Counted from the first letter of the stretch, positions 1 through 64,000 are shown. The stretch: 64,000 bases of DNA from Paenibacillus swuensis (GCF_001644605.1 NZ_CP011388.1:2942501-3006500), one strand, 5' to 3'. Program-made: numbers and translations. The notes: generated from the sequence alone by a model not told the origin.

Positions 1-128
1 TGATCAGCATTGTTGTGACGGTTATCTTAATCGGAATCGCTTTTTATGTGTTTAACGCGGAGATTGGCCCGGGTCTCGTAGGTGGCGGCGAGAATCTAAA
101 ACTTAAAATCGAAGATGCCACATCATAA
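1..128 (+). CDS. small pilin-like membrane peptide, 5' end cut by the window
   Basis: Only the last 41 codons are present, read from position 3 and ending at TAA 126-128. The visible part is a hydrophobic helix (ISIVVTVILIGIAFYVF) followed by a short polar tail. It looks like the next two genes, which also have one N-terminal membrane helix and a tail containing an xIN- or xIG-type motif. It belongs to the same operon (25-base gap to the next start). The function is inferred from position just upstream of TadE/TadG-like genes: a pilin-like or accessory membrane subunit of a Tad/Flp-type pilus. The true length is unknown because the start lies outside the window. Confidence 0.55.
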   Translation, partial: ISIVVTVILIGIAFYVFNAEIGPGLVGGGENLKLKIEDATS

Positions 129-152
129 AACAAATATTGGAGGACTGAATGC

Positions 153-365
153 ATGGATAAATTGGTGATTGGGATTTTGATGGTTGTATTGTTGATCGGC
201 GGTTGTTTCTGGGTTTTTAATAACGATAACGGCATAAATGATGCCATCGAAAACGGAGGCAGAACGATTAACTCAAAGACGAGCGGTTTTGATTATAACG
301 GCATGACCGCGCCTGGAGCAGGACATTCCACGGATTGGGTAGCGACCCCGACAACGAACGATTAA
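153..365 (+). CDS. small pilin-like membrane protein (70 aa)
   Basis: ATG at 153 follows a ribosome-binding site (TGGAGG, 139-144). Residues 1-4 are MDKL, residues about 5-21 form a single membrane helix, and the rest is a Gly/Thr/Asn-rich tail. It shares the MDKL start and the xGIN motif after the helix with the next gene, so the two are probably paralogues. Its stop codon (TAA 363-365) overlaps the next ATG by one base, a sign of translational coupling. Context suggests a subunit of a Tad-type pilus or secretion machine. It lacks the canonical Flp pilin processing motif, so the pilin label is an inference. Confidence 0.6.
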   Translation: MDKLVIGILMVVLLIGGCFWVFNNDNGINDAIENGGRTINSKTSGFDYNGMTAPGAGHSTDWVATPTTND

Positions 366-523
366 TGGATAAATTGGCGGTTACGCTGGTCATGGCTATT
401 ATTGTTTTGGGCATTGGGGTGTATGTATTCCTCGGGGACGAGGGAATTAATCAAGAGCTGGAGGAGGGGCATACCCGGTTACAGCAGGAAGTGCGGCAAT
501 GGGGATACACGACGGTACCCTAG
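365..523 (+). CDS. small pilin-like membrane protein (52 aa)
   Basis: I chose ATG 365 because it gives the same MDKL N-terminus as the upstream gene and sits in a TAATG overlap with its stop. A longer reading from 335 is possible but lacks that support. One membrane helix (about residues 5-23) is followed by the GIN motif and a charged tail. It is the third of three similar small membrane peptides in tandem. Likely a pilin-like or assembly component of the Tad-like operon; no enzymatic motif is visible. Confidence 0.6.
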   Translation: MDKLAVTLVMAIIVLGIGVYVFLGDEGINQELEEGHTRLQQEVRQWGYTTVP

Positions 524-554
524 ACTATAGGTGAGCAGAGGCAGGTTGTAATCC

Positions 555-1010
555 ATGTGGAAGCGATTGTGGAAAGAGGAAAGCGGGATGGCGGAGATGG
601 TCTCCCTATTAATCGTGATGGGGGTATTCCTGTTTGTTTCTATGGGAATGGTTTCATTCATGACGTTTATGATGCGCCAGGAGAAGCTGGAGACGATTCA
701 CCATCGCGCATTGGAAATGAGTACCCAGGAGGGGTATATTACACCATCCATTATGGAGGATACCAGGCTGAAGCTGCAAGCTTTGGGATTCCCGTCGGTA
801 CAGCGAAATGGAGTGGATTACCCTTCGTTTGAAGGCAGTACATTGATCAAAGTGCAGAGGGATGATGCGGATCCAACCGTGCAAGTTACGATAAAATACC
901 CTGCTACGTTGTTACAACGCATGGTGGGCCTAATTGGAGGGAATGCGACGGAGGAAGAAGGCTATTATTTGATTGAGGGAGCGGGTCGGAGCGAGGCTTT
1001 GGATGATTAA
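555..1010 (+). CDS. TadE-like / DUF4320-like pseudopilin (151 aa)
   Basis: The N-terminus has the Tad pseudopilin pattern: a short basic and acidic lead (MWKRLWKEESGMAEMV) followed by a long hydrophobic helix (about residues 16-40) and a soluble C-terminal domain. The E-S-G-x-A-E-M segment resembles the processing region of TadE/DUF4320 proteins, which are minor pseudopilins of Tad pili. The neighbouring gene, overlapping by 8 bases, is TadG-like, which supports the call. Family assignment is by pattern only; I cannot tell TadE from DUF4320 without a profile search. Confidence 0.65.
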   Translation: MWKRLWKEESGMAEMVSLLIVMGVFLFVSMGMVSFMTFMMRQEKLETIHHRALEMSTQEGYITPSIMEDTRLKLQALGFPSVQRNGVDYPSFEGSTLIKVQRDDADPTVQVTIKYPATLLQRMVGLIGGNATEEEGYYLIEGAGRSEALDD

Positions 1011-1611
1011 ATTGTGGAAGGACGAACAAGGCGGCGTTTCCATTATGGTTCTCAGCCTGATTGTGCTGGGTATGTGTATGTTGGCCTTCATGGTGGGCGT
1101 GGACTATGTCAAACAAATCTCTACGGCTTCCCGGGTGAAGCAGCATTTGAATATGGCCTTGCACGGAGCATCTCTGTCTGTGGATAAGACGAAGCTTGCG
1201 GAAGGAATCATCTCTCTGGACACCGTAACTGCTTCGTTTCGGGTACAGGATCAATTTGCGGCTATTGTGCGAAAGAATATGGGAATTGATGACAGGTGGA
1301 AAGTCTTGACCAGCAGTTATTTGGAGGAAGAAAGTGACTTTGTGGTGCATGAGTTGATTTACGCGGATCCAGGGAGTTTGGTATTTGATAATTTGATTCC
1401 TGATGCATCCGCATGCTCTATGTTTGGCTCGCGTATGCAATGTACTGTGAAGTTATATGAAGGAACGGTTAAAGAAACGACTCGCGAGATTGATGAAATG
1501 TTGGTCGGACCGTCTTTGCTGGCGGTTGTTGAAGTCGAACATGAGGGTGTGGGTTGGTTGAATGACGAGCCGGTTGTGATTGCTAGTGTGCAGGAGGTCC
1601 GTTTTCAATAA
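1003..1611 (+). CDS. TadG-like membrane protein (202 aa)
   Basis: I chose ATG 1003, inside the end of the previous gene (8-base overlap), rather than the TTG at 973, because it places the typical N-terminus at the start: MIKLWKDEQGGVSI followed by a hydrophobic helix (about residues 12-33). This is the pattern of Tad-domain (PF13400-type) TadE/TadG proteins, whose E-x-G near the helix aligns the protein in the membrane. The rest is a soluble extracytoplasmic domain. It is the last recognisable gene of the Tad-like operon; a 75-base gap separates it from the SLH gene. Confidence 0.65.
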   Translation: MIKLWKDEQGGVSIMVLSLIVLGMCMLAFMVGVDYVKQISTASRVKQHLNMALHGASLSVDKTKLAEGIISLDTVTASFRVQDQFAAIVRKNMGIDDRWKVLTSSYLEEESDFVVHELIYADPGSLVFDNLIPDASACSMFGSRMQCTVKLYEGTVKETTREIDEMLVGPSLLAVVEVEHEGVGWLNDEPVVIASVQEVRFQ

Positions 1612-1686
1612 ATAGTATTGATGGATTGTAAAGGCTCATGATATGTTTGTTGGTATATTTATACATATAGTAGTGGGGGAGTTTCT

Positions 1687-2904
1687 ATGAACAAAAGCGG
1701 GAGTAAGAAAGCAGTATCCACTTTGTTGGCATTGGTGTGTTCAGCGAGTATATCAGGGAATGCTTACGCACTAAGTTTCTCAGATATCAATAGTCATTGG
1801 GCCAAGGCTGGGATCGAAAGTGCTGCCAAAGAAGGCTTAGTGACCGGATACAATGGAAAATATCTGCCTGATGCTCAAACATCCAAAGCGGAATTTGCTT
1901 CTATTTTGGATCGTATGTTACACCGTGCCGATTCAGCTAGTGTTGTCGGACTGCCAACTTCTATGAAAACGCATTGGTCACGTGCCTCTGTGGAAAATTT
2001 GGTTCGCTTAGGCGTTATTTATAATACGGAAGCATCCCGCTTCATCCCTACGGGAACGATTAGCAGGTTTGAAATGGCAACATGGTTGAGCCGTGCTCTG
2101 GCAACTATAGACCCTAGCTATGCGGATGCTTTGAATGACTTAAAGGGAGAAGCGGCGGTTATTCCAGTATCGGAGTTTTTCAAAAATAAAATGACTATGG
2201 ACCAAAACCCGGCGGTTGGGTTGATGATCGGTACGGGCATAATGAAGGGCTTGCCGGATGGTTCATTTGGGTTTGCGAAAGTAGCCACGCGGGCAGAAGT
2301 TGCTGCGATAGCTTTACGGTTTAAGGCAGTTTCGAGTAAGACAGCTGATACGTTCAGTGAACTGAACGAACTGCGCGAAGTTGGAGTCACCGGAACAAAC
2401 CTGACTTCGCTCACTCCATATAAGTTTGGAGCTCCGCACGGTACAATAAAGGATTTCAGTCATGTCCGCAATAAAACATACACCATGGACAATGGAGCTG
2501 GGAAGATAGATATACATCGAATGTTATTAGTGGACGCGGATTCTAATAAAGAAGTAAAAGGTGTTTATGGGAAGCTTTTTATTAATGAAAGTTCTGATGT
2601 TCATAAAGGCCCTCATTATTTTGGTTATATGCAAATCACAATCACGCCATCTATTAATAATTTTACATTAGCTAAATACTTGCAAGGTGCAAGTGGAGAT
2701 GGGATCGTGAGCGGCTTGCATATCTCTAGATTTTCATACGATGTATTCGGAATACAAGGCCTCCCGCAGGGAGATTGGTCTAAATTTTTCTATAAAGGAA
2801 AGCCGGTAACGTTTTGGGTTAGCTCAAATTTTTCGAAGAATGCTGAAAGTGAAAAGAACTATGTAATAAAGACAGATGATGGATATATATCCATATACAA
2901 TTAA
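1687..2904 (+). CDS. secreted SLH-domain protein (405 aa)
   Basis: ATG 1687 follows a GGGGGAG ribosome-binding site. Residues 1-28 are a signal peptide with a likely cut after NAYA. Three S-layer-homology modules follow (about residues 30-85, 90-150 and 155-215), with the usual F-x-D-I-x-x-HWA opening and the ITR/TRAE-like signature (ATRAEVAAIAL in the third). SLH domains bind pyruvylated secondary cell-wall polymer, so the protein is held on the cell surface. The C-terminal part (about 225-405) matches no family I recognise. It sits between the Tad-like operon and the giant secreted protein, 18 bases upstream of the latter, so it may be the anchor or partner for that protein. Confidence 0.85.
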   Translation: MNKSGSKKAVSTLLALVCSASISGNAYALSFSDINSHWAKAGIESAAKEGLVTGYNGKYLPDAQTSKAEFASILDRMLHRADSASVVGLPTSMKTHWSRASVENLVRLGVIYNTEASRFIPTGTISRFEMATWLSRALATIDPSYADALNDLKGEAAVIPVSEFFKNKMTMDQNPAVGLMIGTGIMKGLPDGSFGFAKVATRAEVAAIALRFKAVSSKTADTFSELNELREVGVTGTNLTSLTPYKFGAPHGTIKDFSHVRNKTYTMDNGAGKIDIHRMLLVDADSNKEVKGVYGKLFINESSDVHKGPHYFGYMQITITPSINNFTLAKYLQGASGDGIVSGLHISRFSYDVFGIQGLPQGDWSKFFYKGKPVTFWVSSNFSKNAESEKNYVIKTDDGYISIYN

Positions 2905-2922
2905 GCGAGGTTTAATTTTAAT

Positions 2923-5900
2923 TTGATAAAATCAAAATTATATATAATTTTCCTAACTGTATTAACATTGTCGCAAAATATGTTCTGGGTTCCATTAAAT
3001 TCAGAAGCAAACGCAAGCTATAAATTATATCCTGATTACCCTGCAAAGAAACAAACAAAAATCAAGGATATACAAGGCACCGATACAACAGACGGGGTTG
3101 TATATTGGTATCAACAAGACGACTTAAAATGGGTTGCAGAAAAGGTCGGCACAGCATCTGACGTGGTTACCGCCAACACCAACGCTAAAGGTATTCCTCT
3201 TCCAGAGGATACTAATGTGCCTGCTATACTAAATATGAACAATTATTTTCCTGACCAGCTATTAGTTTCGGGTAAAGCATACGCTAAATCCGTTATAAAA
3301 GATCTTAAGATGAATGGTCACCCGAAGAAAATTGGAACCATTAATTATCTGGATATCGTAGATTCACATACCGATCCAGATGGAGTTACGGTGCACATTG
3401 TTACTCGCAGTGGAGTAAGTTATAGCCATGGTTTTCACAGTAGCTATGGAAACGGTCCAAACGGTCCAAAGTTCCGTGTGGAATACCCGCTTATCTTTGA
3501 GTATGAATGGACAGGTTACATAGAAGAATCCAAAGAAGTCGATGTAGCCGGCTCTTCATCTATATCCCTTGGGCAAACCTCAAATGCATCAGCCAATATT
3601 AAAGTAAAAAACTTTGATTCCAATGTTTGGTCGGGTCCCGTTAATGTAACTCAAGCAACAGAAACAACTTGGGACTCGACAAACAAAGGTGTTGCAACAA
3701 TCAGTGACTCAGGAAAAATCACAACGATTTCCCAAGGAACGACAACAATAAAAGCAACTTGGATCAAAGATGGATACACGTTGGTGGATTCATACACCCT
3801 AACTGTTATAGCACCACCCAACCAACCAGACTTAACCCCAACTTCCGTCACCCCAGACAAACCCTCTATCCCGATCGGATCGACCATTACATTCACAGTA
3901 GAGGTTCAGAACATTGGCACACAAGCCATTCCCAGTTCAACTCCCGTTGCCGTGAAAGTATTCGACCAAACAGGGAGATTGGTTAAGAACACCACCATTT
4001 CCGGAGGGTTTACAGGGGGGCAGAAGAAAACTTTTACCTTCCAAGATTCCTTCCCCACCTCAGGAGCTACTCGTACCTATCAAACGATTGTCGATCCAGC
4101 AGGATCAATAACTGAAGCCAGCGAAACTAACAACGAAAGACAAGATACATTCAGCGCTGCAGCTGGTGGCGGAGGAATCACAGGAGACTTCGACATTCTA
4201 CCCGGACCAAACATTAAGTACAGAGACAGCTTCACACTACACCCGAAGGATATCACGAATAGCGGGTCCTGTTCATACTCACGACACACGTTCAAAATCA
4301 CTCGTGACGGTACAACATACACTTCCCCGTTTGTTTACTCCAAAACCCAAGACAGCAGCTACACCGAATCGAATTATCCCTATGTAATGGGCGTCGGCAG
4401 CCATCAAATCTCTTTAACCATCCACAGTAATTGTGGAGAAATCATTATCGGTCCCAAAACACTCGAAATAACAGGCCCGCAAAATAACAATCCACCTCAA
4501 GGCCAGATTGGATTTGTCCGCTCTTCAGATCGAACGAAACCGTTAACAACTGTATTGGAAGGAACACGTTTAGACTTAATCCTTATCCAAGATCCGCGCG
4601 TACCCACACCGCATGACCCAGATGGAGATGATATCTACCTCGTGGGCTTTGATTTTTCAGAAAGCGATGCTTGGACCAAAGAAATTGATATGAAATACGC
4701 CAATAATTATACTGACATTGGCTATCTCAACGTGCTCATGGATAAAGTAGGCACTCACCGCGTAAAGGCAACCATCCGTGACGAATTCGGCGCAACAGCG
4801 ATTCTTTCAACCGTGATTGAAGTTGTACCCGAAAATCCAATCCCCGTCATCACAGGACCTACCGAAGTGGTCGAAGGCCGACCGGTTTCCCCTCCTTTCG
4901 ACGCTAACGCGAGCTTCAGTCATATGGGCAGGCAAATCGATCACAGCCGCGATCAATGGACGAATCTCAGAACCATGTATCCCGACATAGGAACCGAAAT
5001 TCTTTCACTTGACGTGTTTGACGAAATCGGACTACAGTCGCTGGCACCAGATACCCATACACTGACCGTTAAACCGGATATCCCGCCAACCCCCAAGCTA
5101 GAATACACAGATAAGGCAGTTCGTAACTCCAATGTACTATTTCGAAATACATCCTATAGCCCCGACGGAGATAACATTGTTACCAATTCAGTCACCTATA
5201 AATACGATGCCAATCATAACGGTACGTTTGCGGACGACGGGCAACAACCTATAACGATGACACCGCAGAAAACCTTCACCTTCAACCCAACCCGCGTGGG
5301 TAAATACCAGTTTTGTGTTTATGTCCGTGAAGATTGGGGGAAGGACGCCAGAGGTTGCTATGATTTTGAAGTGGTCAACGACAGTCCTTTTGTTTCATTT
5401 ACGGTTTCGTCTACTACTACAGAACCGTTTGCGATCAACAATAAACCCGTTACGGTCATTGATTTCATGAGCGGCGCGTGGACGAGCAACGATTACCTTC
5501 ATGCCAATAAATCCAAGGCGTGGATGCGAAATCCCCACACAGGCGTCCTTGCTGCCGTTCCCTTCCAAAAGCCGACCATAGATGCGCCAACAAACCCTAC
5601 GATTACGCTGATGGACCAACCCTTCAGCACCGGTGACCGCGAAAACGGCAGAACCTACTATTTGGAAGACGGCTATTACCTATCCTGGAAGCAATATGAC
5701 TATGGAGGATCCACAGCCGCTTACGTGTATATCAAAAAATACAAACCATCCTACCCCGATCCCGCCAGAACCGGAAATTTACACAATGTGATGTTTGACG
5801 GACCGCATCGAATCGATTATGAGAATAAAATCATATACGTCCGCGAGCAAGGCTGGGGCTATGAAAGCTATTATGTGGATCGGGTGAAGGGTTACAACAT

Positions 5901-8900
5901 TCATGATTTTATTACATTAACCAATCCCCCTGTTGTAACTATGGTTAACTATAGTGATTTTATCAAAACACCCGTTGATCTCGGTTACGAAGACCGTTGG
6001 ATCGGTACGGACGGAACGGTGAATTCCTACAGCTGGGATCGTCCATTGAACGGCGGCCCGTGGTCAACCTATCAGGATAACAACACATCCTCCTATGGAA
6101 TGAGCTTGTTGCCGAACGGGGACTACATTTACGGTGCGGATGCGCAGTGGAGATTGAATGTCTATGACGGTGCAACCAGAGCTCTGAAACGAACGCTCAA
6201 CCACCGCTTTTATTGGTATGGCGAGCCCTATATGAGCGCGGATGAAAAAGCAATCGGTGTAGTCAACTCCAATCACAGCAGCTTCTCTCTCTATCAATAT
6301 CAATCCGAGCAAGAATTGTTAGCCTCGAACGGATGGACAAGCTACACCGGTCGATACGAAAACATCTTTATTTACAGTTATTACAATGGCACCATCAATG
6401 CTATGAGCGCGGTAGATTCTAACGGGACCATTCGCTGGACTACACCCGGTCATGCAAATACACATTCCAGTATTATTACGAATGACGGGTTTCTGATTTA
6501 TACACTGGAGTCCAGGCTGATGAAAGTGAATATTTTGACGGGAGCAACCAGTATAATCGCTGAGTTAAGCGGATACCGACCGAATGTAAGCGAGGGATAT
6601 TCCCACTATTACTCTTTTCCGACATTTTTACCGGACGGAACAATACTGGTCAACATAAACAGCCATAATTTCAGTACAGACAGCGACTATGTAAATACGG
6701 TTATCATTGACAGCACGAAAGAAACTACATCCAACCGGTTTACGTTAAATCAGCTCATACCAACCACGCCAGCCAACTATGCGCTCGGAGACAGCTACCA
6801 AATCTCTTACACGTTACGTATGAACAAGTTTCAACATGACCTTGCGGCGGGGATGTCCTTTGGGATCCTGAACCATCAAAACATGCTCCGAGTGGAAAGC
6901 AACCCGAATCATACCCGCCTTGTACGGATTACGAACGGACAGAAGACTATACTTCGGGAGATCCCTTACCCATTGGCCAAAAGCACCTATCATACGTTCA
7001 AAATCATGCGAATGGGAGACCAAATCAAAGTTTACATTAACGGGGTGCCGCTCATTACTACACAAGAAAGCTCCTATAAGAACGGCACCTTCGGGCCCTT
7101 TACCGAGATCGGGAAAGCGGAGTTTAAAGCGGTAACCTATGCGGATTTGTCCCAGCTTAACGGCAGCAGCAAAGTGAACAATTACGGAATTGTGGGGGAG
7201 GAGTTAGAGTACTCAGCCTTCATGATGGATACGGAAAATGACCCGGCCATCCCTGCGCTCAATGAGTGGAAGTACGAGCAGCTTTCCCAAAAATTTCTGG
7301 ATGCGGGTGACGGAAAATCCGGGGCATCTTCATTGCACAATCGAACTTTTAATACATCCAACCCCATTTTAGATAAAGTGGGACTGTACCGGATCTCATA
7401 TTCCACCAAGGATGACCCTCACCCGGAGCATCGGTATGGAGATATGATGTTTAACAGCTACAGGCAAAAGTCGAATGTATACGCCAACAATGTCATCATA
7501 CACCGCAAACCTATTTCCCTGTTCACGCTATCTCTAAACCCGAATTATTCTGTTCGATGGCATGACAGCAGCTATGACCCGGATCGATGGCTGAGCCCAG
7601 GGCATTATTCCACAGAGCCGACAGGTATTCCTTATGGTTCGAATCGGGGTATTTTGCAGGCCAAATATTATTATGTATCTCCAAGCGGAGCCACGTTCTA
7701 CGAAAAGCTAACCTCACCGCAAGAGACAGGCACATATGAGGTGGGAATGGCGGTTCAAGACGAATACGGCGCATGGTCCGATTGGAATGTTGAATATTTG
7801 AATGCCACCGTTACGGGGCCAGGCAATATGTTTCCGCCTGCGGCAGCTTTAACAAACCCTAACGGCACTCAGTCCGCTCCGACCCTCTATTCGACGTTGA
7901 GACCCAACATAACATGGGCACAGTCGGATCCTGATGCAGGTAATGTGTTTACAGGTTATCAGATCCTTATTTCAAACGAACAAAATACCCAAATGCTGCT
8001 GGACACAGGAGAAAGCGGTCAATGGACGAGTAATACCTGGGCGAACTGGGCTGTTAACCGTGATTTGCCTGCCAACGAAAAGCTGAGGGTTCGGGTGCGA
8101 GTAAGGGATAATCAGGATCATTGGTCCGCGTATTCGACAACCCAGTGGATGCTGATCAACAGGGAGCCCAACGCGGTCATGATCGTTCCATCCGGAACAC
8201 AGGGATCACCTACACCGATGATTTCCACTCGTCCTACGCTCAAATGGAATCAAACGGACCCAGACGCCGGCACGGTGTTCCAAGGCTTTCATATCCAGAT
8301 CCTTAACGAAGCTAATCATGTCCTGAGGGACACAGGCCCTCTCTGGCAACAATCGGGTGCGGGCACCCAATGGTGGAACCTGGATCAAGACTTGCCGCGT
8401 GGGCAGAAGCTTCAAGTCCGCGTTAGAGTTCAAGATAACTTGCACACCTGGTCTCCTTGGTCCCAAACCACTTGGATGATCATTAACCGGGCGCCTGTGG
8501 CCGATTTCGAGTGGAGCCCGACGCCAACCTATGAAGGAGACGTCATTAACCTCGCGAACTTATCAACAGACCCCGACGGCGATGCTATGACCTATCAGTG
8601 GCAAATTACCGGACCTGGGGGGTTAACGAAATCTTTTGCTACCCAGAACGGCGCCTTATCTTATGCGGAAACGATTGATCGAATCGGACCTTACCATGTA
8701 ACATTAACAGCTACCGACCTTTATGGAATGACCAGTGAGCCTGTGAGCAAAACGATTATCGTTCTTCCTCTAACGATCATTGGCGAGGTGTTTCATACAG
8801 AACTCTGGGATCAGAAACGGATAGAGTACAATCTGAAAGAAACGGGGAGTTCGGATGCGCCTCGTGGGAGGGATGTGTTTTGGGCGGGAGAGAAATTCAG

Positions 8901-9159
8901 GCTTCGTTCACAACTCACGGATACAGGAGGTTCCTCTACCAAACCGACGAGAGTCCATGTTCGCTTTGAATCCACAGGGCATTCCGTCGAGCTTACGTCC
9001 ACACCTTCAGGCAACTGGACCGGCGAGTTATGGCAACAATCGATGGACGGTTTGGCGGACGGCACATATTCGTTTCGGTTTACCTCGTATTGGAGTAACA
9101 GCGCCGTCAAAATAACAACGGTACTTGTTGAACTTCGGGACAGATCTGGGAGGTCATAG
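2923..9159 (+). CDS. giant secreted multi-domain surface protein (2078 aa)
   Basis: The frame opens with TTG at 2923 behind a GCGAGG site; no better start lies nearby. Residues 1-32 are a signal peptide (likely cut after EANA). Visible modules, in order: an Ig-like/BIG2-type region (about 207-298), a CARDB-type adhesion domain (about 302-415, ending in the typical E-x-x-E-T-N-N-E), several PKD/cadherin-like segments with DPDGD motifs (about 525-830), an aromatic-rich propeller-like region (about 850-1270), a concanavalin/LamG-like domain (about 1276-1410), two tandem Fn3-like repeats (about 1636-1855, each ending in HxWS...W), a PKD domain (about 1858-1945) and a C-terminal domain. There is no SLH, LPXTG or membrane anchor. 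It is probably an adhesin or structural fibre. Linkage with the SLH protein 18 bases upstream suggests joint export and surface attachment. Confidence 0.8.
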   Translation: MIKSKLYIIFLTVLTLSQNMFWVPLNSEANASYKLYPDYPAKKQTKIKDIQGTDTTDGVVYWYQQDDLKWVAEKVGTASDVVTANTNAKGIPLPEDTNVPAILNMNNYFPDQLLVSGKAYAKSVIKDLKMNGHPKKIGTINYLDIVDSHTDPDGVTVHIVTRSGVSYSHGFHSSYGNGPNGPKFRVEYPLIFEYEWTGYIEESKEVDVAGSSSISLGQTSNASANIKVKNFDSNVWSGPVNVTQATETTWDSTNKGVATISDSGKITTISQGTTTIKATWIKDGYTLVDSYTLTVIAPPNQPDLTPTSVTPDKPSIPIGSTITFTVEVQNIGTQAIPSSTPVAVKVFDQTGRLVKNTTISGGFTGGQKKTFTFQDSFPTSGATRTYQTIVDPAGSITEASETNNERQDTFSAAAGGGGITGDFDILPGPNIKYRDSFTLHPKDITNSGSCSYSRHTFKITRDGTTYTSPFVYSKTQDSSYTESNYPYVMGVGSHQISLTIHSNCGEIIIGPKTLEITGPQNNNPPQGQIGFVRSSDRTKPLTTVLEGTRLDLILIQDPRVPTPHDPDGDDIYLVGFDFSESDAWTKEIDMKYANNYTDIGYLNVLMDKVGTHRVKATIRDEFGATAILSTVIEVVPENPIPVITGPTEVVEGRPVSPPFDANASFSHMGRQIDHSRDQWTNLRTMYPDIGTEILSLDVFDEIGLQSLAPDTHTLTVKPDIPPTPKLEYTDKAVRNSNVLFRNTSYSPDGDNIVTNSVTYKYDANHNGTFADDGQQPITMTPQKTFTFNPTRVGKYQFCVYVREDWGKDARGCYDFEVVNDSPFVSFTVSSTTTEPFAINNKPVTVIDFMSGAWTSNDYLHANKSKAWMRNPHTGVLAAVPFQKPTIDAPTNPTITLMDQPFSTGDRENGRTYYLEDGYYLSWKQYDYGGSTAAYVYIKKYKPSYPDPARTGNLHNVMFDGPHRIDYENKIIYVREQGWGYESYYVDRVKGYNIHDFITLTNPPVVTMVNYSDFIKTPVDLGYEDRWIGTDGTVNSYSWDRPLNGGPWSTYQDNNTSSYGMSLLPNGDYIYGADAQWRLNVYDGATRALKRTLNHRFYWYGEPYMSADEKAIGVVNSNHSSFSLYQYQSEQELLASNGWTSYTGRYENIFIYSYYNGTINAMSAVDSNGTIRWTTPGHANTHSSIITNDGFLIYTLESRLMKVNILTGATSIIAELSGYRPNVSEGYSHYYSFPTFLPDGTILVNINSHNFSTDSDYVNTVIIDSTKETTSNRFTLNQLIPTTPANYALGDSYQISYTLRMNKFQHDLAAGMSFGILNHQNMLRVESNPNHTRLVRITNGQKTILREIPYPLAKSTYHTFKIMRMGDQIKVYINGVPLITTQESSYKNGTFGPFTEIGKAEFKAVTYADLSQLNGSSKVNNYGIVGEELEYSAFMMDTENDPAIPALNEWKYEQLSQKFLDAGDGKSGASSLHNRTFNTSNPILDKVGLYRISYSTKDDPHPEHRYGDMMFNSYRQKSNVYANNVIIHRKPISLFTLSLNPNYSVRWHDSSYDPDRWLSPGHYSTEPTGIPYGSNRGILQAKYYYVSPSGATFYEKLTSPQETGTYEVGMAVQDEYGAWSDWNVEYLNATVTGPGNMFPPAAALTNPNGTQSAPTLYSTLRPNITWAQSDPDAGNVFTGYQILISNEQNTQMLLDTGESGQWTSNTWANWAVNRDLPANEKLRVRVRVRDNQDHWSAYSTTQWMLINREPNAVMIVPSGTQGSPTPMISTRPTLKWNQTDPDAGTVFQGFHIQILNEANHVLRDTGPLWQQSGAGTQWWNLDQDLPRGQKLQVRVRVQDNLHTWSPWSQTTWMIINRAPVADFEWSPTPTYEGDVINLANLSTDPDGDAMTYQWQITGPGGLTKSFATQNGALSYAETIDRIGPYHVTLTATDLYGMTSEPVSKTIIVLPLTIIGEVFHTELWDQKRIEYNLKETGSSDAPRGRDVFWAGEKFRLRSQLTDTGGSSTKPTRVHVRFESTGHSVELTSTPSGNWTGELWQQSMDGLADGTYSFRFTSYWSNSAVKITTVLVELRDRSGRS

Positions 9160-9195
9160 AAACGCACGCGATTCATTAAAAGCGATTGAATAAAG

Positions 9196-9232
9196 AAAGC
9201 AGTCATTCCGTACAAACGGGTGGCTGCTTTTG
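9196..9232 (+). terminator. rho-independent terminator after the giant gene
   Basis: The arms AAAGCAG (9196-9202) and CTGCTTT (9224-9230) pair, with further pairing inside the loop (CCGT with ACGG), and run into TTTTG. It lies 36 bases after the stop of the giant gene and separates it from the DnaA-box cluster. Confidence 0.65.
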
Positions 9233-9269
9233 TGCGGATATGATACAATATCTCTCCGTGCCGTCGTGC

Positions 9270-9477
9270 TGTGGACATTTTGTTAACAGTGCCTGTGGAC
9301 AATTGTGGATAACATTATTAAATCTTTGAATCAACAGGATTTGTGATGTGTGCAAAATAGAGGATATCTTTTTCAATGAAAATTGTGGATAATGTGGATA
9401 AAACGGTGGATAGATTCGAAAAGCTTTACAAATCAATAAAATTAGCCTGTTCATACTGTGCATAACCTTGTGGATAT
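9270..9477 (-). promoter_or_regulatory. DnaA-box cluster
   Basis: On the minus strand, four sites match the DnaA-box consensus TTATNCACA exactly: plus-strand 9304-9312, 9384-9392, 9393-9401 (directly abutting the previous one) and 9457-9465. Near matches lie at 9270-9278, 9294-9302, 9405-9413 and 9469-9477. All point the same way. No dnaA, dnaN or other origin gene is nearby, so this is not oriC. In B. subtilis, DnaA-box clusters outside oriC titrate or regulate DnaA, and from memory one lies at gcp-ydiF. Here ydiF follows about 3 kb downstream, so the cluster may be its counterpart. It could also regulate the gene at 9561. Confidence 0.75.
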
Positions 9478-9560
9478 GTGTATACGTTGTATAGCGCTTT
9501 CTTAATCAGGAGAGACTGTGGGCATTCCATAGGATGTAAGTCATTAAAAAGGGGGCATTT

Positions 9561-12101
9561 GTGGTGTTGTGCAGACCGCGGCGTAGACGGACAAGTTTTA
9601 TGTTCATGGGTGTACTATTGATGATGTTAATAACTTTATTGCCAATCCAGGCCACCGGCTTAGCCGACAATTCTGCTAAAGCAAGCAAAGTCGTGCTGGT
9701 TGCCATTCCGGACTTATCTTTCGATGATTTTGCCAGTCTTACCCAAGTTAATGAGCTGGCTTCTCGAGGAGCTTTAGGGGCTCTAAATATACGTACTCCG
9801 CTCAAAGGTGAGTCGAACAGTTATCTGACGATTGGCGCTGGCGCTCCCGCGGCGGCACCTTCGGTTGAAGCACCCGGCTATGTCATCACACCCCAGAAGC
9901 TTTATGAAATTCAAGTCGGTCCCATTCCTGCGAACAGCGCGATTGTGGTTCCGGAGATTGCACATTTGCAAGCTGAGAATAAGAAAAGACTTCATGACGC
10001 CGAAGCAGGCTTATTAGGCGAAACTTTACATAAGAATAAGATTCCTGTCTATCTGTTTGGAAATCGGGATGCGCTTCCTTCGGACCGTCCCAATCAATTA
10101 GTCATTAAGCGCCAAGCGGCCTATATGATGATGGATCAACAAGGTGTTATCCCTTATGGAAATATGGGCGGAACGATGCTGATCAGAGATGAGACAAGCT
10201 CCTTGCCGAATACAACAAATTATCAAGCGATGCTGCAGGAATGGTCGGCGTTGCCTGCTGGTTCGGCTGCGGTCATGTTTGAGCTGGGGGATCTGGATCG
10301 GCTGTATGTGTCGCAAGGATTCTATTCGGCACAAAAGTGGACAGAGTCCAAGAAGACTATTCTTGGCCAAATGGATGATTTTATTGCTCAATTATCCAAA
10401 CAGCTGGGAGAGAAGGATCGTCTTATTCTATTCTCGCCGTCCGTCAATACCGATGCTGTAGCGGAGAAATCTTTACTTGCTCCGGTGTTGGTTTGGCAGG
10501 GGGGAAATGTTAAGGGAATTGTGAAAGGTCCTATAGGCTTCCATCAACAGTCGATGTTAAGCTCAGGGACGACGAAGCAGCCAGGACTCGTAGCCAATGT
10601 GGACATTGCCCCTACGGTGCTGCAGGCATGGGATATCCCGATCCCTCAGCAGATGAAGGGCATGCCGATGACCGCGGAAAAAATGACCGGCGGGGCTGCC
10701 TGGTTGCAACGTGAGCTGCAGGAAATGCAGACCGTATATAAGCTACGCCCAAGTCTGCTCTATTCGTTGGTGACGTATGAGGTCATCGTTCTTCTGTTGA
10801 GTTTAATGGCTGTTTTGCTCAGATGGCGGAGAGGTTTGTTCTGGATTCGAATGTGTTTGTTATCTATCTTGGCCGCGCCGATTCTGCTGTTGGCTATGGG
10901 ATGGTTGTCTCATTGGTCCATTGCCGGCCTGGTTTCCATCTTTATACTAGGAAGTTTGGCAACGGGTTATTTCCTGAGTTACCGAAGACATGAGTTTTCA
11001 TTAACCGTGTTAAGCTTAGGGATTGTTCTGTTTGTGGTCGCGGATGCTTTTACGGGATCCAGCGCAATGGAGCGATCCGTGCTTGGCTATGATCCCATGG
11101 TAGGCGCGCGCTATTACGGCATCGGCAATGAATTTGAAGGTGTGTTTATCGGAGCGGTCGTGCTAGCGGCATCATTGCTTCTGCAGCAGCTTCAATGGCG
11201 GAAGAAGAAGAGTCCTCAGGCGGAGCTGGGGGATGCGGGAGCTGGACGGGCAGATACGGGAGCGGGGCATGGTGATGCGGGAACGGAAAAGGGCAATGGA
11301 GAAGCGGGGCACGGGGATGCAGGAACGTTGCACATCACGCGTTCGCAAATTCACTCTGCGACGGTGGAGGAGGAAGAAGCGGAGTATATAGTGCGTACGG
11401 TGAGCACCACCACGGATGCGCTGCGCGGCAAGCTCGTTCCGCGCAGCGCGGTGTTCGGCGTGTCGCGCGGTACAATTCGCGCGTACAAGCTGGGTGTAGC
11501 GGCCGCGTTCCTGCTCGCGGTCGCCTTTCTCGCCGCGCCGGCGCTCGGGGCGGACGCGGGCGGCGCCATTGCCGCCGCCATCGCCTTCGGCGCCGCCGCG
11601 CTGCGCATGCTCCCCGGAAATGGCCTGCGGCCCATTTCCGTGCCGAGGCTGCTGCTGGTCGCAGCAGCCTCGGGCGCTGCAGCGCTAGCCCTGTTGTGGC
11701 TCCTCAACGCTGTGCTGCTGCCGCCCGCGGCAACAGCACAGCAGAGCCACATCGGGCGCGCGCTGCAGCTGCTCCAGGAGGGTCGACTTGATCAAATCGG
11801 CCACATCATCTTGCGCAAGCTTCAGATGAACTGGCATTTGATCAACGTCTCCGCCTGGAGCAAAGTGCTGATCACCTCCTTGGTGGTCATGGCGGTGATT
11901 GTGTTTCGCCCTCGCGGGGTGTTCCGCGAGTGGCAGGCGCGCTACCCGTATGTGATGCACGGGTTTAGCGCGAATACCGTCGGCGCCATTGCCGTGCTCG
12001 TCCTGAATGACTCGGGCATTGTCGCCGCCGCGACGCTCATCGTGTACGTGGCCGTCCCGATGTTGCTGCTGCGCCTGCAGGACGCTCCCCAATCGCGATA
12101 A
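9561..12101 (+). CDS. membrane protein with alkaline-phosphatase-like extracytoplasmic domain (846 aa)
   Basis: GTG 9561 is preceded by a GGGGG site 5-6 bases upstream; a second GTG at 9564 is possible. Residues 1-40 hold a basic stretch and a signal-like helix. Residues about 43-385 resemble an alkaline phosphatase/phosphomutase superfamily fold (VVLVAIPDLSFDD near the start, NVDIAPTVL near the end). From about 400 the protein has many membrane helices. The segment YYGIGNEFEGVFIG (about 515-528) recurs in similar bacterial membrane proteins I have seen. Residues about 554-595 are a Gly/Ala/Asp/His-rich low-complexity loop, and the DNA from about 11.4 to 11.8 kb is far more GC-rich than its surroundings. 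The substrate is unknown. Confidence 0.7.
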   Translation: MVLCRPRRRRTSFMFMGVLLMMLITLLPIQATGLADNSAKASKVVLVAIPDLSFDDFASLTQVNELASRGALGALNIRTPLKGESNSYLTIGAGAPAAAPSVEAPGYVITPQKLYEIQVGPIPANSAIVVPEIAHLQAENKKRLHDAEAGLLGETLHKNKIPVYLFGNRDALPSDRPNQLVIKRQAAYMMMDQQGVIPYGNMGGTMLIRDETSSLPNTTNYQAMLQEWSALPAGSAAVMFELGDLDRLYVSQGFYSAQKWTESKKTILGQMDDFIAQLSKQLGEKDRLILFSPSVNTDAVAEKSLLAPVLVWQGGNVKGIVKGPIGFHQQSMLSSGTTKQPGLVANVDIAPTVLQAWDIPIPQQMKGMPMTAEKMTGGAAWLQRELQEMQTVYKLRPSLLYSLVTYEVIVLLLSLMAVLLRWRRGLFWIRMCLLSILAAPILLLAMGWLSHWSIAGLVSIFILGSLATGYFLSYRRHEFSLTVLSLGIVLFVVADAFTGSSAMERSVLGYDPMVGARYYGIGNEFEGVFIGAVVLAASLLLQQLQWRKKKSPQAELGDAGAGRADTGAGHGDAGTEKGNGEAGHGDAGTLHITRSQIHSATVEEEEAEYIVRTVSTTTDALRGKLVPRSAVFGVSRGTIRAYKLGVAAAFLLAVAFLAAPALGADAGGAIAAAIAFGAAALRMLPGNGLRPISVPRLLLVAAASGAAALALLWLLNAVLLPPAATAQQSHIGRALQLLQEGRLDQIGHIILRKLQMNWHLINVSAWSKVLITSLVVMAVIVFRPRGVFREWQARYPYVMHGFSANTVGAIAVLVLNDSGIVAAATLIVYVAVPMLLLRLQDAPQSR

Positions 12102-12254
12102 TGTACATAACCGCAGCGCATTGTAGCCGAGCAGATCTAGCTAACAGTGGAGCCATAATGAATAAATGGCCTTATCCTACCTTGACCAATTGAGTTTTAC
12201 CGCGATAGTGTACAAATGCACATTATAGCCGCTCGGATCTAGCTAAAGTGGAGC
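12094..12254. repeat. two imperfect direct-repeat copies of about 55-60 bp
   Basis: Copy 1 (12094-12153) and copy 2 (12201-12254) both begin CGCGATA, share a TGTACA core and end with GATCTAGCTAA and AGTGGAGC. Copy 1 starts inside the last codons of the preceding gene. The 47 bases between them are unrelated. They do not form a CRISPR array (only two imperfect units, no repeat-spacer regularity). They may be members of an intergenic repeat family. Confidence 0.6.
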
Positions 12255-12349
12255 ATTCTGTCTGCCATTTCATACATAAGGAAATCACTTTCTCTCAAAT
12301 GCAGCACATTTACGCTATTCCCCGAGAATTTCGGTGATAATACAAAAAT

Positions 12350-12409
12350 AAAGAAACGAATTTCTCTCATGTGATGCCTAGAAAGCACATGAAGGAAGTT
12401 CGTTTCTTT
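12350..12409. repeat. hairpin repeat, copy 1 (also at 57.65 kb)
   Basis: Two 24-base arms (12350-12373 and 12386-12409) pair with only about three mismatches around a 12-base loop. The left arm contains a 21-base core (12353-12373) that is identical to 57651-57671 in the tRNA region. On the plus strand a T-rich tail follows (TTTGTTTT), so it may work as a terminator, but the identity over 45 kb marks it as a repeated element. It lies between the convergent genes at 9561 and ydiF. Confidence 0.7.
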
Positions 12410-12489
12410 GTTTTCCGAAATTATTAATTAGTTGTCAAAAATAAGGTAAATGAGTGTAAGACGAGCGAAAACAGGTTCCTTAAAGTGTG

Positions 12490-12660
12490 AATGCAGACCA
12501 GCACAACCAGCACAACCAGCACGATCAGCATATTCAGGATATCCAGCATTGCCAGCAGCACCAACAAAACACCTGCTTGCGGCTCTTGGCTAAAATTCTC
12601 TAAATGCTGCTCCGCACACGCTCCGCACACGCCCAGCACTCCGCACACGCTCCTCACTCG
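12490..12660. repeat. short low-complexity and tandem repeats between convergent genes
   Basis: Bases 12494-12560 carry CAGCACAAC-type units repeated with small changes. Bases 12610-12649 hold three copies of the 11-mer CTCCGCACACG (12610-12620, 12621-12631, 12639-12649). They lie just past the stop of ydiF. I see no convincing gene in 12102-12676: the reading frames there are repeat-encoded and lack ribosome-binding sites. Confidence 0.55.
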
Positions 12661-12676
12661 CACCTCATTCACTCCA

Positions 12677-14611
12677 TCACTCCATCAAACTTTCCCACTC
12701 CGCATAAATATTTTCCAAAGCCTGTTTCGATTGCTCGATTTTGGTGGTAATTTCCTGTAAGAGCACATAATCGTTAAATACAACGGGATTCGCCATTTCG
12801 ACTTCCTTCTCGGTAATATCCGACTCCAATCGGGCAATTTCCGCTTCCAACTGCTCCAACTTTCGTTGCCGGTTGCGTTCATCCCGTTTGGCTTGCTTCT
12901 CCGATTCATAGCTTACTGCTTTTTCGACAGCGTCTGATGGCCGGGATGGCTTATCTTTCGCCGTTTTTTGCTGTTCTTCGGCTTTTAACTCCTCAATTTC
13001 TTGCAGCTTCTCTAAATATTCATCATAATTTCCCAGGAAATGATTAGCGCCGCCCGGAGTCAATTCAACAATTCTCTCAGCCATCTTGTTCAGGAAGTAT
13101 CGATCATGCGATATAAAAAGCAGAGTGCCGTCGAAATCCATCAACGAAGCCTCCAACACTTCCTTGCTATATAGGTCCAAATGATTCGTAGGCTCATCGA
13201 GAATCAGCACGTTAGCCTTCAACAACATCAGCTTGGCCAAAGAAACCCGTGCCTTCTCCCCGCCGCTCAACGCCGAAATGCGCTTCAACACATCCTCGCC
13301 GCTAAATAGAAAATTGCCCAACACCGTACGAATCCGGGATTCCTCCAAATGCGAATAGTTGCTCCAAAGCTCTTCCAGCACCGTGTTCTGCGGGTTCAGA
13401 CCCGTTTGTTCCTGATCGTAATATCCGATTTTCACGTTCGAACCCCAACGATAACTTCCCGAGAAGGGCTCCCGCTGCCCGACCAAAGTCTTAAGCAGCG
13501 TAGATTTACCGATACCGTTCGGACCGATCAGCGCCGCCGTATCCCCGCGTTTCAGGTCGAAAGTCACATGATCGAACAGTTTCACCTCACCGTCAAAAGA
13601 AACCGACACATCCTGCACGAACAGCACGTCTTTTCCTGTCGTTTGCTCCACCTCAAAGGAGAAGCTGGCTTTCTTTAAATCCCCCATAGGCTTGTCGAGG
13701 CGATCCATTTTCTCAAGTGCCTTGCGCCGACTTTGAGCCCGTTTCGTTGTAGAGGCCCGCACAATATTCTTTTGCACAAAATCCTCGAGCTTCGAAATCT
13801 CATCTTGCTGTTTCTCAAACAATTTCATCTGAATCTCATATTCCTGAGCCTTCAGTTCCATAAAACGAGAATAGTTACCGGTATAACGCTTCGATTGATG
13901 ACGCTCAATCTCGTAGATGGTGCCAACTAATGCATCCAGGAAGTAGCGGTCATGCGACACAACCAGAATCGCGCCCGGATAAGAACGCAGATACCCTTCC
14001 AGCCAAGTTAATGTAGGAATATCAAGATAGTTGGTTGGCTCATCGAGCATCAGCAGGTCCGGGGATTGAAGGAGGATGCGCGCTAAGGCCAAACGCGTTT
14101 TTTGCCCGCCGCTTAATGTATGTATTAACGTCTCCGCAGGGAAGTCGCCGAATCCCATGCCGTGAAGGACGCCGCGAATGCGCGCCTGAATCTCGTAGCC
14201 GCCTTGTTCCCGAAACCACTCCGACTTGGCCGCATAGCGTTGCATGACATCCGCATACTCCCGCTCATTCGCCAGCACCTCCGGCTCCGACATCCGAGCT
14301 TCCAACTCCCGAATCTCCTTCTCCACAGCCAAAATAGGCGCGAACACATGCAACATCTCATTCCAGATCGTACGGTCGGACTGTAACCCGCTGTTCTGGG
14401 CTAGATAGCCGATTTTCGTTTCCTTGGATTTGAAGATCTCCCCGCCGTCATGGCTCATCTCACCGGCCAGTATTTTCAGCAAAGTGGATTTGCCCGCCCC
14501 GTTGACGCCTACCAGACCAATTCGTTCTTTCTCCAAAACTTGAAGCGATATATTTGATAAGACTGTTTTTACTCCGTAATTTTTGCGTATGCTGTTGGCT
14601 TGAAGCAACAT
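12677..14611 (-). CDS. ydiF: ABC-F family ATPase YdiF (644 aa)
   Basis: The start is ATG at 14611, with GGGAGGG a few bases upstream; an upstream in-frame ATG at 14743 has no such site and would add an unlikely 44 residues. Two ABC domains lie in tandem without membrane segments: Walker A GVNGAGKS and GPNGIGKS, signature LSGGQ and LSGGE, and Walker B LMLDEPTN and LILDEPTN. The inter-domain linker and a charged C-terminal coiled coil (about 535-640) are typical of ABC-F proteins, which act on the ribosome. Length matches B. subtilis YdiF (about 640), and the downstream order moaC-tat-groESL supports orthology. It is transcribed divergently from the cyclo-ligase gene. Confidence 0.9.
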   Translation of the reverse strand: MLLQANSIRKNYGVKTVLSNISLQVLEKERIGLVGVNGAGKSTLLKILAGEMSHDGGEIFKSKETKIGYLAQNSGLQSDRTIWNEMLHVFAPILAVEKEIRELEARMSEPEVLANEREYADVMQRYAAKSEWFREQGGYEIQARIRGVLHGMGFGDFPAETLIHTLSGGQKTRLALARILLQSPDLLMLDEPTNYLDIPTLTWLEGYLRSYPGAILVVSHDRYFLDALVGTIYEIERHQSKRYTGNYSRFMELKAQEYEIQMKLFEKQQDEISKLEDFVQKNIVRASTTKRAQSRRKALEKMDRLDKPMGDLKKASFSFEVEQTTGKDVLFVQDVSVSFDGEVKLFDHVTFDLKRGDTAALIGPNGIGKSTLLKTLVGQREPFSGSYRWGSNVKIGYYDQEQTGLNPQNTVLEELWSNYSHLEESRIRTVLGNFLFSGEDVLKRISALSGGEKARVSLAKLMLLKANVLILDEPTNHLDLYSKEVLEASLMDFDGTLLFISHDRYFLNKMAERIVELTPGGANHFLGNYDEYLEKLQEIEELKAEEQQKTAKDKPSRPSDAVEKAVSYESEKQAKRDERNRQRKLEQLEAEIARLESDITEKEVEMANPVVFNDYVLLQEITTKIEQSKQALENIYAEWESLME

Positions 14612-14760
14612 GTGAAACCCTCCCGAAAATCTTGCTTCCTCTAGTTTACATGAATTTTCAGCAGGTTGCGACAGCATCCCCCCGGAAACACATTCTGATT
14701 TCGCCCCAAAACATGTTAAAATATAACTATAATCATCTTTCAAAGAATGGATTTGGAACT

Positions 14761-15369
14761 ATGACGGATCTAAAGGATATGAAAAAGCTGTTAAGAGCCG
14801 AAGTCATCCGCCAACGTGCAGAGCTCACCTCACAGGAACATGCAGAGAAATCCAAAGCCGCCTGTATACATGCGCAACACTTGCTAACCTCTTATTTCAA
14901 ATCAGGCTCGACCCTGTTAACCTACATTCCGTTTGGAACTGAAATCGACGTTACTCCTTTAATGGATTGGTGGCGGAAGCGCGGCGGCAACATTGCCGTA
15001 CCCAAAGTGGATATGGCGAAGCGCTCCATGATGTTTTATATCATTAATAAATCGGATGACCTCGTTCAGGGTGCATATGGTATTTTGGAGCCGAGAGAGG
15101 GCTTGGAGCTTTATGAAGCTTGGGAGGAGGCCGTTGCGCTGATCGTTCCTGGGTCTGCTTTTGACCGTAATGGGGGAAGGCTTGGGATGGGCGGAGGATA
15201 TTATGACCGTTTTCTGCAAAAGGTTGTTGGGAGTACAAATTCGCCAGTCCGCATAGGCATCGCGTTTCAATGTCAGCTGGTTGATCAGATCCCCATGGAA
15301 CCGCATGATTTCGACGTTCAACAGCTGGTTACGGAGCAGGGTACTCTGGATTGTATTTCCAAAACTTAA
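14761..15369 (+). CDS. 5-formyltetrahydrofolate cyclo-ligase (202 aa)
   Basis: The enzyme converts 5-formyl-THF to 5,10-methenyl-THF using ATP, returning the stored folate to one-carbon metabolism. The diagnostic C-terminal motif is visible as FDRNGGRLGMGGGYYDRFL (about residues 137-155), and an N-terminal basic stretch (MKKLLRAEVIRQR) fits the nucleotide-binding start of the family. I chose ATG 14761, which gives the family length of about 190-200; an upstream open frame to 14554 overlaps the divergent ydiF and is not credible. It stands alone, facing away from ydiF. Confidence 0.9.
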   Translation: MTDLKDMKKLLRAEVIRQRAELTSQEHAEKSKAACIHAQHLLTSYFKSGSTLLTYIPFGTEIDVTPLMDWWRKRGGNIAVPKVDMAKRSMMFYIINKSDDLVQGAYGILEPREGLELYEAWEEAVALIVPGSAFDRNGGRLGMGGGYYDRFLQKVVGSTNSPVRIGIAFQCQLVDQIPMEPHDFDVQQLVTEQGTLDCISKT

Positions 15370-15386
15370 TAATTTATTAACTTCAG

Positions 15387-15415
15387 TTGACAAGCTTTCC
15401 TGAGCATGAAACAAT
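15387..15415 (+). promoter_or_regulatory. possible SigA promoter for the molybdenum-cofactor genes
   Basis: TTGACA (15387-15392) is followed after 17 bases by AACAAT (15410-15415, four of six matches to TATAAT). The start of transcription would lie near 15422, 50 bases ahead of moaC. The -35 is perfect and the -10 weak. Confidence 0.4.
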
Positions 15416-15471
15416 GTGGACAAAGTCACGAAAATTACAGGAAGTTCTCACAATTAAACGGAGGCGGTTCT

Positions 15472-15954
15472 GTGAGCGATTCAGGCGGTTTCACGCATTT
15501 CAATGAACAGGGACGCGCGCATATGGTCGACGTTTCGGACAAAGAGATCACCAAGCGGGAAGCATGCGCAAGAACAACAGTTACCATGCACCCCGATACA
15601 TTGGTTCTGATCCGTAAAGGCGGTTTAGCCAAAGGCGATGTGCTGGCGGTTTCACAAGTGGCGGGTATTATGGCGGCCAAGAACACGGCGAATTGGATTC
15701 CCATGTGTCATCCGTTGCCTCTGACAGGAATTAATATTGAATTTAGCGATAATGGTCATCATGAGTTATATATAGAAGCAACAGTGAGAACAACCGGAAA
15801 AACCGGGGTGGAGATGGAGGCTTTAACCGCTGTCTCTGCAACGGCTTTGACCGTATACGATATGTGCAAGGCTGTGCAAAAGGATATGATTATCGGACCT
15901 ACGCTGCTTATTTCCAAAACCGGGGGTAAGAGCGATTACACTTCTGTAACCTAA
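15472..15954 (+). CDS. moaC: cyclic pyranopterin monophosphate synthase MoaC
   Basis: MoaC turns the MoaA product (3',8-cyclo-GTP) into cyclic pyranopterin monophosphate, the first stable molybdopterin precursor. GTG 15472 has GGAGG at 15460-15464 and gives 160 residues, the usual MoaC length; a frame extending to 15406 lacks a site. Family motifs include [16 protein letters not shown] near the start, [20 protein letters not shown] with the catalytic-region MCHPL, and the closing [20 protein letters not shown] with KAVQKDM. It is followed by mogA and a molybdopterin-binding protein gene. No moaA, moaD or moaE is in the window. Confidence 0.95.
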
Positions 15955-15977
15955 ATTAATCAGGGGAGGGATAGAGC

Positions 15978-16478
15978 ATGAATTGGAGAGTTGCAATATT
16001 GACTGCCAGTGACAAGGGGTCACGGGGAGAACGGGAAGATACAAGCGCTCAGGTTATTCGCGAGCTGGTGGAAGAAGAACTTCAGGGAGAAATCGTGGAA
16101 TACCGGATCGTTCCGGACGAGGTGAATGATATCAGCGCGGCGTTGATTGAAATGGCGGAGTACTACCAAGCGGATCTGATCCTGACCACAGGCGGAACCG
16201 GGCTAAGTCCGCGTGATGTTACGCCGGAAGCCACGCTCAAGGTCGTGGAACGGTTAGTGCCGGGAATCGCCGAAGCGATGCGGATCGCCTCGATGGAGAA
16301 AACACGCCGGGCGATGCTTTCGCGGGGAATTTGCGGATTGCGCGGACAGACGCTGATTATTAATTTGCCGGGCAGTCCTAAGGGCGTAGCTGAGAATTTG
16401 GATGCGATTATGGATCAATTGCCGCATGCCTTGCAAATTCTGACGGGACGTATCGGAGAACATACGTATGAATCCTGA
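15978..16478 (+). CDS. mogA: molybdopterin adenylyltransferase (MogA/MoaB type)
   Basis: This 166-residue protein adenylates molybdopterin before metal insertion. It shows the MoCF fold signatures: the TTGGTGLSPRDVTPEA loop (about residues 74-89) and the GS-P-K-G-V-x-E-N-L segment near the C-terminus. ATG 15978 follows GGGGAGGG. It lies 23 bases after moaC, and its stop overlaps the next gene by 11 bases, so the three genes form one operon. MogA and MoaB are close relatives, so the exact symbol is uncertain. Confidence 0.88.
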   Translation: MNWRVAILTASDKGSRGEREDTSAQVIRELVEEELQGEIVEYRIVPDEVNDISAALIEMAEYYQADLILTTGGTGLSPRDVTPEATLKVVERLVPGIAEAMRIASMEKTRRAMLSRGICGLRGQTLIINLPGSPKGVAENLDAIMDQLPHALQILTGRIGEHTYES

Positions 16479-17478
16479 TTCCATGCTTCGCGAAGTTAAA
16501 GTGGAGGATGCGGTCGGGATGGTGCTGGCCCATGATTTGACCCAGATTATTCCTGGGCAATTTAAGGGCCGTTTGTTTCATAAGGGCCATGTCATTACCG
16601 AGCAGGATATCCCAAGCTTACTGAACATCGGCAAAGAACATATTTACATTATGGAATTGCAGCAAGGCTATCTGCACGAGGATGAAGCGGCGGGGCGCAT
16701 GGCTAGGGCTGTATGCGGAAATCACATTGTGTTGTCAAGTCCCCATGAGGGAAAAGTGACGTTAAAGTCTGAAATTCACGGGTTGGCCTACATTCACAAG
16801 CCTTTCATAGATGAAGTGAATCGTCTTGGTGAAATTGCGATGGCGACGGTGAAGTCGGATACGGTTGTGCAACCTGGGCAAGCGTTAGTCGGAACACGCG
16901 TGATCCCGTTGATCGTGGAGGAAAGCAAAATCGCAACCGTGGAAAGGTTGGCTGCGGAGTATGGCGGCGGGGGGCAGGCGTTGGTGTCCGTGAAGCCTTT
17001 TCGTTCATTAAAGGTCGGGTTAATCACAACCGGCAGCGAAGTGTTCAAAGGGCGGATTCAGGACAAATTCGGCCCTGTCGTCCGGAACAAAGTAGCCGCT
17101 TTCGGCTCCGAGGTGATCGAGCAGCGGCTTGTATCGGATGATATGAAACGCATTGTGGAGGAAATTCATTACTTCAAGGATGCCGGTTGTGAGCTCATTC
17201 TGGTGACGGGAGGCATGTCAGTCGACCCGGACGATCGGACACCGGGCGCGATTAAAGCTTCCGGGGCGGAGATTGTCAGTTACGGCACCCCGATGCTGCC
17301 CGGATCGATGCTGATGATGGCTTATTTGGACGGCATTCCGATTATGGGTTTACCGGGTTGTGTGATGCATGATCCTTATACTTCCTTTGATGTGCTGTTG
17401 CCGAGAGTTTGTGCGGGTGAAGTTATTTTGCGCGAAGATATAGTGGCGATGGGGTATGGCGGTATGCAGGGTTGTTAA
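16468..17478 (+). CDS. MoeA/CinA-like molybdopterin-binding protein (336 aa)
   Basis: The C-terminal half (about residues 183-325) is a MoCF molybdopterin-binding domain with TTGSEVFKGRIQDKFGP, VTGGMSVDPDDRTPGAI and GLPGCVMHDPYTSFD, as in MoeA-type proteins. The N-terminal half differs from canonical MoeA and is shorter overall (336 against about 400). It therefore fits the uncharacterised molybdopterin-binding-protein group of Firmicutes better than true MoeA. ATG 16468 lies inside the end of mogA, which suggests coupled translation. Likely role: binding molybdopterin or its adenylated form during cofactor maturation; whether it inserts molybdate is not shown. Confidence 0.85.
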   Translation: MNPDSMLREVKVEDAVGMVLAHDLTQIIPGQFKGRLFHKGHVITEQDIPSLLNIGKEHIYIMELQQGYLHEDEAAGRMARAVCGNHIVLSSPHEGKVTLKSEIHGLAYIHKPFIDEVNRLGEIAMATVKSDTVVQPGQALVGTRVIPLIVEESKIATVERLAAEYGGGGQALVSVKPFRSLKVGLITTGSEVFKGRIQDKFGPVVRNKVAAFGSEVIEQRLVSDDMKRIVEEIHYFKDAGCELILVTGGMSVDPDDRTPGAIKASGAEIVSYGTPMLPGSMLMMAYLDGIPIMGLPGCVMHDPYTSFDVLLPRVCAGEVILREDIVAMGYGGMQGC

Positions 17479-17574
17479 GTTTTCGTTACAATTTCCGGAA
17501 ACCGATGTTTTTGGGACAAGAATCGGATACAATGGGAAGATAGCACGACAATTCGTCTACCTGGAGGAATATTC

Positions 17575-17823
17575 ATGGGTTTAAACAGTATCGGACCTAC
17601 GGGTTTTATTCTATTAGTAGTTATTGCATTACTGTTGTTCGGACCGAATAAGTTGCCTGAGCTGGGACGCGCATTCGGAAGAACGTTGCGTGAATTTAAG
17701 CAAGGGGCCAAAGATATGATGTCTGACGATGATGATAAGCCGCGCCGTCAGGATATTACACCCGGAGATGCCGGGAGGCTCGATGCCGAACGTAAAGACG
17801 ACAACCGCCGGTTGCCTGAATAA
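17575..17823 (+). CDS. tatA: twin-arginine translocase subunit TatA
   Basis: This 82-residue protein has the TatA layout: a short N-terminal membrane helix (about residues 8-22, FILLVVIALLLFGPNKLPEL with the FGP hinge), an amphipathic helix (GRAFGRTLREFKQGAKDMM) and a charged tail. TatA oligomers form the size-adjustable pore for folded proteins. GGAGG sits 7 bases before ATG 17575. It pairs with tatC 44 bases downstream. It follows molybdenum-cofactor genes, which makes sense because many cofactor-loaded molybdoenzymes leave the cell folded through Tat. Confidence 0.95.
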   Translation: MGLNSIGPTGFILLVVIALLLFGPNKLPELGRAFGRTLREFKQGAKDMMSDDDDKPRRQDITPGDAGRLDAERKDDNRRLPE

Positions 17824-17839
17824 TTGAATGTAAGAGTTG

Positions 17840-17861
17840 CCCCTTCCGCCAACGGGAGGGG
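17840..17861 (+). promoter_or_regulatory. hairpin covering the tatC ribosome-binding site
   Basis: CCCCTTCC (17840-17847) can pair with GGGAGGGG (17854-17861; one G-U pair) around a 6-base loop. The right arm is the Shine-Dalgarno sequence of the tatC start at 17868. If formed, it would limit tatC translation relative to tatA, which Tat systems need in excess. The pairing is seen; the effect is inferred. Confidence 0.4.
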
Positions 17862-17867
17862 ATTGTT

Positions 17868-18665
17868 ATGTCCGGGAGAAGGTGTAGGTGTATGGGAATG
17901 GAACCGATGGACGATATGTCCTTAGTTGAACATTTGGGTGAGTTGCGCAAAAGAATCATCTGGATCCTGATCATCCTCGTGCTGGGCATGGTGGTTGGAT
18001 TTTTTGCGGCACAGCCGATTATAGAGTACCTTAAATCCACAGAGCCGGCGGCGTCGATGTCGTGGCACGCATTTTCCCTGTGGGACGGGATCAGCATATA
18101 TATGAAGTTCGCGTTTATAATCGCATTAATTCTGGCGCTGCCTATGATTCTGTATCAGATCTGGTCGTTTGTCAGTCCGGGTTTACGTCCGGAGGAGCGG
18201 ATGGCCACACTTCGGTATATTCCGATTGCCGTACTGCTGTTTCTTACAGGCGTTGCGTTCGCGTACTATGTGATCTTTCCGCTGGCCTTTAATTTCACAT
18301 CAACCGTTACACGCAGTTTGAACTTGGTCGAGACGTACGGTGTGAGCCAGTACTTTACGTTTATGTTTAACATCGTGTTGCCGATGGCGCTGCTGTTTGA
18401 GTTGCCGGTCATCGTGATGTTCCTGACCAAGCTGCGAATTCTCAATCCACGACTCCTACGCAAAATCCGTAAAGTAGCCTACTTCGCGCTCATTGTCGTA
18501 GCTACGCTGGTCACGCCGCCGGATTTCATCTCCGACATCCTCGTGGCCATCCCGTTATTGCTGCTCTATGAGTTCAGCGTATTGCTGTCTGGCATGATCT
18601 ACCGTAAGCAGTTGGCGGCGGACGCGGCGTGGGAAGCGGATTACAGCAGAACGGATCCCACCTAA
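17868..18665 (+). CDS. tatC: twin-arginine translocase subunit TatC
   Basis: TatC recognises twin-arginine signal peptides. The protein has six membrane segments and family motifs: MSLVEHLGELRKRI near the N-terminus, IWSFVSPGLRPEER after the second helix, and TPPDFISDILVAIPLLLLYE near the fifth and sixth helices. ATG 17868 has a strong GGAGGGG site 6 bases upstream; a start at 17892 with a weaker site is the alternative, and removes a basic Arg/Cys-rich lead (SGRRCRC). It forms an operon with tatA and ends just before a strong terminator. Confidence 0.93.
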   Translation: MSGRRCRCMGMEPMDDMSLVEHLGELRKRIIWILIILVLGMVVGFFAAQPIIEYLKSTEPAASMSWHAFSLWDGISIYMKFAFIIALILALPMILYQIWSFVSPGLRPEERMATLRYIPIAVLLFLTGVAFAYYVIFPLAFNFTSTVTRSLNLVETYGVSQYFTFMFNIVLPMALLFELPVIVMFLTKLRILNPRLLRKIRKVAYFALIVVATLVTPPDFISDILVAIPLLLLYEFSVLLSGMIYRKQLAADAAWEADYSRTDPT

Positions 18666-18683
18666 TTGCATATAGACGCAAAG

Positions 18684-18722
18684 CACACCGACCTAAGATA
18701 ATAAGGATCGGTGTGTTTTTTT
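18684..18722 (+). terminator. rho-independent terminator after tatC
   Basis: CACACCGA (18684-18691) pairs with TCGGTGTG (18708-18715) and is followed by seven T residues. It ends the mo-cofactor/tat transcripts before the groESL promoter. Confidence 0.9.
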
Positions 18723-18805
18723 CATCTAGAGATCGAATATACACCCAAATATTGGTTACAATGATGAAGGTTTGAGAATTTTTTGTTAAAAAGATTCAGA
18801 AGGAC

Positions 18806-18834
18806 TTGAAATCTTCCTCGAAATTCCGTATTAT
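18806..18834 (+). promoter_or_regulatory. SigA promoter of groESL
   Basis: TTGAAA (18806-18811), a 17-base spacer and TATTAT (18829-18834) give a near-consensus vegetative promoter. Transcription would start near 18841, directly at the CIRCE operator. Confidence 0.85.
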
Positions 18835-18845
18835 AAAAATTGTTA

Positions 18846-18872
18846 TTAGCACTTGAGCATATTGAGTGCTAA
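18846..18872 (+). promoter_or_regulatory. CIRCE operator (HrcA binding site)
   Basis: TTAGCACTT (18846-18854), a 9-base spacer and GAGTGCTAA (18864-18872) match the CIRCE consensus with a single mismatch. HrcA represses groESL and dnaK operons through this element in Firmicutes, so heat-inducible control of groESL is expected. Confidence 0.95.
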
Positions 18873-18919
18873 CATAAATCGACACATCCTTACCAAATCC
18901 AAAGGAGGCAAATTTTCTC

Positions 18920-19201
18920 ATGATTAAACCATTAGGTGATCGCGTAGTAATTGAAGCTATTGCTAAGGAGGAAACGACTGCAAGCGGAATCGTATTGCCA
19001 GAAACAGCTAAAGAAAAGCCACAAGAAGGCAAAGTAGTTGCTGTAGGCAGCGGCACGCTGAAAGACGGCGTTCGTGTTCCTCTGGAAGTGAAAGAAGGAG
19101 ACCGCATCATTTTCTCCAAATACGCAGGCACAGAAGTGAAATTCGAAGGCCGCGAGCTTCTGATTCTTCGTGAAAGCGATATTCTTGCAGTTCTTGCATA
19201 A
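18920..19201 (+). CDS. groES: co-chaperonin GroES
   Basis: This 93-residue lid of the GroEL folding chamber shows the standard start [13 protein letters not shown], the mobile-loop region ([22 protein letters not shown], about residues 16-37) and the closing [18 protein letters not shown] precedes ATG 18920. It is first in the CIRCE-controlled operon; a 117-base gap with a short CTCTC...GAGAG hairpin separates it from groEL. Confidence 0.98.
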
Positions 19202-19302
19202 TATCAACTCTCGTGAGAGGTTCAACTCTGTAACCTACTTATAGAATCTCAATAAACACATAAGCGATCGTCAGGGTCGCTAAACTATACTAATTTAAAC
19301 TA

Positions 19303-20952
<1,650 letters not shown>

Positions 20953-20953
<1 letters not shown>

Positions 20954-21053
20954 TAAGGGCTTCAGCCCTTATGCATTAACGGTCTGACCATATAAAAATA
21001 AGAAGAGGCTTCTCACAGTTCAATTTGAACTTGTGAGAAGCCTCTTCTTATTT
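20953..21053. terminator. tandem hairpins after groEL
   Basis: A short hairpin (20953-20961 with 20964-20972) is followed by a very long one: arms of about 28 bases (20996-21023 and 21025-21053) pair almost perfectly with one bulge. The larger hairpin ends in TTTATTT on one strand and in A/T-rich sequence on the other, so it probably stops both groESL and the convergent toxin remnant. Confidence 0.8.
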
Positions 21054-21057
21054 GACC

Positions 21058-21304
21058 CTATATTTTTAGCAATGTCATTCCATACTCATTCGTAACAAAG
21101 TTCATGTCGGAATCACGGGAAACCAGTACCAAGTTAGCTGTGTTTGAGACCACTTAGTACTTCACATTCCGTAATGGTCGAAAAGAATATTTGCCGTTGT
21201 TCTTCTTGCGCTTGTCGTACTAAGTTAACTACGGAATGATCATTGTCCAGAATGGCAATGACGATGTTCGAATCAAATAAATATCCGGAGTGGTTGTGGG
21301 TCAT
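21058..21304 (-). pseudogene. PIN-domain toxin with an internal deletion
   Basis: From ATG 21304 (GGAGG 9-10 bases ahead, inside the antitoxin gene) the frame reads 56 residues to a TAA at 21134-21136: it has the PIN opening YLFDSNIVIAIL with the first acidic residue (D11) and the STITECEVLSG segment with the second (E48). Past the stop, a shifted frame (about 21133-21058) continues with NLVLVSRDSDMNFV...GMTLLKI, the typical end of a PIN toxin. The middle part with the remaining acidic residues is missing. The toxin is therefore dead as an RNase by sequence. Its antitoxin partner upstream is intact. Confidence 0.7.
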
Positions 21305-21309
21305 TTTCC

Positions 21310-21534
21310 CTAGTCCTCCCGTGACTCCTTAATGTGGTCTAATAATTCTTGTGCTTCCCCGGGCTTCAGAATTCCAGCTACACTTAAAATGTCATCGACG
21401 GAATAATCATCAAAGTCCTCGATTGTTTCTGCTTCAAGATCAATGACAAGTTTTTTGGTGGAAATATTGTTTATAGATAAAAACTCCCTTAAGTCTTTCG
21501 CAATATGAGGATGGAGTTTGCGTACCATTGACAT
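21310..21534 (-). CDS. antitoxin-like small protein of a decayed PIN module (74 aa)
   Basis: ATG 21534 has AAGGAG 9 bases upstream. The 74-residue acidic-tailed protein (MSMVRKLHPHIAKDLREFL start) sits 5 bases ahead of the PIN-toxin remnant, the standard antitoxin position. I do not recognise a DNA-binding fold with certainty; the Asp/Glu-rich middle (DLEAETIEDFDDYSVDD) resembles the toxin-wrapping part of such antitoxins. The frame shows no damage. It may now serve as an anti-addiction remnant or be decaying neutrally. Confidence 0.6.
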   Translation of the reverse strand: MSMVRKLHPHIAKDLREFLSINNISTKKLVIDLEAETIEDFDDYSVDDILSVAGILKPGEAQELLDHIKESRED

Positions 21535-21662
21535 GGAGAACCACTCCTTAATCGAATTATGTTGCTAAATCTTATTTACAATTATACCCGATAATGGAAT
21601 GAATGGATACGACCACGGAACAAAGCGCCTTACGAAGTGTTCAACAAATTGAACACACAAAA

Positions 21663-21690
21663 AAATCCCGGAACCGAAGTTCCGGGATTT
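21663..21690 (-). terminator. terminator of the SLH gene
   Basis: AAATCCCGGAAC (21663-21674) pairs perfectly with GTTCCGGGATTT (21679-21690) around CGAA. On the minus strand it is followed by a run of seven T residues. It lies 13 bases past the SLH stop. Confidence 0.9.
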
Positions 21691-21702
21691 CTTATTTAGC
21701 TA

Positions 21703-23250
21703 TTAGTCGATGAAGCCAACAGTTCCAAGGAAACGTTTCAACATGGAAGCAGCTTCAGCACGTGTAGCATTTGCAGTAGGAGATACTTTACCAGCATATC
21801 CAAGAACTACACCAGCTTTAACAGCTGCGGCAACTTCTTCTTTAGCCCAAGTCAATTTGCTAGCATCTTTGAAAGAAGCAAGAGCAGTTGCTTGTTCTGC
21901 AGTAGTAAGATTGGATTCTTTACCAGCGTAAGCCATCGCGCGAACTACCATTGCTGCTAGTTCTTGACGAGTGATTAAAGCGTCTGGCAAGAATTTACCT
22001 TTGTCATTACCTACAACGATACCAGCAGCTGCAGCAGCTGCTACATCAGCAGTGTACCATTTGCCTTCAGCAACATCGCTGAATTTGTAAGTGTTGTTAG
22101 TAACACTGTAAGTGCTAGCTGTAAGGCCCAGGGAACGAACTGCAAGTGCAGCGAATTCAGCACGAGTGATGTTACGGTTCGGAGCGAATGTATCAGCAGC
22201 TACGCCTTCAACTACAAGCTTGCTAGCCAATAATTCAACTTCTTCTTTAGACCAATGTTTAGCAAGGTCAGCGAACTTCTTGCCGCCTACAACAACAGCA
22301 TAGATGCTGTTCGTAGTGCTCCAGAAAGTAGCTTCAGTTGTTGTAAACTTGGAAGGAACGAATGCCCACTTGCTTCCGTCTTTACGAGCTACAGTAGAAG
22401 TCTTAGCGTCTGCAGCAGTAGTTGTGAAGATACCGCGTTGTACGTAAGTTTTACCAAAGCTTGTTAGAGCAGCAGTTTTTCCAGTAACGCCGATAGCATC
22501 AATGGAGAAATCAACTTCTACCGGAGTAGCTGTAGCATTTTTCTTAATAGTTAATTTAAGAGATTTAAGTGCTTCGCCAGCAGATTTAGCTAGACCATCA
22601 AAATCAAGAACGGATAGTGGCAATTTGTAATATCCAGTAGCGTTCTTAACGATTAGAGTAGCGCCAGCTTTCTTAGCTGCTTCTTTCAGTGCGTCAACAG
22701 GAATTGTAACGGTGTCACCAGTGAAGATAACTGTTACAGTTGTGTTGTTTGTGAAAGCGTTAGTGATGTCGTATCCATTAACGGAATCGATAACGTTGAT
22801 AGTACCGTTAACATTTCCACCTGGAATGTAGATACCACCGCCACCATTACCACCGTTTGATAAAGTTATGTGATGGTATACAGCGGAGTAAACGCTTTTG
22901 TTAACTGTTTCCCATACGAACGGGTTCAAAGTGATCTTTGTTGTTGACGTTGGAGCGATTACTTGGTTAAAGCTGTAATATGTATTGCCATAGACGGATT
23001 CTCCGACTTGTTTAGCATATACATTGCCAAGGACTGCTCCGTTAGCGTCATAAACATTAACATAAACGGACTCACCTACTCCAACTTCACCGTCTGCAAA
23101 GTATACTTGACCTTTAACGGTACGAGTGCTGTTGTCGTAGCTTACGTCTTTAAATCCTGTTGCGGCAAATGCCAGAACCGGTGCTAATGCGGAAAGCAAT
23201 AGCATAAGTGCTAGTAGACCAGAGGTCTTTTTCAAGAAAGCGGATTTCAT
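21703..23250 (-). CDS. SLH-domain surface protein, candidate S-layer protein (515 aa)
   Basis: The signal peptide is MKSAFLKKTSG plus a hydrophobic core, with a likely cut after AFAA near residue 30. The N-terminal two thirds (about 31-330) are Thr/Val/Gly-rich beta-type sequence with a Gly-rich linker (GGNGGGG). Three SLH modules form the C-terminus (about 330-390, 395-455, 460-515; TRAEFAALAVRSLG, TRQELAAMVVRAM, TRAEAASMLKRFL). They bind the secondary wall polymer. The codon bias resembles that of groEL, suggesting abundant expression. I chose ATG 23250 (AGGAGG 12 bases ahead) because it opens a clean signal peptide; an in-frame ATG at 23325 with AAGGAGGTGA just ahead would add 25 residues. 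The Thr/Ser/Tyr-rich body and the ligase gene upstream make it the likely acceptor of the glycan made by the downstream cluster. Confidence 0.85.
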   Translation of the reverse strand: MKSAFLKKTSGLLALMLLLSALAPVLAFAATGFKDVSYDNSTRTVKGQVYFADGEVGVGESVYVNVYDANGAVLGNVYAKQVGESVYGNTYYSFNQVIAPTSTTKITLNPFVWETVNKSVYSAVYHHITLSNGGNGGGGIYIPGGNVNGTINVIDSVNGYDITNAFTNNTTVTVIFTGDTVTIPVDALKEAAKKAGATLIVKNATGYYKLPLSVLDFDGLAKSAGEALKSLKLTIKKNATATPVEVDFSIDAIGVTGKTAALTSFGKTYVQRGIFTTTAADAKTSTVARKDGSKWAFVPSKFTTTEATFWSTTNSIYAVVVGGKKFADLAKHWSKEEVELLASKLVVEGVAADTFAPNRNITRAEFAALAVRSLGLTASTYSVTNNTYKFSDVAEGKWYTADVAAAAAAGIVVGNDKGKFLPDALITRQELAAMVVRAMAYAGKESNLTTAEQATALASFKDASKLTWAKEEVAAAVKAGVVLGYAGKVSPTANATRAEAASMLKRFLGTVGFID

Positions 23251-23419
23251 AGTATGGTTTTTCCTCCTAGTGGAACTTTTCTGTTTTGGGTTAAATTCAT
23301 TTTTTTCATGAACCATTAGTCTCATTTCACCTCCTTCTTATGGTAATCATTAGCTATTCTATCAGAATTCATATGAAATGAATAGACAGAAAAAGTAAAA
23401 TGTTGAAACTTAGGGAATT

Positions 23420-25900
23420 TTAGCGTACTGAGGAGAGAAGTTGTTCGATGGAATTAACTTCATTCGCGTCAGCAGCTATTAATTTATTATATAAAGCTTC
23501 GTCCTTATTACCTAGTAAGTTTAGCGAAGCGATATAGAATCTAGCAATATTACGGTTAAGTTGAGAGATCGACTGGTTTTCGTTACTAAAGTCCTCCGAA
23601 ATGGCGGGGTGTAACGTCTCCGAAGTCTTTTTGAAATCTTTATTTGCGAAAGCGACTTTGGCAAGCGATAACCTCAAATTCGGTGTGACACTGAATGGAC
23701 GTCCACGCAATTGTTCTTTAGGCAAACTGTCGAGATATGCCGTTTTGTCGACAACCGTAACATAGAGTTCTTGTACACGATCCAGATGTTGCTTATCAGC
23801 AGATTGTCCAGAGCTAAAGTTCATAAGCCATAAATCGGCATGTAGTCCAGCAGCTCGTTCGTAGAAGGATATTTCCCAAGGGAATTTCTTAATTCCTTCT
23901 TCCAGCATCCTCAACGCATTCTCGTTATCGCCTTGAGAGACGTACAATCGATATTCCTTCTCTAATAACATTCGATTGTTCGGTTCTGATTTGCGGGTGT
24001 TGACAATTAATTCCTTGGCTTGATTTACATAATTTATATCTTTGGTCTGGTCAAATCCTTGAAGTAAGAAGTCAATCTTCGTGTCATTATAAATAGGATG
24101 ACCTGGTTCTTTATTGATCGCACTATCCAGTGGTACAAATACTTCATTCAACGGCTTTTGATTCTGGGCATAAAATAAAGCGGCATTGTAAGAGCTGTTG
24201 GCTGTTAATTTGCTTAATGAGATAAATAAAAGAAAGATTCCAAGGATCGTTAAAGCTACAGGATAACCCCATCTTGCTTTGTTGATAGATTCAGAGGCTC
24301 TGCTTACAAAGGGTTCAAAATGGATACCAGAGAACATAGCTCCTAAACATAAGTAGAACAAGCAATCAAAATACACATAACTCATTTCAAAATCGATCGC
24401 ACTGTGAACCAATAAGGTTAAAGCAATGATATAAAATATGAAATGTAGGTCTTTCTGCTCAGTGGTAGATTTATAATATTTAACAATATAAGTATAAAAT
24501 ACCCACAATACCAATGTCACAAACACAATAAATCCGAAGATTCCCACTTCAATTAAATATTGCAGGAAGAAGTTGTGCGCTTGCTTACTAGAGTAAGGGT
24601 TGTTCTGAAATTGTTGATAAAGACTCAGCCAACCGCCGCCGCCTGAACCAATGATCGGACTCTCTTTAATGATCTTAACAGCGTCTCGGTAGAACGTATT
24701 ACGTTCGAGTACACTATGCGTATTAAAGTTAATCGATTCGATCCTGACTTGCATGGTTTCAGGTAACAGCTTAATAAATGTACTGCTTCCTAACAGCAGA
24801 TATATGCCTAGACTACCTAACAGAACCATAGCCGCAGGCATCATGACCTGAGCGTATTTGTATTTCGTGAAACGAGTTAATGATCTCTCTAACCATGGGG
24901 CTACAAAACGTTGGATAAGAAAACTTGCTCCACCAGACAACAAGGACATAAGCAGCAGCAAACCCCAGCCGGTTATCGATTGAGAACTAAAAACAGAAAT
25001 GGTTGAAGCCTTGCCTGTAGTTGCGACGGTAGGGAGAACGATATTCGCAATCTCCAGACCTAATGCAGTAACTTTGCTAGAAATGAGTAACGACAAAATT
25101 CCAGCTACACCCATATGTAAGATGAATAGTAGCTGCCTACTAAGTGTTAGGAAAGGAAGAATTAATAAAATGATAAAAGGCATAACCACAATACCACCGC
25201 GCGAAAGCGTGAGCAAAATGGAAAGTAACACAGGGACAAGCATAATACCATGAAGCGTTATGCTATACCAAGAATTAGAACGAATTATGGTGTATATACC
25301 CGCGAATAGCAATGCAATTAATAAGGCCGCATAGGCGTTAGCATACTGAAACACGGAAGTTAAACGAATACCCTGCTCTAATATAACGGAATCTTGGTAG
25401 TAAAGGTTGCCAAAGAATGTGAAAAATCCGAAAAAAACTATAACATAGCCAGAAACTAATATGAAATACTGCAACAAAGTCGCACCAAGTTTACGTTGGA
25501 TAAAATAAAGACCGAGTATAAAGAAGGAGGCGTACATTACATTTAACAGGACTAGATTCATAGACAAATGCTTCGAAGCTGCGTTGAAATGACTAATTAA
25601 ATATGTAAGTGGAATAAGCCAAATGAGCAGAGCAGCTAGATCTTTCTTGTCAGTGAAGGTCCAGTTGTAGAAGAAGTAGAGGGAGAGAAGGAAGATGATG
25701 ATTGCTGACCATATTAAAGCAGAGTAGATTGGCTTTTCAAAATTCACTTCATCTCCGTTAAAGAGCCCTGCAAAGAATGGGGTGATGAAAAGGAAGAGTC
25801 CAAGGAATAGCATGCAGCACCAATAGATGATTGAAGAATTTTCGTTAGGTACAATTCTACTGTTAGGTAATTTGGCTTCTCGGGCAACAGACGGTTTCAT
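23420..25900 (-). CDS. O-antigen-ligase-like membrane enzyme with TPR tail, candidate S-layer oligosaccharyltransferase (826 aa)
   Basis: ATG 25900 has AAAGGAG 6-7 bases upstream and is preferred to 25921. Residues about 30-560 contain roughly a dozen membrane helices with a large extracytoplasmic loop before HNFFLQYLIEVGIFG (about 453-467), the pattern of the Wzy/WaaL ligase superfamily (PF04932). The C-terminal part (about 580-826) is built of helical TPR-like repeats. In Geobacillus and Paenibacillus slg clusters a protein of this class transfers the finished glycan from the lipid to the S-layer protein. The SLH gene 94 bases downstream on the same strand fits that role. A Wzy-type polymerase is the alternative, but the ABC exporter downstream argues for a ligase. 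Confidence 0.8.
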   Translation of the reverse strand: MKPSVAREAKLPNSRIVPNENSSIIYWCCMLFLGLFLFITPFFAGLFNGDEVNFEKPIYSALIWSAIIIFLLSLYFFYNWTFTDKKDLAALLIWLIPLTYLISHFNAASKHLSMNLVLLNVMYASFFILGLYFIQRKLGATLLQYFILVSGYVIVFFGFFTFFGNLYYQDSVILEQGIRLTSVFQYANAYAALLIALLFAGIYTIIRSNSWYSITLHGIMLVPVLLSILLTLSRGGIVVMPFIILLILPFLTLSRQLLFILHMGVAGILSLLISSKVTALGLEIANIVLPTVATTGKASTISVFSSQSITGWGLLLLMSLLSGGASFLIQRFVAPWLERSLTRFTKYKYAQVMMPAAMVLLGSLGIYLLLGSSTFIKLLPETMQVRIESINFNTHSVLERNTFYRDAVKIIKESPIIGSGGGGWLSLYQQFQNNPYSSKQAHNFFLQYLIEVGIFGFIVFVTLVLWVFYTYIVKYYKSTTEQKDLHFIFYIIALTLLVHSAIDFEMSYVYFDCLFYLCLGAMFSGIHFEPFVSRASESINKARWGYPVALTILGIFLLFISLSKLTANSSYNAALFYAQNQKPLNEVFVPLDSAINKEPGHPIYNDTKIDFLLQGFDQTKDINYVNQAKELIVNTRKSEPNNRMLLEKEYRLYVSQGDNENALRMLEEGIKKFPWEISFYERAAGLHADLWLMNFSSGQSADKQHLDRVQELYVTVVDKTAYLDSLPKEQLRGRPFSVTPNLRLSLAKVAFANKDFKKTSETLHPAISEDFSNENQSISQLNRNIARFYIASLNLLGNKDEALYNKLIAADANEVNSIEQLLSSVR

Positions 25901-26035
25901 TATAGACTCCTTTAATGGCATAAGTATTGTGTAGTATAAAAAATACTAGCATAAATTTTACAACAAACCAATCATACTTTCGATAGAAAAAGCATTTAAC
26001 TATAAACTAGTAAAACATAGTTAACATAAAACTGA

Positions 26036-26064
26036 TTGTAGTAAAAAGGGTTTTAATATAAAAT
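26036..26064 (+). promoter_or_regulatory. candidate promoter of the glycan operon
   Basis: TTGTAG (26036-26041), a 17-base spacer and TAAAAT (26059-26064) give 4 of 6 and 5 of 6 consensus matches. The surrounding 200 bases (25.92-26.12 kb) are very AT-rich, so chance matches are possible. It is the only sizeable gap ahead of the ~22 kb operon. Confidence 0.4.
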
Positions 26065-26125
26065 AGTAATGTTCTACTGAACAAATGTATAAAACTGCAT
26101 AATTTAATATACTACAGGAAGGCTT

Positions 26126-27421
26126 ATGGATATGAAAATGTTGCGTGTTAGACTAGCCAGGACTTTATATGCATATATTGTCAAATTAAAACCATACATA
26201 AACCGTTTCATCCCTTTCCGGGTGAAGGAATTGTTGAAACCAAACATTTTGGAGATGGCATATCCTGCAGATATTATACCCATAAACAGGGATCTTTATA
26301 TGAATGCTACACATCCCAAAGGTATTAACTTAATTGGTTATAGTAGGGCTGAGATGGGAATCGGTGAATCTTGCAGGATCGCTGCCCGCTCGATAAGTGC
26401 AACGGAAGTACCTTTCTCTATTATTAATTATGAGTATAATAATCCCGCAAGAATGCAGGATCATACATGGATTCATAAAGAAGTAAATCAAGCCCAATTC
26501 AAAGTTAACATCTTTCATCTGAATGCTGACCAAATGATTTTTGCGAACGCTCATCTCGGCAACTCATTCTTTACCAACCACTATAATATAGGATATTGGC
26601 ATTGGGAACTTCCTGATTTTCCTGACGAGTGGAAGATTGGGTTTAATCTTGTTCATGAGGTATGGGCTCCATCCAATTTTGTTGCAGACTCTATCAAGGT
26701 GAAGTCGCCGGTTCCAGTTATAACGATTCCGCATAGTATCTTCGTTGATTTGGGAGAAGTCCACTTTGACCGTGTTCATTTTAATCTTCCTACAAATCGA
26801 TTCTTATTTATGTCGATGTACGACGTGCATAGCTTTCAAGAGCGTAAAAACCCGAAAGCGGTCATTCGTGCGTTCCAAGAAGCATATTCTCCGGAGGATG
26901 AATCAGTTGGTCTAGTTCTTAAAGTAAATAATGCAAGTAGCAACCCGGGTGAAATTAAGGATTTGGTAGCGATGATAGGTACATATACGAACATATTCAT
27001 CATCAAAGAAACGTTAAGTAGGACAGAAATGAATGGCTTAATGAATGTGATAGATTGTTTTGTCTCTCTTCACCGCTCTGAGGGATTTGGTTTAGGGCTT
27101 GCAGAGGCAATGTTCTTAGGAAAAGCTGTTATAGGGACGAATTGGTCATCGAACACTGACTTTATGAACCCTTACAATTCTTGTGTAGTTAATTATAAAC
27201 TTGTTAAAGTGGGTAGAGATTATGGACCTTATAAAGCGTATCAAGATTGGGCCGATCCTGATACATCTCATGCTTCGGAGTATATGAGTAAACTATCCAA
27301 CGACTCTGAATATTACAAATCGATATCACGGGCCGGTCAAGAGACAATGTTAACTGAATACTCACCACAGCGTATAGGTCAATTAATAAAAGATAGATTA
27401 AAGGAAATACAACTTTACTAG
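26126..27421 (+). CDS. glycosyltransferase, GT4/GT1-like (431 aa)
   Basis: First gene of the glycan operon; AGGAAGG precedes ATG 26126. The C-terminal half shows the GT-B donor-site pattern: NPKAVIRAF after an ERKNP segment, then HRSEGFGLGLAEAMFLGKAVIGT with the E-x7-E motif. The N-terminal domain contains IGYSRAEMGIGESCR and GYWHWELPDFPDEW, seen in a group of polysaccharide glycosyltransferases acting on mannose- or rhamnose-type chains. The sugar and linkage cannot be read from sequence. Next to GDP-mannose/GDP-rhamnose genes, a D-rhamnosyl- or mannosyltransferase is a reasonable guess. Confidence 0.8.
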   Translation: MDMKMLRVRLARTLYAYIVKLKPYINRFIPFRVKELLKPNILEMAYPADIIPINRDLYMNATHPKGINLIGYSRAEMGIGESCRIAARSISATEVPFSIINYEYNNPARMQDHTWIHKEVNQAQFKVNIFHLNADQMIFANAHLGNSFFTNHYNIGYWHWELPDFPDEWKIGFNLVHEVWAPSNFVADSIKVKSPVPVITIPHSIFVDLGEVHFDRVHFNLPTNRFLFMSMYDVHSFQERKNPKAVIRAFQEAYSPEDESVGLVLKVNNASSNPGEIKDLVAMIGTYTNIFIIKETLSRTEMNGLMNVIDCFVSLHRSEGFGLGLAEAMFLGKAVIGTNWSSNTDFMNPYNSCVVNYKLVKVGRDYGPYKAYQDWADPDTSHASEYMSKLSNDSEYYKSISRAGQETMLTEYSPQRIGQLIKDRLKEIQLY

Positions 27422-27444
27422 AGAAACCACACGGAGGAGATTAT

Positions 27445-28524
27445 ATGAATACCATTACTGCTGTAGTTATGGCTGGAGGTAAAGGGGAACGTTTCTGGCC
27501 TAAGAGCAGAACGAAGTTACCTAAACAATTCTTAAATATATCAGGCAATAAATCTATGCTTCAACAAAGTATTCAGAGACTGGAAAAACTCATTCCTTTG
27601 GAACAAATATTTATTGTAACTAATGATTTGTATGCAGAGTTGATAAAAGCGCAAATTCCAAATTTGCCTCAGGATAATATTATTGTCGAACCTATTGGTC
27701 GGAATACGGCTCCGTGTGTAGGACTAGCATCAATCATTATAGAAGAAAAATTTCCAAATAGTTCTATGATTGTCTTACCTTCCGATCACATCATTAAAAA
27801 TGAAGAGGGATTTTTACAAATAGTACGAACCGCTGTAGAAGTTTGTGAAAAGCATGACAGTCTAGTTACATTGGGTATTAATCCAACTTATCCGGAGACA
27901 GGGTATGGGTATATCGAAAGTAATATGGACATCTTTGAACTCAATGAATTAAGTGTTGAGAAAGTTAGCAGATTCGTAGAAAAGCCTAACGAATATACAG
28001 CGAAAAAGTACATTGAGGCAGGTAATTTCTACTGGAATAGTGGTATATTTGTCTGGAAAGTCAGTGTGATTCGTAATCATATCCAAAAACTTATGCCGGA
28101 TATGCATGATCTACTAGAAACGATGAAACATGCATTTATCTCAAATACTCGCAATGAAGTTATCAAATCTGAATTTCCTAAAATGCCCGATATTTCAATA
28201 GATTATGGTATTATGGAAAAGGTCAATAACATATATGTAATTCCATGTATTTTTGGATGGGATGATGTAGGAAGCTGGACAGCCCTTGAGCGAATCGACG
28301 AGCTCGACGAAAACGGTAACGTGGTTCGTGGTAACATTCTTAACCTGGATACCAAAGGGTGTATTATCGAAAGCAATGGCAAATTAATTGCAACATTAGG
28401 TGTTGATGACTTAATTATTGTAGACACAGAAGACGTCACATTAATATGTCATAAAAATAAAGCTCAAGAAATTAAATCTATAATCAAAGAGCTTAAAATT
28501 CAAAAACTAGAACAATATTTATAA
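27445..28524 (+). CDS. manC: mannose-1-phosphate guanylyltransferase
   Basis: The enzyme makes GDP-mannose from mannose-1-phosphate and GTP. The nucleotidyltransferase signature GGKGERFWPKSR (residues about 11-22) with PKQFL, the FVEKP motif and the GWDDVGSW segment near residue 270 are all present. At 359 residues it is the short, monofunctional type without the phosphomannose isomerase domain. GGAGG precedes ATG 27445. It feeds the following gmd. No phosphomannomutase or isomerase is encoded nearby, so mannose-1-phosphate must come from elsewhere in the genome. Confidence 0.93.
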   Translation: MNTITAVVMAGGKGERFWPKSRTKLPKQFLNISGNKSMLQQSIQRLEKLIPLEQIFIVTNDLYAELIKAQIPNLPQDNIIVEPIGRNTAPCVGLASIIIEEKFPNSSMIVLPSDHIIKNEEGFLQIVRTAVEVCEKHDSLVTLGINPTYPETGYGYIESNMDIFELNELSVEKVSRFVEKPNEYTAKKYIEAGNFYWNSGIFVWKVSVIRNHIQKLMPDMHDLLETMKHAFISNTRNEVIKSEFPKMPDISIDYGIMEKVNNIYVIPCIFGWDDVGSWTALERIDELDENGNVVRGNILNLDTKGCIIESNGKLIATLGVDDLIIVDTEDVTLICHKNKAQEIKSIIKELKIQKLEQYL

Positions 28525-29516
<992 letters not shown>

Positions 29517-29517
<1 letters not shown>

Positions 29518-30479
29518 TGATGAAAATCCTTATAACCGGGTGCAATGGCTTTGTAGGAAAACATTTAGTAGAGTTTTGTCTTAGCCAACAGTGCGAGGTC
29601 ATAGGAATAGGTCGTGGAGAGGGTTCGCAAGAACCCTCTGATATACACGATAAATACACCTATGTTAAAGGTGATTTCTCTGATGTAGAATTTGTAAAAA
29701 ATCTATTAGATCATTTTCAACCTGATGGTCTTATTCATTTAGCAGCTCAAAGTTCTGTAAAAGATTCATGGTCTGATATATCTGGTACTGTTGATGTAAA
29801 CCTTTCAAAAACCGTATCGTTATATGAAGGTATAAGAAAAAGTACCCTTGCTAATAAGCTCAAAGTATTGTCTGTAGGTTCCTCAGAAGAGTATGGATAT
29901 ATCGATCAAGGTAAAATGCCAATTAGGGAGTCTGAGCGACTCTTACCTGTAAGCCCGTACGGTTTATCTAAGTATTTAGTTGAAACGGTGAATGAGTATT
30001 ATATTAGACAATTCGGTTTGAATATATTGCATGCAAGACCTTTTAATCATATCGGACCAGGACAATCATTGGGATTCGTGGTACCAGATTTTAGTGCACA
30101 AATAGTTAATATCGAACTGGGAAAACAAGCCCCTGTTATGAATGTTGGTAATTTAGATGCGAAGAGGGACTTCCTTGATGTTAGGGATATTGTGAGAAGT
30201 TATTTCCTTCTGCTTCAATATGGCACTCAAGGTGAGATTTATAATGTATGTTCGGGGATTTCCATCTCTATTCGATCTATACTGGATACACTTGTTAGTA
30301 TGTCGAATATTAAAATTACTGTTAATGTTGATCCGAAATTAATTCGCAAGATTGATGTACCTGATTATTACGGATCTAACGAGAAGATACAGCATGAGTT
30401 ATCTTGGACACCTGAATTCCATATATCAACTTCATTAGCTGATTCCCTGAATTATTATAGAGAAATCATTAAAGTCTGA
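29517..30479 (+). CDS. rmd: GDP-4-keto-6-deoxy-D-mannose reductase (Rmd-like)
   Basis: This is an extended SDR: GCNGFVGKHLVEF at the N-terminus, SSEEYG, and the catalytic SPYGLSK. In Aneurinibacillus and Pseudomonas, Rmd reduces the Gmd product to GDP-D-rhamnose. The tight coupling to gmd (one-base overlap) supports this. The alternatives, GDP-fucose synthase or another NAD-dependent epimerase, cannot be fully excluded; the lack of a separate epimerase and the family-like length (320) favour Rmd. Confidence 0.82.
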
Positions 30480-30538
30480 TAACTTCTCTTATTAAGACCT
30501 CTTAGACAAGAATCAGTCCACAAAGTGAGGTAAGTTAG

Positions 30539-31312
30539 TTGAACAAAATTATTGAATTATATAACTATCGTCATATGTTATTCTCTCAAACAAGTTCAGA
30601 GTTGCGATCAAGATACAGAGGTTCAGTTTTTGGAATGCTATGGACCTTTATGATTCCGTTACTTATGTTAGGCGTATATACTCTGATTTTCTCAACCATT
30701 ATGAGAATGGACGTTGAGAATTATTCAGTATTCTTGTTTGTAGGTTTATTGCCATGGTTAAATTTTTCTGCAACTGTAAACACGAGTACAGGAATTTACA
30801 TCAGAAATTCTAATATTATTAAGAAAATTTACTTTCCAAGAGAAGTACTTCCCTTAGCTAACGTTCTAACAGGTAATATTAATTATTTATACGGTATGGT
30901 TATTCTTATTGCAGCTTTGTATATTTCCGGAATAGGATTGAGTGTTTACGCTCTATATTTCCCGCTCATATTAATTATTCAATCTATTTTAACTTTTGCC
31001 ATCGTATTAATTCTCTCTTCATTAACTGTGTATTTCAGGGATATTGAACATATTACCAATATTCTTACCATGTTATGGTTTTACTTTACTCCTATCATAT
31101 ATCCTTCTACATTAATTCCTCAAAAATATAAACAAATTTTCGAACTTAATCCTGTAGCACCCATAGTCAAGGCATATCAGGATATTTTCTATTATCAAAA
31201 AAGCCCCGATTTCGCATCTTTAGCAATTTGTGCTTGTATTTTTACATTATTATTGTTTTTTGCTTATTACTTACACCACAAACTTAATAGAAGAATGGCT
31301 GAAATGATATAG
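30539..31312 (+). CDS. wzm: polysaccharide ABC transporter permease (Wzm-like)
   Basis: TTG 30539 follows GTGAGG; no ATG start nearby gives a full protein. The 257-residue ABC-2 permease has six membrane helices and the typical N-terminal SELRSRYRGSVFGMLWTF segment. With the ATPase 12 bases downstream it forms a transporter that moves lipid-linked glycan chains across the membrane. Export by ABC transporter implies that the chain is completed, and usually terminally modified, inside the cell. Confidence 0.9.
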   Translation: MNKIIELYNYRHMLFSQTSSELRSRYRGSVFGMLWTFMIPLLMLGVYTLIFSTIMRMDVENYSVFLFVGLLPWLNFSATVNTSTGIYIRNSNIIKKIYFPREVLPLANVLTGNINYLYGMVILIAALYISGIGLSVYALYFPLILIIQSILTFAIVLILSSLTVYFRDIEHITNILTMLWFYFTPIIYPSTLIPQKYKQIFELNPVAPIVKAYQDIFYYQKSPDFASLAICACIFTLLLFFAYYLHHKLNRRMAEMI

Positions 31313-31324
31313 AGGTGAAAGAGA

Positions 31325-32545
31325 ATGTATAGTGTTGAAATTTCTAATGTATCTAAAACTTATAGGAATGTTACTGCTAGAAAGAAAACTCTTAAAGAGA
31401 TCTTTGTACAAAGGAAATTGGACAAGGTCGAAAATCAAATTGAACCTGTTGTCTTAAAGAATATAGATATTAAAATTAAAAAAGGTGAGACAGTCGCCTT
31501 AGTTGGACGTAATGGATCTGGAAAAAGTACTCTTTTAAAATTAATTTCGAAAATTCTATACCCGGATAAGGGGGAAGTTAAGGTAACTGGTAAAGTATCC
31601 AGCTTGTTAGAATTGGGTGCAGGCTTTCATCCGGAGTTTACGGGGCTTGAAAATATATATTTAAATGCAACAATCTTGGGATACTCTAAAGAAGAAATTA
31701 ACAGCAAGCTCAACGACATCATTGAATTTTCAGAGTTGAAAAGTTATATCTATAAACCCGTTAAGATATATTCTTCGGGTATGTATATGAGGCTTGCTTT
31801 CTCAATTGCTATAAATGTTGAACCTGATTTGTTGTTAATAGATGAAATATTATCAGTAGGGGATGCAGCCTTTCAAACGAAATGCATTGAGAAGATCAAA
31901 CAATTACAATCATTGGGAACTACTATTGTCATTGTAAGTCATGACAATGGTACCATTGAAAGATTGTGTCACCGTGCTATTTGGATTGAACTTGGTGAAA
32001 TTAAAGAAGATGGTAATGTTAAAGAGGTTGTTCTGAAATATATGAACAAGCTTAATAAAGGAAATGAGTCACATCAAATTCAAGAGGAATCCATTACTAA
32101 CGAGCAATTCGGAAATGGTTCTGTGAAGATAACAGATATTTATCTATACGACAGTGAAAATGTCCAAATAAATAAATTCAGTTCTTCCGAGAGGATTAGA
32201 ATTCAATTCCAATACAAAGTAACAGACTTCCCGACCTCTATTGTCTTCGGATTTGCTGTATATACTAAGAATCGAGAATGTATATATGGTACAAATACAT
32301 TGATTGAACAGGTACCCGTGATATTGGGAGAATATGGTCGTGTAGAAATTAAAATCCCTGAACTAAATTTACTACAAGGGTTATATGAAATTGACATTGC
32401 CGCTCATCATGAGAATGGTGCGCCATATCACTATATTAAGAGTGCCGTAGAATTTTCTGTCTTTTCCAACACAGCAGAGCACGGCATGTTTAAGATTAAT
32501 CACGAGTGGCAGGTAACAAGTAATGAGAAAGTAGGTAAATTATGA
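31325..32545 (+). CDS. wzt: polysaccharide ABC transporter ATPase with C-terminal glycan-binding-type domain (Wzt-like, 406 aa)
   Basis: Residues about 1-240 are the ATPase: Walker A GRNGSGKST (61-69), the signature YSSGMYMRL, Walker B LLLIDEILSVGD. Residues about 255-406 form an additional beta-rich domain, as in E. coli O9a Wzt, where such a domain recognises the terminal modification of the polymer before export. Its presence, and the methyltransferase gene overlapping the stop by 4 bases, point to capped-chain recognition. A Wzt without this domain would be about 250 residues. Confidence 0.9.
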   Translation: MYSVEISNVSKTYRNVTARKKTLKEIFVQRKLDKVENQIEPVVLKNIDIKIKKGETVALVGRNGSGKSTLLKLISKILYPDKGEVKVTGKVSSLLELGAGFHPEFTGLENIYLNATILGYSKEEINSKLNDIIEFSELKSYIYKPVKIYSSGMYMRLAFSIAINVEPDLLLIDEILSVGDAAFQTKCIEKIKQLQSLGTTIVIVSHDNGTIERLCHRAIWIELGEIKEDGNVKEVVLKYMNKLNKGNESHQIQEESITNEQFGNGSVKITDIYLYDSENVQINKFSSSERIRIQFQYKVTDFPTSIVFGFAVYTKNRECIYGTNTLIEQVPVILGEYGRVEIKIPELNLLQGLYEIDIAAHHENGAPYHYIKSAVEFSVFSNTAEHGMFKINHEWQVTSNEKVGKL

Positions 32546-33996
32546 TAGAGATTAAAGACAGTAATGTGGATGTTACTTTAATTATGGAAGAGATAAAGAA
32601 GGATTTGATAGAACGAAATATAACTGAGGATTTAAATGATCCAATGATCGATTTAAAGGTGCTGTATAGCGCGCATGGCCAAACGAACGAGGATTTGATG
32701 GAGTTATTAGATTCGAATCAGCGTTTAAACCGTTCGTGGAATTATGACAGTAATTTTGAAATTACCTCACACCGCAGATTCATTGGCCCTTTCATTGTTA
32801 CAGCAAAGAAAGTGATAAGAAAGATCACAAGATGGTATGTAGGTGTTAACTTTCAGAGACAAATTGATTTTAATGCAAATTTAGTAAGATATTTAAATCA
32901 GCAGTTAAAATCAACTCAAACTAATCCTCATTCTGAAAAAGAGAGAATGAATTTCATCAATAAACTAGATGAGAAACAAGCAAAACTAGTTTATCAAAAT
33001 AATACACTGACTCAAGAGTTACAAAAACTAACGGCTAAAATTGCAACTTTAGAGTCACAAGCCGAAATGGTTAAAACCGTTAGTGATAAATTTGAAAAAC
33101 AAGTTGCTATAATGAATGAAAGTTTACAACGCTTGACCGAAGAACGCAACAATGATTTATTTAAAGTTTCACAAATAAACAGCAATATGATTCAACAATT
33201 TAACCATCTTCAAGCAGTTGCAAATATTCATAATCACCAGTTGAAGAATATGCAACAGAATCAGCCTGGCAACATCCAGGAAAGAATCGGTAATGATTCT
33301 GAGACTAGTGAGAAAACATATTTTGACTATTTTGAATTCGAAGAGCAATATCGTGGACCCCGAGAAATGATTAAAGGTAAACAAAGTCAGTATCTAAAAT
33401 ATTGGAATAAACCCAATTTGTTAGTTCTGGATATTGGTTGTGGCCGTGGAGAATTTACAGAACTACTAAATGAAACCGGAATAGATACTATTTCAATAGA
33501 TTTAAACAAAGATGCGGTTGATTTTTGTAATAGGATCGGAATTCCAGCAGTTCATGGAGATGCTTTAGTTTATCTTAAACAACTTGATGATGATTCGATA
33601 GACGGTGTATTTTTAGGTCAAGTTATTGAACATCTGACTTTGGAACAAATACTTGAGGTAGCACAGGTTGCCTATCAGAAGCTTAGAAAAGACGGATGGT
33701 TTATAGCTGAGACCCCTAACCCGATGTCATTATCTATATTTGCCCAAAGTTTCTACCTGGACCCGACACATACTAAGCCAGTGCACCCATTCACTGCTAA
33801 ATTTATATTGGAGTCGAAGGGTTACAAAGATGTTGAGCTTCAATATTTCTCACCGAATGAAGAAAGATTAATTGTCCCTGCTTTGAAATTGGAGCATGAG
33901 AATGAAGACACTGCTAATCGATTTAATGAAACCATAAGCATAATGAACGAGTTTATATTTGGTAAACAGGATTATTTTGTTGCAGGCAAAAAGTAA
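32542..33996 (+). CDS. coiled-coil SAM methyltransferase, candidate chain terminator (484 aa)
   Basis: The N-terminal part carries a predicted long coiled coil (about residues 135-250, heptad-like Leu/Gln/Lys-rich). The C-terminal part (about 265-484) is a class I methyltransferase with motif I VLDIGCGRGEF (about 295-305), the acidic IDLNKDAV and the VIEHLT post-motif. It starts within the last codons of wzt (4-base overlap). In the E. coli O9a system, WbdD caps the chain and uses a coiled coil as a molecular ruler; in Geobacillus, WsaE methylates the terminal rhamnose. This protein has no kinase domain. A role as length-setting terminal methyltransferase is inferred. Confidence 0.75.
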   Translation: MIEIKDSNVDVTLIMEEIKKDLIERNITEDLNDPMIDLKVLYSAHGQTNEDLMELLDSNQRLNRSWNYDSNFEITSHRRFIGPFIVTAKKVIRKITRWYVGVNFQRQIDFNANLVRYLNQQLKSTQTNPHSEKERMNFINKLDEKQAKLVYQNNTLTQELQKLTAKIATLESQAEMVKTVSDKFEKQVAIMNESLQRLTEERNNDLFKVSQINSNMIQQFNHLQAVANIHNHQLKNMQQNQPGNIQERIGNDSETSEKTYFDYFEFEEQYRGPREMIKGKQSQYLKYWNKPNLLVLDIGCGRGEFTELLNETGIDTISIDLNKDAVDFCNRIGIPAVHGDALVYLKQLDDDSIDGVFLGQVIEHLTLEQILEVAQVAYQKLRKDGWFIAETPNPMSLSIFAQSFYLDPTHTKPVHPFTAKFILESKGYKDVELQYFSPNEERLIVPALKLEHENEDTANRFNETISIMNEFIFGKQDYFVAGKK

Positions 33997-34012
33997 GGGG
34001 ATATATAGAAAT

Positions 34013-35071
34013 ATGGAGATAAACCAGCTATTATCAACTGTGTCTTACGGTGATGCTGTAAGTAACTCTGCTCTAACCATTATGCGGTTATTAAGAGATC
34101 ATGGCATCAAATCTAATATTTATGCTGAAAATGTACACCCTAAACTTAAACAGATTGTAAAGGATATTAGCGATTGTCCTAAAAACAAAAATATTATATA
34201 TCACAAGTCTATAGGCAGTCAGATTTCAGAGACAATTAGACATTATAAAAAGAAGAAAGTAATGATTTATCACAACATAACTCCATCGCAATTCTTCAGT
34301 GGTTATTCTAATGATGCTGAACATCTGTGTAAATGGGGTAGGGAGCAATTGGGAACTTTAAAGCCACATGTAGATGCTGCGTTCGGTGATTCTGAGTACA
34401 ATTGCAATGAACTGATAAACTTGGGATACGAGAATGTAAATGTCTTACCTCTATTAGTTAATTTTAATGATTTTGAGGAAACGCAACCTAATTCAAAAAT
34501 ACTCGAAAATATAAGCAAAGTAAAAGGAACTAAATTACTGTTTGTAGGTAGAATCGCACCAAATAAGAAGCAAGAAGACATAATTAAGACATTCTACGTT
34601 TATAAGAAATATTTTGATGCCGAATCTAAATTATATTTGGTTGGTAATTATCTGGGCATGGAAAGATACTACTTAGAATTGAAGAAACTAATATCCATCT
34701 ACAATCTTGATCGAGATGTAGTAATTAGTGGACATGTTACATTTGATGAAATTGTTGCTTATTATCAAAAATCAGATGTATTTTTAGTTATGAGTGAGCA
34801 TGAGGGGTTTTGTGTACCTCTATTAGAAGCAATGCATCATGAAATACCGATTGTTTGTTTTAACTCTTCTGCATTGCCAGAGACTCTTGGCAATGGTGGT
34901 ATACTATTCAAGGAAAAGAATCATCAAGTTGTTGCAGGAGTTATTCATTATCTTCAGAAAAACCCACAATTAAGAGATACTATAATAACAAATCAAAAAA
35001 GAATTTTAGAGGAACAAGGTTCAGAGAAAACAAGTAAAGATTTTATTGAAAAGATACTATCTGTATTTTAA
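34013..35071 (+). CDS. glycosyltransferase family 4 protein (352 aa)
   Basis: I chose ATG 34013, 16 bases after the methyltransferase stop; the frame extends back to a TTG inside that gene but without support. The GT-B pattern is clear: LLFVGRIAPNKKQEDIIK (about 176-193) and SEHEGFCVPLLEAMHHEIPIVCF with the E-x7-E donor motif. No membrane segments. It probably adds one sugar of the glycan on the inner membrane face. Donor and acceptor are unknown. Confidence 0.82.
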   Translation: MEINQLLSTVSYGDAVSNSALTIMRLLRDHGIKSNIYAENVHPKLKQIVKDISDCPKNKNIIYHKSIGSQISETIRHYKKKKVMIYHNITPSQFFSGYSNDAEHLCKWGREQLGTLKPHVDAAFGDSEYNCNELINLGYENVNVLPLLVNFNDFEETQPNSKILENISKVKGTKLLFVGRIAPNKKQEDIIKTFYVYKKYFDAESKLYLVGNYLGMERYYLELKKLISIYNLDRDVVISGHVTFDEIVAYYQKSDVFLVMSEHEGFCVPLLEAMHHEIPIVCFNSSALPETLGNGGILFKEKNHQVVAGVIHYLQKNPQLRDTIITNQKRILEEQGSEKTSKDFIEKILSVF

Positions 35072-35084
35072 TGGAGAGATTATT

Positions 35085-36254
35085 GTGAAGAAGAAGATAG
35101 CATTCGTAATTCAACGTTATGGATTAGAAGTAAACGGTGGTTCTGAGTTGAGCTGTAGACTTATTGCTGAGCGTTTAACTAATGATTATGACGTTGAAAT
35201 TATTACTAGCAAAGCAATAGATTACGTAACTTGGAAGAACGAGTATACAGAAAATATTGAAGTTATTAATAGTGTAACTGTACGTAGATTTAGCGTAACT
35301 AGTCCTAGAGATAACATAAAATTTGATAAAATCAATACCCGAATGCTTACTCAATCCCATTCTATTCATGAAGAATACGATTGGATGGAAAATATGGGTC
35401 CACATGTACCAGATCTTCTAACTCATTTAGAACAACATAAGGACAGCTATGATAAAATCATATATTATACCTATTTATATTACCCAACCTACTTCGGTAT
35501 ACATATTGCGCCGGAAAAAAGTATATTTGTACCTACAGCACATGATGAACCATATATTTATTTAAATATGTTTAACTCTGAATTTAATTTACCTAAGTAT
35601 CTCTTGTTTTTAACTCAAGAAGAGAAACATTTCGTTCAGAAGAGATTCAATAATGCCCATATTCAGAACGATGTCATTGGAATTGGTGTGGATTGCCCGG
35701 ACGAGCTATATTCTAAACAAAATATAATGGAGAAATATAATCTTCCTGAAGATTATATTATCTATGCTGGCCGTATTGATGAATCCAAAGGTTGTAAAGA
35801 AATGCTGAACTATTATATGCAATATATTGAAAATGTTCCCAATGCTCCACAGTTGGTGCTAATAGGAAAAGCTGCTATGGATATTCCCAATAACCCTAAG
35901 ATTAGACCTCTAGGGTTTGTAAATGAGAAAGAAAAATACTCATTTATGAAATATGCTAAAGCATTAATTATGCCTTCCCAATATGAATCGTTTTCTATGG
36001 TAGTTATTGAAAGTCTCTCATTGGAAGTTCCGGTAGTGGTTAACGCGAAATGTGATGTGCTCGTAGGTCACTGTGTAAGGTCCAATGGCGGATTATATTA
36101 TAATAATGTACATGAGTTCGCAGCTGCAATTGAATACATTATAAGAAATCCGGAAGTTTCCTCTCAGATGGGCGTCAACGGAAAGTTGTATGTTGATAGC
36201 AATTATTCATGGGATGTTATAATAACAAAGTTCAAGGATGCGATAGAAAGCTAA
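35085..36254 (+). CDS. glycosyltransferase family 4 protein (389 aa)
   Basis: GTG 35085 with GGAGAG 6-8 bases upstream gives an N-terminus VKKKIAFVIQRYGLEVNGG, typical of GT4 acceptor domains; the frame reaches back to 35046 within the previous gene. The donor domain shows IIYAGRIDESKGCKEML and PSQYESFSMVVIESLSLEVPVVV with E-x7-E. It lies 13 bases after the previous glycosyltransferase. Sugar specificity is not readable from sequence. Confidence 0.82.
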   Translation: MKKKIAFVIQRYGLEVNGGSELSCRLIAERLTNDYDVEIITSKAIDYVTWKNEYTENIEVINSVTVRRFSVTSPRDNIKFDKINTRMLTQSHSIHEEYDWMENMGPHVPDLLTHLEQHKDSYDKIIYYTYLYYPTYFGIHIAPEKSIFVPTAHDEPYIYLNMFNSEFNLPKYLLFLTQEEKHFVQKRFNNAHIQNDVIGIGVDCPDELYSKQNIMEKYNLPEDYIIYAGRIDESKGCKEMLNYYMQYIENVPNAPQLVLIGKAAMDIPNNPKIRPLGFVNEKEKYSFMKYAKALIMPSQYESFSMVVIESLSLEVPVVVNAKCDVLVGHCVRSNGGLYYNNVHEFAAAIEYIIRNPEVSSQMGVNGKLYVDSNYSWDVIITKFKDAIES

Positions 36255-36305
36255 CTTCAATAAATATTGAACACCAGCTTAATTCATAAAGGATGGTACA
36301 ATTGT

Positions 36306-38432
36306 ATGTTTTATTTTCTTATTGTTTTAATTTTTTATGTATCTTTATCCTCTGCATATGGATTAGTAACAAGAATAAAGTTTGTTGATAAATATATTGA
36401 TAATCAACAAGGGAGTGTTATTTTGCTCCCTTTTTTAGGTATGTCAATATTGATTTCTATTCTTCAAACGGCTGGAATATTTGTAGGTACGAAATATATT
36501 ACACCTTTAATCGTTACTGGTGGTCTGATACTTGCTATAAATATGACAAATAAAGTTAGAATTAAATCTTACCTAAACAATAATGTTAATTACTATGTTG
36601 TAACCATATTAACATTAGTTGTGTTGATATATTCCATGCCGTCAATCATTGCTGGTTTCCCTACTTCTTTTTCAAGTATAAACAATGATTTAATTTTTTA
36701 TCTATCCATACCTGAATGGCTTCAAGATCACACTTATTTTGCTAAGCCTATATCTGACCAGTTGCATCCATTTTACTCAATTGCGGAACTTCACTTTTCT
36801 CGCTTTTCTCGAGTAGGTGCAGATTATATAAACACATTGGGCATGGATTTTTTTAATATCGGTGCAATACATACATTTAACATTATGTCTTGTTTATATG
36901 TGATATTTGTAGCTTTAGCAACTTACTATGTGTCAAAGTACTGTTTTAAACTCTCCAACTCAATCACATATACATGGATGTTTCTGTCATCAATAAACTC
37001 ATTAGTTTACTGGATGTTTACCACTCAATACATGCCACAACTTGGTGGTAATGCTTATTATTTGTTAAGTATAGGACTATTATATCGGTTATTTCATGAG
37101 AAGAACAATAAACTTCTACTGCAGTCTGCGTTAAGTATAGTTGGCTTAATATCAATATATAGTGAATATACTGCTTACTTAGCTCTTCCTGTATTCATAT
37201 ATATTGTATATCTTGCGATTATAGAAAAACATAAACTACTTGATTTATTAAAAAGGTTATCGTTACTTATCGTTTGTTGTATACTTCTTAATCCGGTTGC
37301 TGTATATCTCTGCGTCAGATATAACTTATTTGCGTATACAACAACGCAAAATAATACTGGTATTGTTGAATACATTCCATTTTCAAATCAAATTTTAATG
37401 TTGTTGGGAATAAAAACGCTCGATTATAACAAACCTACTTTGTTAATAATATTAATTTCAATAATTATTATAGCAGTAATGTTATTCGGTTTAATAAAAT
37501 TAAAGAAGGAAGTATTTAGATATATTCTGTTATATCTGTCTTTTATTGTATTGATGTTATTTTACTTAACTTTTATAAATCATTTCCCATATGGTTATTA
37601 CAAAACATTAATGTTCGCAATACCTATAGCTATGTTACTATTCTCAGTGGGTACGAATGAACTACTTAAAAATGAAAGAAAAAGATATCTACCTTTACTT
37701 CTCGCGGTGTTATTAATTTTTAACATTCCTCAAATGTACAAGCTACAAAACGGAATATTAAATAATGGTCACCTGATAACAAACACCTATCTGGAATTGA
37801 ATGAAATGGAAAAACTCATTCCAATAAATGAAACCTTGTATATAGAGGGTTATACAATGAATGAGCAACATATGATTGCATATTTTTTGAAAGAACGAAG
37901 TTTATTTTTTGTTAATTCTAACTCATACTTCACTCCATTGAACAAACAAGAGAACGCCCCTGTTAAATATACACTCAAACAAAGTGCTACAGACATCACA
38001 CCCCAAAATGGAGAAACAATCTGGAGTAATCAAAAGTTTAATTTAATACGCAATTCGAACAACGATTTTAAGTTAAACTTAGGAGTAGGTTGGCATCAGA
38101 TTGAGAGATGGGCTAATGTTCCAACAAGGTGGACAGAAGAGAAGTTTACTCTCAACTTAAGTTCGAGGAAAAATATAAGTAATTCCATAGAATTTAATGC
38201 TTATTTACCGCCAGAAGTTAAAGAGCGTACTTTAGACATATTCGTCTCGGATAAGAAAATTTCCGAAATAAAGATTACAAATGACAAGCAAACATATTCC
38301 ATTCCAATATTAAATTCGAATAGTAGTTCGGGCTTTGAAATTCAAATTAAGGTTCGTGAAGGGGCTGTACAAGTAGGTAGTGATCCGAGAATGTTAGGCA
38401 TAGCTATCCAAAATATTAAGATGACAGAGTAA
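36306..38432 (+). CDS. large multi-spanning membrane protein, possible GT-C-type glycosyltransferase (708 aa)
   Basis: ATG 36306 has AAAGGATGG upstream; the frame extends back to a TTG at 36267. Residues about 1-470 contain some 12 membrane helices with a luminal-type loop after the fourth (about residues 125-165, with FSSINNDLIFYLSIPEW). Residues about 480-708 form a soluble domain with a beta-rich end. This layout resembles GT-C enzymes that use polyprenyl-phosphate sugars outside the membrane, though I see no diagnostic DD/DE motif beyond the NNDL region. With the UbiA/PAP2 pair downstream, a lipid-phospho-pentose-dependent transferase is plausible. It could also be an uncharacterised polysaccharide membrane protein. 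Confidence 0.55.
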   Translation: MFYFLIVLIFYVSLSSAYGLVTRIKFVDKYIDNQQGSVILLPFLGMSILISILQTAGIFVGTKYITPLIVTGGLILAINMTNKVRIKSYLNNNVNYYVVTILTLVVLIYSMPSIIAGFPTSFSSINNDLIFYLSIPEWLQDHTYFAKPISDQLHPFYSIAELHFSRFSRVGADYINTLGMDFFNIGAIHTFNIMSCLYVIFVALATYYVSKYCFKLSNSITYTWMFLSSINSLVYWMFTTQYMPQLGGNAYYLLSIGLLYRLFHEKNNKLLLQSALSIVGLISIYSEYTAYLALPVFIYIVYLAIIEKHKLLDLLKRLSLLIVCCILLNPVAVYLCVRYNLFAYTTTQNNTGIVEYIPFSNQILMLLGIKTLDYNKPTLLIILISIIIIAVMLFGLIKLKKEVFRYILLYLSFIVLMLFYLTFINHFPYGYYKTLMFAIPIAMLLFSVGTNELLKNERKRYLPLLLAVLLIFNIPQMYKLQNGILNNGHLITNTYLELNEMEKLIPINETLYIEGYTMNEQHMIAYFLKERSLFFVNSNSYFTPLNKQENAPVKYTLKQSATDITPQNGETIWSNQKFNLIRNSNNDFKLNLGVGWHQIERWANVPTRWTEEKFTLNLSSRKNISNSIEFNAYLPPEVKERTLDIFVSDKKISEIKITNDKQTYSIPILNSNSSSGFEIQIKVREGAVQVGSDPRMLGIAIQNIKMTE

Positions 38433-38453
38433 ATAAGGAGTCTAACTTAAATT

Positions 38454-38828
38454 ATGCTAAAGATGTTTGTTATGATTTTCATCATTGTTTTAACTGGTGT
38501 TGGAGGACCTCCTTTAATTAAGCTTGGAGCTATGAGAGAGACTAATAGGATTAATTCAATAATGAGTGGAGATATATTATCTGTCTTTTATGTGTTAATT
38601 AATCCTTATATTTTCTTGGGACTGGTACTTTACTTTGTAAGTGCTGTAACTTGGATTGTAATTCTATCTAAATATCAACTGAGTTTTGTAAGTCCTTTGT
38701 TATCAGTTAATTATATATTTTCGTTGATTGTAGGTTATTACTTATTTCAAGAACCGGTTAACATGGCTAGAATTATTGGAGCTGTAATAATAACTATCGG
38801 TGTTGTAATTATGACATTAAAGGGTTAG
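38454..38828 (+). CDS. small EamA/SMR-type membrane protein, possible lipid-sugar flippase (124 aa)
   Basis: Four membrane helices, with the SMR/EamA-like second half (FVSPLLSVNYIFSLIVGYYLF followed by a polar stretch and GAVIITIGVVIMT). Small proteins of this superfamily, such as ArnE/ArnF, flip undecaprenyl-phosphate sugars. Its place between a GT-C-like protein and a lipid-phosphate module suggests the same job. AAGGAG precedes ATG 38454. A drug-efflux role is less likely inside a glycan operon. Confidence 0.65.
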   Translation: MLKMFVMIFIIVLTGVGGPPLIKLGAMRETNRINSIMSGDILSVFYVLINPYIFLGLVLYFVSAVTWIVILSKYQLSFVSPLLSVNYIFSLIVGYYLFQEPVNMARIIGAVIITIGVVIMTLKG

Positions 38829-38855
38829 TCAAAGAAAAGAGAGGTAAGTAGTAAA

Positions 38856-40001
38856 ATGAAAATATTAATAGTGTTAAATTACTATTATCCTTATATAAGT
38901 GGGTTATCTGAATGTGCTCGTTCATTAGCAGAAGAGCTTGCCAAAGATCACGATGTTACGGTATTAACGGCTAAGCATGAGGAAAACCTAAGTAACACCG
39001 AGCATATTAACGGTGTAAAAGTGGTTAGGGCAGATATTTTATTTAAGATAAGTAAAGGATATATCAGCCCTGCATACCTAAAGTTATTCGCAAAGTTACA
39101 GAAAGAGGCGGATATAGTAAATTTACATTTACCTATGATAGAATCTGGAATTTTAAGTATGCTAACTGAGAAACATAAACTTTATATTACATATCAATGT
39201 GATATCCACTTAACTAAATCAACGCTTAATCAACTTATAACAAAAGTAATGGATAAATCATCGTCTGTTGCGTTGAATAGGGCAAATAAAGTAATTATCT
39301 CAAGTAGTGACTATGCTGAAAATTCAAGATTTCTTCCTAAATTTGCAGAGAAATTAATTGAAATTCAACCTACATCTCCTACTTATGAGAAATTATTAAA
39401 CCATCATGACAATATAAACAAATCTAAAGAAAAACTTCGTATAGGTTTCTGTGGTAGGATAGTAGAGGAGAAGGGGATAGATGTATTATTAAGAGCAGCC
39501 CCTAAGCTTAAAGAAGTATTTCCAAATTTGGAAATTGAAATAGTTGGTGATTACAAAAGCGTTGCAGGCGGTAGTGTTTATACGGAATTGAAGGCTAACA
39601 TAGGATGGGATGAAAGCTATGTACATTTCACAGGCCGCTTATCAGATAGTGAAATCTTAAACTTTTATCGATCAATTGATATATTTGTATTACCTAGTAT
39701 TAATTCTCTCGAGGCTTTTGGAATGGTACAGATAGAGGCCATGCTTGCAGGGGTTCCGGTAGTGGCAACGAATTTACCTGGGGTAAGAGAAATTGTAGGG
39801 AACACAAAGATGGGAGAGATTGTAGAGCCCAAAGATGTTAATGATTTAACCAATAAAATTATTACAGTATTACAAAATAAGAATCAGTACGTTAAACCTA
39901 CAAGTTATATTAACTCATTGTATGGTGTAGAGAGTGCAAAGAATAAATATATTCAAATGTTTAAAGATAATAATCAATTTTATTCACAGGAGATAAACTA
40001 A
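38856..40001 (+). CDS. glycosyltransferase family 4 protein (381 aa)
   Basis: The N-terminus (MKILIVLNYYYPYISGLSE) and donor domain (IGFCGRIVEEKGIDVLL; LPSINSLEAFGMVQIEAMLAGVPVVAT with E-x7-E) are classic GT4. GAGGTAAG precedes ATG 38856. Its stop TAA overlaps the next ATG by one base. Specificity is unknown; the coupling to the PAP2-like gene may mean a functional link. Confidence 0.82.
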   Translation: MKILIVLNYYYPYISGLSECARSLAEELAKDHDVTVLTAKHEENLSNTEHINGVKVVRADILFKISKGYISPAYLKLFAKLQKEADIVNLHLPMIESGILSMLTEKHKLYITYQCDIHLTKSTLNQLITKVMDKSSSVALNRANKVIISSSDYAENSRFLPKFAEKLIEIQPTSPTYEKLLNHHDNINKSKEKLRIGFCGRIVEEKGIDVLLRAAPKLKEVFPNLEIEIVGDYKSVAGGSVYTELKANIGWDESYVHFTGRLSDSEILNFYRSIDIFVLPSINSLEAFGMVQIEAMLAGVPVVATNLPGVREIVGNTKMGEIVEPKDVNDLTNKIITVLQNKNQYVKPTSYINSLYGVESAKNKYIQMFKDNNQFYSQEIN

Positions 40002-40396
40002 TGCCGTATTTCCTAGTTCCGCTCGTTGCTTGGTTTGTTGCCGGAGTTCTTAAATTTGCTATTAATGCTATACAACATGGCTCGGACGCAAAGAAATTAA
40101 TTGGAAATGGTGGCTTCCCAAGTAATCATACAACTGTAATTACCTCCATAACTTCATTAATTGGTTTAAACGAAGGTTGGTATGACCCCGCATTCGGACT
40201 TGGCATTGCTGTACTAATGATTGTAATATTTGATGCCAGCGGTATAAGAAGACAAGTTGGGTACCATGCAACCTATTTGAACACAAAGGATAATGAAGCC
40301 GGATTAAGAGAAAGAGTCGGACATAGCAAAATAGAGATAGCGGGCGGATTGATATTGGGAATTTTAATATCACTCGGTTTTCATATTTGTTTTTAG
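40001..40396 (+). CDS. divergent PAP2 family phosphatase-like membrane protein (131 aa)
   Basis: This is the DUF212/YuiD-type divergent PAP2 family: the GGFPSNHTT segment (about residues 38-46) carries the PAP2-like S-x-H, and VGYHATYLN with RERVGHSKIEIAGG completes the pattern; several membrane helices. PAP2 enzymes remove phosphate from lipid phosphates. In mycobacteria a PAP2-type protein (Rv3807c) is encoded next to the UbiA-type DPPR synthase and is proposed to remove the 5-phosphate. The same adjacency here (15-base gap) suggests an equivalent step. Confidence 0.75.
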   Translation: MPYFLVPLVAWFVAGVLKFAINAIQHGSDAKKLIGNGGFPSNHTTVITSITSLIGLNEGWYDPAFGLGIAVLMIVIFDASGIRRQVGYHATYLNTKDNEAGLRERVGHSKIEIAGGLILGILISLGFHICF

Positions 40397-40411
40397 AGGA
40401 GGTGTGGATAG

Positions 40412-41305
40412 ATGAATAGAGTAATGGTTGCTGCTAAAAAGAATCAAGCCAATATGATGCTAAATTTACTTTTAGAGATGCGTCCGAAACAATGGACAAA
40501 GAACATCTTGGTGTTCGCATCTGCACTATTTTCAGGAAACATATTTCTAACTTCCACTTTTATTAATGCATTTTTAGCATTTATAGCATTTTCATTCATT
40601 TCTAGTACGGTTTATATAATTAATGATATTGTGGATATCGAGAAAGACCGCCAACATCCAGATAAATGTAAACGTCCGTTAGCTTCAGGTGCATTATCTG
40701 TTCCTGCTGCAGTGACTTCAGCAATTTTCTTATGTTTTATTTCTCTAACTATTGCATTCTTAATAAATACAGAAGTTCTTTTCATTGTTATGCTTTATTT
40801 CATTATTAATCTGTTTTATACGCTCAGATTAAAGCATGTAGTATTAATTGATGTGATGATAATAGCTTCAGGATTTGTCTTAAGAGCAGTATGTGGAGCC
40901 TTTGCAACCGGTGGGGTAATAACATCATGGTTTATTCTTTGCATACTTGGTCTATCGCTCTTTTTAGCATTGGGTAAAAGAAGGCATGAATTAGTTTTGT
41001 TTAATGACATTCCTGAGAAGCAAAGGAAAGTTCTGCAGCATTATAGTGTAGAGTTACTTGATCAACTTATGACTGTTATAACAGGACTGTTATTGATGTT
41101 CTTCTCTATGTATGCTGCATCTCAAGAATCTGGAATGATGTACACAATTCCATTGGCAATTTATGGGGTATTTCGCTATTATTATCTTATTCATAAGAAG
41201 AATGGTGGAGGAAAGCCTGAAGAAATACTACTTAACGATAAACATATTCTAGCGACTGTTATTATGTTCGGTCTAGTTGTGGTTCTGATTAAGACACAAT
41301 TATAA
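40412..41305 (+). CDS. UbiA-type decaprenyl-phosphate phosphoribosyltransferase-like enzyme (297 aa)
   Basis: GAGGAGG precedes ATG 40412. The membrane protein has the UbiA metal/diphosphate motif N71-D72-x2-D75-x3-D79, followed by KRPLASG, and the features that mark the phosphoribosyltransferase subgroup: RPKQWTKNILVFA near residue 25 and LALGKRRHEL near residue 190. Mycobacterial DPPR synthase (Rv3806c) of this group moves 5-phosphoribose from PRPP to decaprenyl phosphate. Here the lipid would be the host polyprenyl phosphate. No DprE1/DprE2 epimerase genes are nearby, so the product may be used as ribose rather than arabinose. It is not a quinone or haem prenyltransferase by motif. Confidence 0.82.
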   Translation: MNRVMVAAKKNQANMMLNLLLEMRPKQWTKNILVFASALFSGNIFLTSTFINAFLAFIAFSFISSTVYIINDIVDIEKDRQHPDKCKRPLASGALSVPAAVTSAIFLCFISLTIAFLINTEVLFIVMLYFIINLFYTLRLKHVVLIDVMIIASGFVLRAVCGAFATGGVITSWFILCILGLSLFLALGKRRHELVLFNDIPEKQRKVLQHYSVELLDQLMTVITGLLLMFFSMYAASQESGMMYTIPLAIYGVFRYYYLIHKKNGGGKPEEILLNDKHILATVIMFGLVVVLIKTQL

Positions 41306-41323
41306 AAATATAGGAGGTTCACC

Positions 41324-42067
41324 ATGAAAGGAGTCATACTAGCAGGCGGAACAGGATCGAGATTATATCCTCTGACTAAAGTAACCAATAAACATCTGCT
41401 TCCTGTAGGTAAGTATCCTATGATCTTTCATAGTATCTCCAAGCTAAAGGAAGCTGGCATTATTGATATTCTAGTTGTTACCGGAAAAGACCATATGGGC
41501 GACGTAGTGAATTTGCTGGGCAGCGGGGCTTCCATGGGGACAAATTTTACATATAAGGTTCAGGATGAAGCTGGAGGTATTGCCCAAGCATTGAGCTTGG
41601 CCGAGCAATTTGTCTGCGGTGATCAAATGGTAGTTATTCTGGGTGACAATGTCTTCTCAGAGTCAATAACTTCCTTCGTGAACAATTTTGCTGAACAAGA
41701 AGTTGGTGCTAAGATCTTGATTCAGGAAGTACATGACCCCGGACGGTACGGAGTTACTGAACTGCAAGGTGATAAAATTATCTCCATCGAAGAAAAACCG
41801 CAGAAGCCTAAGAGTAACTTCGCGGTGACCGGCATATATATGTATGATAGCCGTGTGTTCGAGATCATCAAGACATTGAAACCTTCAGGTCGCGGAGAAT
41901 TGGAGATAACGGACGTTAATAATGCTTATATTTCTGATAACCAACTTACGTACGATATCCTTACTGGATGGTGGACGGATGCGGGAACGCATGCCTCCTT
42001 ATCTAAGGCCAATGAACTTGCCTATGAACTTTCTTTTGGTGAAGAATTTGGGAAACTTAAACTATAA
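41324..42067 (+). CDS. rmlA: glucose-1-phosphate thymidylyltransferase
   Basis: This enzyme makes dTDP-glucose, the entry to dTDP-L-rhamnose. The signature GGTGSRLYPLTKVTNKHLLPVG lies at residues about 8-29, with GDNVF and WTDAGTHASL later on. At 247 residues it belongs to the short RmlA/SpsI form (the classical form has about 290 and an extra C-terminal helix region). AGGAGG precedes ATG 41324. It opens the rmlACBD block, the order known from the Geobacillus slg cluster. Confidence 0.9.
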   Translation: MKGVILAGGTGSRLYPLTKVTNKHLLPVGKYPMIFHSISKLKEAGIIDILVVTGKDHMGDVVNLLGSGASMGTNFTYKVQDEAGGIAQALSLAEQFVCGDQMVVILGDNVFSESITSFVNNFAEQEVGAKILIQEVHDPGRYGVTELQGDKIISIEEKPQKPKSNFAVTGIYMYDSRVFEIIKTLKPSGRGELEITDVNNAYISDNQLTYDILTGWWTDAGTHASLSKANELAYELSFGEEFGKLKL

Positions 42068-42079
42068 GTGGGTGCATAA

Positions 42080-42622
42080 ATGAATGTAATCCAAACGAAG
42101 CTTGCTGGCGTACTAATTATTGAGCCGGCTGTATTCGAGGATCATCGTGGCTTTTTTCTGGAAAGTTACACGAGTCATAAGTTTGCGGATGTTGGAATTA
42201 ACATGACTTTTATTCAAGATAATCACTCACTCTCTGTTGAACCAGGCGTATTGCGTGGACTACACTATCAATTAGCACCGAAAGCACAAACTAAATTAGT
42301 TCGTGTTGCTAAAGGCGCAATTTATGATGTGGCAGTGGATATACGCAAAGAATCGTCAACCTATGGTCAATGGGTAGGTGTTATTCTTAGTGAAGCCAAT
42401 AAACGGCAACTGCTTGTTCCTCGCGGGTTCGCTCATGGATTCTGTACCATTGTTCCTAATACAGAGGTTCTGTATAAGGTAGATGAGGTCTACTCTCCAG
42501 AACATGACCGAGGAATTGCCTGGAACGACCCATCCTTGAATATTGATTGGCCAACGTTGAATCCAATTCTTTCCGATAAAGATCAGAAACACCCCCTGAT
42601 GAAAGATGCGGAGACTTTTTAG
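42080..42622 (+). CDS. rmlC: dTDP-4-dehydrorhamnose 3,5-epimerase
   Basis: Cupin-fold epimerase of 180 residues acting on dTDP-4-keto-6-deoxyglucose. Visible motifs: FEDHRGFFLESY near residue 19, FIQDNHSLS, GVLRGLHYQ with the active-site His, and VPRGFAHGF. It lies 12 bases after rmlA and 17 before rmlB. Codon use and base composition are intermediate between the AT-rich genes upstream and the GC-richer genes downstream. Confidence 0.95.
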   Translation: MNVIQTKLAGVLIIEPAVFEDHRGFFLESYTSHKFADVGINMTFIQDNHSLSVEPGVLRGLHYQLAPKAQTKLVRVAKGAIYDVAVDIRKESSTYGQWVGVILSEANKRQLLVPRGFAHGFCTIVPNTEVLYKVDEVYSPEHDRGIAWNDPSLNIDWPTLNPILSDKDQKHPLMKDAETF

Positions 42623-42639
42623 ATGGAGGTCCGGCGAAC

Positions 42640-43629
42640 ATGAATATTCTAGTCACCGGCGGTGCCGGATTTATAGGCAGTAACTTTGTTATTTACATGC
42701 TGAACAAGTACGAGAACTACAACATCATCAACCTGGATGCGTTGACGTATGCAGGTAACTTGGAGAACCTGCAGTCTGTTGCTAATCACCCGAACTACAC
42801 GTTCGTCAAAGGCGATATCGCGGACAAAGAGCTAGTTGAGCGGATTTTTGCCAAAGGTGTAGACTATGTAGTTCACTTTGCTGCGGAATCGCACGTGGAT
42901 CGCAGTATTGAAGGTCCTGAAGTGTTCGTCATGACGAATGTGATGGGAACGCAAGTGTTGCTGGATGCGGCAAAGAAACACAATGTGAAGAAATTTGTCC
43001 ATGTGAGCACGGATGAAGTGTACGGAACGCTGGGTGAAACGGGTTTGTTCACGGAAGAGACGCCTTTGGCGCCAAATTCTCCGTATTCCGCGAGTAAAGC
43101 AGGCTCCGACCTGTTGGTTCGCGCTTACCACGAAACTTTCGGTCTGCCTGTTAATATCACACGTTGTTCGAACAACTATGGACCTTACCAGTTCCCTGAG
43201 AAGTTAATTCCACTTATGATTGCAAATGCACTAGCGGATAAATCGTTGCCAGTGTATGGCGACGGCATGAATGTGCGTGACTGGTTGTTTGTCGAGGACC
43301 ATTGCAGCGCAATTGATTTGGTTCTTCACCAAGGGAAGAACGGTGAAGTATACAATGTCGGCGGGAACAATGAGCGTCCTAATATTGATATTGTAAAGAC
43401 GATTCTACAACAATTAGGGAAGCCGGACAGTCTGATTCAATATGTACAAGATCGTCTTGGACATGACCGCCGTTACGGCATCGATGCGACCAAGATTACG
43501 AACGAGCTTGGCTGGAAGCCGAAGCATAATTTCGACACAGGCATTGAATATACTATTCAATGGTACCTGGACAATCAAGAGTGGTGGAACCGGATCCTTA
43601 CCGGCGAATACCAACAGGTGAACCCGTAA
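42640..43629 (+). CDS. rmlB: dTDP-glucose 4,6-dehydratase
   Basis: Extended SDR of 329 residues: GGAGFIGSNFV at the N-terminus, AAESHVDRSI, the STDEVYG segment and catalytic YSASK. It dehydrates dTDP-glucose to the 4-keto-6-deoxy sugar. GGAGG precedes ATG 42640. Its stop overlaps the rmlD start by one base. Confidence 0.96.
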   Translation: MNILVTGGAGFIGSNFVIYMLNKYENYNIINLDALTYAGNLENLQSVANHPNYTFVKGDIADKELVERIFAKGVDYVVHFAAESHVDRSIEGPEVFVMTNVMGTQVLLDAAKKHNVKKFVHVSTDEVYGTLGETGLFTEETPLAPNSPYSASKAGSDLLVRAYHETFGLPVNITRCSNNYGPYQFPEKLIPLMIANALADKSLPVYGDGMNVRDWLFVEDHCSAIDLVLHQGKNGEVYNVGGNNERPNIDIVKTILQQLGKPDSLIQYVQDRLGHDRRYGIDATKITNELGWKPKHNFDTGIEYTIQWYLDNQEWWNRILTGEYQQVNP

Positions 43630-44471
43630 TGAAGGTTCTGGTTACTGGTGCAAACGGTCAATTGGGGCAGGATGTGGTCCTGCTGTTTAGGAAGGACCAT
43701 GAAGTGCTGGGGCTCGGACGAGACGGTTTGGATATCACCAACGCGGATCAGGTTAGGACGCAAGTCCTTGCCTTCCATCCCGATGTGATCATCCACTGCG
43801 CAGCCTATACGGCGGTTGATCTGGCGGAAACCGAGGTAGTTCAAGCTTACGCGGTGAATGCGGTCGGTACGCGGAATTTGGCCGTGGCTGCGCAAGAAGT
43901 CGGAGCCAAGATCTGTTACATCAGCACGGACTACGTGTTTAACGGAACGGGAACCCAGCCTTACCGCGAGTATGACAATACAGACCCGCAAAGTGTCTAC
44001 GGCGCAAGCAAACGCGCAGGGGAAATCCTTACCCAAACCCTCAACCACCGATATTTCATCGTACGCACCTCATGGGTGTACGGCGAATACGGCAACAATT
44101 TCGTGAAGACGATGTTGAAATTTGGTCGTGAACGCGACGAGCTAAAAGTCGTCCATGATCAAATAGGTTCGCCTACCTACACGGTGGACTTAGCGCAATT
44201 CTTGCTGGAACTGGTGCAAACCGACAAGTTCGGCGTATACCATGCTTCCAACACCGGGGCTTGTTCCTGGTTTGAGTTCGCTCAAGCGATTTTCGAGGAA
44301 GCATCCATTGAAGTACGTACCGTTCCATGCACGACCGAGGAGTTCCCTCGACCGGCCAAACGCCCGTCCAATTCCGTGATGGAGCACCTGTCGATCCGCA
44401 CAAATGGACTCACAGACTTGAGACCATGGAGAGAAGCGCTTCGCGACTTCCTATCCCAACACAAAGGATAA
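43629..44471 (+). CDS. rmlD: dTDP-4-dehydrorhamnose reductase
   Basis: ATG 43629 overlaps the rmlB stop (TAATG) and opens the expected MKVLVTGANGQLGQDV. The catalytic YGASK and the STDYVFNG segment are present; 280 residues is the family length. The enzyme makes dTDP-L-rhamnose with NADPH. A longer frame to 43560 inside rmlB is not needed. Confidence 0.95.
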   Translation: MKVLVTGANGQLGQDVVLLFRKDHEVLGLGRDGLDITNADQVRTQVLAFHPDVIIHCAAYTAVDLAETEVVQAYAVNAVGTRNLAVAAQEVGAKICYISTDYVFNGTGTQPYREYDNTDPQSVYGASKRAGEILTQTLNHRYFIVRTSWVYGEYGNNFVKTMLKFGRERDELKVVHDQIGSPTYTVDLAQFLLELVQTDKFGVYHASNTGACSWFEFAQAIFEEASIEVRTVPCTTEEFPRPAKRPSNSVMEHLSIRTNGLTDLRPWREALRDFLSQHKG

Positions 44472-44477
44472 ACCCAC

Positions 44478-45422
44478 ATGAAACTTAGTGTTCATATTGT
44501 TACCTACAACAGCGCAGAAGATATTAACGACTGCTTGCAAGCGGTGTTCAAACAAACGTATCCGATCCGGGAGATCATCATCATCGATAATGCTTCCACC
44601 GACGGGACGAAGGAGCAGCTTCAGAAGTACAGGGAACGCTGCAGGGTGAGCATCAATTCCAGCAATGTCGGGTTCGCCCAAGGTCACAACCAGGCGATCC
44701 AACTGTCCAACGCCGATTATTACTTGGTTCTTAATCCGGATGTGGTTCTGCATCCGGATTACCTTTATCATCTTATGAAAATCGTTGAAAACAACCCAGC
44801 CGTCGGCAGCCTCACCGGCAAGTTATTGTCCGCGGAACACCCCGATTTGATCGACAGCACCGGCCTCGATATCAAGGCCTCCCGCCGTTGCTTCGACCGC
44901 GGCCAAGGCCAGCCGGAAGCGAACTTTAACGAACCCGCCGAGGTATTCGGGGTATCCGGAGCCGCTGCACTTTACAGCCGCGCGATGGTGGAGGATATCA
45001 GCTGGAAGGGGGAGTTTTTTGACGAGACCTTTTTTGCCTATAAAGAAGACATTGATGTGGCCTGGAGAGCGCAAATTCGCGGATGGACCTCCCGTTACGT
45101 TCCTGAAGCAACCGCTCATCATGAGCGTGGGTGGAAGCCTAAATCCCGAAACTCCAGACCGCTTTTTATACGGAAATACTCCTATATCAATCGGTACCAA
45201 ATGATGCTCAAAAACGAATCCCCGCTCTACATGCTCAGAGGAGCGTTCCGAATCCTGCCTTTTGAAATCGCAAGCTTCGGTTATATGCTTCTGAAGGAGC
45301 CGCAAGTGTTAGGGGCTTGGGTGGATCTGGTGCGCAACATTCCGGAAATCCTGGAGAAACGCAGGCATCTGATGCGGGGCCGTAAACGGGGCTGGAAGGA
45401 AATCTATCGATTTTTTACATAA
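44478..45422 (+). CDS. glycosyltransferase family 2, rhamnosyltransferase-like (314 aa)
   Basis: GT-A fold: VHIVTYNSAEDINDCL, IIDNASTDGT, NVGFAQGHNQAI and the D-x-D-like LNPDVVL, followed by GEFFDETFFAYKEDIDVAWR. These features are typical of the WbbL-type rhamnosyltransferase group. The position straight after rmlACBD supports L-rhamnose transfer. A hydrophobic C-terminal segment may attach it to the membrane. AAAGGAT precedes ATG 44478. Confidence 0.85.
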   Translation: MKLSVHIVTYNSAEDINDCLQAVFKQTYPIREIIIIDNASTDGTKEQLQKYRERCRVSINSSNVGFAQGHNQAIQLSNADYYLVLNPDVVLHPDYLYHLMKIVENNPAVGSLTGKLLSAEHPDLIDSTGLDIKASRRCFDRGQGQPEANFNEPAEVFGVSGAAALYSRAMVEDISWKGEFFDETFFAYKEDIDVAWRAQIRGWTSRYVPEATAHHERGWKPKSRNSRPLFIRKYSYINRYQMMLKNESPLYMLRGAFRILPFEIASFGYMLLKEPQVLGAWVDLVRNIPEILEKRRHLMRGRKRGWKEIYRFFT

Positions 45423-45494
45423 ATGTTCATAGTCTTTTAACAAAATAGTAGTATAATAGGAAAATAAATGTCGAATTTACTTGGTGAACAACGA

Positions 45495-46364
45495 ATGGAT
45501 TTAAGCATAATCATTGTGAATTATAACACGGAGAAGCTGACGCTGGATTGCATCGCCTCTTTGGAACGCTCCGAAATGGGTACATATGCATATGAAGTGG
45601 TTCTGGTCGATAACGGATCCGTCGATGATACGATGCGCCAAGTGGGCATGAAGTTTCCCCAAGTGCGTAGGATAGAGAATCACGCGAATTTGGGTTACTC
45701 CAAAGGCAATAACATCGGCATCCGCGCCGCATCCGGTCGATACATCCTGTTGCTGAACTCGGATACCTTGGTGGAAACGGATACGCTGCGTACGATGATC
45801 ACATTCATGGATGAAAACCCTACGGTGGGCGCTGCGGGCTGTAAAGTTGTGCTTCCGGATGGCAGCCTGGATAAAGCCTGTAAACGGGGTTTCCCGACTC
45901 CCTCGGCTTCTTTCTATTACGCGTTCGGGTTCTCCAAGCTGTTTCCCAAGGTAGAGCGGTTTAATCAATATCAGCTGGGGTATTTAAACCCGGATGAAGA
46001 TTATCCTGTCGATTGCCTGGTGGGCGCGTTCATGATGGTTCGCCGCGATACGATTGATGCAGTTGGGATGCTGGATGAGGAATTCTTCATGTACGGCGAA
46101 GATATTGACTGGTGTTATCGGATGAAAGAAGCCGGTTGGGGCATTTACTACTACCCTAAAGCCCGGATAACGCATCTGAAAGGCGCGAGTTCAAGGAAGA
46201 AGCCAAAGAAAATTATTTATGAGTTTCATCGCGCGATGATTCTCTTTCACCGCAAGCATTATCAGAAGAAGTATCCCTGGCTGGTGAACGGTATGGTCTA
46301 CGCGGGTATCGGTGTTAAGTACGCCATGTCGTTGTTGTTGAATCGATTCGGATCTGTGAGGTGA
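45495..46364 (+). CDS. glycosyltransferase family 2, rhamnosyltransferase-like (289 aa)
   Basis: The GT-A domain starts at once with MDLSIIIVNYNTEKLT, then VDNGSVDDT, NLGYSKGNNIGI and LNSDTLVE; the acceptor-side EEFFMYGEDIDWCYR is typical of WbbL-like enzymes. I chose ATG 45495, where the domain begins, with GGTGA ahead; ATG 45468 would add nine residues and has AGGA ahead. A TATAAT at 45452-45457 with no clear -35 lies in the 72-base gap. It is paralogous in layout to the previous gene. Confidence 0.83.
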   Translation: MDLSIIIVNYNTEKLTLDCIASLERSEMGTYAYEVVLVDNGSVDDTMRQVGMKFPQVRRIENHANLGYSKGNNIGIRAASGRYILLLNSDTLVETDTLRTMITFMDENPTVGAAGCKVVLPDGSLDKACKRGFPTPSASFYYAFGFSKLFPKVERFNQYQLGYLNPDEDYPVDCLVGAFMMVRRDTIDAVGMLDEEFFMYGEDIDWCYRMKEAGWGIYYYPKARITHLKGASSRKKPKKIIYEFHRAMILFHRKHYQKKYPWLVNGMVYAGIGVKYAMSLLLNRFGSVR

Positions 46365-46372
46365 GTGGTTAG

Positions 46373-47779
46373 ATGGTAAGGCAAAATCAATCGGTCTTTG
46401 CACAACTATACGCAATTACGGATATCGTGTGCATCCAGGTCATTTTCCTGCTGTCCTACTGGCTTAAATTCCAGAGCGGATGGATTCCATTCGAGCATTC
46501 ATTACCTTTTAATCGGTATTTCCTATGGGCGCTCGTATATGGACTGATCGCTGTAGGTACAGGGTATATTGTCGGTTTCTATACTTCCAAGAGGCGCAAA
46601 AACTACGCTTTTGAATTCTATAAGGTCATTCAGGTCCATATTATCAGTTTGTTTATCTTGCTGAGTGTCCTCTTTATTTATAAGGAAGTGGACGTTTCCC
46701 GTTCCTTCCTGCTCCTGTTTATTATGAATAATATCCTTGCGTTAAGCTTCTACCGCTATCTTCTGAAGGTAACCCAACGGGGCATGCGCAGCCGGGGATA
46801 CAACAAGCAGTTCGTCTTGATTCTCGGTGCGGGAACGCTGGGCCGCAGATTCTATAAATCCGTGAATCATCATCCTGAGCTGGGCTTTGAAGTGCTGGGC
46901 TTCCTCGATGATCACAAGGATGTGCACGACCAGCCGAATGAAAATATGAAGCCGATTCTGGGCGCTATTGACGATCTCGAAGCGACGTTGAAAGAACATC
47001 TCGTGGATGAAGTCATCATCGCGCTGCCGTTGGACGCGCATCACAAGTATGCGCAGATTATCAACGTATGTGAGCGCGACGGCGTCAAGACGCTGATTAT
47101 CCCGGATTTCTTCGATGTGCTGCCTTCGCGGCCGTACTTCGATAATTTTGCGGGGATTCCTCTAATCAATGTGAGAGACATTCCGTTGGATGAGGTTCGG
47201 AACCGCCTGTTGAAACGGGCTTTCGATATTCTGTTCTCCGCGGCCACGTTGCTTATTATCAGTCCGTTGCTGCTGCTCATTGCGCTCGCTGTCAAGCTGG
47301 ATTCCAAAGGGCCTATTATCTACAAGCAAGAGCGCGTCGGGTTAAATCGACGAAATTTCTTTATGTATAAATTTCGCTCGATGCGTACGGATTATGCGCA
47401 TACGTCGGATACAGGCTGGACGGTGAAGGACGATCCGCGCATGACGGCTCTCGGGAAGCTCCTACGAAGAACAAGTCTGGATGAACTGCCGCAGTTCCTG
47501 AATGTTCTGCTGGGGCATATGAGTGTCGTCGGACCTCGTCCGGAGCGTCCTTATTATGTGGAACAATTCAAGGAAGACATCCCTAAATATATGGTCAAAC
47601 ATCATATTCGCCCGGGCATCACCGGATGGGCCCAGATGAATGGACTGCGCGGCGATACCTCGATTGAGGAGCGCATTAAGCATGACATATTTTATATAGA
47701 AAATTGGACGTTCTTGTTCGATCTCAAAATCATTATGAAGACGTTTGTGAACGGGTTTGTCAATAAGAACGCGTACTAA
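46373..47779 (+). CDS. polyprenyl glycosylphosphotransferase (WcaJ/WsaP-like initiating enzyme, 468 aa)
   Basis: This enzyme starts glycan assembly by moving a hexose-1-phosphate from a UDP-sugar to undecaprenyl phosphate. Four N-terminal membrane helices (about 10-115), a Rossmann-like central domain ([13 protein letters not shown] near 140) and a fifth hydrophobic segment (about 285-305) precede the catalytic domain. There, [46 protein letters not shown] and [12 protein letters not shown] are diagnostic. It matches in length the S-layer glycan initiator WsaP (about 470). GAGGTGAG precedes ATG 46373. The sugar (glucose or galactose) cannot be told. Confidence 0.93.
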
Positions 47780-47809
47780 TGGCCGCAGGGCAGACGGAAG
47801 GTGCACATC

Positions 47810-48580
47810 ATGATTGATATTCACACACATATTCTGCCGGGCGTGGATGACGGGGCGCAGGTTATGGAAGATGCGATGAACATGGCGGAAGCGGCGTTCA
47901 AGGACGGAATTCGGACCCTTATCGCAACACCGCATCATGCGAACGGCACGTATTGGAATGAAGCGGACGCGGTGTCCGTCGCGGTTGAAACGTTAAATCT
48001 GAAGCTTCAGGAGCGGGCGATCAACCTGACGATCCTTCCCGGTCAAGAGGTGCGGGTCTATGACGCTTTGCTGGATGATCTGGATGCGGGGAAGGTCCGA
48101 ACGCTGAACGGATCGCGTTATATTCTGCTCGAGTTCTCCTCCGCGCGAATCCCCCGAAACATCAGCGAGCTCATGCATGAGCTTCGGATTATGGGAATTA
48201 CCCCGGTGATCGCCCATCCCGAACGGAATGCTGAGATTTCGGCCGAGCCGGACAAGCTGCAGCGCCTGGTGGAAGACGGAGCCCTCGCTCAGATTACGAC
48301 ACATTCGTTGCTAGGCGGCTTCGGTGACAAGATTCAGAAGGTATCGTACGATCTTTGCCGTAGCAACCTGATCCATTTCGTATCATCAGATGCTCATAAC
48401 TTGACACACCGGCCGTTTCGAATGACAGAGGCCTATGCCGGAATCGCGGCGCGGTTGGGTGACACCTATGTGGAATACTACAAGCAGAATGCCCAGCTCC
48501 TGGCCGGGAATGAGGACATTGAAGCATGGCCGATCAAGCAGGCCGCTTCCTCAAAAGGTTGGTTTAAATTCTGGAAGTAG
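47810..48580 (+). CDS. PHP-family tyrosine-protein phosphatase (CpsB/YwqE-like)
   Basis: ATG 47810 has GGAAGG about 8 bases upstream; a GTG at 47801 is the alternative. The 256-residue protein shows the PHP metal-site motifs: DIHTHILPGVDDG at the start, TPHHANGTY, an E in the PGQEVRVY segment, AHPERN and SSDAHN. CpsB/YwqE phosphatases dephosphorylate BY-kinases that control polysaccharide synthesis. No BY-kinase or Wzz-like gene lies in the window, so its partner must be elsewhere or the enzyme acts on something else. Confidence 0.9.
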   Translation: MIDIHTHILPGVDDGAQVMEDAMNMAEAAFKDGIRTLIATPHHANGTYWNEADAVSVAVETLNLKLQERAINLTILPGQEVRVYDALLDDLDAGKVRTLNGSRYILLEFSSARIPRNISELMHELRIMGITPVIAHPERNAEISAEPDKLQRLVEDGALAQITTHSLLGGFGDKIQKVSYDLCRSNLIHFVSSDAHNLTHRPFRMTEAYAGIAARLGDTYVEYYKQNAQLLAGNEDIEAWPIKQAASSKGWFKFWK

Positions 48581-48598
48581 TAAGCGGGGGAACACGAT

Positions 48599-48733
48599 AT
48601 GGACGACAAACGTAAAGAGGAACCGAAACAAGATCCATTGTCGGTTAGCCGCGGAATTCTGATCGGTATGACGCTCGGCGCCATGCTCTGGATTGCCATT
48701 ATAGCTATTGTGGTGAAATATGTGCTGAAGTAA
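48599..48733 (+). CDS. small single-pass membrane protein, paralogue A (44 aa)
   Basis: ATG 48599 follows GCGGGGG and lies 18 bases after the phosphatase gene. The peptide has a charged N-terminal half (MDDKRKEEPKQDP) and one membrane helix that starts with SRGILIGMTLGAMLWI. The same layout and core (RG-[IL]-LIG-x2-LGA-x-[ML]-W) occurs in the gene at 49706, so these are paralogues. The conserved core and good ribosome-binding sites speak for real genes despite the small size. Function unknown; this copy may be the last gene of the glycan operon. Confidence 0.65.
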   Translation: MDDKRKEEPKQDPLSVSRGILIGMTLGAMLWIAIIAIVVKYVLK

Positions 48734-48738
48734 AAGGA

Positions 48739-48768
48739 AACGCCGCAGCGGTCGCTGCGGCGTTATTT
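48739..48768. terminator. terminator between small gene and convergent gene
   Basis: AACGCCGCAGC (48739-48749) pairs perfectly with GCTGCGGCGTT (48754-48764), followed by ATTTTATTT on the plus strand. It ends the glycan operon and probably also the convergent gene at 48768. Confidence 0.85.
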
Positions 48769-49301
48769 TATTTCTTCGATGCGGCAAGTAAAGCCTGAAT
48801 CTCTTCCGCGGTGAAACGCGAGAGGATGTCTTTCTTGATCTCTTCTTTCTTCTCGGGTGTCAGACTGCTTTGATTCCGATACAGATCCATATATTTAACG
48901 ATTTCCTTGGCGCTAAACTTGCTCATGGCATATTGTGTCGCTTCATCTTTGGAATCAAGCTTCGGTGCTTTGGAAGCGGCTTTCGAGTCGGTTGCTTTCT
49001 CAGGGTTTGAGCCCGATCCGGCACCCGTTTCTGTTCCGGTGTCAGCTTCCGCACCGTTCCCCTTGGAATCCGCTATGGCGGCCTGACCGGTCTCTTCGAG
49101 AATGGCTTGGGCTTTGGCATCGTCCGACAGCTCTTTCGTAATCTGATCCAATTCCTTCTGCGTCTCGGGATTATCGGCTAGTTTCGTGATGACGGAGACC
49201 ATCTGATTGGATATATAAATTTTGCCTGCCCAAACCGCTGCACCGGCAAGAATAACGATCGCGCCTAACACAAACCAGATGGTTTTGGAACGTTTCCGCA
49301 T
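48768..49301 (-). CDS. single-pass membrane protein of unknown function (177 aa)
   Basis: ATG 49301 has GGGGGGAG about 8 bases upstream; the frame could extend to 49391 without a site. Residues about 8-26 form one membrane helix. The outer part has two helical segments separated by a Gly/Ala/Thr/Glu linker (about 88-125), and ends with two similar helical units: FSAKEIVKYMDLYRN and FTAEEIQALLAASKK. I know no family for it. It faces the glycan operon and lies between the two small paralogous membrane genes. Confidence 0.65.
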   Translation of the reverse strand: MRKRSKTIWFVLGAIVILAGAAVWAGKIYISNQMVSVITKLADNPETQKELDQITKELSDDAKAQAILEETGQAAIADSKGNGAEADTGTETGAGSGSNPEKATDSKAASKAPKLDSKDEATQYAMSKFSAKEIVKYMDLYRNQSSLTPEKKEEIKKDILSRFTAEEIQALLAASKK

Positions 49302-49496
49302 AAAAAGTTCTCCCCCCTTATAAAGTTGTAATACAGCCAGTATACCAATTTCGTTAGAAGATTGCCTCCCTGTCATGGCAGCCATAGTCAAATTGACATT
49401 AAATTAATTTAATCCTACTACAAATTGTGACAAAATAATCGCTCTTGTCATATTAAAATTAATATAAAACTAACGTAATGAGGAGGTTATGACAAC

Positions 49497-49625
49497 ATGC
49501 CGCTTTATAATTTCAGTGAAATATGGACACCGCTGAAGATCGCAGGGATTCGGTTTTACCGGGATGAAGAGGCGAGAATCTGGATTAAGCTATGGTCAAA
49601 GTCAAGAAGGTTGCTGCGCAGATAA
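49497..49625 (+). CDS. possible small protein (42 aa)
   Basis: ATG 49497 lies 11 bases after AGGAGG (49481-49486). The peptide is rich in Trp, Ile and Arg (starts MPLYNFSEIWTPLK, ends in a basic tail) and would be amphipathic rather than membrane-spanning. No related sequence is visible in the window. The strong ribosome-binding site and the A/T-rich, promoter-like upstream stretch are the only support. Confidence 0.4.
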   Translation: MPLYNFSEIWTPLKIAGIRFYRDEEARIWIKLWSKSRRLLRR

Positions 49626-49705
49626 ATCGTACCGATCGTCGTATATTCTGTGTCCCTTCCTCCTATACTGATAAAACAAGCAGTTGAGTGGCGGGAGGGA
49701 TGCAG

Positions 49706-49831
49706 ATGGAAGAGAACCAAGTGCCGGAACCGGATTCCGTGACTATCGGAAGAGGCCTCCTTATTGGCATCGTACTCGGGGCGGTTATGTGGATTGTGAT
49801 TCTTACCGCGGTCTTTAAATATATATTTTGA
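49706..49831 (+). CDS. small single-pass membrane protein, paralogue B (41 aa)
   Basis: ATG 49706 has GGGAGGG 6 bases upstream. A short acidic head (MEENQVPEPDSVTI) precedes a membrane helix opening with GRGLLIGIVLGAVMWI. The core is shared with the 44-residue protein at 48599, including RG, LIG, LGA and the Trp. A terminator follows 20 bases after the stop. Function unknown. Confidence 0.65.
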   Translation: MEENQVPEPDSVTIGRGLLIGIVLGAVMWIVILTAVFKYIF

Positions 49832-49850
49832 TCTTATTCCCCACAATGTG

Positions 49851-49879
49851 CCCTCGCAGCTGAGCTGCGGGGGTTTTTT
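49851..49879 (+). terminator. rho-independent terminator
   Basis: CCCTCGCAGC (49851-49860) pairs with GCTGCGGGGG (49864-49873; one T-G pair) and runs into TTTTTT. It ends the transcript of the 41-residue membrane protein. The following 170 bases up to ydcC show nothing else I can name. Confidence 0.85.
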
Positions 49880-50048
49880 GCGTGTAAAGAATGAGAAATC
49901 AACCGGGAGAGTGATGTCGGCGACGGCTTAGGCGAATGATTGTGCCCCGAATAAATAAGTGCTTGTCATGCTAGTCTGCATAATTGTCCAAGTACCCTCA
50001 TAGACATGTTATCAGTTGTGAAACCATTAATCATAAGGGGTTGAGCTT

Positions 50049-51311
50049 ATGCGGAAAGTCGCCTGGATATTGGCCATGGTGATGTGCGTATCCTTTCTGT
50101 TGGCAGCATGCGGGGCGAAAGATGCTTCAGGCGTGGTCAAGGAACTGGAAAGTAAAGCGAAGAAGTTGGACAGCTATCAAGGCACTGGCACGATGACGCT
50201 TCATACGGGGCAGCAGCCTCAGGAGTATAATGTGGAAATCTGGTATAAGCAGCCTCATTTCTACCGGATTTCTCTGCAGAACGAGAAGAAGGATATTTCC
50301 CAGGTGGTATTGCGCAATGATGACGGGGTATTCGTCCTGACGCCGCACTTGAACAAGAGCTTCCGCTTCCAAAGCAACTGGCCCGATCAACAAGGTCAAG
50401 TGTATCTGTACCAAACGCTGCTGCAAAGCATTCTGATGGACCAAACCCGCCAGTTCGCTTCGGACAAGGAAAACTACCTGTTTGATGTGGTGGCTAATTA
50501 TCAGAACGGATCGCTGGCGCGCCAGAAAATCTGGTTGAGCAAGGATGACTACGCCCCGCAAAAGGTTGAAGTGTCTGATTCCAACGCCAATGTGGTGGTG
50601 GAAGTGAATTTTGATCAATTTGAATTCAATAAGAAGTTTGATAAGGATTCCTTCGATATGCAGCGCAACATGACAGCGTCCTTGTCCACGATCCCGACGA
50701 TCAGCAAGGAAGAAGCGGACGTAGCACAAGCTGTAGCCGGCGAAGCTACCAAAGAGACTGAGGCAGGAGAGACAGAAAGTACTGATGCAGCTGGTAAGAA
50801 AGCCGCGGATGAGGCTGTGAATGCGGAAGTGAACGATAAAGGCAAGGAAGAAGCTCAAGGCACGGAAACCGAGGGAACAGAGGCAGAAGGTACGGAGACA
50901 GAGAAGCAAGAGGAAGAAGCCGCAGCCGAGAAAGGTCATGAAGTGGCCGAGCAACCGGAAGCTCAACCAAATCTGCCTGTTATCGAACCGGATTACCTGC
51001 CTGAAGGTGTCGTCAAAAAAGATGAAACCGAGCTGAAGCTGGGCGAGAGCAACGCTGTAAGCATGCGCTATGCGGGCGAGTATAACTATACGCTTGTACA
51101 GACGCGCTCCAAGGTGGACTCCCACACGGCAACTGCTATTCCCGGCGATTTGATGGACCTTGGCTTCCCGCTTGGCGTCATCTCAGGCGAAGCCATTCGT
51201 ACACTTACCTGGAATCATGACGGCGTGGAGTTCCGCTTATCTTCCGGTGATTTGACGGACAACGAATTCATTCGCATCGCGCAATCCGTACAGGGTGAAA
51301 TTGGCAAGTAA
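50049..51311 (+). CDS. ydcC: YdcC/GerS-like lipoprotein with LolA-type fold (420 aa)
   Basis: The signal peptide ends in the lipobox LAAC (Cys at about residue 21), so the protein is a lipoprotein. Residues about 30-220 show a LolA/GerS-like beta-sheet pattern (GTGTMTLHTG, VEIWYKQPHFYRI), and residues about 312-420 are a second domain (ESNAVSMRYAGEYNYTLVQ). Between them lies an unusually long Glu/Ala/Thr-rich linker (about 224-311). Location directly before alr and the ndoAI/ndoA pair matches B. subtilis ydcC, a sporulation-linked gene. GGGGTTGAG precedes ATG 50049. Confidence 0.85.
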   Translation: MRKVAWILAMVMCVSFLLAACGAKDASGVVKELESKAKKLDSYQGTGTMTLHTGQQPQEYNVEIWYKQPHFYRISLQNEKKDISQVVLRNDDGVFVLTPHLNKSFRFQSNWPDQQGQVYLYQTLLQSILMDQTRQFASDKENYLFDVVANYQNGSLARQKIWLSKDDYAPQKVEVSDSNANVVVEVNFDQFEFNKKFDKDSFDMQRNMTASLSTIPTISKEEADVAQAVAGEATKETEAGETESTDAAGKKAADEAVNAEVNDKGKEEAQGTETEGTEAEGTETEKQEEEAAAEKGHEVAEQPEAQPNLPVIEPDYLPEGVVKKDETELKLGESNAVSMRYAGEYNYTLVQTRSKVDSHTATAIPGDLMDLGFPLGVISGEAIRTLTWNHDGVEFRLSSGDLTDNEFIRIAQSVQGEIGK

Positions 51312-51362
51312 AACAACCGCCCAAATTGTAGGATATATAGTAAAATAATAGACTGTAGGACG

Positions 51363-51390
51363 GGTGGAGCCTCTCTAAGCTCCACCTTTT
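51363..51390 (+). terminator. terminator after ydcC
   Basis: GGTGGAGC (51363-51370) pairs with GCTCCACC (51379-51386), then TTTT. It separates ydcC from alr. Confidence 0.8.
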
Positions 51391-51416
51391 CACGGTATCT
51401 GCGGAACTCCTGTTCA

Positions 51417-51445
51417 TTGACAGTACAGGCGAAGCCCTTTAACAT
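51417..51445 (+). promoter_or_regulatory. probable SigA promoter of alr
   Basis: A perfect TTGACA (51417-51422) is followed after 17 bases by TAACAT (51440-51445, four of six). Transcription would start near 51452, about 50 bases before the alr start. Confidence 0.5.
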
Positions 51446-51500
51446 AAGGGATATGACTTAATCGCTAGTAATGGAAGATGAAGCAGGTGAACACACAATT

Positions 51501-52700
51501 ATGGAGAGTTACTATCGTCCCACCCGGGCCGAAATTGATTTAAATGCGCTCGAGCATAATCTTAACGAATTCAGAAACAGGCTGCCGGCCGGTCAGAAGA
51601 TCATGGCTACGGTGAAGGCCAACGCTTACGGGCACGGTGCAGTCGGCATCGCCAAAGCGGCAGTGCGATGGGGCGTTGATTATTTAAGCGTTGCCTTTCT
51701 GGATGAAGCGATTCAGTTGCGTCAAGCGGGTATTGCTTCACCGATTCTTGTCCTGGGGCATACGCCCGCCGAGGGGATTCAAGCCGCCATCGATCATGAT
51801 ATTACTTTAAATGTGTACACAAATGATGTATTGGAAGCAGCGGAATGCTGTTATGCAAGCAAGGAGAAGGGGACCGGGCAGCCGTTGCGGATTCATGTGA
51901 AGGTGGATACGGGCATGGGCCGGATTGGTATTCTGGCAGAGGATGCCGTCCCTTTTATACAGAAAGCGATGGGTATGCCTGGGGTGAGGGTAGAAGGGGT
52001 ATTCACTCATTTCGCCTGTGCGGATGAAGCGGATTTAAGTTACACGCATATGCAATACCAACGGTTTCAAAAGGTGCTGGATACATTCGAGGCCCAAGGC
52101 GTATCGTTTCCGTTGATCCACACCGGGAATAGCGCAGCCGCGATTCAGGTTCCGGAATGGAGCTATTCCATGGTCCGGCTGGGCATCAGCATGTACGGCT
52201 TATATCCTTCGGATGAGGTGCCCGCGGATTGGGTGGATTTGAAGCCGGTCATGCGCATTGTGAGCCGATTGTCCAATGTGAAAACACTCCCTCCAGGCGA
52301 GGGTATCAGCTATGGCGTAAGATATTATACGCAGACGCAGGAACGCATCGGGACCGTACCGATCGGCTATGCCGACGGATACTCCAGAATGCTGACAGGC
52401 AAAGCGGAAGCTTTGGTACGAGGTCAGCGGGTACCGGTTGTAGGCACCATATGCATGGATCAGTGCATGTTGAACCTTACGATTTTGCCTGAAGAGGGAA
52501 TGGATGTTGGGATCGGGGAAGAAGTCGTCCTGATGGGCCGGCAAGGAGATTTGGTGATCTCAGCGGAGGACATTGCGGCTCATTTGGGTACGATTAACTA
52601 CGAGGTTACGTGCATGGTAGCTCACCGGATTCCGCGGGTTTACTTGCGTGAAGGGCGTCCCGAAGAGGTTGTACACGCGCTGATGCCTGTCGAAGGATAA
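51501..52700 (+). CDS. alr: alanine racemase
   Basis: PLP-dependent interconversion of L- and D-alanine for peptidoglycan. The PLP lysine lies in VKANAYGHG (about residues 35-43), and the catalytic Tyr region is GEGISYGVRYYTQ; IPIGYADG-type sequence (VPIGYADGYSR) and GTICMDQ follow. I chose ATG 51501 (AGGTGA about 10 bases upstream), giving MESYYRPTRAEIDL; ATG 51471 lacks a site. 399 residues is slightly longer than usual. It sits in the ydcC-alr-ndoAI-ndoA order known from Bacillus. Confidence 0.95.
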   Translation: MESYYRPTRAEIDLNALEHNLNEFRNRLPAGQKIMATVKANAYGHGAVGIAKAAVRWGVDYLSVAFLDEAIQLRQAGIASPILVLGHTPAEGIQAAIDHDITLNVYTNDVLEAAECCYASKEKGTGQPLRIHVKVDTGMGRIGILAEDAVPFIQKAMGMPGVRVEGVFTHFACADEADLSYTHMQYQRFQKVLDTFEAQGVSFPLIHTGNSAAAIQVPEWSYSMVRLGISMYGLYPSDEVPADWVDLKPVMRIVSRLSNVKTLPPGEGISYGVRYYTQTQERIGTVPIGYADGYSRMLTGKAEALVRGQRVPVVGTICMDQCMLNLTILPEEGMDVGIGEEVVLMGRQGDLVISAEDIAAHLGTINYEVTCMVAHRIPRVYLREGRPEEVVHALMPVEG

Positions 52701-52896
52701 AGATGGAAGCAGCAGCAGGGCCGCTCAAAAGAGGAATATGTCGCTTCGTGTTGAATAAGGTAATAGATCCGTCTGTGTAGGACGAATACAACATAGTTGA
52801 TACACGATGCGCATATATTTACTCTTGTATAATTTGGCTGAAGTCACGACATAATGGTAATAACGGTTTTGGAAATGTTTTGGGGGTGCGGGATTA

Positions 52897-53178
52897 GTGT
52901 CCAATATGCATAACACGAAGAGAATTATGATTAGTTTGCCGGATTATCTACTTCAGGAGGTCGACGGGATCGTGGAAAAAGAAAATTCCAACCGCAGTGA
53001 ATTTATCCGTCAAGCCATGAGATTGTATCTCACCGAACGTAAGAAAAGGCAGCTTCGTGATTCGATGCAACGCGGTTATATGGAGATGGCCAAAATCAAC
53101 CTAAACATGGCATCGGAAGCGTTCTATGCGGAGGAAGATGCGGATAGCATTCTGGACCGTCTAGTTAGCGGGGTGTAA
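52897..53178 (+). CDS. ndoAI: antitoxin NdoAI/MazE-type ribbon-helix-helix protein
   Basis: GTG 52897 follows GGGGGTG. The 93-residue protein has a ribbon-helix-helix N-terminus (KRIMISLPDYLLQEVDGIV then NRSEFIRQAMRLYL) that dimerises on DNA, and an acidic C-terminus (EAFYAEEDADSIL) that blocks the toxin. It lies 3 bases ahead of ndoA. Such antitoxins usually repress their own operon. The 196 bases ahead hold a TATAAT (52828-52833) without a clear -35. Confidence 0.93.
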   Translation: MSNMHNTKRIMISLPDYLLQEVDGIVEKENSNRSEFIRQAMRLYLTERKKRQLRDSMQRGYMEMAKINLNMASEAFYAEEDADSILDRLVSGV

Positions 53179-53181
53179 CCA

Positions 53182-53532
53182 TTGATTGTGAAACGCGGCG
53201 ATGTATTTTTTGCCGACCTTTCTCCGGTCGTCGGGTCCGAGCAAGGCGGAGTCCGTCCGGTGTTGGTCATCCAGAATGATATTGGCAATCGCTTCAGTCC
53301 GACTGTGATTGTAGCGGCCATCACCGCTCAGATCCAGAAGGCGAAGCTTCCGACGCATGTCGAGATTGAGGCGGAAACGCACGGTTTTGACAGGGACTCG
53401 GTAATTCTGCTTGAACAGATTCGAACGATCGATAAGCAGCGATTAACGGATAAGATTACCCACCTGGACGAAGAAACGATGCGTAAAGTGGATGATTCGT
53501 TACAGATTAGCGTGGGGTTAATTGAATTTTAA
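53182..53532 (+). CDS. ndoA: endoribonuclease toxin NdoA (EndoA, MazF family)
   Basis: TTG 53182 opens [18 protein letters not shown], almost identical to B. subtilis NdoA as I remember it, including length (116) and [14 protein letters not shown]. The toxin cuts single-stranded mRNA at UACAU in Bacillus; the near identity suggests the same target. The active-site Arg and Thr regions (GGVRPV; AAITAQ) are intact, so the pair should be functional. In Bacillus the rsb-sigB genes follow; here a terminator and tex follow instead. Confidence 0.96.
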
Positions 53533-53540
53533 GGGACCAG

Positions 53541-53569
53541 GCGAGAGGCGCTTAGCTTCTCGTTTTTTT
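53541..53569 (+). terminator. terminator after ndoA
   Basis: GCGAGA (53541-53546) pairs with TCTCGT-side bases (53557-53562) with an inner GC/GC pair, followed by seven T residues. Confidence 0.75.
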
Positions 53570-53650
53570 GTGTTTGGTGGGATATAATGAGGGGAAGAGT
53601 TAAGTTGATGAGTTTAAACGAATTCAGTAAACCTACTAAGGATGGTACAT

Positions 53651-55897
53651 ATGACGGAACAACAAATCACGCTAGAGAATCCGGCACAAGTCAAGGAACG
53701 CATTACGAAGCAAATGGCCGGGGAGCTGCAGCTTGCGCTGAAGCAAGTGCGCACGACGGTGGATCTGCTGGACGAAGGAAACACGATCCCGTTCATCGCA
53801 AGGTACCGGAAGGAAATGACGGGCGAGCTGGATGAGAATCAGCTGCGCTCGATCGAGGAGCGCCTGCAATACCTGCGTAACCTGGAAGACCGCAAGTCGG
53901 AAGTGATTCGCCTGATCGATGAGCAGGGGAAGCTGACCGATAAGCTGCGCGGGCAGGTCACAGGGGCGGTGAAGCTGCAGGAGGTCGAGGATCTGTATCG
54001 ACCGTACAAGCAGAAGCGGAAGACGCGCGCGAGCGTAGCGAAGGAGCGCGGACTCGAGGGGTTGGCCGAGTGGCTGCTCTCGCAGCCTGCGGCGGGCTCG
54101 CTGACGGCGGAAGCGAGCAAGTACGTGGACGAGGCCCGCGGGGTTCCCGGGCCGGAGGAGGCGCTGCAAGGCGCGATGGACATCATCGCGGAGGGCATGG
54201 CGGACGATCCGAAGGTCCGCGCGTGGGTGCGGCGATACACGCAAGACCACGGGATTGTGGTGACGGAAGCGAAGGACGCGGCGGCGGAGTCCGTGTACGA
54301 GATGTACTACGCGTACCAGGAGCCGGTGAAGAAGCTGCCTCCGCATCGCGTGCTGGCCATCAACCGCGGGGAGCGGGAAGATGTGCTGAAGGTGTCGCTG
54401 AGCGTGCCTGCGGACAAGGTGCACGAGTTCATGGCGCGGCAGGTGCTGCGGGGCGGCGGCAACGGTGGATCCGGCGTGAAGGGCGCTGGTGCAGGAGCAG
54501 GATCAGGCGGTGGTATCGCCAGGGAGTTACTGCTCAGCGTCGTCGAGGATGCGTACAAGCGGTTGCTCGCGCCATCGGTGGAGCGTGAAGTGCGAGGCGA
54601 GCTGACTGAGAAGGCGGAGGAGCATGCGATCGCGATTTTTGCGGAAAATCTGCGGAATTTGTTGCTCCAAGCGCCGATCAAGGGCAAGGTCGTGCTCGGT
54701 GTGGACCCGGCGTATCGTACCGGGTGTAAGCTCGCTGTTGTCGACGAAACCGGCAAGATGCTCGAGATTGCCGTGACGTATCCGACGCCGCCGGTGAACA
54801 AGGTGGCCGAGGCGGAGCGCAAGTTCTTGGAGCTGATCGACAAATACGCGATCGAGCTGGTCGTCATCGGGAACGGCACGGCCTCCCGGGAGACGGAGCA
54901 GTTTGTCGCCGATGTGATCAAGAAGGTGAAGGAACGGAAGCTTCAGTATCTCATCGTGAGCGAGGCGGGCGCCAGCGTCTACTCCGCGTCGAAGGTGGCG
55001 CAGGAAGAGTTTCCTGCGCTGGACGTAGCGGAGCGGAGCGCGATTTCGATCGCGCGCCGGCTGCAGGATCCGCTGGCGGAGCTGGTGAAGATCGATCCGA
55101 AGGCGATCGGGGTCGGGCAGTACCAGCATGACGTCACCCAGAAACGTCTGGAAGAGAGCCTGAAGGCCGTCGTGGAGTCCGCCGTGAACCATGTGGGCGT
55201 GGATCTCAATACGGCGTCGCCGTCGCTGCTCTCGTACGTTTCGGGCATTTCCTCCACAATCGCGAAAAACATCGTGAAGTTTCGAGAGGAGAACGGCAAG
55301 TTCGTCAGCCGAAAGCAGCTTGCGAAGGTGCCGCGTTTGGGACCCAAAGCATATGAGCAATGCGTGGGATTCCTGCGGATCAGCAGCGAGGGCGGCGCGA
55401 ACCCGCTGGATAATACGCCGATTCATCCGGAATCTTACAGTACGGTTGATGCGCTGTTCAAGGAGCTGCGTGTGGAGTTGAGCCAGCTGGGCTCACAGGA
55501 GCTGAAATCAAAGCTGTCGGAGCTGGAGCCGGAAGCTGTCGCTACGCAACTGGGTGTGGGCGTGCCAACATTGCGCGATATTCTGGACAGCTTGCAGCGT
55601 CCGGGGCGGGATCCGCGGGACGAGTTGCCTTTGCCTATTTTTCACACAGACGTATTGAAGCTTGAAGATTTGGTTGCCGGTATGGAGTTGCAGGGTACGG
55701 TTCGAAACGTGATCGATTTTGGGGCGTTTATCGATATTGGCGTGAAAAATGACGGTTTGGTACACATCTCGCAGCTCAGCGATCGTTTCGTGAAGCATCC
55801 GATGGACGTAGTTTCGGTCGGGGATACGGTGACGGTGTGGGTGCTGGGTGTTGATCTGAAGAAGGGCCGTGTCAGCTTGACGATGCGTAAGCCTTAA
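53651..55897 (+). CDS. tex: Tex-family RNA-binding transcription accessory protein
   Basis: ATG 53651 has AAGGA about 8 bases upstream; an in-frame GTG at 53642 is less likely. The 748-residue protein has the Tex layout: N-terminal helical domain, YqgF/RNase H-like domain (about 346-450, VLGVDPAYRTGCKLAVVDE), helix-hairpin-helix region (about 516-580, VDLNTASPSLLSYVSGI), and a C-terminal S1 domain (about 677-748, GTVRNVIDFGAFIDIGV). A Gly/Ala/Ser-rich insert (about residues 266-290) interrupts the N-terminal part and is not usual. The DNA from 53.9 to 54.6 kb is very GC-rich. In B. subtilis the homologue is YdcI. Confidence 0.95.
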   Translation: MTEQQITLENPAQVKERITKQMAGELQLALKQVRTTVDLLDEGNTIPFIARYRKEMTGELDENQLRSIEERLQYLRNLEDRKSEVIRLIDEQGKLTDKLRGQVTGAVKLQEVEDLYRPYKQKRKTRASVAKERGLEGLAEWLLSQPAAGSLTAEASKYVDEARGVPGPEEALQGAMDIIAEGMADDPKVRAWVRRYTQDHGIVVTEAKDAAAESVYEMYYAYQEPVKKLPPHRVLAINRGEREDVLKVSLSVPADKVHEFMARQVLRGGGNGGSGVKGAGAGAGSGGGIARELLLSVVEDAYKRLLAPSVEREVRGELTEKAEEHAIAIFAENLRNLLLQAPIKGKVVLGVDPAYRTGCKLAVVDETGKMLEIAVTYPTPPVNKVAEAERKFLELIDKYAIELVVIGNGTASRETEQFVADVIKKVKERKLQYLIVSEAGASVYSASKVAQEEFPALDVAERSAISIARRLQDPLAELVKIDPKAIGVGQYQHDVTQKRLEESLKAVVESAVNHVGVDLNTASPSLLSYVSGISSTIAKNIVKFREENGKFVSRKQLAKVPRLGPKAYEQCVGFLRISSEGGANPLDNTPIHPESYSTVDALFKELRVELSQLGSQELKSKLSELEPEAVATQLGVGVPTLRDILDSLQRPGRDPRDELPLPIFHTDVLKLEDLVAGMELQGTVRNVIDFGAFIDIGVKNDGLVHISQLSDRFVKHPMDVVSVGDTVTVWVLGVDLKKGRVSLTMRKP

Positions 55898-55904
55898 CAT
55901 GAAG

Positions 55905-55940
55905 AAAGCCGAATCTCCTGTGCGGAGGCTCGGCTCTTTG
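55905..55940 (+). terminator. terminator after tex
   Basis: AGCCGA (55906-55911) and TCGGCT (55929-55934) pair, with inner CTCC/GGAG pairing, followed by CTTTGTGTG. The T tail is short, so moderate support. Confidence 0.65.
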
Positions 55941-55978
55941 TGTGTGCTGGCGCTGTATGTCGAATGTGCGTCCGTTGG

Positions 55979-56170
55979 TTATAGCTGCGGCGCGTTGTGC
56001 TGCCCCGGCATGGGGAAAGCTTCATTCTCTTCGTTCTCTTCGTTAGAACCTGTGTTCACTGTTTTCGTGCGATAAAAGTACCAGCAATCGGTCAACAGTT
56101 TAATCTGACGACGATCCTTCTTCACATAAGCCCTCATAAGTTGATTGCATAGCCATTGCGGCATGGGCAT
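55979..56170 (-). CDS. cmpA: cortex morphogenetic protein CmpA-like (63 aa)
   Basis: The N-terminal core MPQWLCNQLMRAYVKKDRR followed by QIKLL and CWYFYR matches the small sporulation protein CmpA, which links coat assembly to cortex formation in B. subtilis (about 37 residues there). Here a polar, Glu/Asn-rich tail adds about 25 residues. GGAAGG lies 6 bases ahead of ATG 56170; neighbouring ATGs at 56173 and 56164 are alternatives. The place between tex and the sprT-like gene agrees with Bacillus gene order as far as I remember. Confidence 0.75.
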   Translation of the reverse strand: MPMPQWLCNQLMRAYVKKDRRQIKLLTDCWYFYRTKTVNTGSNEENEENEAFPMPGQHNAPQL

Positions 56171-56295
56171 CATCTTCCTTCCCCGCAGTTCTCAGGTGAC
56201 ATTTCCCGTGTGCTGTTACGTTGACAAAAGTGTATACCTATAGAATATGGGAATAGGTGGATGTCCGTGCAGGTCCGACCGCAAAAAATTAAAAA

Positions 56296-56652
56296 TTAGT
56301 GAAGAAGCTCTTCTTCCTCGTACCATTGTTCCAGCTGGGCTTGCAGTGCCCGAATTTCGGTAAGGAGGGAGATAAGGGGGTACGTCCTCTCGTTAATGGA
56401 TGAAAAAGATTGCTCCAGCTCGTTAATATACCTCATTCCGCTGATAACGGAATATTGCGGATCAATGAATTCGAGATTGTCGCATTCGGCGACAGCATAG
56501 GGCAGTATAGGGACGTTCGTTGCAGTTAGTTTGTCCAGTTCCTTATGTAATCTTCGGTTCAAAGCGCTAAGTTGGTAGGCATAGTCGGCGGGCATTTCGA
56601 CAAAATGCAATTGGTCCTGCATTCTGAAAATGACATATCGCATGTTCGACAT
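56296..56652 (-). CDS. conserved-looking protein of unknown function (118 aa)
   Basis: ATG 56652 follows GGGGAGG at a 7-base distance. The soluble protein is helical and ends in a coiled-coil-like segment (LLTEIRALQAQLEQWYEEEE). It has no signal peptide, metal motif or catalytic signature I recognise. It is transcribed against the sprT-like gene from a shared 124-base gap and follows cmpA in direction, 122 bases apart. Confidence 0.65.
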   Translation of the reverse strand: MSNMRYVIFRMQDQLHFVEMPADYAYQLSALNRRLHKELDKLTATNVPILPYAVAECDNLEFIDPQYSVISGMRYINELEQSFSSINERTYPLISLLTEIRALQAQLEQWYEEEELLH

Positions 56653-56776
56653 GTGTTGACCTCCCCTCGGCAGAATGTTACGTTCTTACTTGACAGTGTA
56701 GCTTATTAAATGGTAAAAATTCAAGTGAAAAAACGCTTAAATTGTCGAGGTTGGGAAGGAGGCCGAACTGGGTCTA

Positions 56777-57241
56777 ATGGAACATTTGGAGCTACAGGCA
56801 TGGGTAGAGCGAATCTCACTAGCATTCTTCGGGCGGCCTTTCCTGCACCGAGCGACGTTTAACGCGCGCTTGCGTTCCACCGGCGGCAGGTACTTTCTGC
56901 GATCCCACAACATTGAGATTAGTCCGCGGCAGTTGGACATGTTCGGCGTGGATGAAGTGGAAAAGATCATCAAGCACGAGCTCTGCCATTATCATTTGCA
57001 TTTGATGAACAAAGGATACAGACATCGGGATTCGGATTTCAAACGCTTGCTGGCTGAGGTCGGCGGCAGTCGTTTCTGTCAGGCGGCACCGGGGGTGAGG
57101 CGGGTGGAGCCTTATCGTTATAAGCTTGTGTGCGCTTCTTGCGGCACCGAATTTATGCGTAAACGCAGCGTGAATGTGCACAAATACGGTTGCGGGAAAT
57201 GCCGGGGGAAGCTGGTACAAACCGTTCTTGACTCCGTATGA
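56777..57241 (+). CDS. ydcK: SprT-like zinc protein YdcK
   Basis: SprT-like fold of 154 residues: the zinc-protease-type motif H67-E-L-C-H71 within IKHELCHYHLHL, and a zinc ribbon with two Cys pairs (CASCGTEF and CGKCRGK). RLRSTGGRYFL and SHNIEIS are typical of the YdcK group. SprT-domain proteins are metalloprotease-like; the role of the bacterial form is unclear. GGGAAGGAGG lies upstream, about 15 bases from ATG 56777, a rather long distance. Position just before the tRNA cluster matches B. subtilis ydcK-trnS. Confidence 0.9.
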   Translation: MEHLELQAWVERISLAFFGRPFLHRATFNARLRSTGGRYFLRSHNIEISPRQLDMFGVDEVEKIIKHELCHYHLHLMNKGYRHRDSDFKRLLAEVGGSRFCQAAPGVRRVEPYRYKLVCASCGTEFMRKRSVNVHKYGCGKCRGKLVQTVLDSV

Positions 57242-57281
57242 TGATCATGATAAATTTACAATTAGTTTAGGTTGCAAGCGT

Positions 57282-57357
57282 TCCCTGATAGCTCAGTTGG
57301 TAGAGCACTCGACTGTTAATCGAGTTGTCACAGGTTCGAGTCCTGTTCGGGGAGCCA
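57282..57357 (+). tRNA. tRNA-Asn (GTT)
   Basis: Acceptor TCCCTGA pairs with TCGGGGA; anticodon GTT at 57315-57317; GGTTCGAGTCC T-arm; CCA is encoded. It is the first of five tRNA genes. Confidence 0.97.
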
Positions 57358-57374
57358 CATTATTATATTGGTTT

Positions 57375-57462
57375 GGGGAGATACCCAAGTGGCTCAAGGG
57401 GACCCTCTGCTAAGGGGTTAGACTGCGCAAGCGGTGCGAGGGTTCGAATCCCTCTCTCTCCG
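57375..57462 (+). tRNA. tRNA-Ser (GCT)
   Basis: A class II tRNA with a long variable arm (GACTGCGCAAGCGGTGCGA region). Acceptor GGGGAGA pairs with TCTCTCC (one G-T); anticodon GCT at 57409-57411; the CCA end is not encoded. Confidence 0.96.
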
Positions 57463-57807
57463 TATAGGAATACTTCGTCAGCAAGGGATTAGAACCCGAC
57501 AGGGTTCGGTGGAGCATAAGCTTCGAGTTCTAAGGTGAGTAGCTAAGTTTATCCAGACTGTCCGAGATAATTCTTATGGTAACAAATTTCGTTCATCTGC
57601 TAGGCAATTACGTTGTTTTCACTAGTTTGAAGCAATATTCTACGAATAAGGAAACGAATTTCTCTCATGTGCACTGGTGAGTACATATGAGGGAAAAACG
57701 TTTCCTTATTTTGATGAGGTACAATGAGCTGGGCGCGTAATAGGGTAAATGGATGATCGACGAGAGAAATTAGTTACCTTCTGTATGAAACTGGAACAGA
57801 ATAATGC
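57463..57807. other. non-coding gap in the tRNA cluster
   Basis: This stretch holds no credible gene. It contains a near-palindromic AGAACCCGACAGGGTTCGG hairpin at 57491-57509, the second copy of the hairpin repeat (listed separately), and A/T-rich sequence before the tRNA-Glu promoter. In Bacillus the tRNA genes here follow each other more closely, so the gap may be an insertion point. Confidence 0.5.
57645..57710. repeat. hairpin repeat, copy 2
   Basis: Arms of about 29 bases (57645-57673 and 57682-57710) pair with a few mismatches. The left arm shares a 21-base identical core (57651-57671) with the hairpin at 12350-12409. The right arms differ more, but in both copies they preserve pairing by matching changes. 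A T-rich tail (TTATTTT) follows on the plus strand. Confidence 0.7.
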
Positions 57808-57836
57808 TTGTCATTATGCTATATTTGCGCTATAAT
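57808..57836 (+). promoter_or_regulatory. SigA promoter for tRNA-Glu-Lys-Leu
   Basis: TTGTCA (57808-57813), a 17-base spacer and a perfect TATAAT (57831-57836) lie 36 bases ahead of tRNA-Glu. Strong promoter by sequence. Confidence 0.85.
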
Positions 57837-57871
57837 CATTTTTGTCGCCAAAAACGACAGCATGTCAACGA

Positions 57872-57946
57872 GGCCCGTTGGTCAAGGGGTTAAGACACCT
57901 CCCTTTCACGGAGGTAACAGGGGTTCGAATCCCCTACGGGTCACCA
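57872..57946 (+). tRNA. tRNA-Glu (TTC)
   Basis: Acceptor GGCCCGT pairs with ACGGGTC; anticodon TTC at 57905-57907; CCA is encoded. Confidence 0.97.
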
Positions 57947-57992
57947 TTCTTTATTAGCTGCTAGTGAGCTAATTCATCCAGATTTGCAGCAC

Positions 57993-58068
57993 GAGCCATT
58001 AGCTCAGTTGGTAGAGCACCTGACTTTTAATCAGGGTGTCGTAGGTTCGAATCCTACATGGCTCACCA
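57993..58068 (+). tRNA. tRNA-Lys (TTT)
   Basis: Acceptor GAGCCAT pairs with ATGGCTC; anticodon TTT at 58026-58028; CCA is encoded. Confidence 0.97.
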
Positions 58069-58117
58069 CTTTATTCCTCAGATAAGTGGGAGCGGCTTAT
58101 TTTTTTTATGTATATGC

Positions 58118-58199
58118 GCGGTCGTGGTGGAACGGCAGACACGCTATCTTGAGGGGGTAGTGCCCAATGGGCGTGAGGGTTCAAATCCCTCCGACCGCA
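58118..58199 (+). tRNA. tRNA-Leu (GAG)
   Basis: Class II tRNA. Acceptor GCGGTCG pairs with CGACCGC; anticodon GAG at 58151-58153; CCA is not encoded. In B. subtilis the last tRNA-Leu gene of the syntenic cluster is the attachment site of ICEBs1; here no integrase follows. Confidence 0.95.
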
Positions 58200-58207
58200 T
58201 ACGAAGG

Positions 58208-58236
58208 AAGTCCTTACTGGGTAAGGGCTTTTTTTG
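58208..58236 (+). terminator. terminator of the tRNA operon
   Basis: AAGTCCTTAC (58208-58217) pairs with GTAAGGGCTT (58221-58230) and runs into a long T tract (to 58235). Confidence 0.9.
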
Positions 58237-58414
58237 TTTTAGTAAATAAAGAATACGCACCGCACTTTGCATTGTGATGTTGAAACCGGTCCTAGACTGT
58301 GGCATGTCCACGGTTGGGGCCGGTTGTGCGTTTATGGTAATTGTTAACCTGTGTCTAAAGCACTAATTGGAAACATCTGGAGTTCCAGAGTTGCATGACA
58401 TTCTCATCAGTACA

Positions 58415-58470
58415 AGGACAGCGAATTGTGATATATCTATAATGATACAATATGTATCATTATAGATATA
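58415..58470 (+). promoter_or_regulatory. large perfect palindrome over a candidate promoter
   Basis: Two 18-base arms (58432-58449 and 58453-58470) are perfect inverted copies around a 3-base centre. A TATAAT (58438-58443) lies inside the left arm, 17 bases after AGGACA (58415-58420), a partial -35. The right arm ends just before the AGGAG site of the gene at 58479. It could be a repressor operator or an mRNA hairpin shielding the start. Confidence 0.65.
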
Positions 58471-58478
58471 GGAGTTGA

Positions 58479-59924
58479 GTGGATGTGAGAGGCATGTTGA
58501 AATGGATTAACGTAGTTACCTTAGTTAGTATCCTCTGTACAGTCCCGTATCCTACAGGGGCAAAAGCAGTAGGAGGCTCGTCATCACCAAACACAGGTTC
58601 TTATGCACAAGTGCTCCAACGCTGGACCGAATGGTTCGAAGCCATTCATAACCGGGACTGTGCCGAAACGGACAGTTGTCAGAAACGCGATGAAGAAATT
58701 CGGAGCATTCAGGGATTCCGAGACCAGCTGAACGCTTTGAATCCAGACTTACCTGAGCATTTGGCGCTGGTGGATCCCCTGTGGAATGAAATTAAATCAC
58801 AGTTCCCTAAGGATGAGCATCTGCTTATTCGTAAAGAACTACTGGAATGCATCAAGCTGTTGGGCATGGTGTATGCCGGAGACGGAAAAGATCTGCTTAA
58901 GCTGTACAAATCGTTTCAAACGAAGCGAGGATTATTATTGAAATTATCAGAGCCCGCAGGTATCCAGGGCGGAATCCAGGTTGCGGATGTGGTGGAGTTT
59001 TTATTGGGTAGTCAGCGTTATAGAGGATTTGAGGAGCATTTCAAATACTACTGGCACGGCAACGTGGATAGCCTTTATGACATGCTTGAAAGCAAAGCAT
59101 CTTCCGCATGGTACGTCCACGAGATGAAGATTTTGCAAGAAATGTTGAATAGACGCGGTGCAAACGAAAACAAGGTAGCCAAACTAATCAACTACTACAA
59201 GCTGTTGTCTCCGCAGACGATCGTTGCCTTAGGAAAGCAGGAGCATGTAGGAGCCCAGCTGCTAAGCAAGTATCCTGCAGCACGCAAGGCAGTATTTAAT
59301 GCCCTAATCCGTGCAAATATGAAAATGGACATCAGATGGTTTAATGTAGGGACGAGGGCGGAAGTTAGATTATACGTCTTTGGCAGACCTGTAGATCTAG
59401 TTTATTGGAAAGACGGTAAATACCACAGAAGATACGCATATAACGATTTAGGAGATGAACATGTATCTTTTGATATAAATAAAGGAGATTATTTGGGGGT
59501 CATCATTCACCCGATTCGAGAAAGCGCGAAATTTAAAGTGCGGTTCGAGCTGTCTCCAGATACCGATACATCCACTTTATCCGTAACCGAGATCTTCCAA
59601 TCCCAGAGAGGGGAGTTATACCCAGCCAATCAACCTGCCATTAAGTATATGAGCGAATATAAAGAAGGAAAGTATATTTATGGGTACTTTGATTTTACTT
59701 ATAATCGCTACAAGCCTGACCGATATCTAGTTTATGTATCTGTTGACGGTTTACTTCGAAGAGAGTTTCCAGAACATACTTGTGCGCTAGGTGGAGATAA
59801 CTGCTCATATGGACTATATCTGCCTAATGGTCGTACTACAATCATCTATGTGTATTACATTTATGGCGAATCGGTCAGTACGCCCCTGATTTATGAGTAT
59901 AAATCACGCAATCCACTGGATTAA
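58479..59924 (+). CDS. secreted protein of unknown function (481 aa)
   Basis: GTG 58479 has AGGAG 4-5 bases upstream; GTG 58485 and ATG 58494 are alternatives. Residues about 7-30 form a signal peptide (likely cut after TGAKA). The first half (about 40-290) is helical with a Cys-containing motif (RDCAETDSC, about 51-59). The second half (about 290-481) is beta-rich and Tyr-rich with a further Cys pair (HTCALGGDNC). The two Cys pairs would suit disulphides outside the cell. I recognise no family. It is a single gene with its own palindromic promoter region, downstream of a tRNA-Leu, a common site for acquired genes. Confidence 0.75.
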   Translation: MDVRGMLKWINVVTLVSILCTVPYPTGAKAVGGSSSPNTGSYAQVLQRWTEWFEAIHNRDCAETDSCQKRDEEIRSIQGFRDQLNALNPDLPEHLALVDPLWNEIKSQFPKDEHLLIRKELLECIKLLGMVYAGDGKDLLKLYKSFQTKRGLLLKLSEPAGIQGGIQVADVVEFLLGSQRYRGFEEHFKYYWHGNVDSLYDMLESKASSAWYVHEMKILQEMLNRRGANENKVAKLINYYKLLSPQTIVALGKQEHVGAQLLSKYPAARKAVFNALIRANMKMDIRWFNVGTRAEVRLYVFGRPVDLVYWKDGKYHRRYAYNDLGDEHVSFDINKGDYLGVIIHPIRESAKFKVRFELSPDTDTSTLSVTEIFQSQRGELYPANQPAIKYMSEYKEGKYIYGYFDFTYNRYKPDRYLVYVSVDGLLRREFPEHTCALGGDNCSYGLYLPNGRTTIIYVYYIYGESVSTPLIYEYKSRNPLD

Positions 59925-60059
59925 CCAGCCTAATTCATGCCAAAATAAAGTTATATATCTGAAAATAAGCAAAGTTTTTCCGTAAATACGATGAGCGCTT
60001 TATGCATCTCCATGCGACAATCATATTAACCCCAAAACACAAAGGAGATGTTATAATTC

Positions 60060-60803
60060 ATGAGTAAACTTACGGAGAAACTATCGGAACAAGAAGTGCA
60101 GTTCTATAAAGAACAAGGTTACCTTCTGTACAATAAGCCTTTATTTTCTGAAGAAAAGTTGCAAGCTCTAACAGGTCTGTTCGAAGAACAACTAGCCCAG
60201 AAGGGCAGTAAATTATCCGATGAGCTGGACACTCCGCATTTCCGTGAGGAACGCCTTCTGGACTATTTGCTAAGCGATGAAGTGCTTGATGTGGTGGAGC
60301 AATTAATCGGTCCCAATATCGGACTCTGGTCCTCCCATTTCATCTGTAAAGATCCGTTCGTCGGCCGCAAAACACCTTGGCATGAGGATTCCTCCTACTG
60401 GAAAGGCCGTGTAAGCAATTTCGACAACATCATTACGGTTTGGCTGGCTATTGATGATTCCAATAAAGAGAACGGTTGCATGCAAGTCATTCCCGGCTCC
60501 CATGCCAACGGATTCTCGGACTATGAGTCTGTCGACGGAGAAAAGAATTTATTTAACACGCAAATCAAGGACGTGGATGTATCGAAAGCGGTGCATTTCG
60601 AACTGAAGCGGGGCGAATGCTCGCTGCATGATTCCAGAATTATTCACGGCGCAGATGCAAACACAAGTCCGAACCGCCGTTGCGGGTATACGATGCGTTA
60701 TTTTGCAACCGATATTGAGATTTATGCTGATAAAAACCCGGACTTTAAAGTATGGCTCGCCCGCGGCAAGGACCTGGCAGGCAACAAATATGCGAATCAA
60801 TAA
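60060..60803 (+). CDS. phytanoyl-CoA dioxygenase (PhyH) family protein (247 aa)
   Basis: Fe(II)/2-oxoglutarate oxygenase fold: the iron ligands H108 and D110 in TPWHEDSSYW and distal H196 in RIIHGADAN, with an Arg a few residues later (NRRCGYTMRY) for 2-oxoglutarate. VIPGSHANG is typical of the family. Such enzymes hydroxylate small molecules; the substrate here is unknown. AAAGGAG lies 12 bases ahead of ATG 60060. The AraC gene follows 38 bases downstream in the same direction, so the two may form a unit. Confidence 0.85.
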   Translation: MSKLTEKLSEQEVQFYKEQGYLLYNKPLFSEEKLQALTGLFEEQLAQKGSKLSDELDTPHFREERLLDYLLSDEVLDVVEQLIGPNIGLWSSHFICKDPFVGRKTPWHEDSSYWKGRVSNFDNIITVWLAIDDSNKENGCMQVIPGSHANGFSDYESVDGEKNLFNTQIKDVDVSKAVHFELKRGECSLHDSRIIHGADANTSPNRRCGYTMRYFATDIEIYADKNPDFKVWLARGKDLAGNKYANQ

Positions 60804-60841
60804 ATAGAGATGTCATGCTAATGAAGGAGTGAACCCATCAG

Positions 60842-61699
60842 GTGGAGCCGAAACGACTGACGAAAGAGCATTTTCTGGGGCTCAATGTACCCTTGCGGTT
60901 GTATCATCAGATTGTGGACAACGGGGTTGACCTTCATTGGCATGAATTCTATGAATTTTGTTATATTACGAAGGGCTCGGGTGTGAACATCATTAATGGT
61001 TCCCCGGTTCCGTTGCAAGCTGGGAGTATGTTCTTGCTCACGCCGGCGGACTTTCATGAGATTTATCCGAATCCGGGTGAGACACTGGAATTGTACAATG
61101 TGGTGTTTGCTGAAGAGATTTTGTCAGAGGAGCTTAGGGAAGTGCTGTTTGCCAGATTCAGGTGGTACAGCGCCTATGTAGAGCCGCATGAACATCAACG
61201 CATCTGCGCGGAGTTCGAGACGATCGGAACGGAAATGACAACACTGAGGTTAGGGCACAGCATCATGGTGAAAGGCGCATTGGAGCGGCTGTTGCTGGAG
61301 CTGGCCAGACGTGACGATACCTCGGCTTCATCGTTGGAGGTGTTGGTTTCTTCGCATCGAGCTGCACCTATACGTAAAGCCCTTGTACACATACAGCATT
61401 ACTTCCGGGAAGAAATTCGGCTTGAAGACGCGGCGAATCAGGCAAGGCTGGCGCCTAATTATTTCAGCGAATGCTTCAAAGAGACGACAGGCGTGAACTT
61501 TCAGACGTATGTGCAGAACCTGCGGATTTCATTTGCTCAGTCGTTGCTGCTTGCATCCAAGATCCCGGTAACGGACGTGTGTTACGCGTCGGGGTTTCGG
61601 AGTATAGCCCACTTCAATCGCGCGTTCAAAATGAAAACAGGCGTTTCGCCCCGACAATATCGACAACAGGAAACGGTGAGCTCGACAGAGGTTTATTAG
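60842..61699 (+). CDS. AraC-family transcriptional regulator (285 aa)
   Basis: The N-terminal cupin-like sensor (about residues 20-110) contains DLHWHEFYEFCYI and a PADFHEIYP segment. The C-terminal pair of helix-turn-helix units (about 180-280) has IRLEDAANQARLAPNYFSECFKE and the closing IAHFNRAFKMKTGVSPRQYR of AraC proteins. GTG 60842 is the start; AAGGAG lies about 12 bases ahead. Sugar-responsive AraC regulators of this shape often control glycosidase genes, so it may control the GH42 gene about 400 bases downstream or the dioxygenase gene upstream. Confidence 0.9.
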   Translation: MEPKRLTKEHFLGLNVPLRLYHQIVDNGVDLHWHEFYEFCYITKGSGVNIINGSPVPLQAGSMFLLTPADFHEIYPNPGETLELYNVVFAEEILSEELREVLFARFRWYSAYVEPHEHQRICAEFETIGTEMTTLRLGHSIMVKGALERLLLELARRDDTSASSLEVLVSSHRAAPIRKALVHIQHYFREEIRLEDAANQARLAPNYFSECFKETTGVNFQTYVQNLRISFAQSLLLASKIPVTDVCYASGFRSIAHFNRAFKMKTGVSPRQYRQQETVSSTEVY

Positions 61700-61751
61700 G
61701 TTTGTTGAAGCGATGACTGCTTAAGCAGTTTCCGGATTTGAGGATCACTAT

Positions 61752-61859
61752 ATGCATACGGCCCCTTTCACCAATGAGCCTGTTGTGGATTTATGGGAAG
61801 TGAATCAATGGATGACGGATCATATGAAGTCACTTTTTGAGCAAAAGTTTAATCTGTAA
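61752..61859 (+). CDS. possible small protein (35 aa)
   Basis: ATG 61752 follows GAGGATC at about 8 bases. The peptide (starts MHTAPFTNEP) has no signal peptide or membrane helix and is Trp/Met/Phe-rich at its end. A terminator lies directly behind it. The ribosome-binding site and terminator placement are its only support; it could also be a leader or decayed fragment. Confidence 0.35.
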   Translation: MHTAPFTNEPVVDLWEVNQWMTDHMKSLFEQKFNL

Positions 61860-61868
61860 GTGGTTGAA

Positions 61869-61899
61869 GTGCTGAACTGGGTTCAGCGCTTTTTTTTTC
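61869..61899 (+). terminator. rho-independent terminator
   Basis: GTGCTGAAC (61869-61877) pairs with GTTCAGCGC (61881-61889; one G-T pair), followed by nine T residues. It ends the AraC/small-ORF transcript. Confidence 0.9.
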
Positions 61900-62048
61900 C
61901 TCATTTAGCCAACTTGACCAGCTTTGGGAGAAACATGGAGTAGGAGTAGGGGGATATTTTAAGTTATTTATTTCTGTTTCCATAAAAAGTCCTAACATCC
62001 AACATATTTCTTGCTTCGTCACCCACTTCGTTCTGTTACGATCAATAT

Positions 62049-62062
62049 AGTAATCGCTTACA
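62049..62062 (+). promoter_or_regulatory. candidate CcpA (cre) site
   Basis: AGTAATCGCTTACA matches the palindromic cre form TGTAANCGNTTACA in all but the first base. It lies 26 bases ahead of the GH42 start, over the likely 5' leader or promoter, where CcpA would repress transcription when preferred sugars are present. Confidence 0.55.
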
Positions 62063-62088
62063 TAATTTTATGGACGAAGGTGACGATC

Positions 62089-64000
62089 ATGTATTTTGGT
62101 GTGGATTATTACCCGGAACATTGGCCCAAGGGGCGTTGGGCGGTCGATGCAGCTATGATGAGGGAGGCCCATATCAACATTGTGCGGCTGGCTGAATTCG
62201 CATGGGCGAAGATGGAGCCGGAGGAAGGCCGATTCGATTTCACATGGCTGGATGAAGCGATTCGTATTTTCCAAGCGGAAGGCATTCAGGTCATATTGGG
62301 TACACCGACCGCGGCTGCGCCCAAGTGGCTGATGGATCTCTATCCTGACATGTATCCTGTGGATGTATACGGAATGACCAAAGGGTTTGGCACAAGAAGG
62401 CATTATTGTCCGAATCATATCATTTATCGTCAATATTCCCGGATAATCGTTCAGAAGATGGTTGAACATTACGCGGATCAAGAACAAGTCATTGCATGGC
62501 AAATCGATAATGAATTTGGCGGTGCTTGTTACTGCAATCATTGTCTGAAAGCGTTTCGATTGTGGCTTAGGAACAAGTACGGCGATATTCAGACGTTAAA
62601 TGCGGAATGGGGCACGATCTTCTGGAGCCAGACTTACCGGCACTGGGATGAAATTATTGTGCCCGCCTATTCTTCAAGTGACGGATTTAGTCAGAATGCG
62701 AACGCCGAGCAATGGATGAGCACGCCTTACAATCATAACCCAAGCCTGCTGCTGGATTACCAGCGGTTCTTTACCGATGCAACGGTTGACTATCAACAGC
62801 TCCAGATTGATGTGCTTCGCCAATATACAAAATTGCCGATTACGCACAATCTGATGGGACATTATAGCGAACTGGATTATTATAAGCTGGGCGAACCTCT
62901 GGATGTGATTTCTTGGGATAACTATCCTAACAATATGTGGGGCAAAAGCTCGTGGACGGATATCTCGATGGCTCATGATTTGATGCGAGGCGTTAAAGAG
63001 AAGAATTTCTGGATGATGGAGCAGCAGAGCGGTCCCTGCGGATGGCAGATGATGGGCGATACACCGGAACCCGGGCAAATTCGTTTGTGGACATATCAAG
63101 CGATTGCCCACGGTGCCGAGGCGATGGTTTACTTCCGCTGGAGAGCTTGTACAGTAGGCATTGAACAATATTGGCACGGCATTCTGGACCATGACGGCAT
63201 CGGCAGAAGAAGGTTGCGGGAAGTGACGCAGGTCGGCGAGGAATTGAAGCGGGATGCGGCCTGGTTCGTGGATTCTGAGAATCGCAGCGATATCGCGCTA
63301 ATCAAGAGCTATGATAATTTCTGGAGTCATCGCGGTCAGCCTCACAATTCCAAGTTCAATTATAACGCACTTCTAAGCCAATATTACGGCGCACTGGCTA
63401 CCCAGCATTATGGCGTGGATGTTACAAAAGCGGAGACTAATTTCGCGAAATATAAACTGGTTCTCATGCCTGCTTTCAATCTGGTAACCGAGGAGATAGC
63501 AGACAAATGCGAGCGTTATGTCGCTGACGGCGGGGCTCTTGTTATCACATTCCGTTCGGGAACGAAGCTATGGAATAACCAAATGAGCACTCTAACGGTG
63601 CCCGGGTTATTCAAGGACATGGCAGGCGTGGAACTCGAGGAATTTGATTCCGTTAACTTCGGGAGAACGGTAGCGGTGGACGGCAGTTTCGGCAATAGTA
63701 ACGCCTCCATGTGGTGCGATGTGCTGAAGCTAAACGGCGCGGAAGTACTTGCAACTTATGGCAGCCACTATTACGAGGGAAAACCCGCAGTGACGGTCAA
63801 TCGTTACGGCAAGGGTACGGTTTATTATGTCGGCTGCGATCTGGACACGGCCGGTATGACCCATTTGTTGAAAGCCATTGCATCCGAGCAAGGTGTTCGG
63901 CCGGTTCTAAGTCAACCCACCGAAGGTCTGGAAGCGGTCCGCAAACGTAAAGACGAACAGGATTATATCATGCTCCTGAACCATAATGCACATGCCTTAG
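62089..64000 (+). CDS. GH42 beta-galactosidase, 3' end cut by the window
   Basis: ATG 62089 has GAAGGTGA 5-7 bases upstream; 637 codons are visible and the frame is open to the end. The N-terminal (beta/alpha)8 domain starts with MYFGVDYYPEHWP. Catalytic residues are visible: acid/base E142 in QIDNEFG and nucleophile E311 in WMMEQQSG. The zinc-cluster cysteines (CPNH and CYCNHC) are present. The trimerisation domain follows at about 400-600 (LMPAFNLVTEEI). No signal peptide, so it acts in the cytoplasm on imported galactosides. A cre-like site and an AraC gene upstream suggest catabolite control and induction. Confidence 0.95.
   Translation, partial: MYFGVDYYPEHWPKGRWAVDAAMMREAHINIVRLAEFAWAKMEPEEGRFDFTWLDEAIRIFQAEGIQVILGTPTAAAPKWLMDLYPDMYPVDVYGMTKGFGTRRHYCPNHIIYRQYSRIIVQKMVEHYADQEQVIAWQIDNEFGGACYCNHCLKAFRLWLRNKYGDIQTLNAEWGTIFWSQTYRHWDEIIVPAYSSSDGFSQNANAEQWMSTPYNHNPSLLLDYQRFFTDATVDYQQLQIDVLRQYTKLPITHNLMGHYSELDYYKLGEPLDVISWDNYPNNMWGKSSWTDISMAHDLMRGVKEKNFWMMEQQSGPCGWQMMGDTPEPGQIRLWTYQAIAHGAEAMVYFRWRACTVGIEQYWHGILDHDGIGRRRLREVTQVGEELKRDAAWFVDSENRSDIALIKSYDNFWSHRGQPHNSKFNYNALLSQYYGALATQHYGVDVTKAETNFAKYKLVLMPAFNLVTEEIADKCERYVADGGALVITFRSGTKLWNNQMSTLTVPGLFKDMAGVELEEFDSVNFGRTVAVDGSFGNSNASMWCDVLKLNGAEVLATYGSHYYEGKPAVTVNRYGKGTVYYVGCDLDTAGMTHLLKAIASEQGVRPVLSQPTEGLEAVRKRKDEQDYIMLLNHNAHAL

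Follow-up and report, generated by a model that had tools for sequence, protein, structure and literature searches.

The window analysed here is a stretch of 64,000 nucleotides from Paenibacillus swuensis (NZ_CP011388.1:2942501-3006500), in which the genes between 27445 and 47779 form an uninterrupted plus-strand run; several of them overlap, and no intergenic gap exceeds 59 bases. This run and two minus-strand genes before it comprise the following features, given with the matches on which the assignments are based:

21703-23325, minus strand: SLH-domain protein with three SLH repeats (PF00395, 125 bits)
23420-25921, minus strand: O-antigen-ligase (Wzy_C) family membrane protein, candidate protein O-glycosyl ligase (PF04932, 52 bits)
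27445-28524, plus strand: ManC-like mannose-1-phosphate guanylyltransferase, GDP-mannose supply (TIGR01479, 347.8 bits, just under the cut-off of 373; PF22640)
28546-29517, plus strand: Gmd, GDP-mannose 4,6-dehydratase (TIGR01472, 445 bits, cut-off 415)
29517-30479, plus strand: RMD, GDP-6-deoxy-D-lyxo-4-hexulose reductase, leading to GDP-D-rhamnose (PDB 2pk3, E 1.8e-84)
30539-31312, plus strand: Wzm, membrane subunit of an ABC-2 glycan exporter (PF01061)
31325-32545, plus strand: Wzt, ABC ATPase with a C-terminal carbohydrate-binding domain (PF00005 and PF14524, Wzt_C)
32542-33996, plus strand: methyltransferase-domain protein (PF08241, 49.6 bits) whose long N-terminal part matches no family; candidate chain terminator
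33959-36254, plus strand: two GT4 glycosyltransferases (PF00534 in each)
36267-38432 (alternative start 36306), plus strand: large membrane protein, proposed GT-C pentofuranosyltransferase (hydrophobic segments, operon slot)
38454-38828, plus strand: EamA/SMR-like small membrane protein, proposed polyprenyl-phosphoryl-ribose flippase (weak EamA/ArnF-like matches: PF00892, E 4e-6; ArnF/ArnE, E ~1e-6)
38856-40001, plus strand: GT4 glycosyltransferase (PF00534, 125 bits), likely engaged in backbone sugar transfer
40001-40396, plus strand: DUF212 (divergent PAP2) protein, proposed 5'-phosphatase (PF02681)
40412-41305, plus strand: PPPRS, UbiA-family polyprenyl-phosphate 5-phosphoribosyltransferase (NF008977, NF008978, PDB 8j8j)
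41324-44471, plus strand: rmlA, rmlC, rmlB and rmlD, dTDP-L-rhamnose supply (TIGR01221, TIGR01181 and TIGR01214 over cut-off; RmlA model under cut-off)
44478-46364, plus strand: two GT2 glycosyltransferases (PF00535)
46373-47779, plus strand: initiating phosphoglycosyltransferase of the WcaJ type (TIGR03023, 510 bits, cut-off 411)

The initiating transferase, ABC exporter, rml genes, ligase and SLH protein of the slg-cluster gene set are all in the window, and the description of the locus as an S-layer-type glycan operon in the original prediction is fair by gene content, with attachment to an S-layer protein being predicted. The same prediction had pointed to a GT-C-like membrane gene and a small EamA/SMR gene upstream of a phosphatase and a UbiA gene, and both are found there; it had not included the GT4 gene at 38856-40001, which lies between the SMR-like and DUF212 genes and overlaps the latter (TAATG). 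A second SLH-domain protein is encoded at 1687-2904; the gene after it, at 2923-9159, has a product of 2078 aa in which CARDB, Ig-like and PKD domains are recognised.

The 297-residue product of 40412-41305 had been named a UbiA-type phosphoribosyltransferase on the basis of three motifs, all of which are present (RPKQWTKN, NDIVDIEKD and GKRRHEL), and profile search and structure prediction bore this out. Two curated NCBIfam equivalogs of decaprenyl-phosphate phosphoribosyltransferase accept the protein: NF008977 at 236 bits (cut-off 234), which no other protein of the genome passes, and NF008978 at 229 bits (cut-off 207). In a sequence search of the PDB, Rv3806c ranks first (8j8j, E 1e-40), and it is also the rank 1 fold match (TM 0.85/0.87) of an AlphaFold2 model made with 18 sequences (mean pLDDT 89.6). 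We mapped the Rv3806c residues that bind PRPP and Mg (PMC10994848) onto the protein using its alignment with the 8j8j sequence: K28, N73, D77, Y138, K143 and K208 are kept as K30, N71, D75, Y136, K141 and K206, while Q135, a further binding residue, becomes N133. Sequence and modelled fold identify the protein as a PPPRS, distinct from the UbiA enzymes of quinone and haem synthesis. It does belong to the UbiA Pfam family, with three further members in the genome, yet a conventional prenyltransferase role in making quinones, haem or lipids is extremely improbable: both fold and binding residues match Rv3806c, and the haem-O (cyoE), UbiA-other and 4-hydroxybenzoate prenyltransferase models give at most 35 bits. 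Together with the fold, these scores rule out the quinone and haem groups, a placement that the original prediction had named as its refutation.

The neighbouring gene had been described as that of a PAP2-like phosphatase adjoining the UbiA gene. The adjacency stands, the two open reading frames being on the plus strand with 15 bases between them, but the family does not: the 131-residue protein matches PF02681 (DUF212, 'divergent PAP2') at 108.6 bits against a gathering cut-off of 26.5, and the Pfam search gave no match to PF01569, the separate PAP2 family. The phosphatases adjoining PPPRS in the actinobacteria tested, Rhodococcus and Tsukamurella, are PF01569 proteins, and the DUF212 profile could be aligned with one of these partners around the PSxH motif only. 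Single-sequence structure prediction of the DUF212 protein was too poor for use (pLDDT 56), and a PDB profile search with the DUF212 alignment returned nothing useful. YuiD-type proteins are of the same Pfam family, and the host encodes one elsewhere (G000:C1:3462978); these differ from the PPPRS-linked group in motif (TTGGMPSSHS, versus GNGGFPS[NT]HT), form a separate group in the tree and have no PPPRS linkage. Scans of viral contigs found no relatives of the DUF212, GT-C-like or UbiA proteins.

We then asked how DUF212 and PPPRS genes are distributed among relatives. PPPRS is present in 122 of 392 genomes of the host's order (130 genes). A DUF212 profile seeded with twelve PPPRS-linked proteins, with hits taken at E <=1e-30, retrieved 49 genes in 45 of these 392 genomes, every one of them (49/49) within 2.4 kb of a PPPRS gene and on the same strand; because the seeds were chosen as PPPRS neighbours, this is a property of the PPPRS-linked subfamily and not of DUF212 as a whole. 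A search of 398 genomes of the phylum added just three DUF212 genes with scores as high, all from outside the order and all with a PPPRS gene within ~4 kb; the next two (117-120 bits) have none in the 18 kb taken around them. The PPPRS-linked members cluster together (support 84/78) in a tree built from 43 DUF212 proteins. The pairing greatly exceeds chance expectation.

The phosphatases linked to PPPRS also appear to replace one another. Of 70 PPPRS loci from the order, many of them from one genus and thus non-independent, 17 have DUF212 only, 40 have only a HAD phosphatase (PF12710), none has both and 13 have neither, so that a linked phosphatase is not obligatory. The conserved motifs of DUF212 lie in two loops; summed over 26 PPPRS-linked proteins, these hold 273 Lys/Arg and 127 Asp/Glu residues, against 10 and 33, respectively, in the opposite loop. 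Under the positive-inside rule these charges predict a cytoplasm-facing active site, on the side where the ribose-5-phosphate lipid should be made.

A last line of evidence comes from a genome of the host's class, in which one locus (L143:4599-10905) encodes, in this order, PPPRS, DprE1, a DprE2-like SDR, an LPG_synthase_TM protein, DUF212 and a PMT_2 glycosyltransferase. The best PDB match of the DprE1 protein is DprE1 itself (E 3.5e-87), and its NCBIfam DprE1 score is 450 bits, under the cut-off of 500. Dephosphorylation is the only pathway step without an assigned gene in this locus, which makes DUF212 the natural 5'-phosphatase candidate. The locus is a candidate arabinofuranose donor pathway from outside the actinobacteria, and the membrane protein at its flippase position is of a third type, besides SMR and GtrA.

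Taking together the 49/49 linkage, the lack of co-occurrence with HAD and the completed PPPRS-DprE1-DprE2 locus, we conclude that the DUF212 protein of the window is most likely the 5'-phosphatase of polyprenyl-phosphoryl-ribose-5-phosphate. A role in polyprenyl diphosphate recycling, as an aid to the flippase or as a structural component, with an unlinked phosphatase removing the 5'-phosphate, is unlikely. It would fit the 13 loci that have neither linked phosphatase and the existence of recycling phosphatases of the PAP2 kind, and our literature search found no characterised DUF212 member; recyclers, however, would not need to track PPPRS as strictly as these genes do, and both the mutual exclusion with HAD and the predicted cytoplasmic orientation of the active loops speak against such a role. 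For the subfamily at large, defined by G[NY]GGFPS[NT]HT...RE..GH...E[IV], we consider it reasonably likely that these small membrane proteins, with an active site on the cytoplasmic side, add a third and independent type of polyprenyl-phosphoryl-ribose 5'-phosphatase to the PAP2 and HAD types. It would serve ribose pathways that have no epimerase, pathways with an SDR, and arabinose pathways with DprE1/DprE2.

The gene order of the window (GT-C-like, flippase, GT4, DUF212, PPPRS, rml) recurs in L085, L091 and L100 and is rearranged in L148, the place of the GT4 gene being kept in all four. In a second context, a compact set of four genes, PPPRS-SMR-DUF212-GT, is found in L072, L073, L076, L080, L082 and L103-L105, and with the last two genes swapped in L071, L075, L150 and L151. 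The flippase slot is filled by GtrA (PF04138) in L085 (4661-5089) and L091 (10955-11377), and by the SMR-like protein in the window; judging from these profile assignments, flippase families are exchanged within one operon type.

Other arrangements around PPPRS were also observed. In L090, L093, L102 and L022 the HAD frame beside PPPRS is longer (~317-364 aa) and runs into hydrophobic segments, which suggests HAD-transporter fusions. A DUF362 protein lies beside PPPRS at L017:4797-5948 (Pfam match in L017), and the same protein cluster occurs in L018, L019 and others; these are unrelated bacteria, with no recognised linked phosphatase. In Clostridium (L009-L016, L020, L034), PPPRS, a membrane protein of 415-441 aa and an SMR protein occupy one conserved place 3' of the RNase Y gene, with no linked HAD or DUF212 phosphatase. 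A Lactococcus plasmid (L155, NZ_PP589792.1) encodes a 533 aa hypothetical protein, PPPRS, a HAD-IB phosphatase and GtrA.

The product of 36267-38432 has no Pfam match, and a PDB profile search with the alignment of its family gave nothing useful. It has about 11 hydrophobic segments followed by a C-terminal soluble domain, residues N126, D128 and Y132 are invariant in 8 homologues, and its gene is found in the same operon slot in L085, L091, L100 and L148. On the basis of its hydrophobic segments, N/D/Y motif, C-terminal domain and operon position we propose that it is a GT-C-like glycosyltransferase. Comparison of its family with another GT family found beside PPPRS in relatives gave no convincing alignment (probability 8%). 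A homologue of 26% identity is encoded in an ABC-transporter glycan cluster (L149, 8534-10675) of a genome without a PPPRS hit (G193), and the family may therefore use more than one lipid-linked sugar. This homologue, and the lack of a profile match to known GT-C families, would accord with a membrane glycosyltransferase that uses a different lipid-linked sugar while another enzyme uses the ribose lipid. We regard this as improbable, since the close homologues (39-49% identity, L108-L110) are all in PPPRS/DUF212 clusters and no second GT-C-like gene was recognised in the operon; the GT-C-like protein of the window is accordingly kept as the candidate ribofuranosyltransferase.

The identity of the sugar depends on whether an epimerase acts on the lipid. 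A search of the whole genome for an ALO-domain (DprE1-type) protein gave no match, although it detects the Corynebacterium glutamicum control, in agreement with the original prediction that DprE1 is absent. The SDR at 29517, a conceivable ribose epimerase, is ruled out as such by its identification as RMD, and the cluster contains no unassigned SDR. In the absence of a DprE1-like gene, ribofuranose is the expected sugar, and what had been put forward as a possible donor is thus the one that gene content predicts. The same lipid pathway could end in arabinofuranose or xylofuranose if an epimerase were encoded elsewhere in the genome. Relatives appear to make such a modification: besides the locus with DprE1/DprE2, L145:6452-10764 encodes PPPRS, SMR, an SDR, DUF212 and a membrane protein, with the SDR between SMR and DUF212, and a single SDR turns Ribf into Xylf in Citrobacter O2 (PMC11127046). 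Nevertheless, epimerases, when present, sit within the module, and with neither an ALO-domain protein in the genome nor a spare SDR in the cluster an unlinked epimerase has little likelihood. By analogy with Citrobacter ORF13, the L145 SDR may be a ribose-to-xylose type epimerase, and the three gene sets (no epimerase, DprE1/DprE2, SDR) match predictions for Ribf, Araf and possibly Xylf, respectively (PMC11127046).

With ribofuranose as the preferred product, the candidates in this one operon support the core of the earlier proposal that phosphatase, UbiA protein, membrane glycosyltransferase and small transporter form one lipid-pentose pathway, and the gene set for loading ribose onto a lipid, flipping it and adding it to a chain is apparently complete. 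PPPRS would make the polyprenyl ribose-5-phosphate lipid on the cytoplasmic side, a step strongly supported by sequence and fold. DUF212 would then take off the 5'-phosphate at the cytoplasmic face to give undecaprenyl-phosphoryl-ribofuranose, as its very consistent gene association suggests. Gene content and order point to the two later steps, in which the SMR-like protein would flip this lipid outward and the GT-C-like enzyme would add an external ribofuranose side branch, probably alpha-linked. The acceptor would be a rhamnose-containing chain, polymerised inside the cell and exported by Wzm/Wzt, which the Wzy_C-family ligase would join to a surface protein. We hold this ribofuranose mechanism as a whole to be quite probable.

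The mycobacterial pathway for a lipid-linked pentose consists of Rv3806c, Rv3807c, DprE1, DprE2 and Rv3789. The window resembles it in having a PPPRS with a conserved PRPP site, for which Rv3806c is the nearest solved structure, and a separate membrane phosphatase gene beside it; it differs in that the genome lacks a DprE1-like gene and in that the flippase candidate is SMR-like and not of the GtrA type. Judged by gene content, the DUF212/PPPRS pair is a putative functional counterpart of Rv3806c/Rv3807c, with a phosphatase from another family.

A second parallel is found in Gram-negative bacteria. The pathway of PPPRS, phosphatase, small transporter and GT-C enzyme has been worked out in Citrobacter O antigens, which gives a precedent for every step (PMC11127046), and that paper also mentions Gram-positive candidates. 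The three-component system of Citrobacter youngae O1/O2 comprises ORF15 (PPPRS+HAD), ORF14 and ORF12, a GT136 enzyme (PMC11127046). The window likewise has PPPRS, an EmrE/ArnE-like small transporter and a GT-C-like enzyme that ends in a soluble domain, and in both cases ABC-transporter glycan genes lie alongside, with ManC/Gmd/Rmd and a candidate terminator of the methyltransferase type. In Citrobacter, however, the 5'-phosphatase is a HAD domain (PF12710 superfamily) fused in ORF15, whereas the window has a separate DUF212 membrane protein; the product is an O antigen, whereas the window holds an S-layer-type cluster; and ORF12 is a GT136 member, the membrane glycosyltransferase of the window a candidate GT-C enzyme. 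On gene content, the window most probably holds a 'three-component' pentofuranose system (Kelly 2024) within an ABC-transporter S-layer-type glycan cluster.

The original prediction that no described slg cluster has such a module was too strong, given the Citrobacter pathway and the S-layer glycan of Clostridium difficile Ox247 (SLCT-11), which carries alpha-ribofuranose branches that are lost in orf4 mutants (PMC6254364). As described there, the Ox247 locus shares with the window an S-layer-type cluster, an ABC transporter, rml genes and a ligase, and the text consulted leaves the ribose-donor genes unassigned (PMC6254364). The ribose module therefore has a precedent, ribofuranose having been reported from an S-layer glycan of C. 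difficile. The lipid-ribose pathway itself is known; the new elements are the candidate DUF212 phosphatase and the strictness with which it is linked to PPPRS.

These results connect the pathway described in 2024 for O antigens of Gram-negative bacteria with S-layer-type clusters in the host's order, where PPPRS occurs in about one third of the genomes sampled. Unrelated families occupy each of the phosphatase, flippase and epimerase slots, and the sugar would therefore be predictable from gene content. If the proposed role is true, a part of the DUF212 family would gain a concrete and easily tested function.
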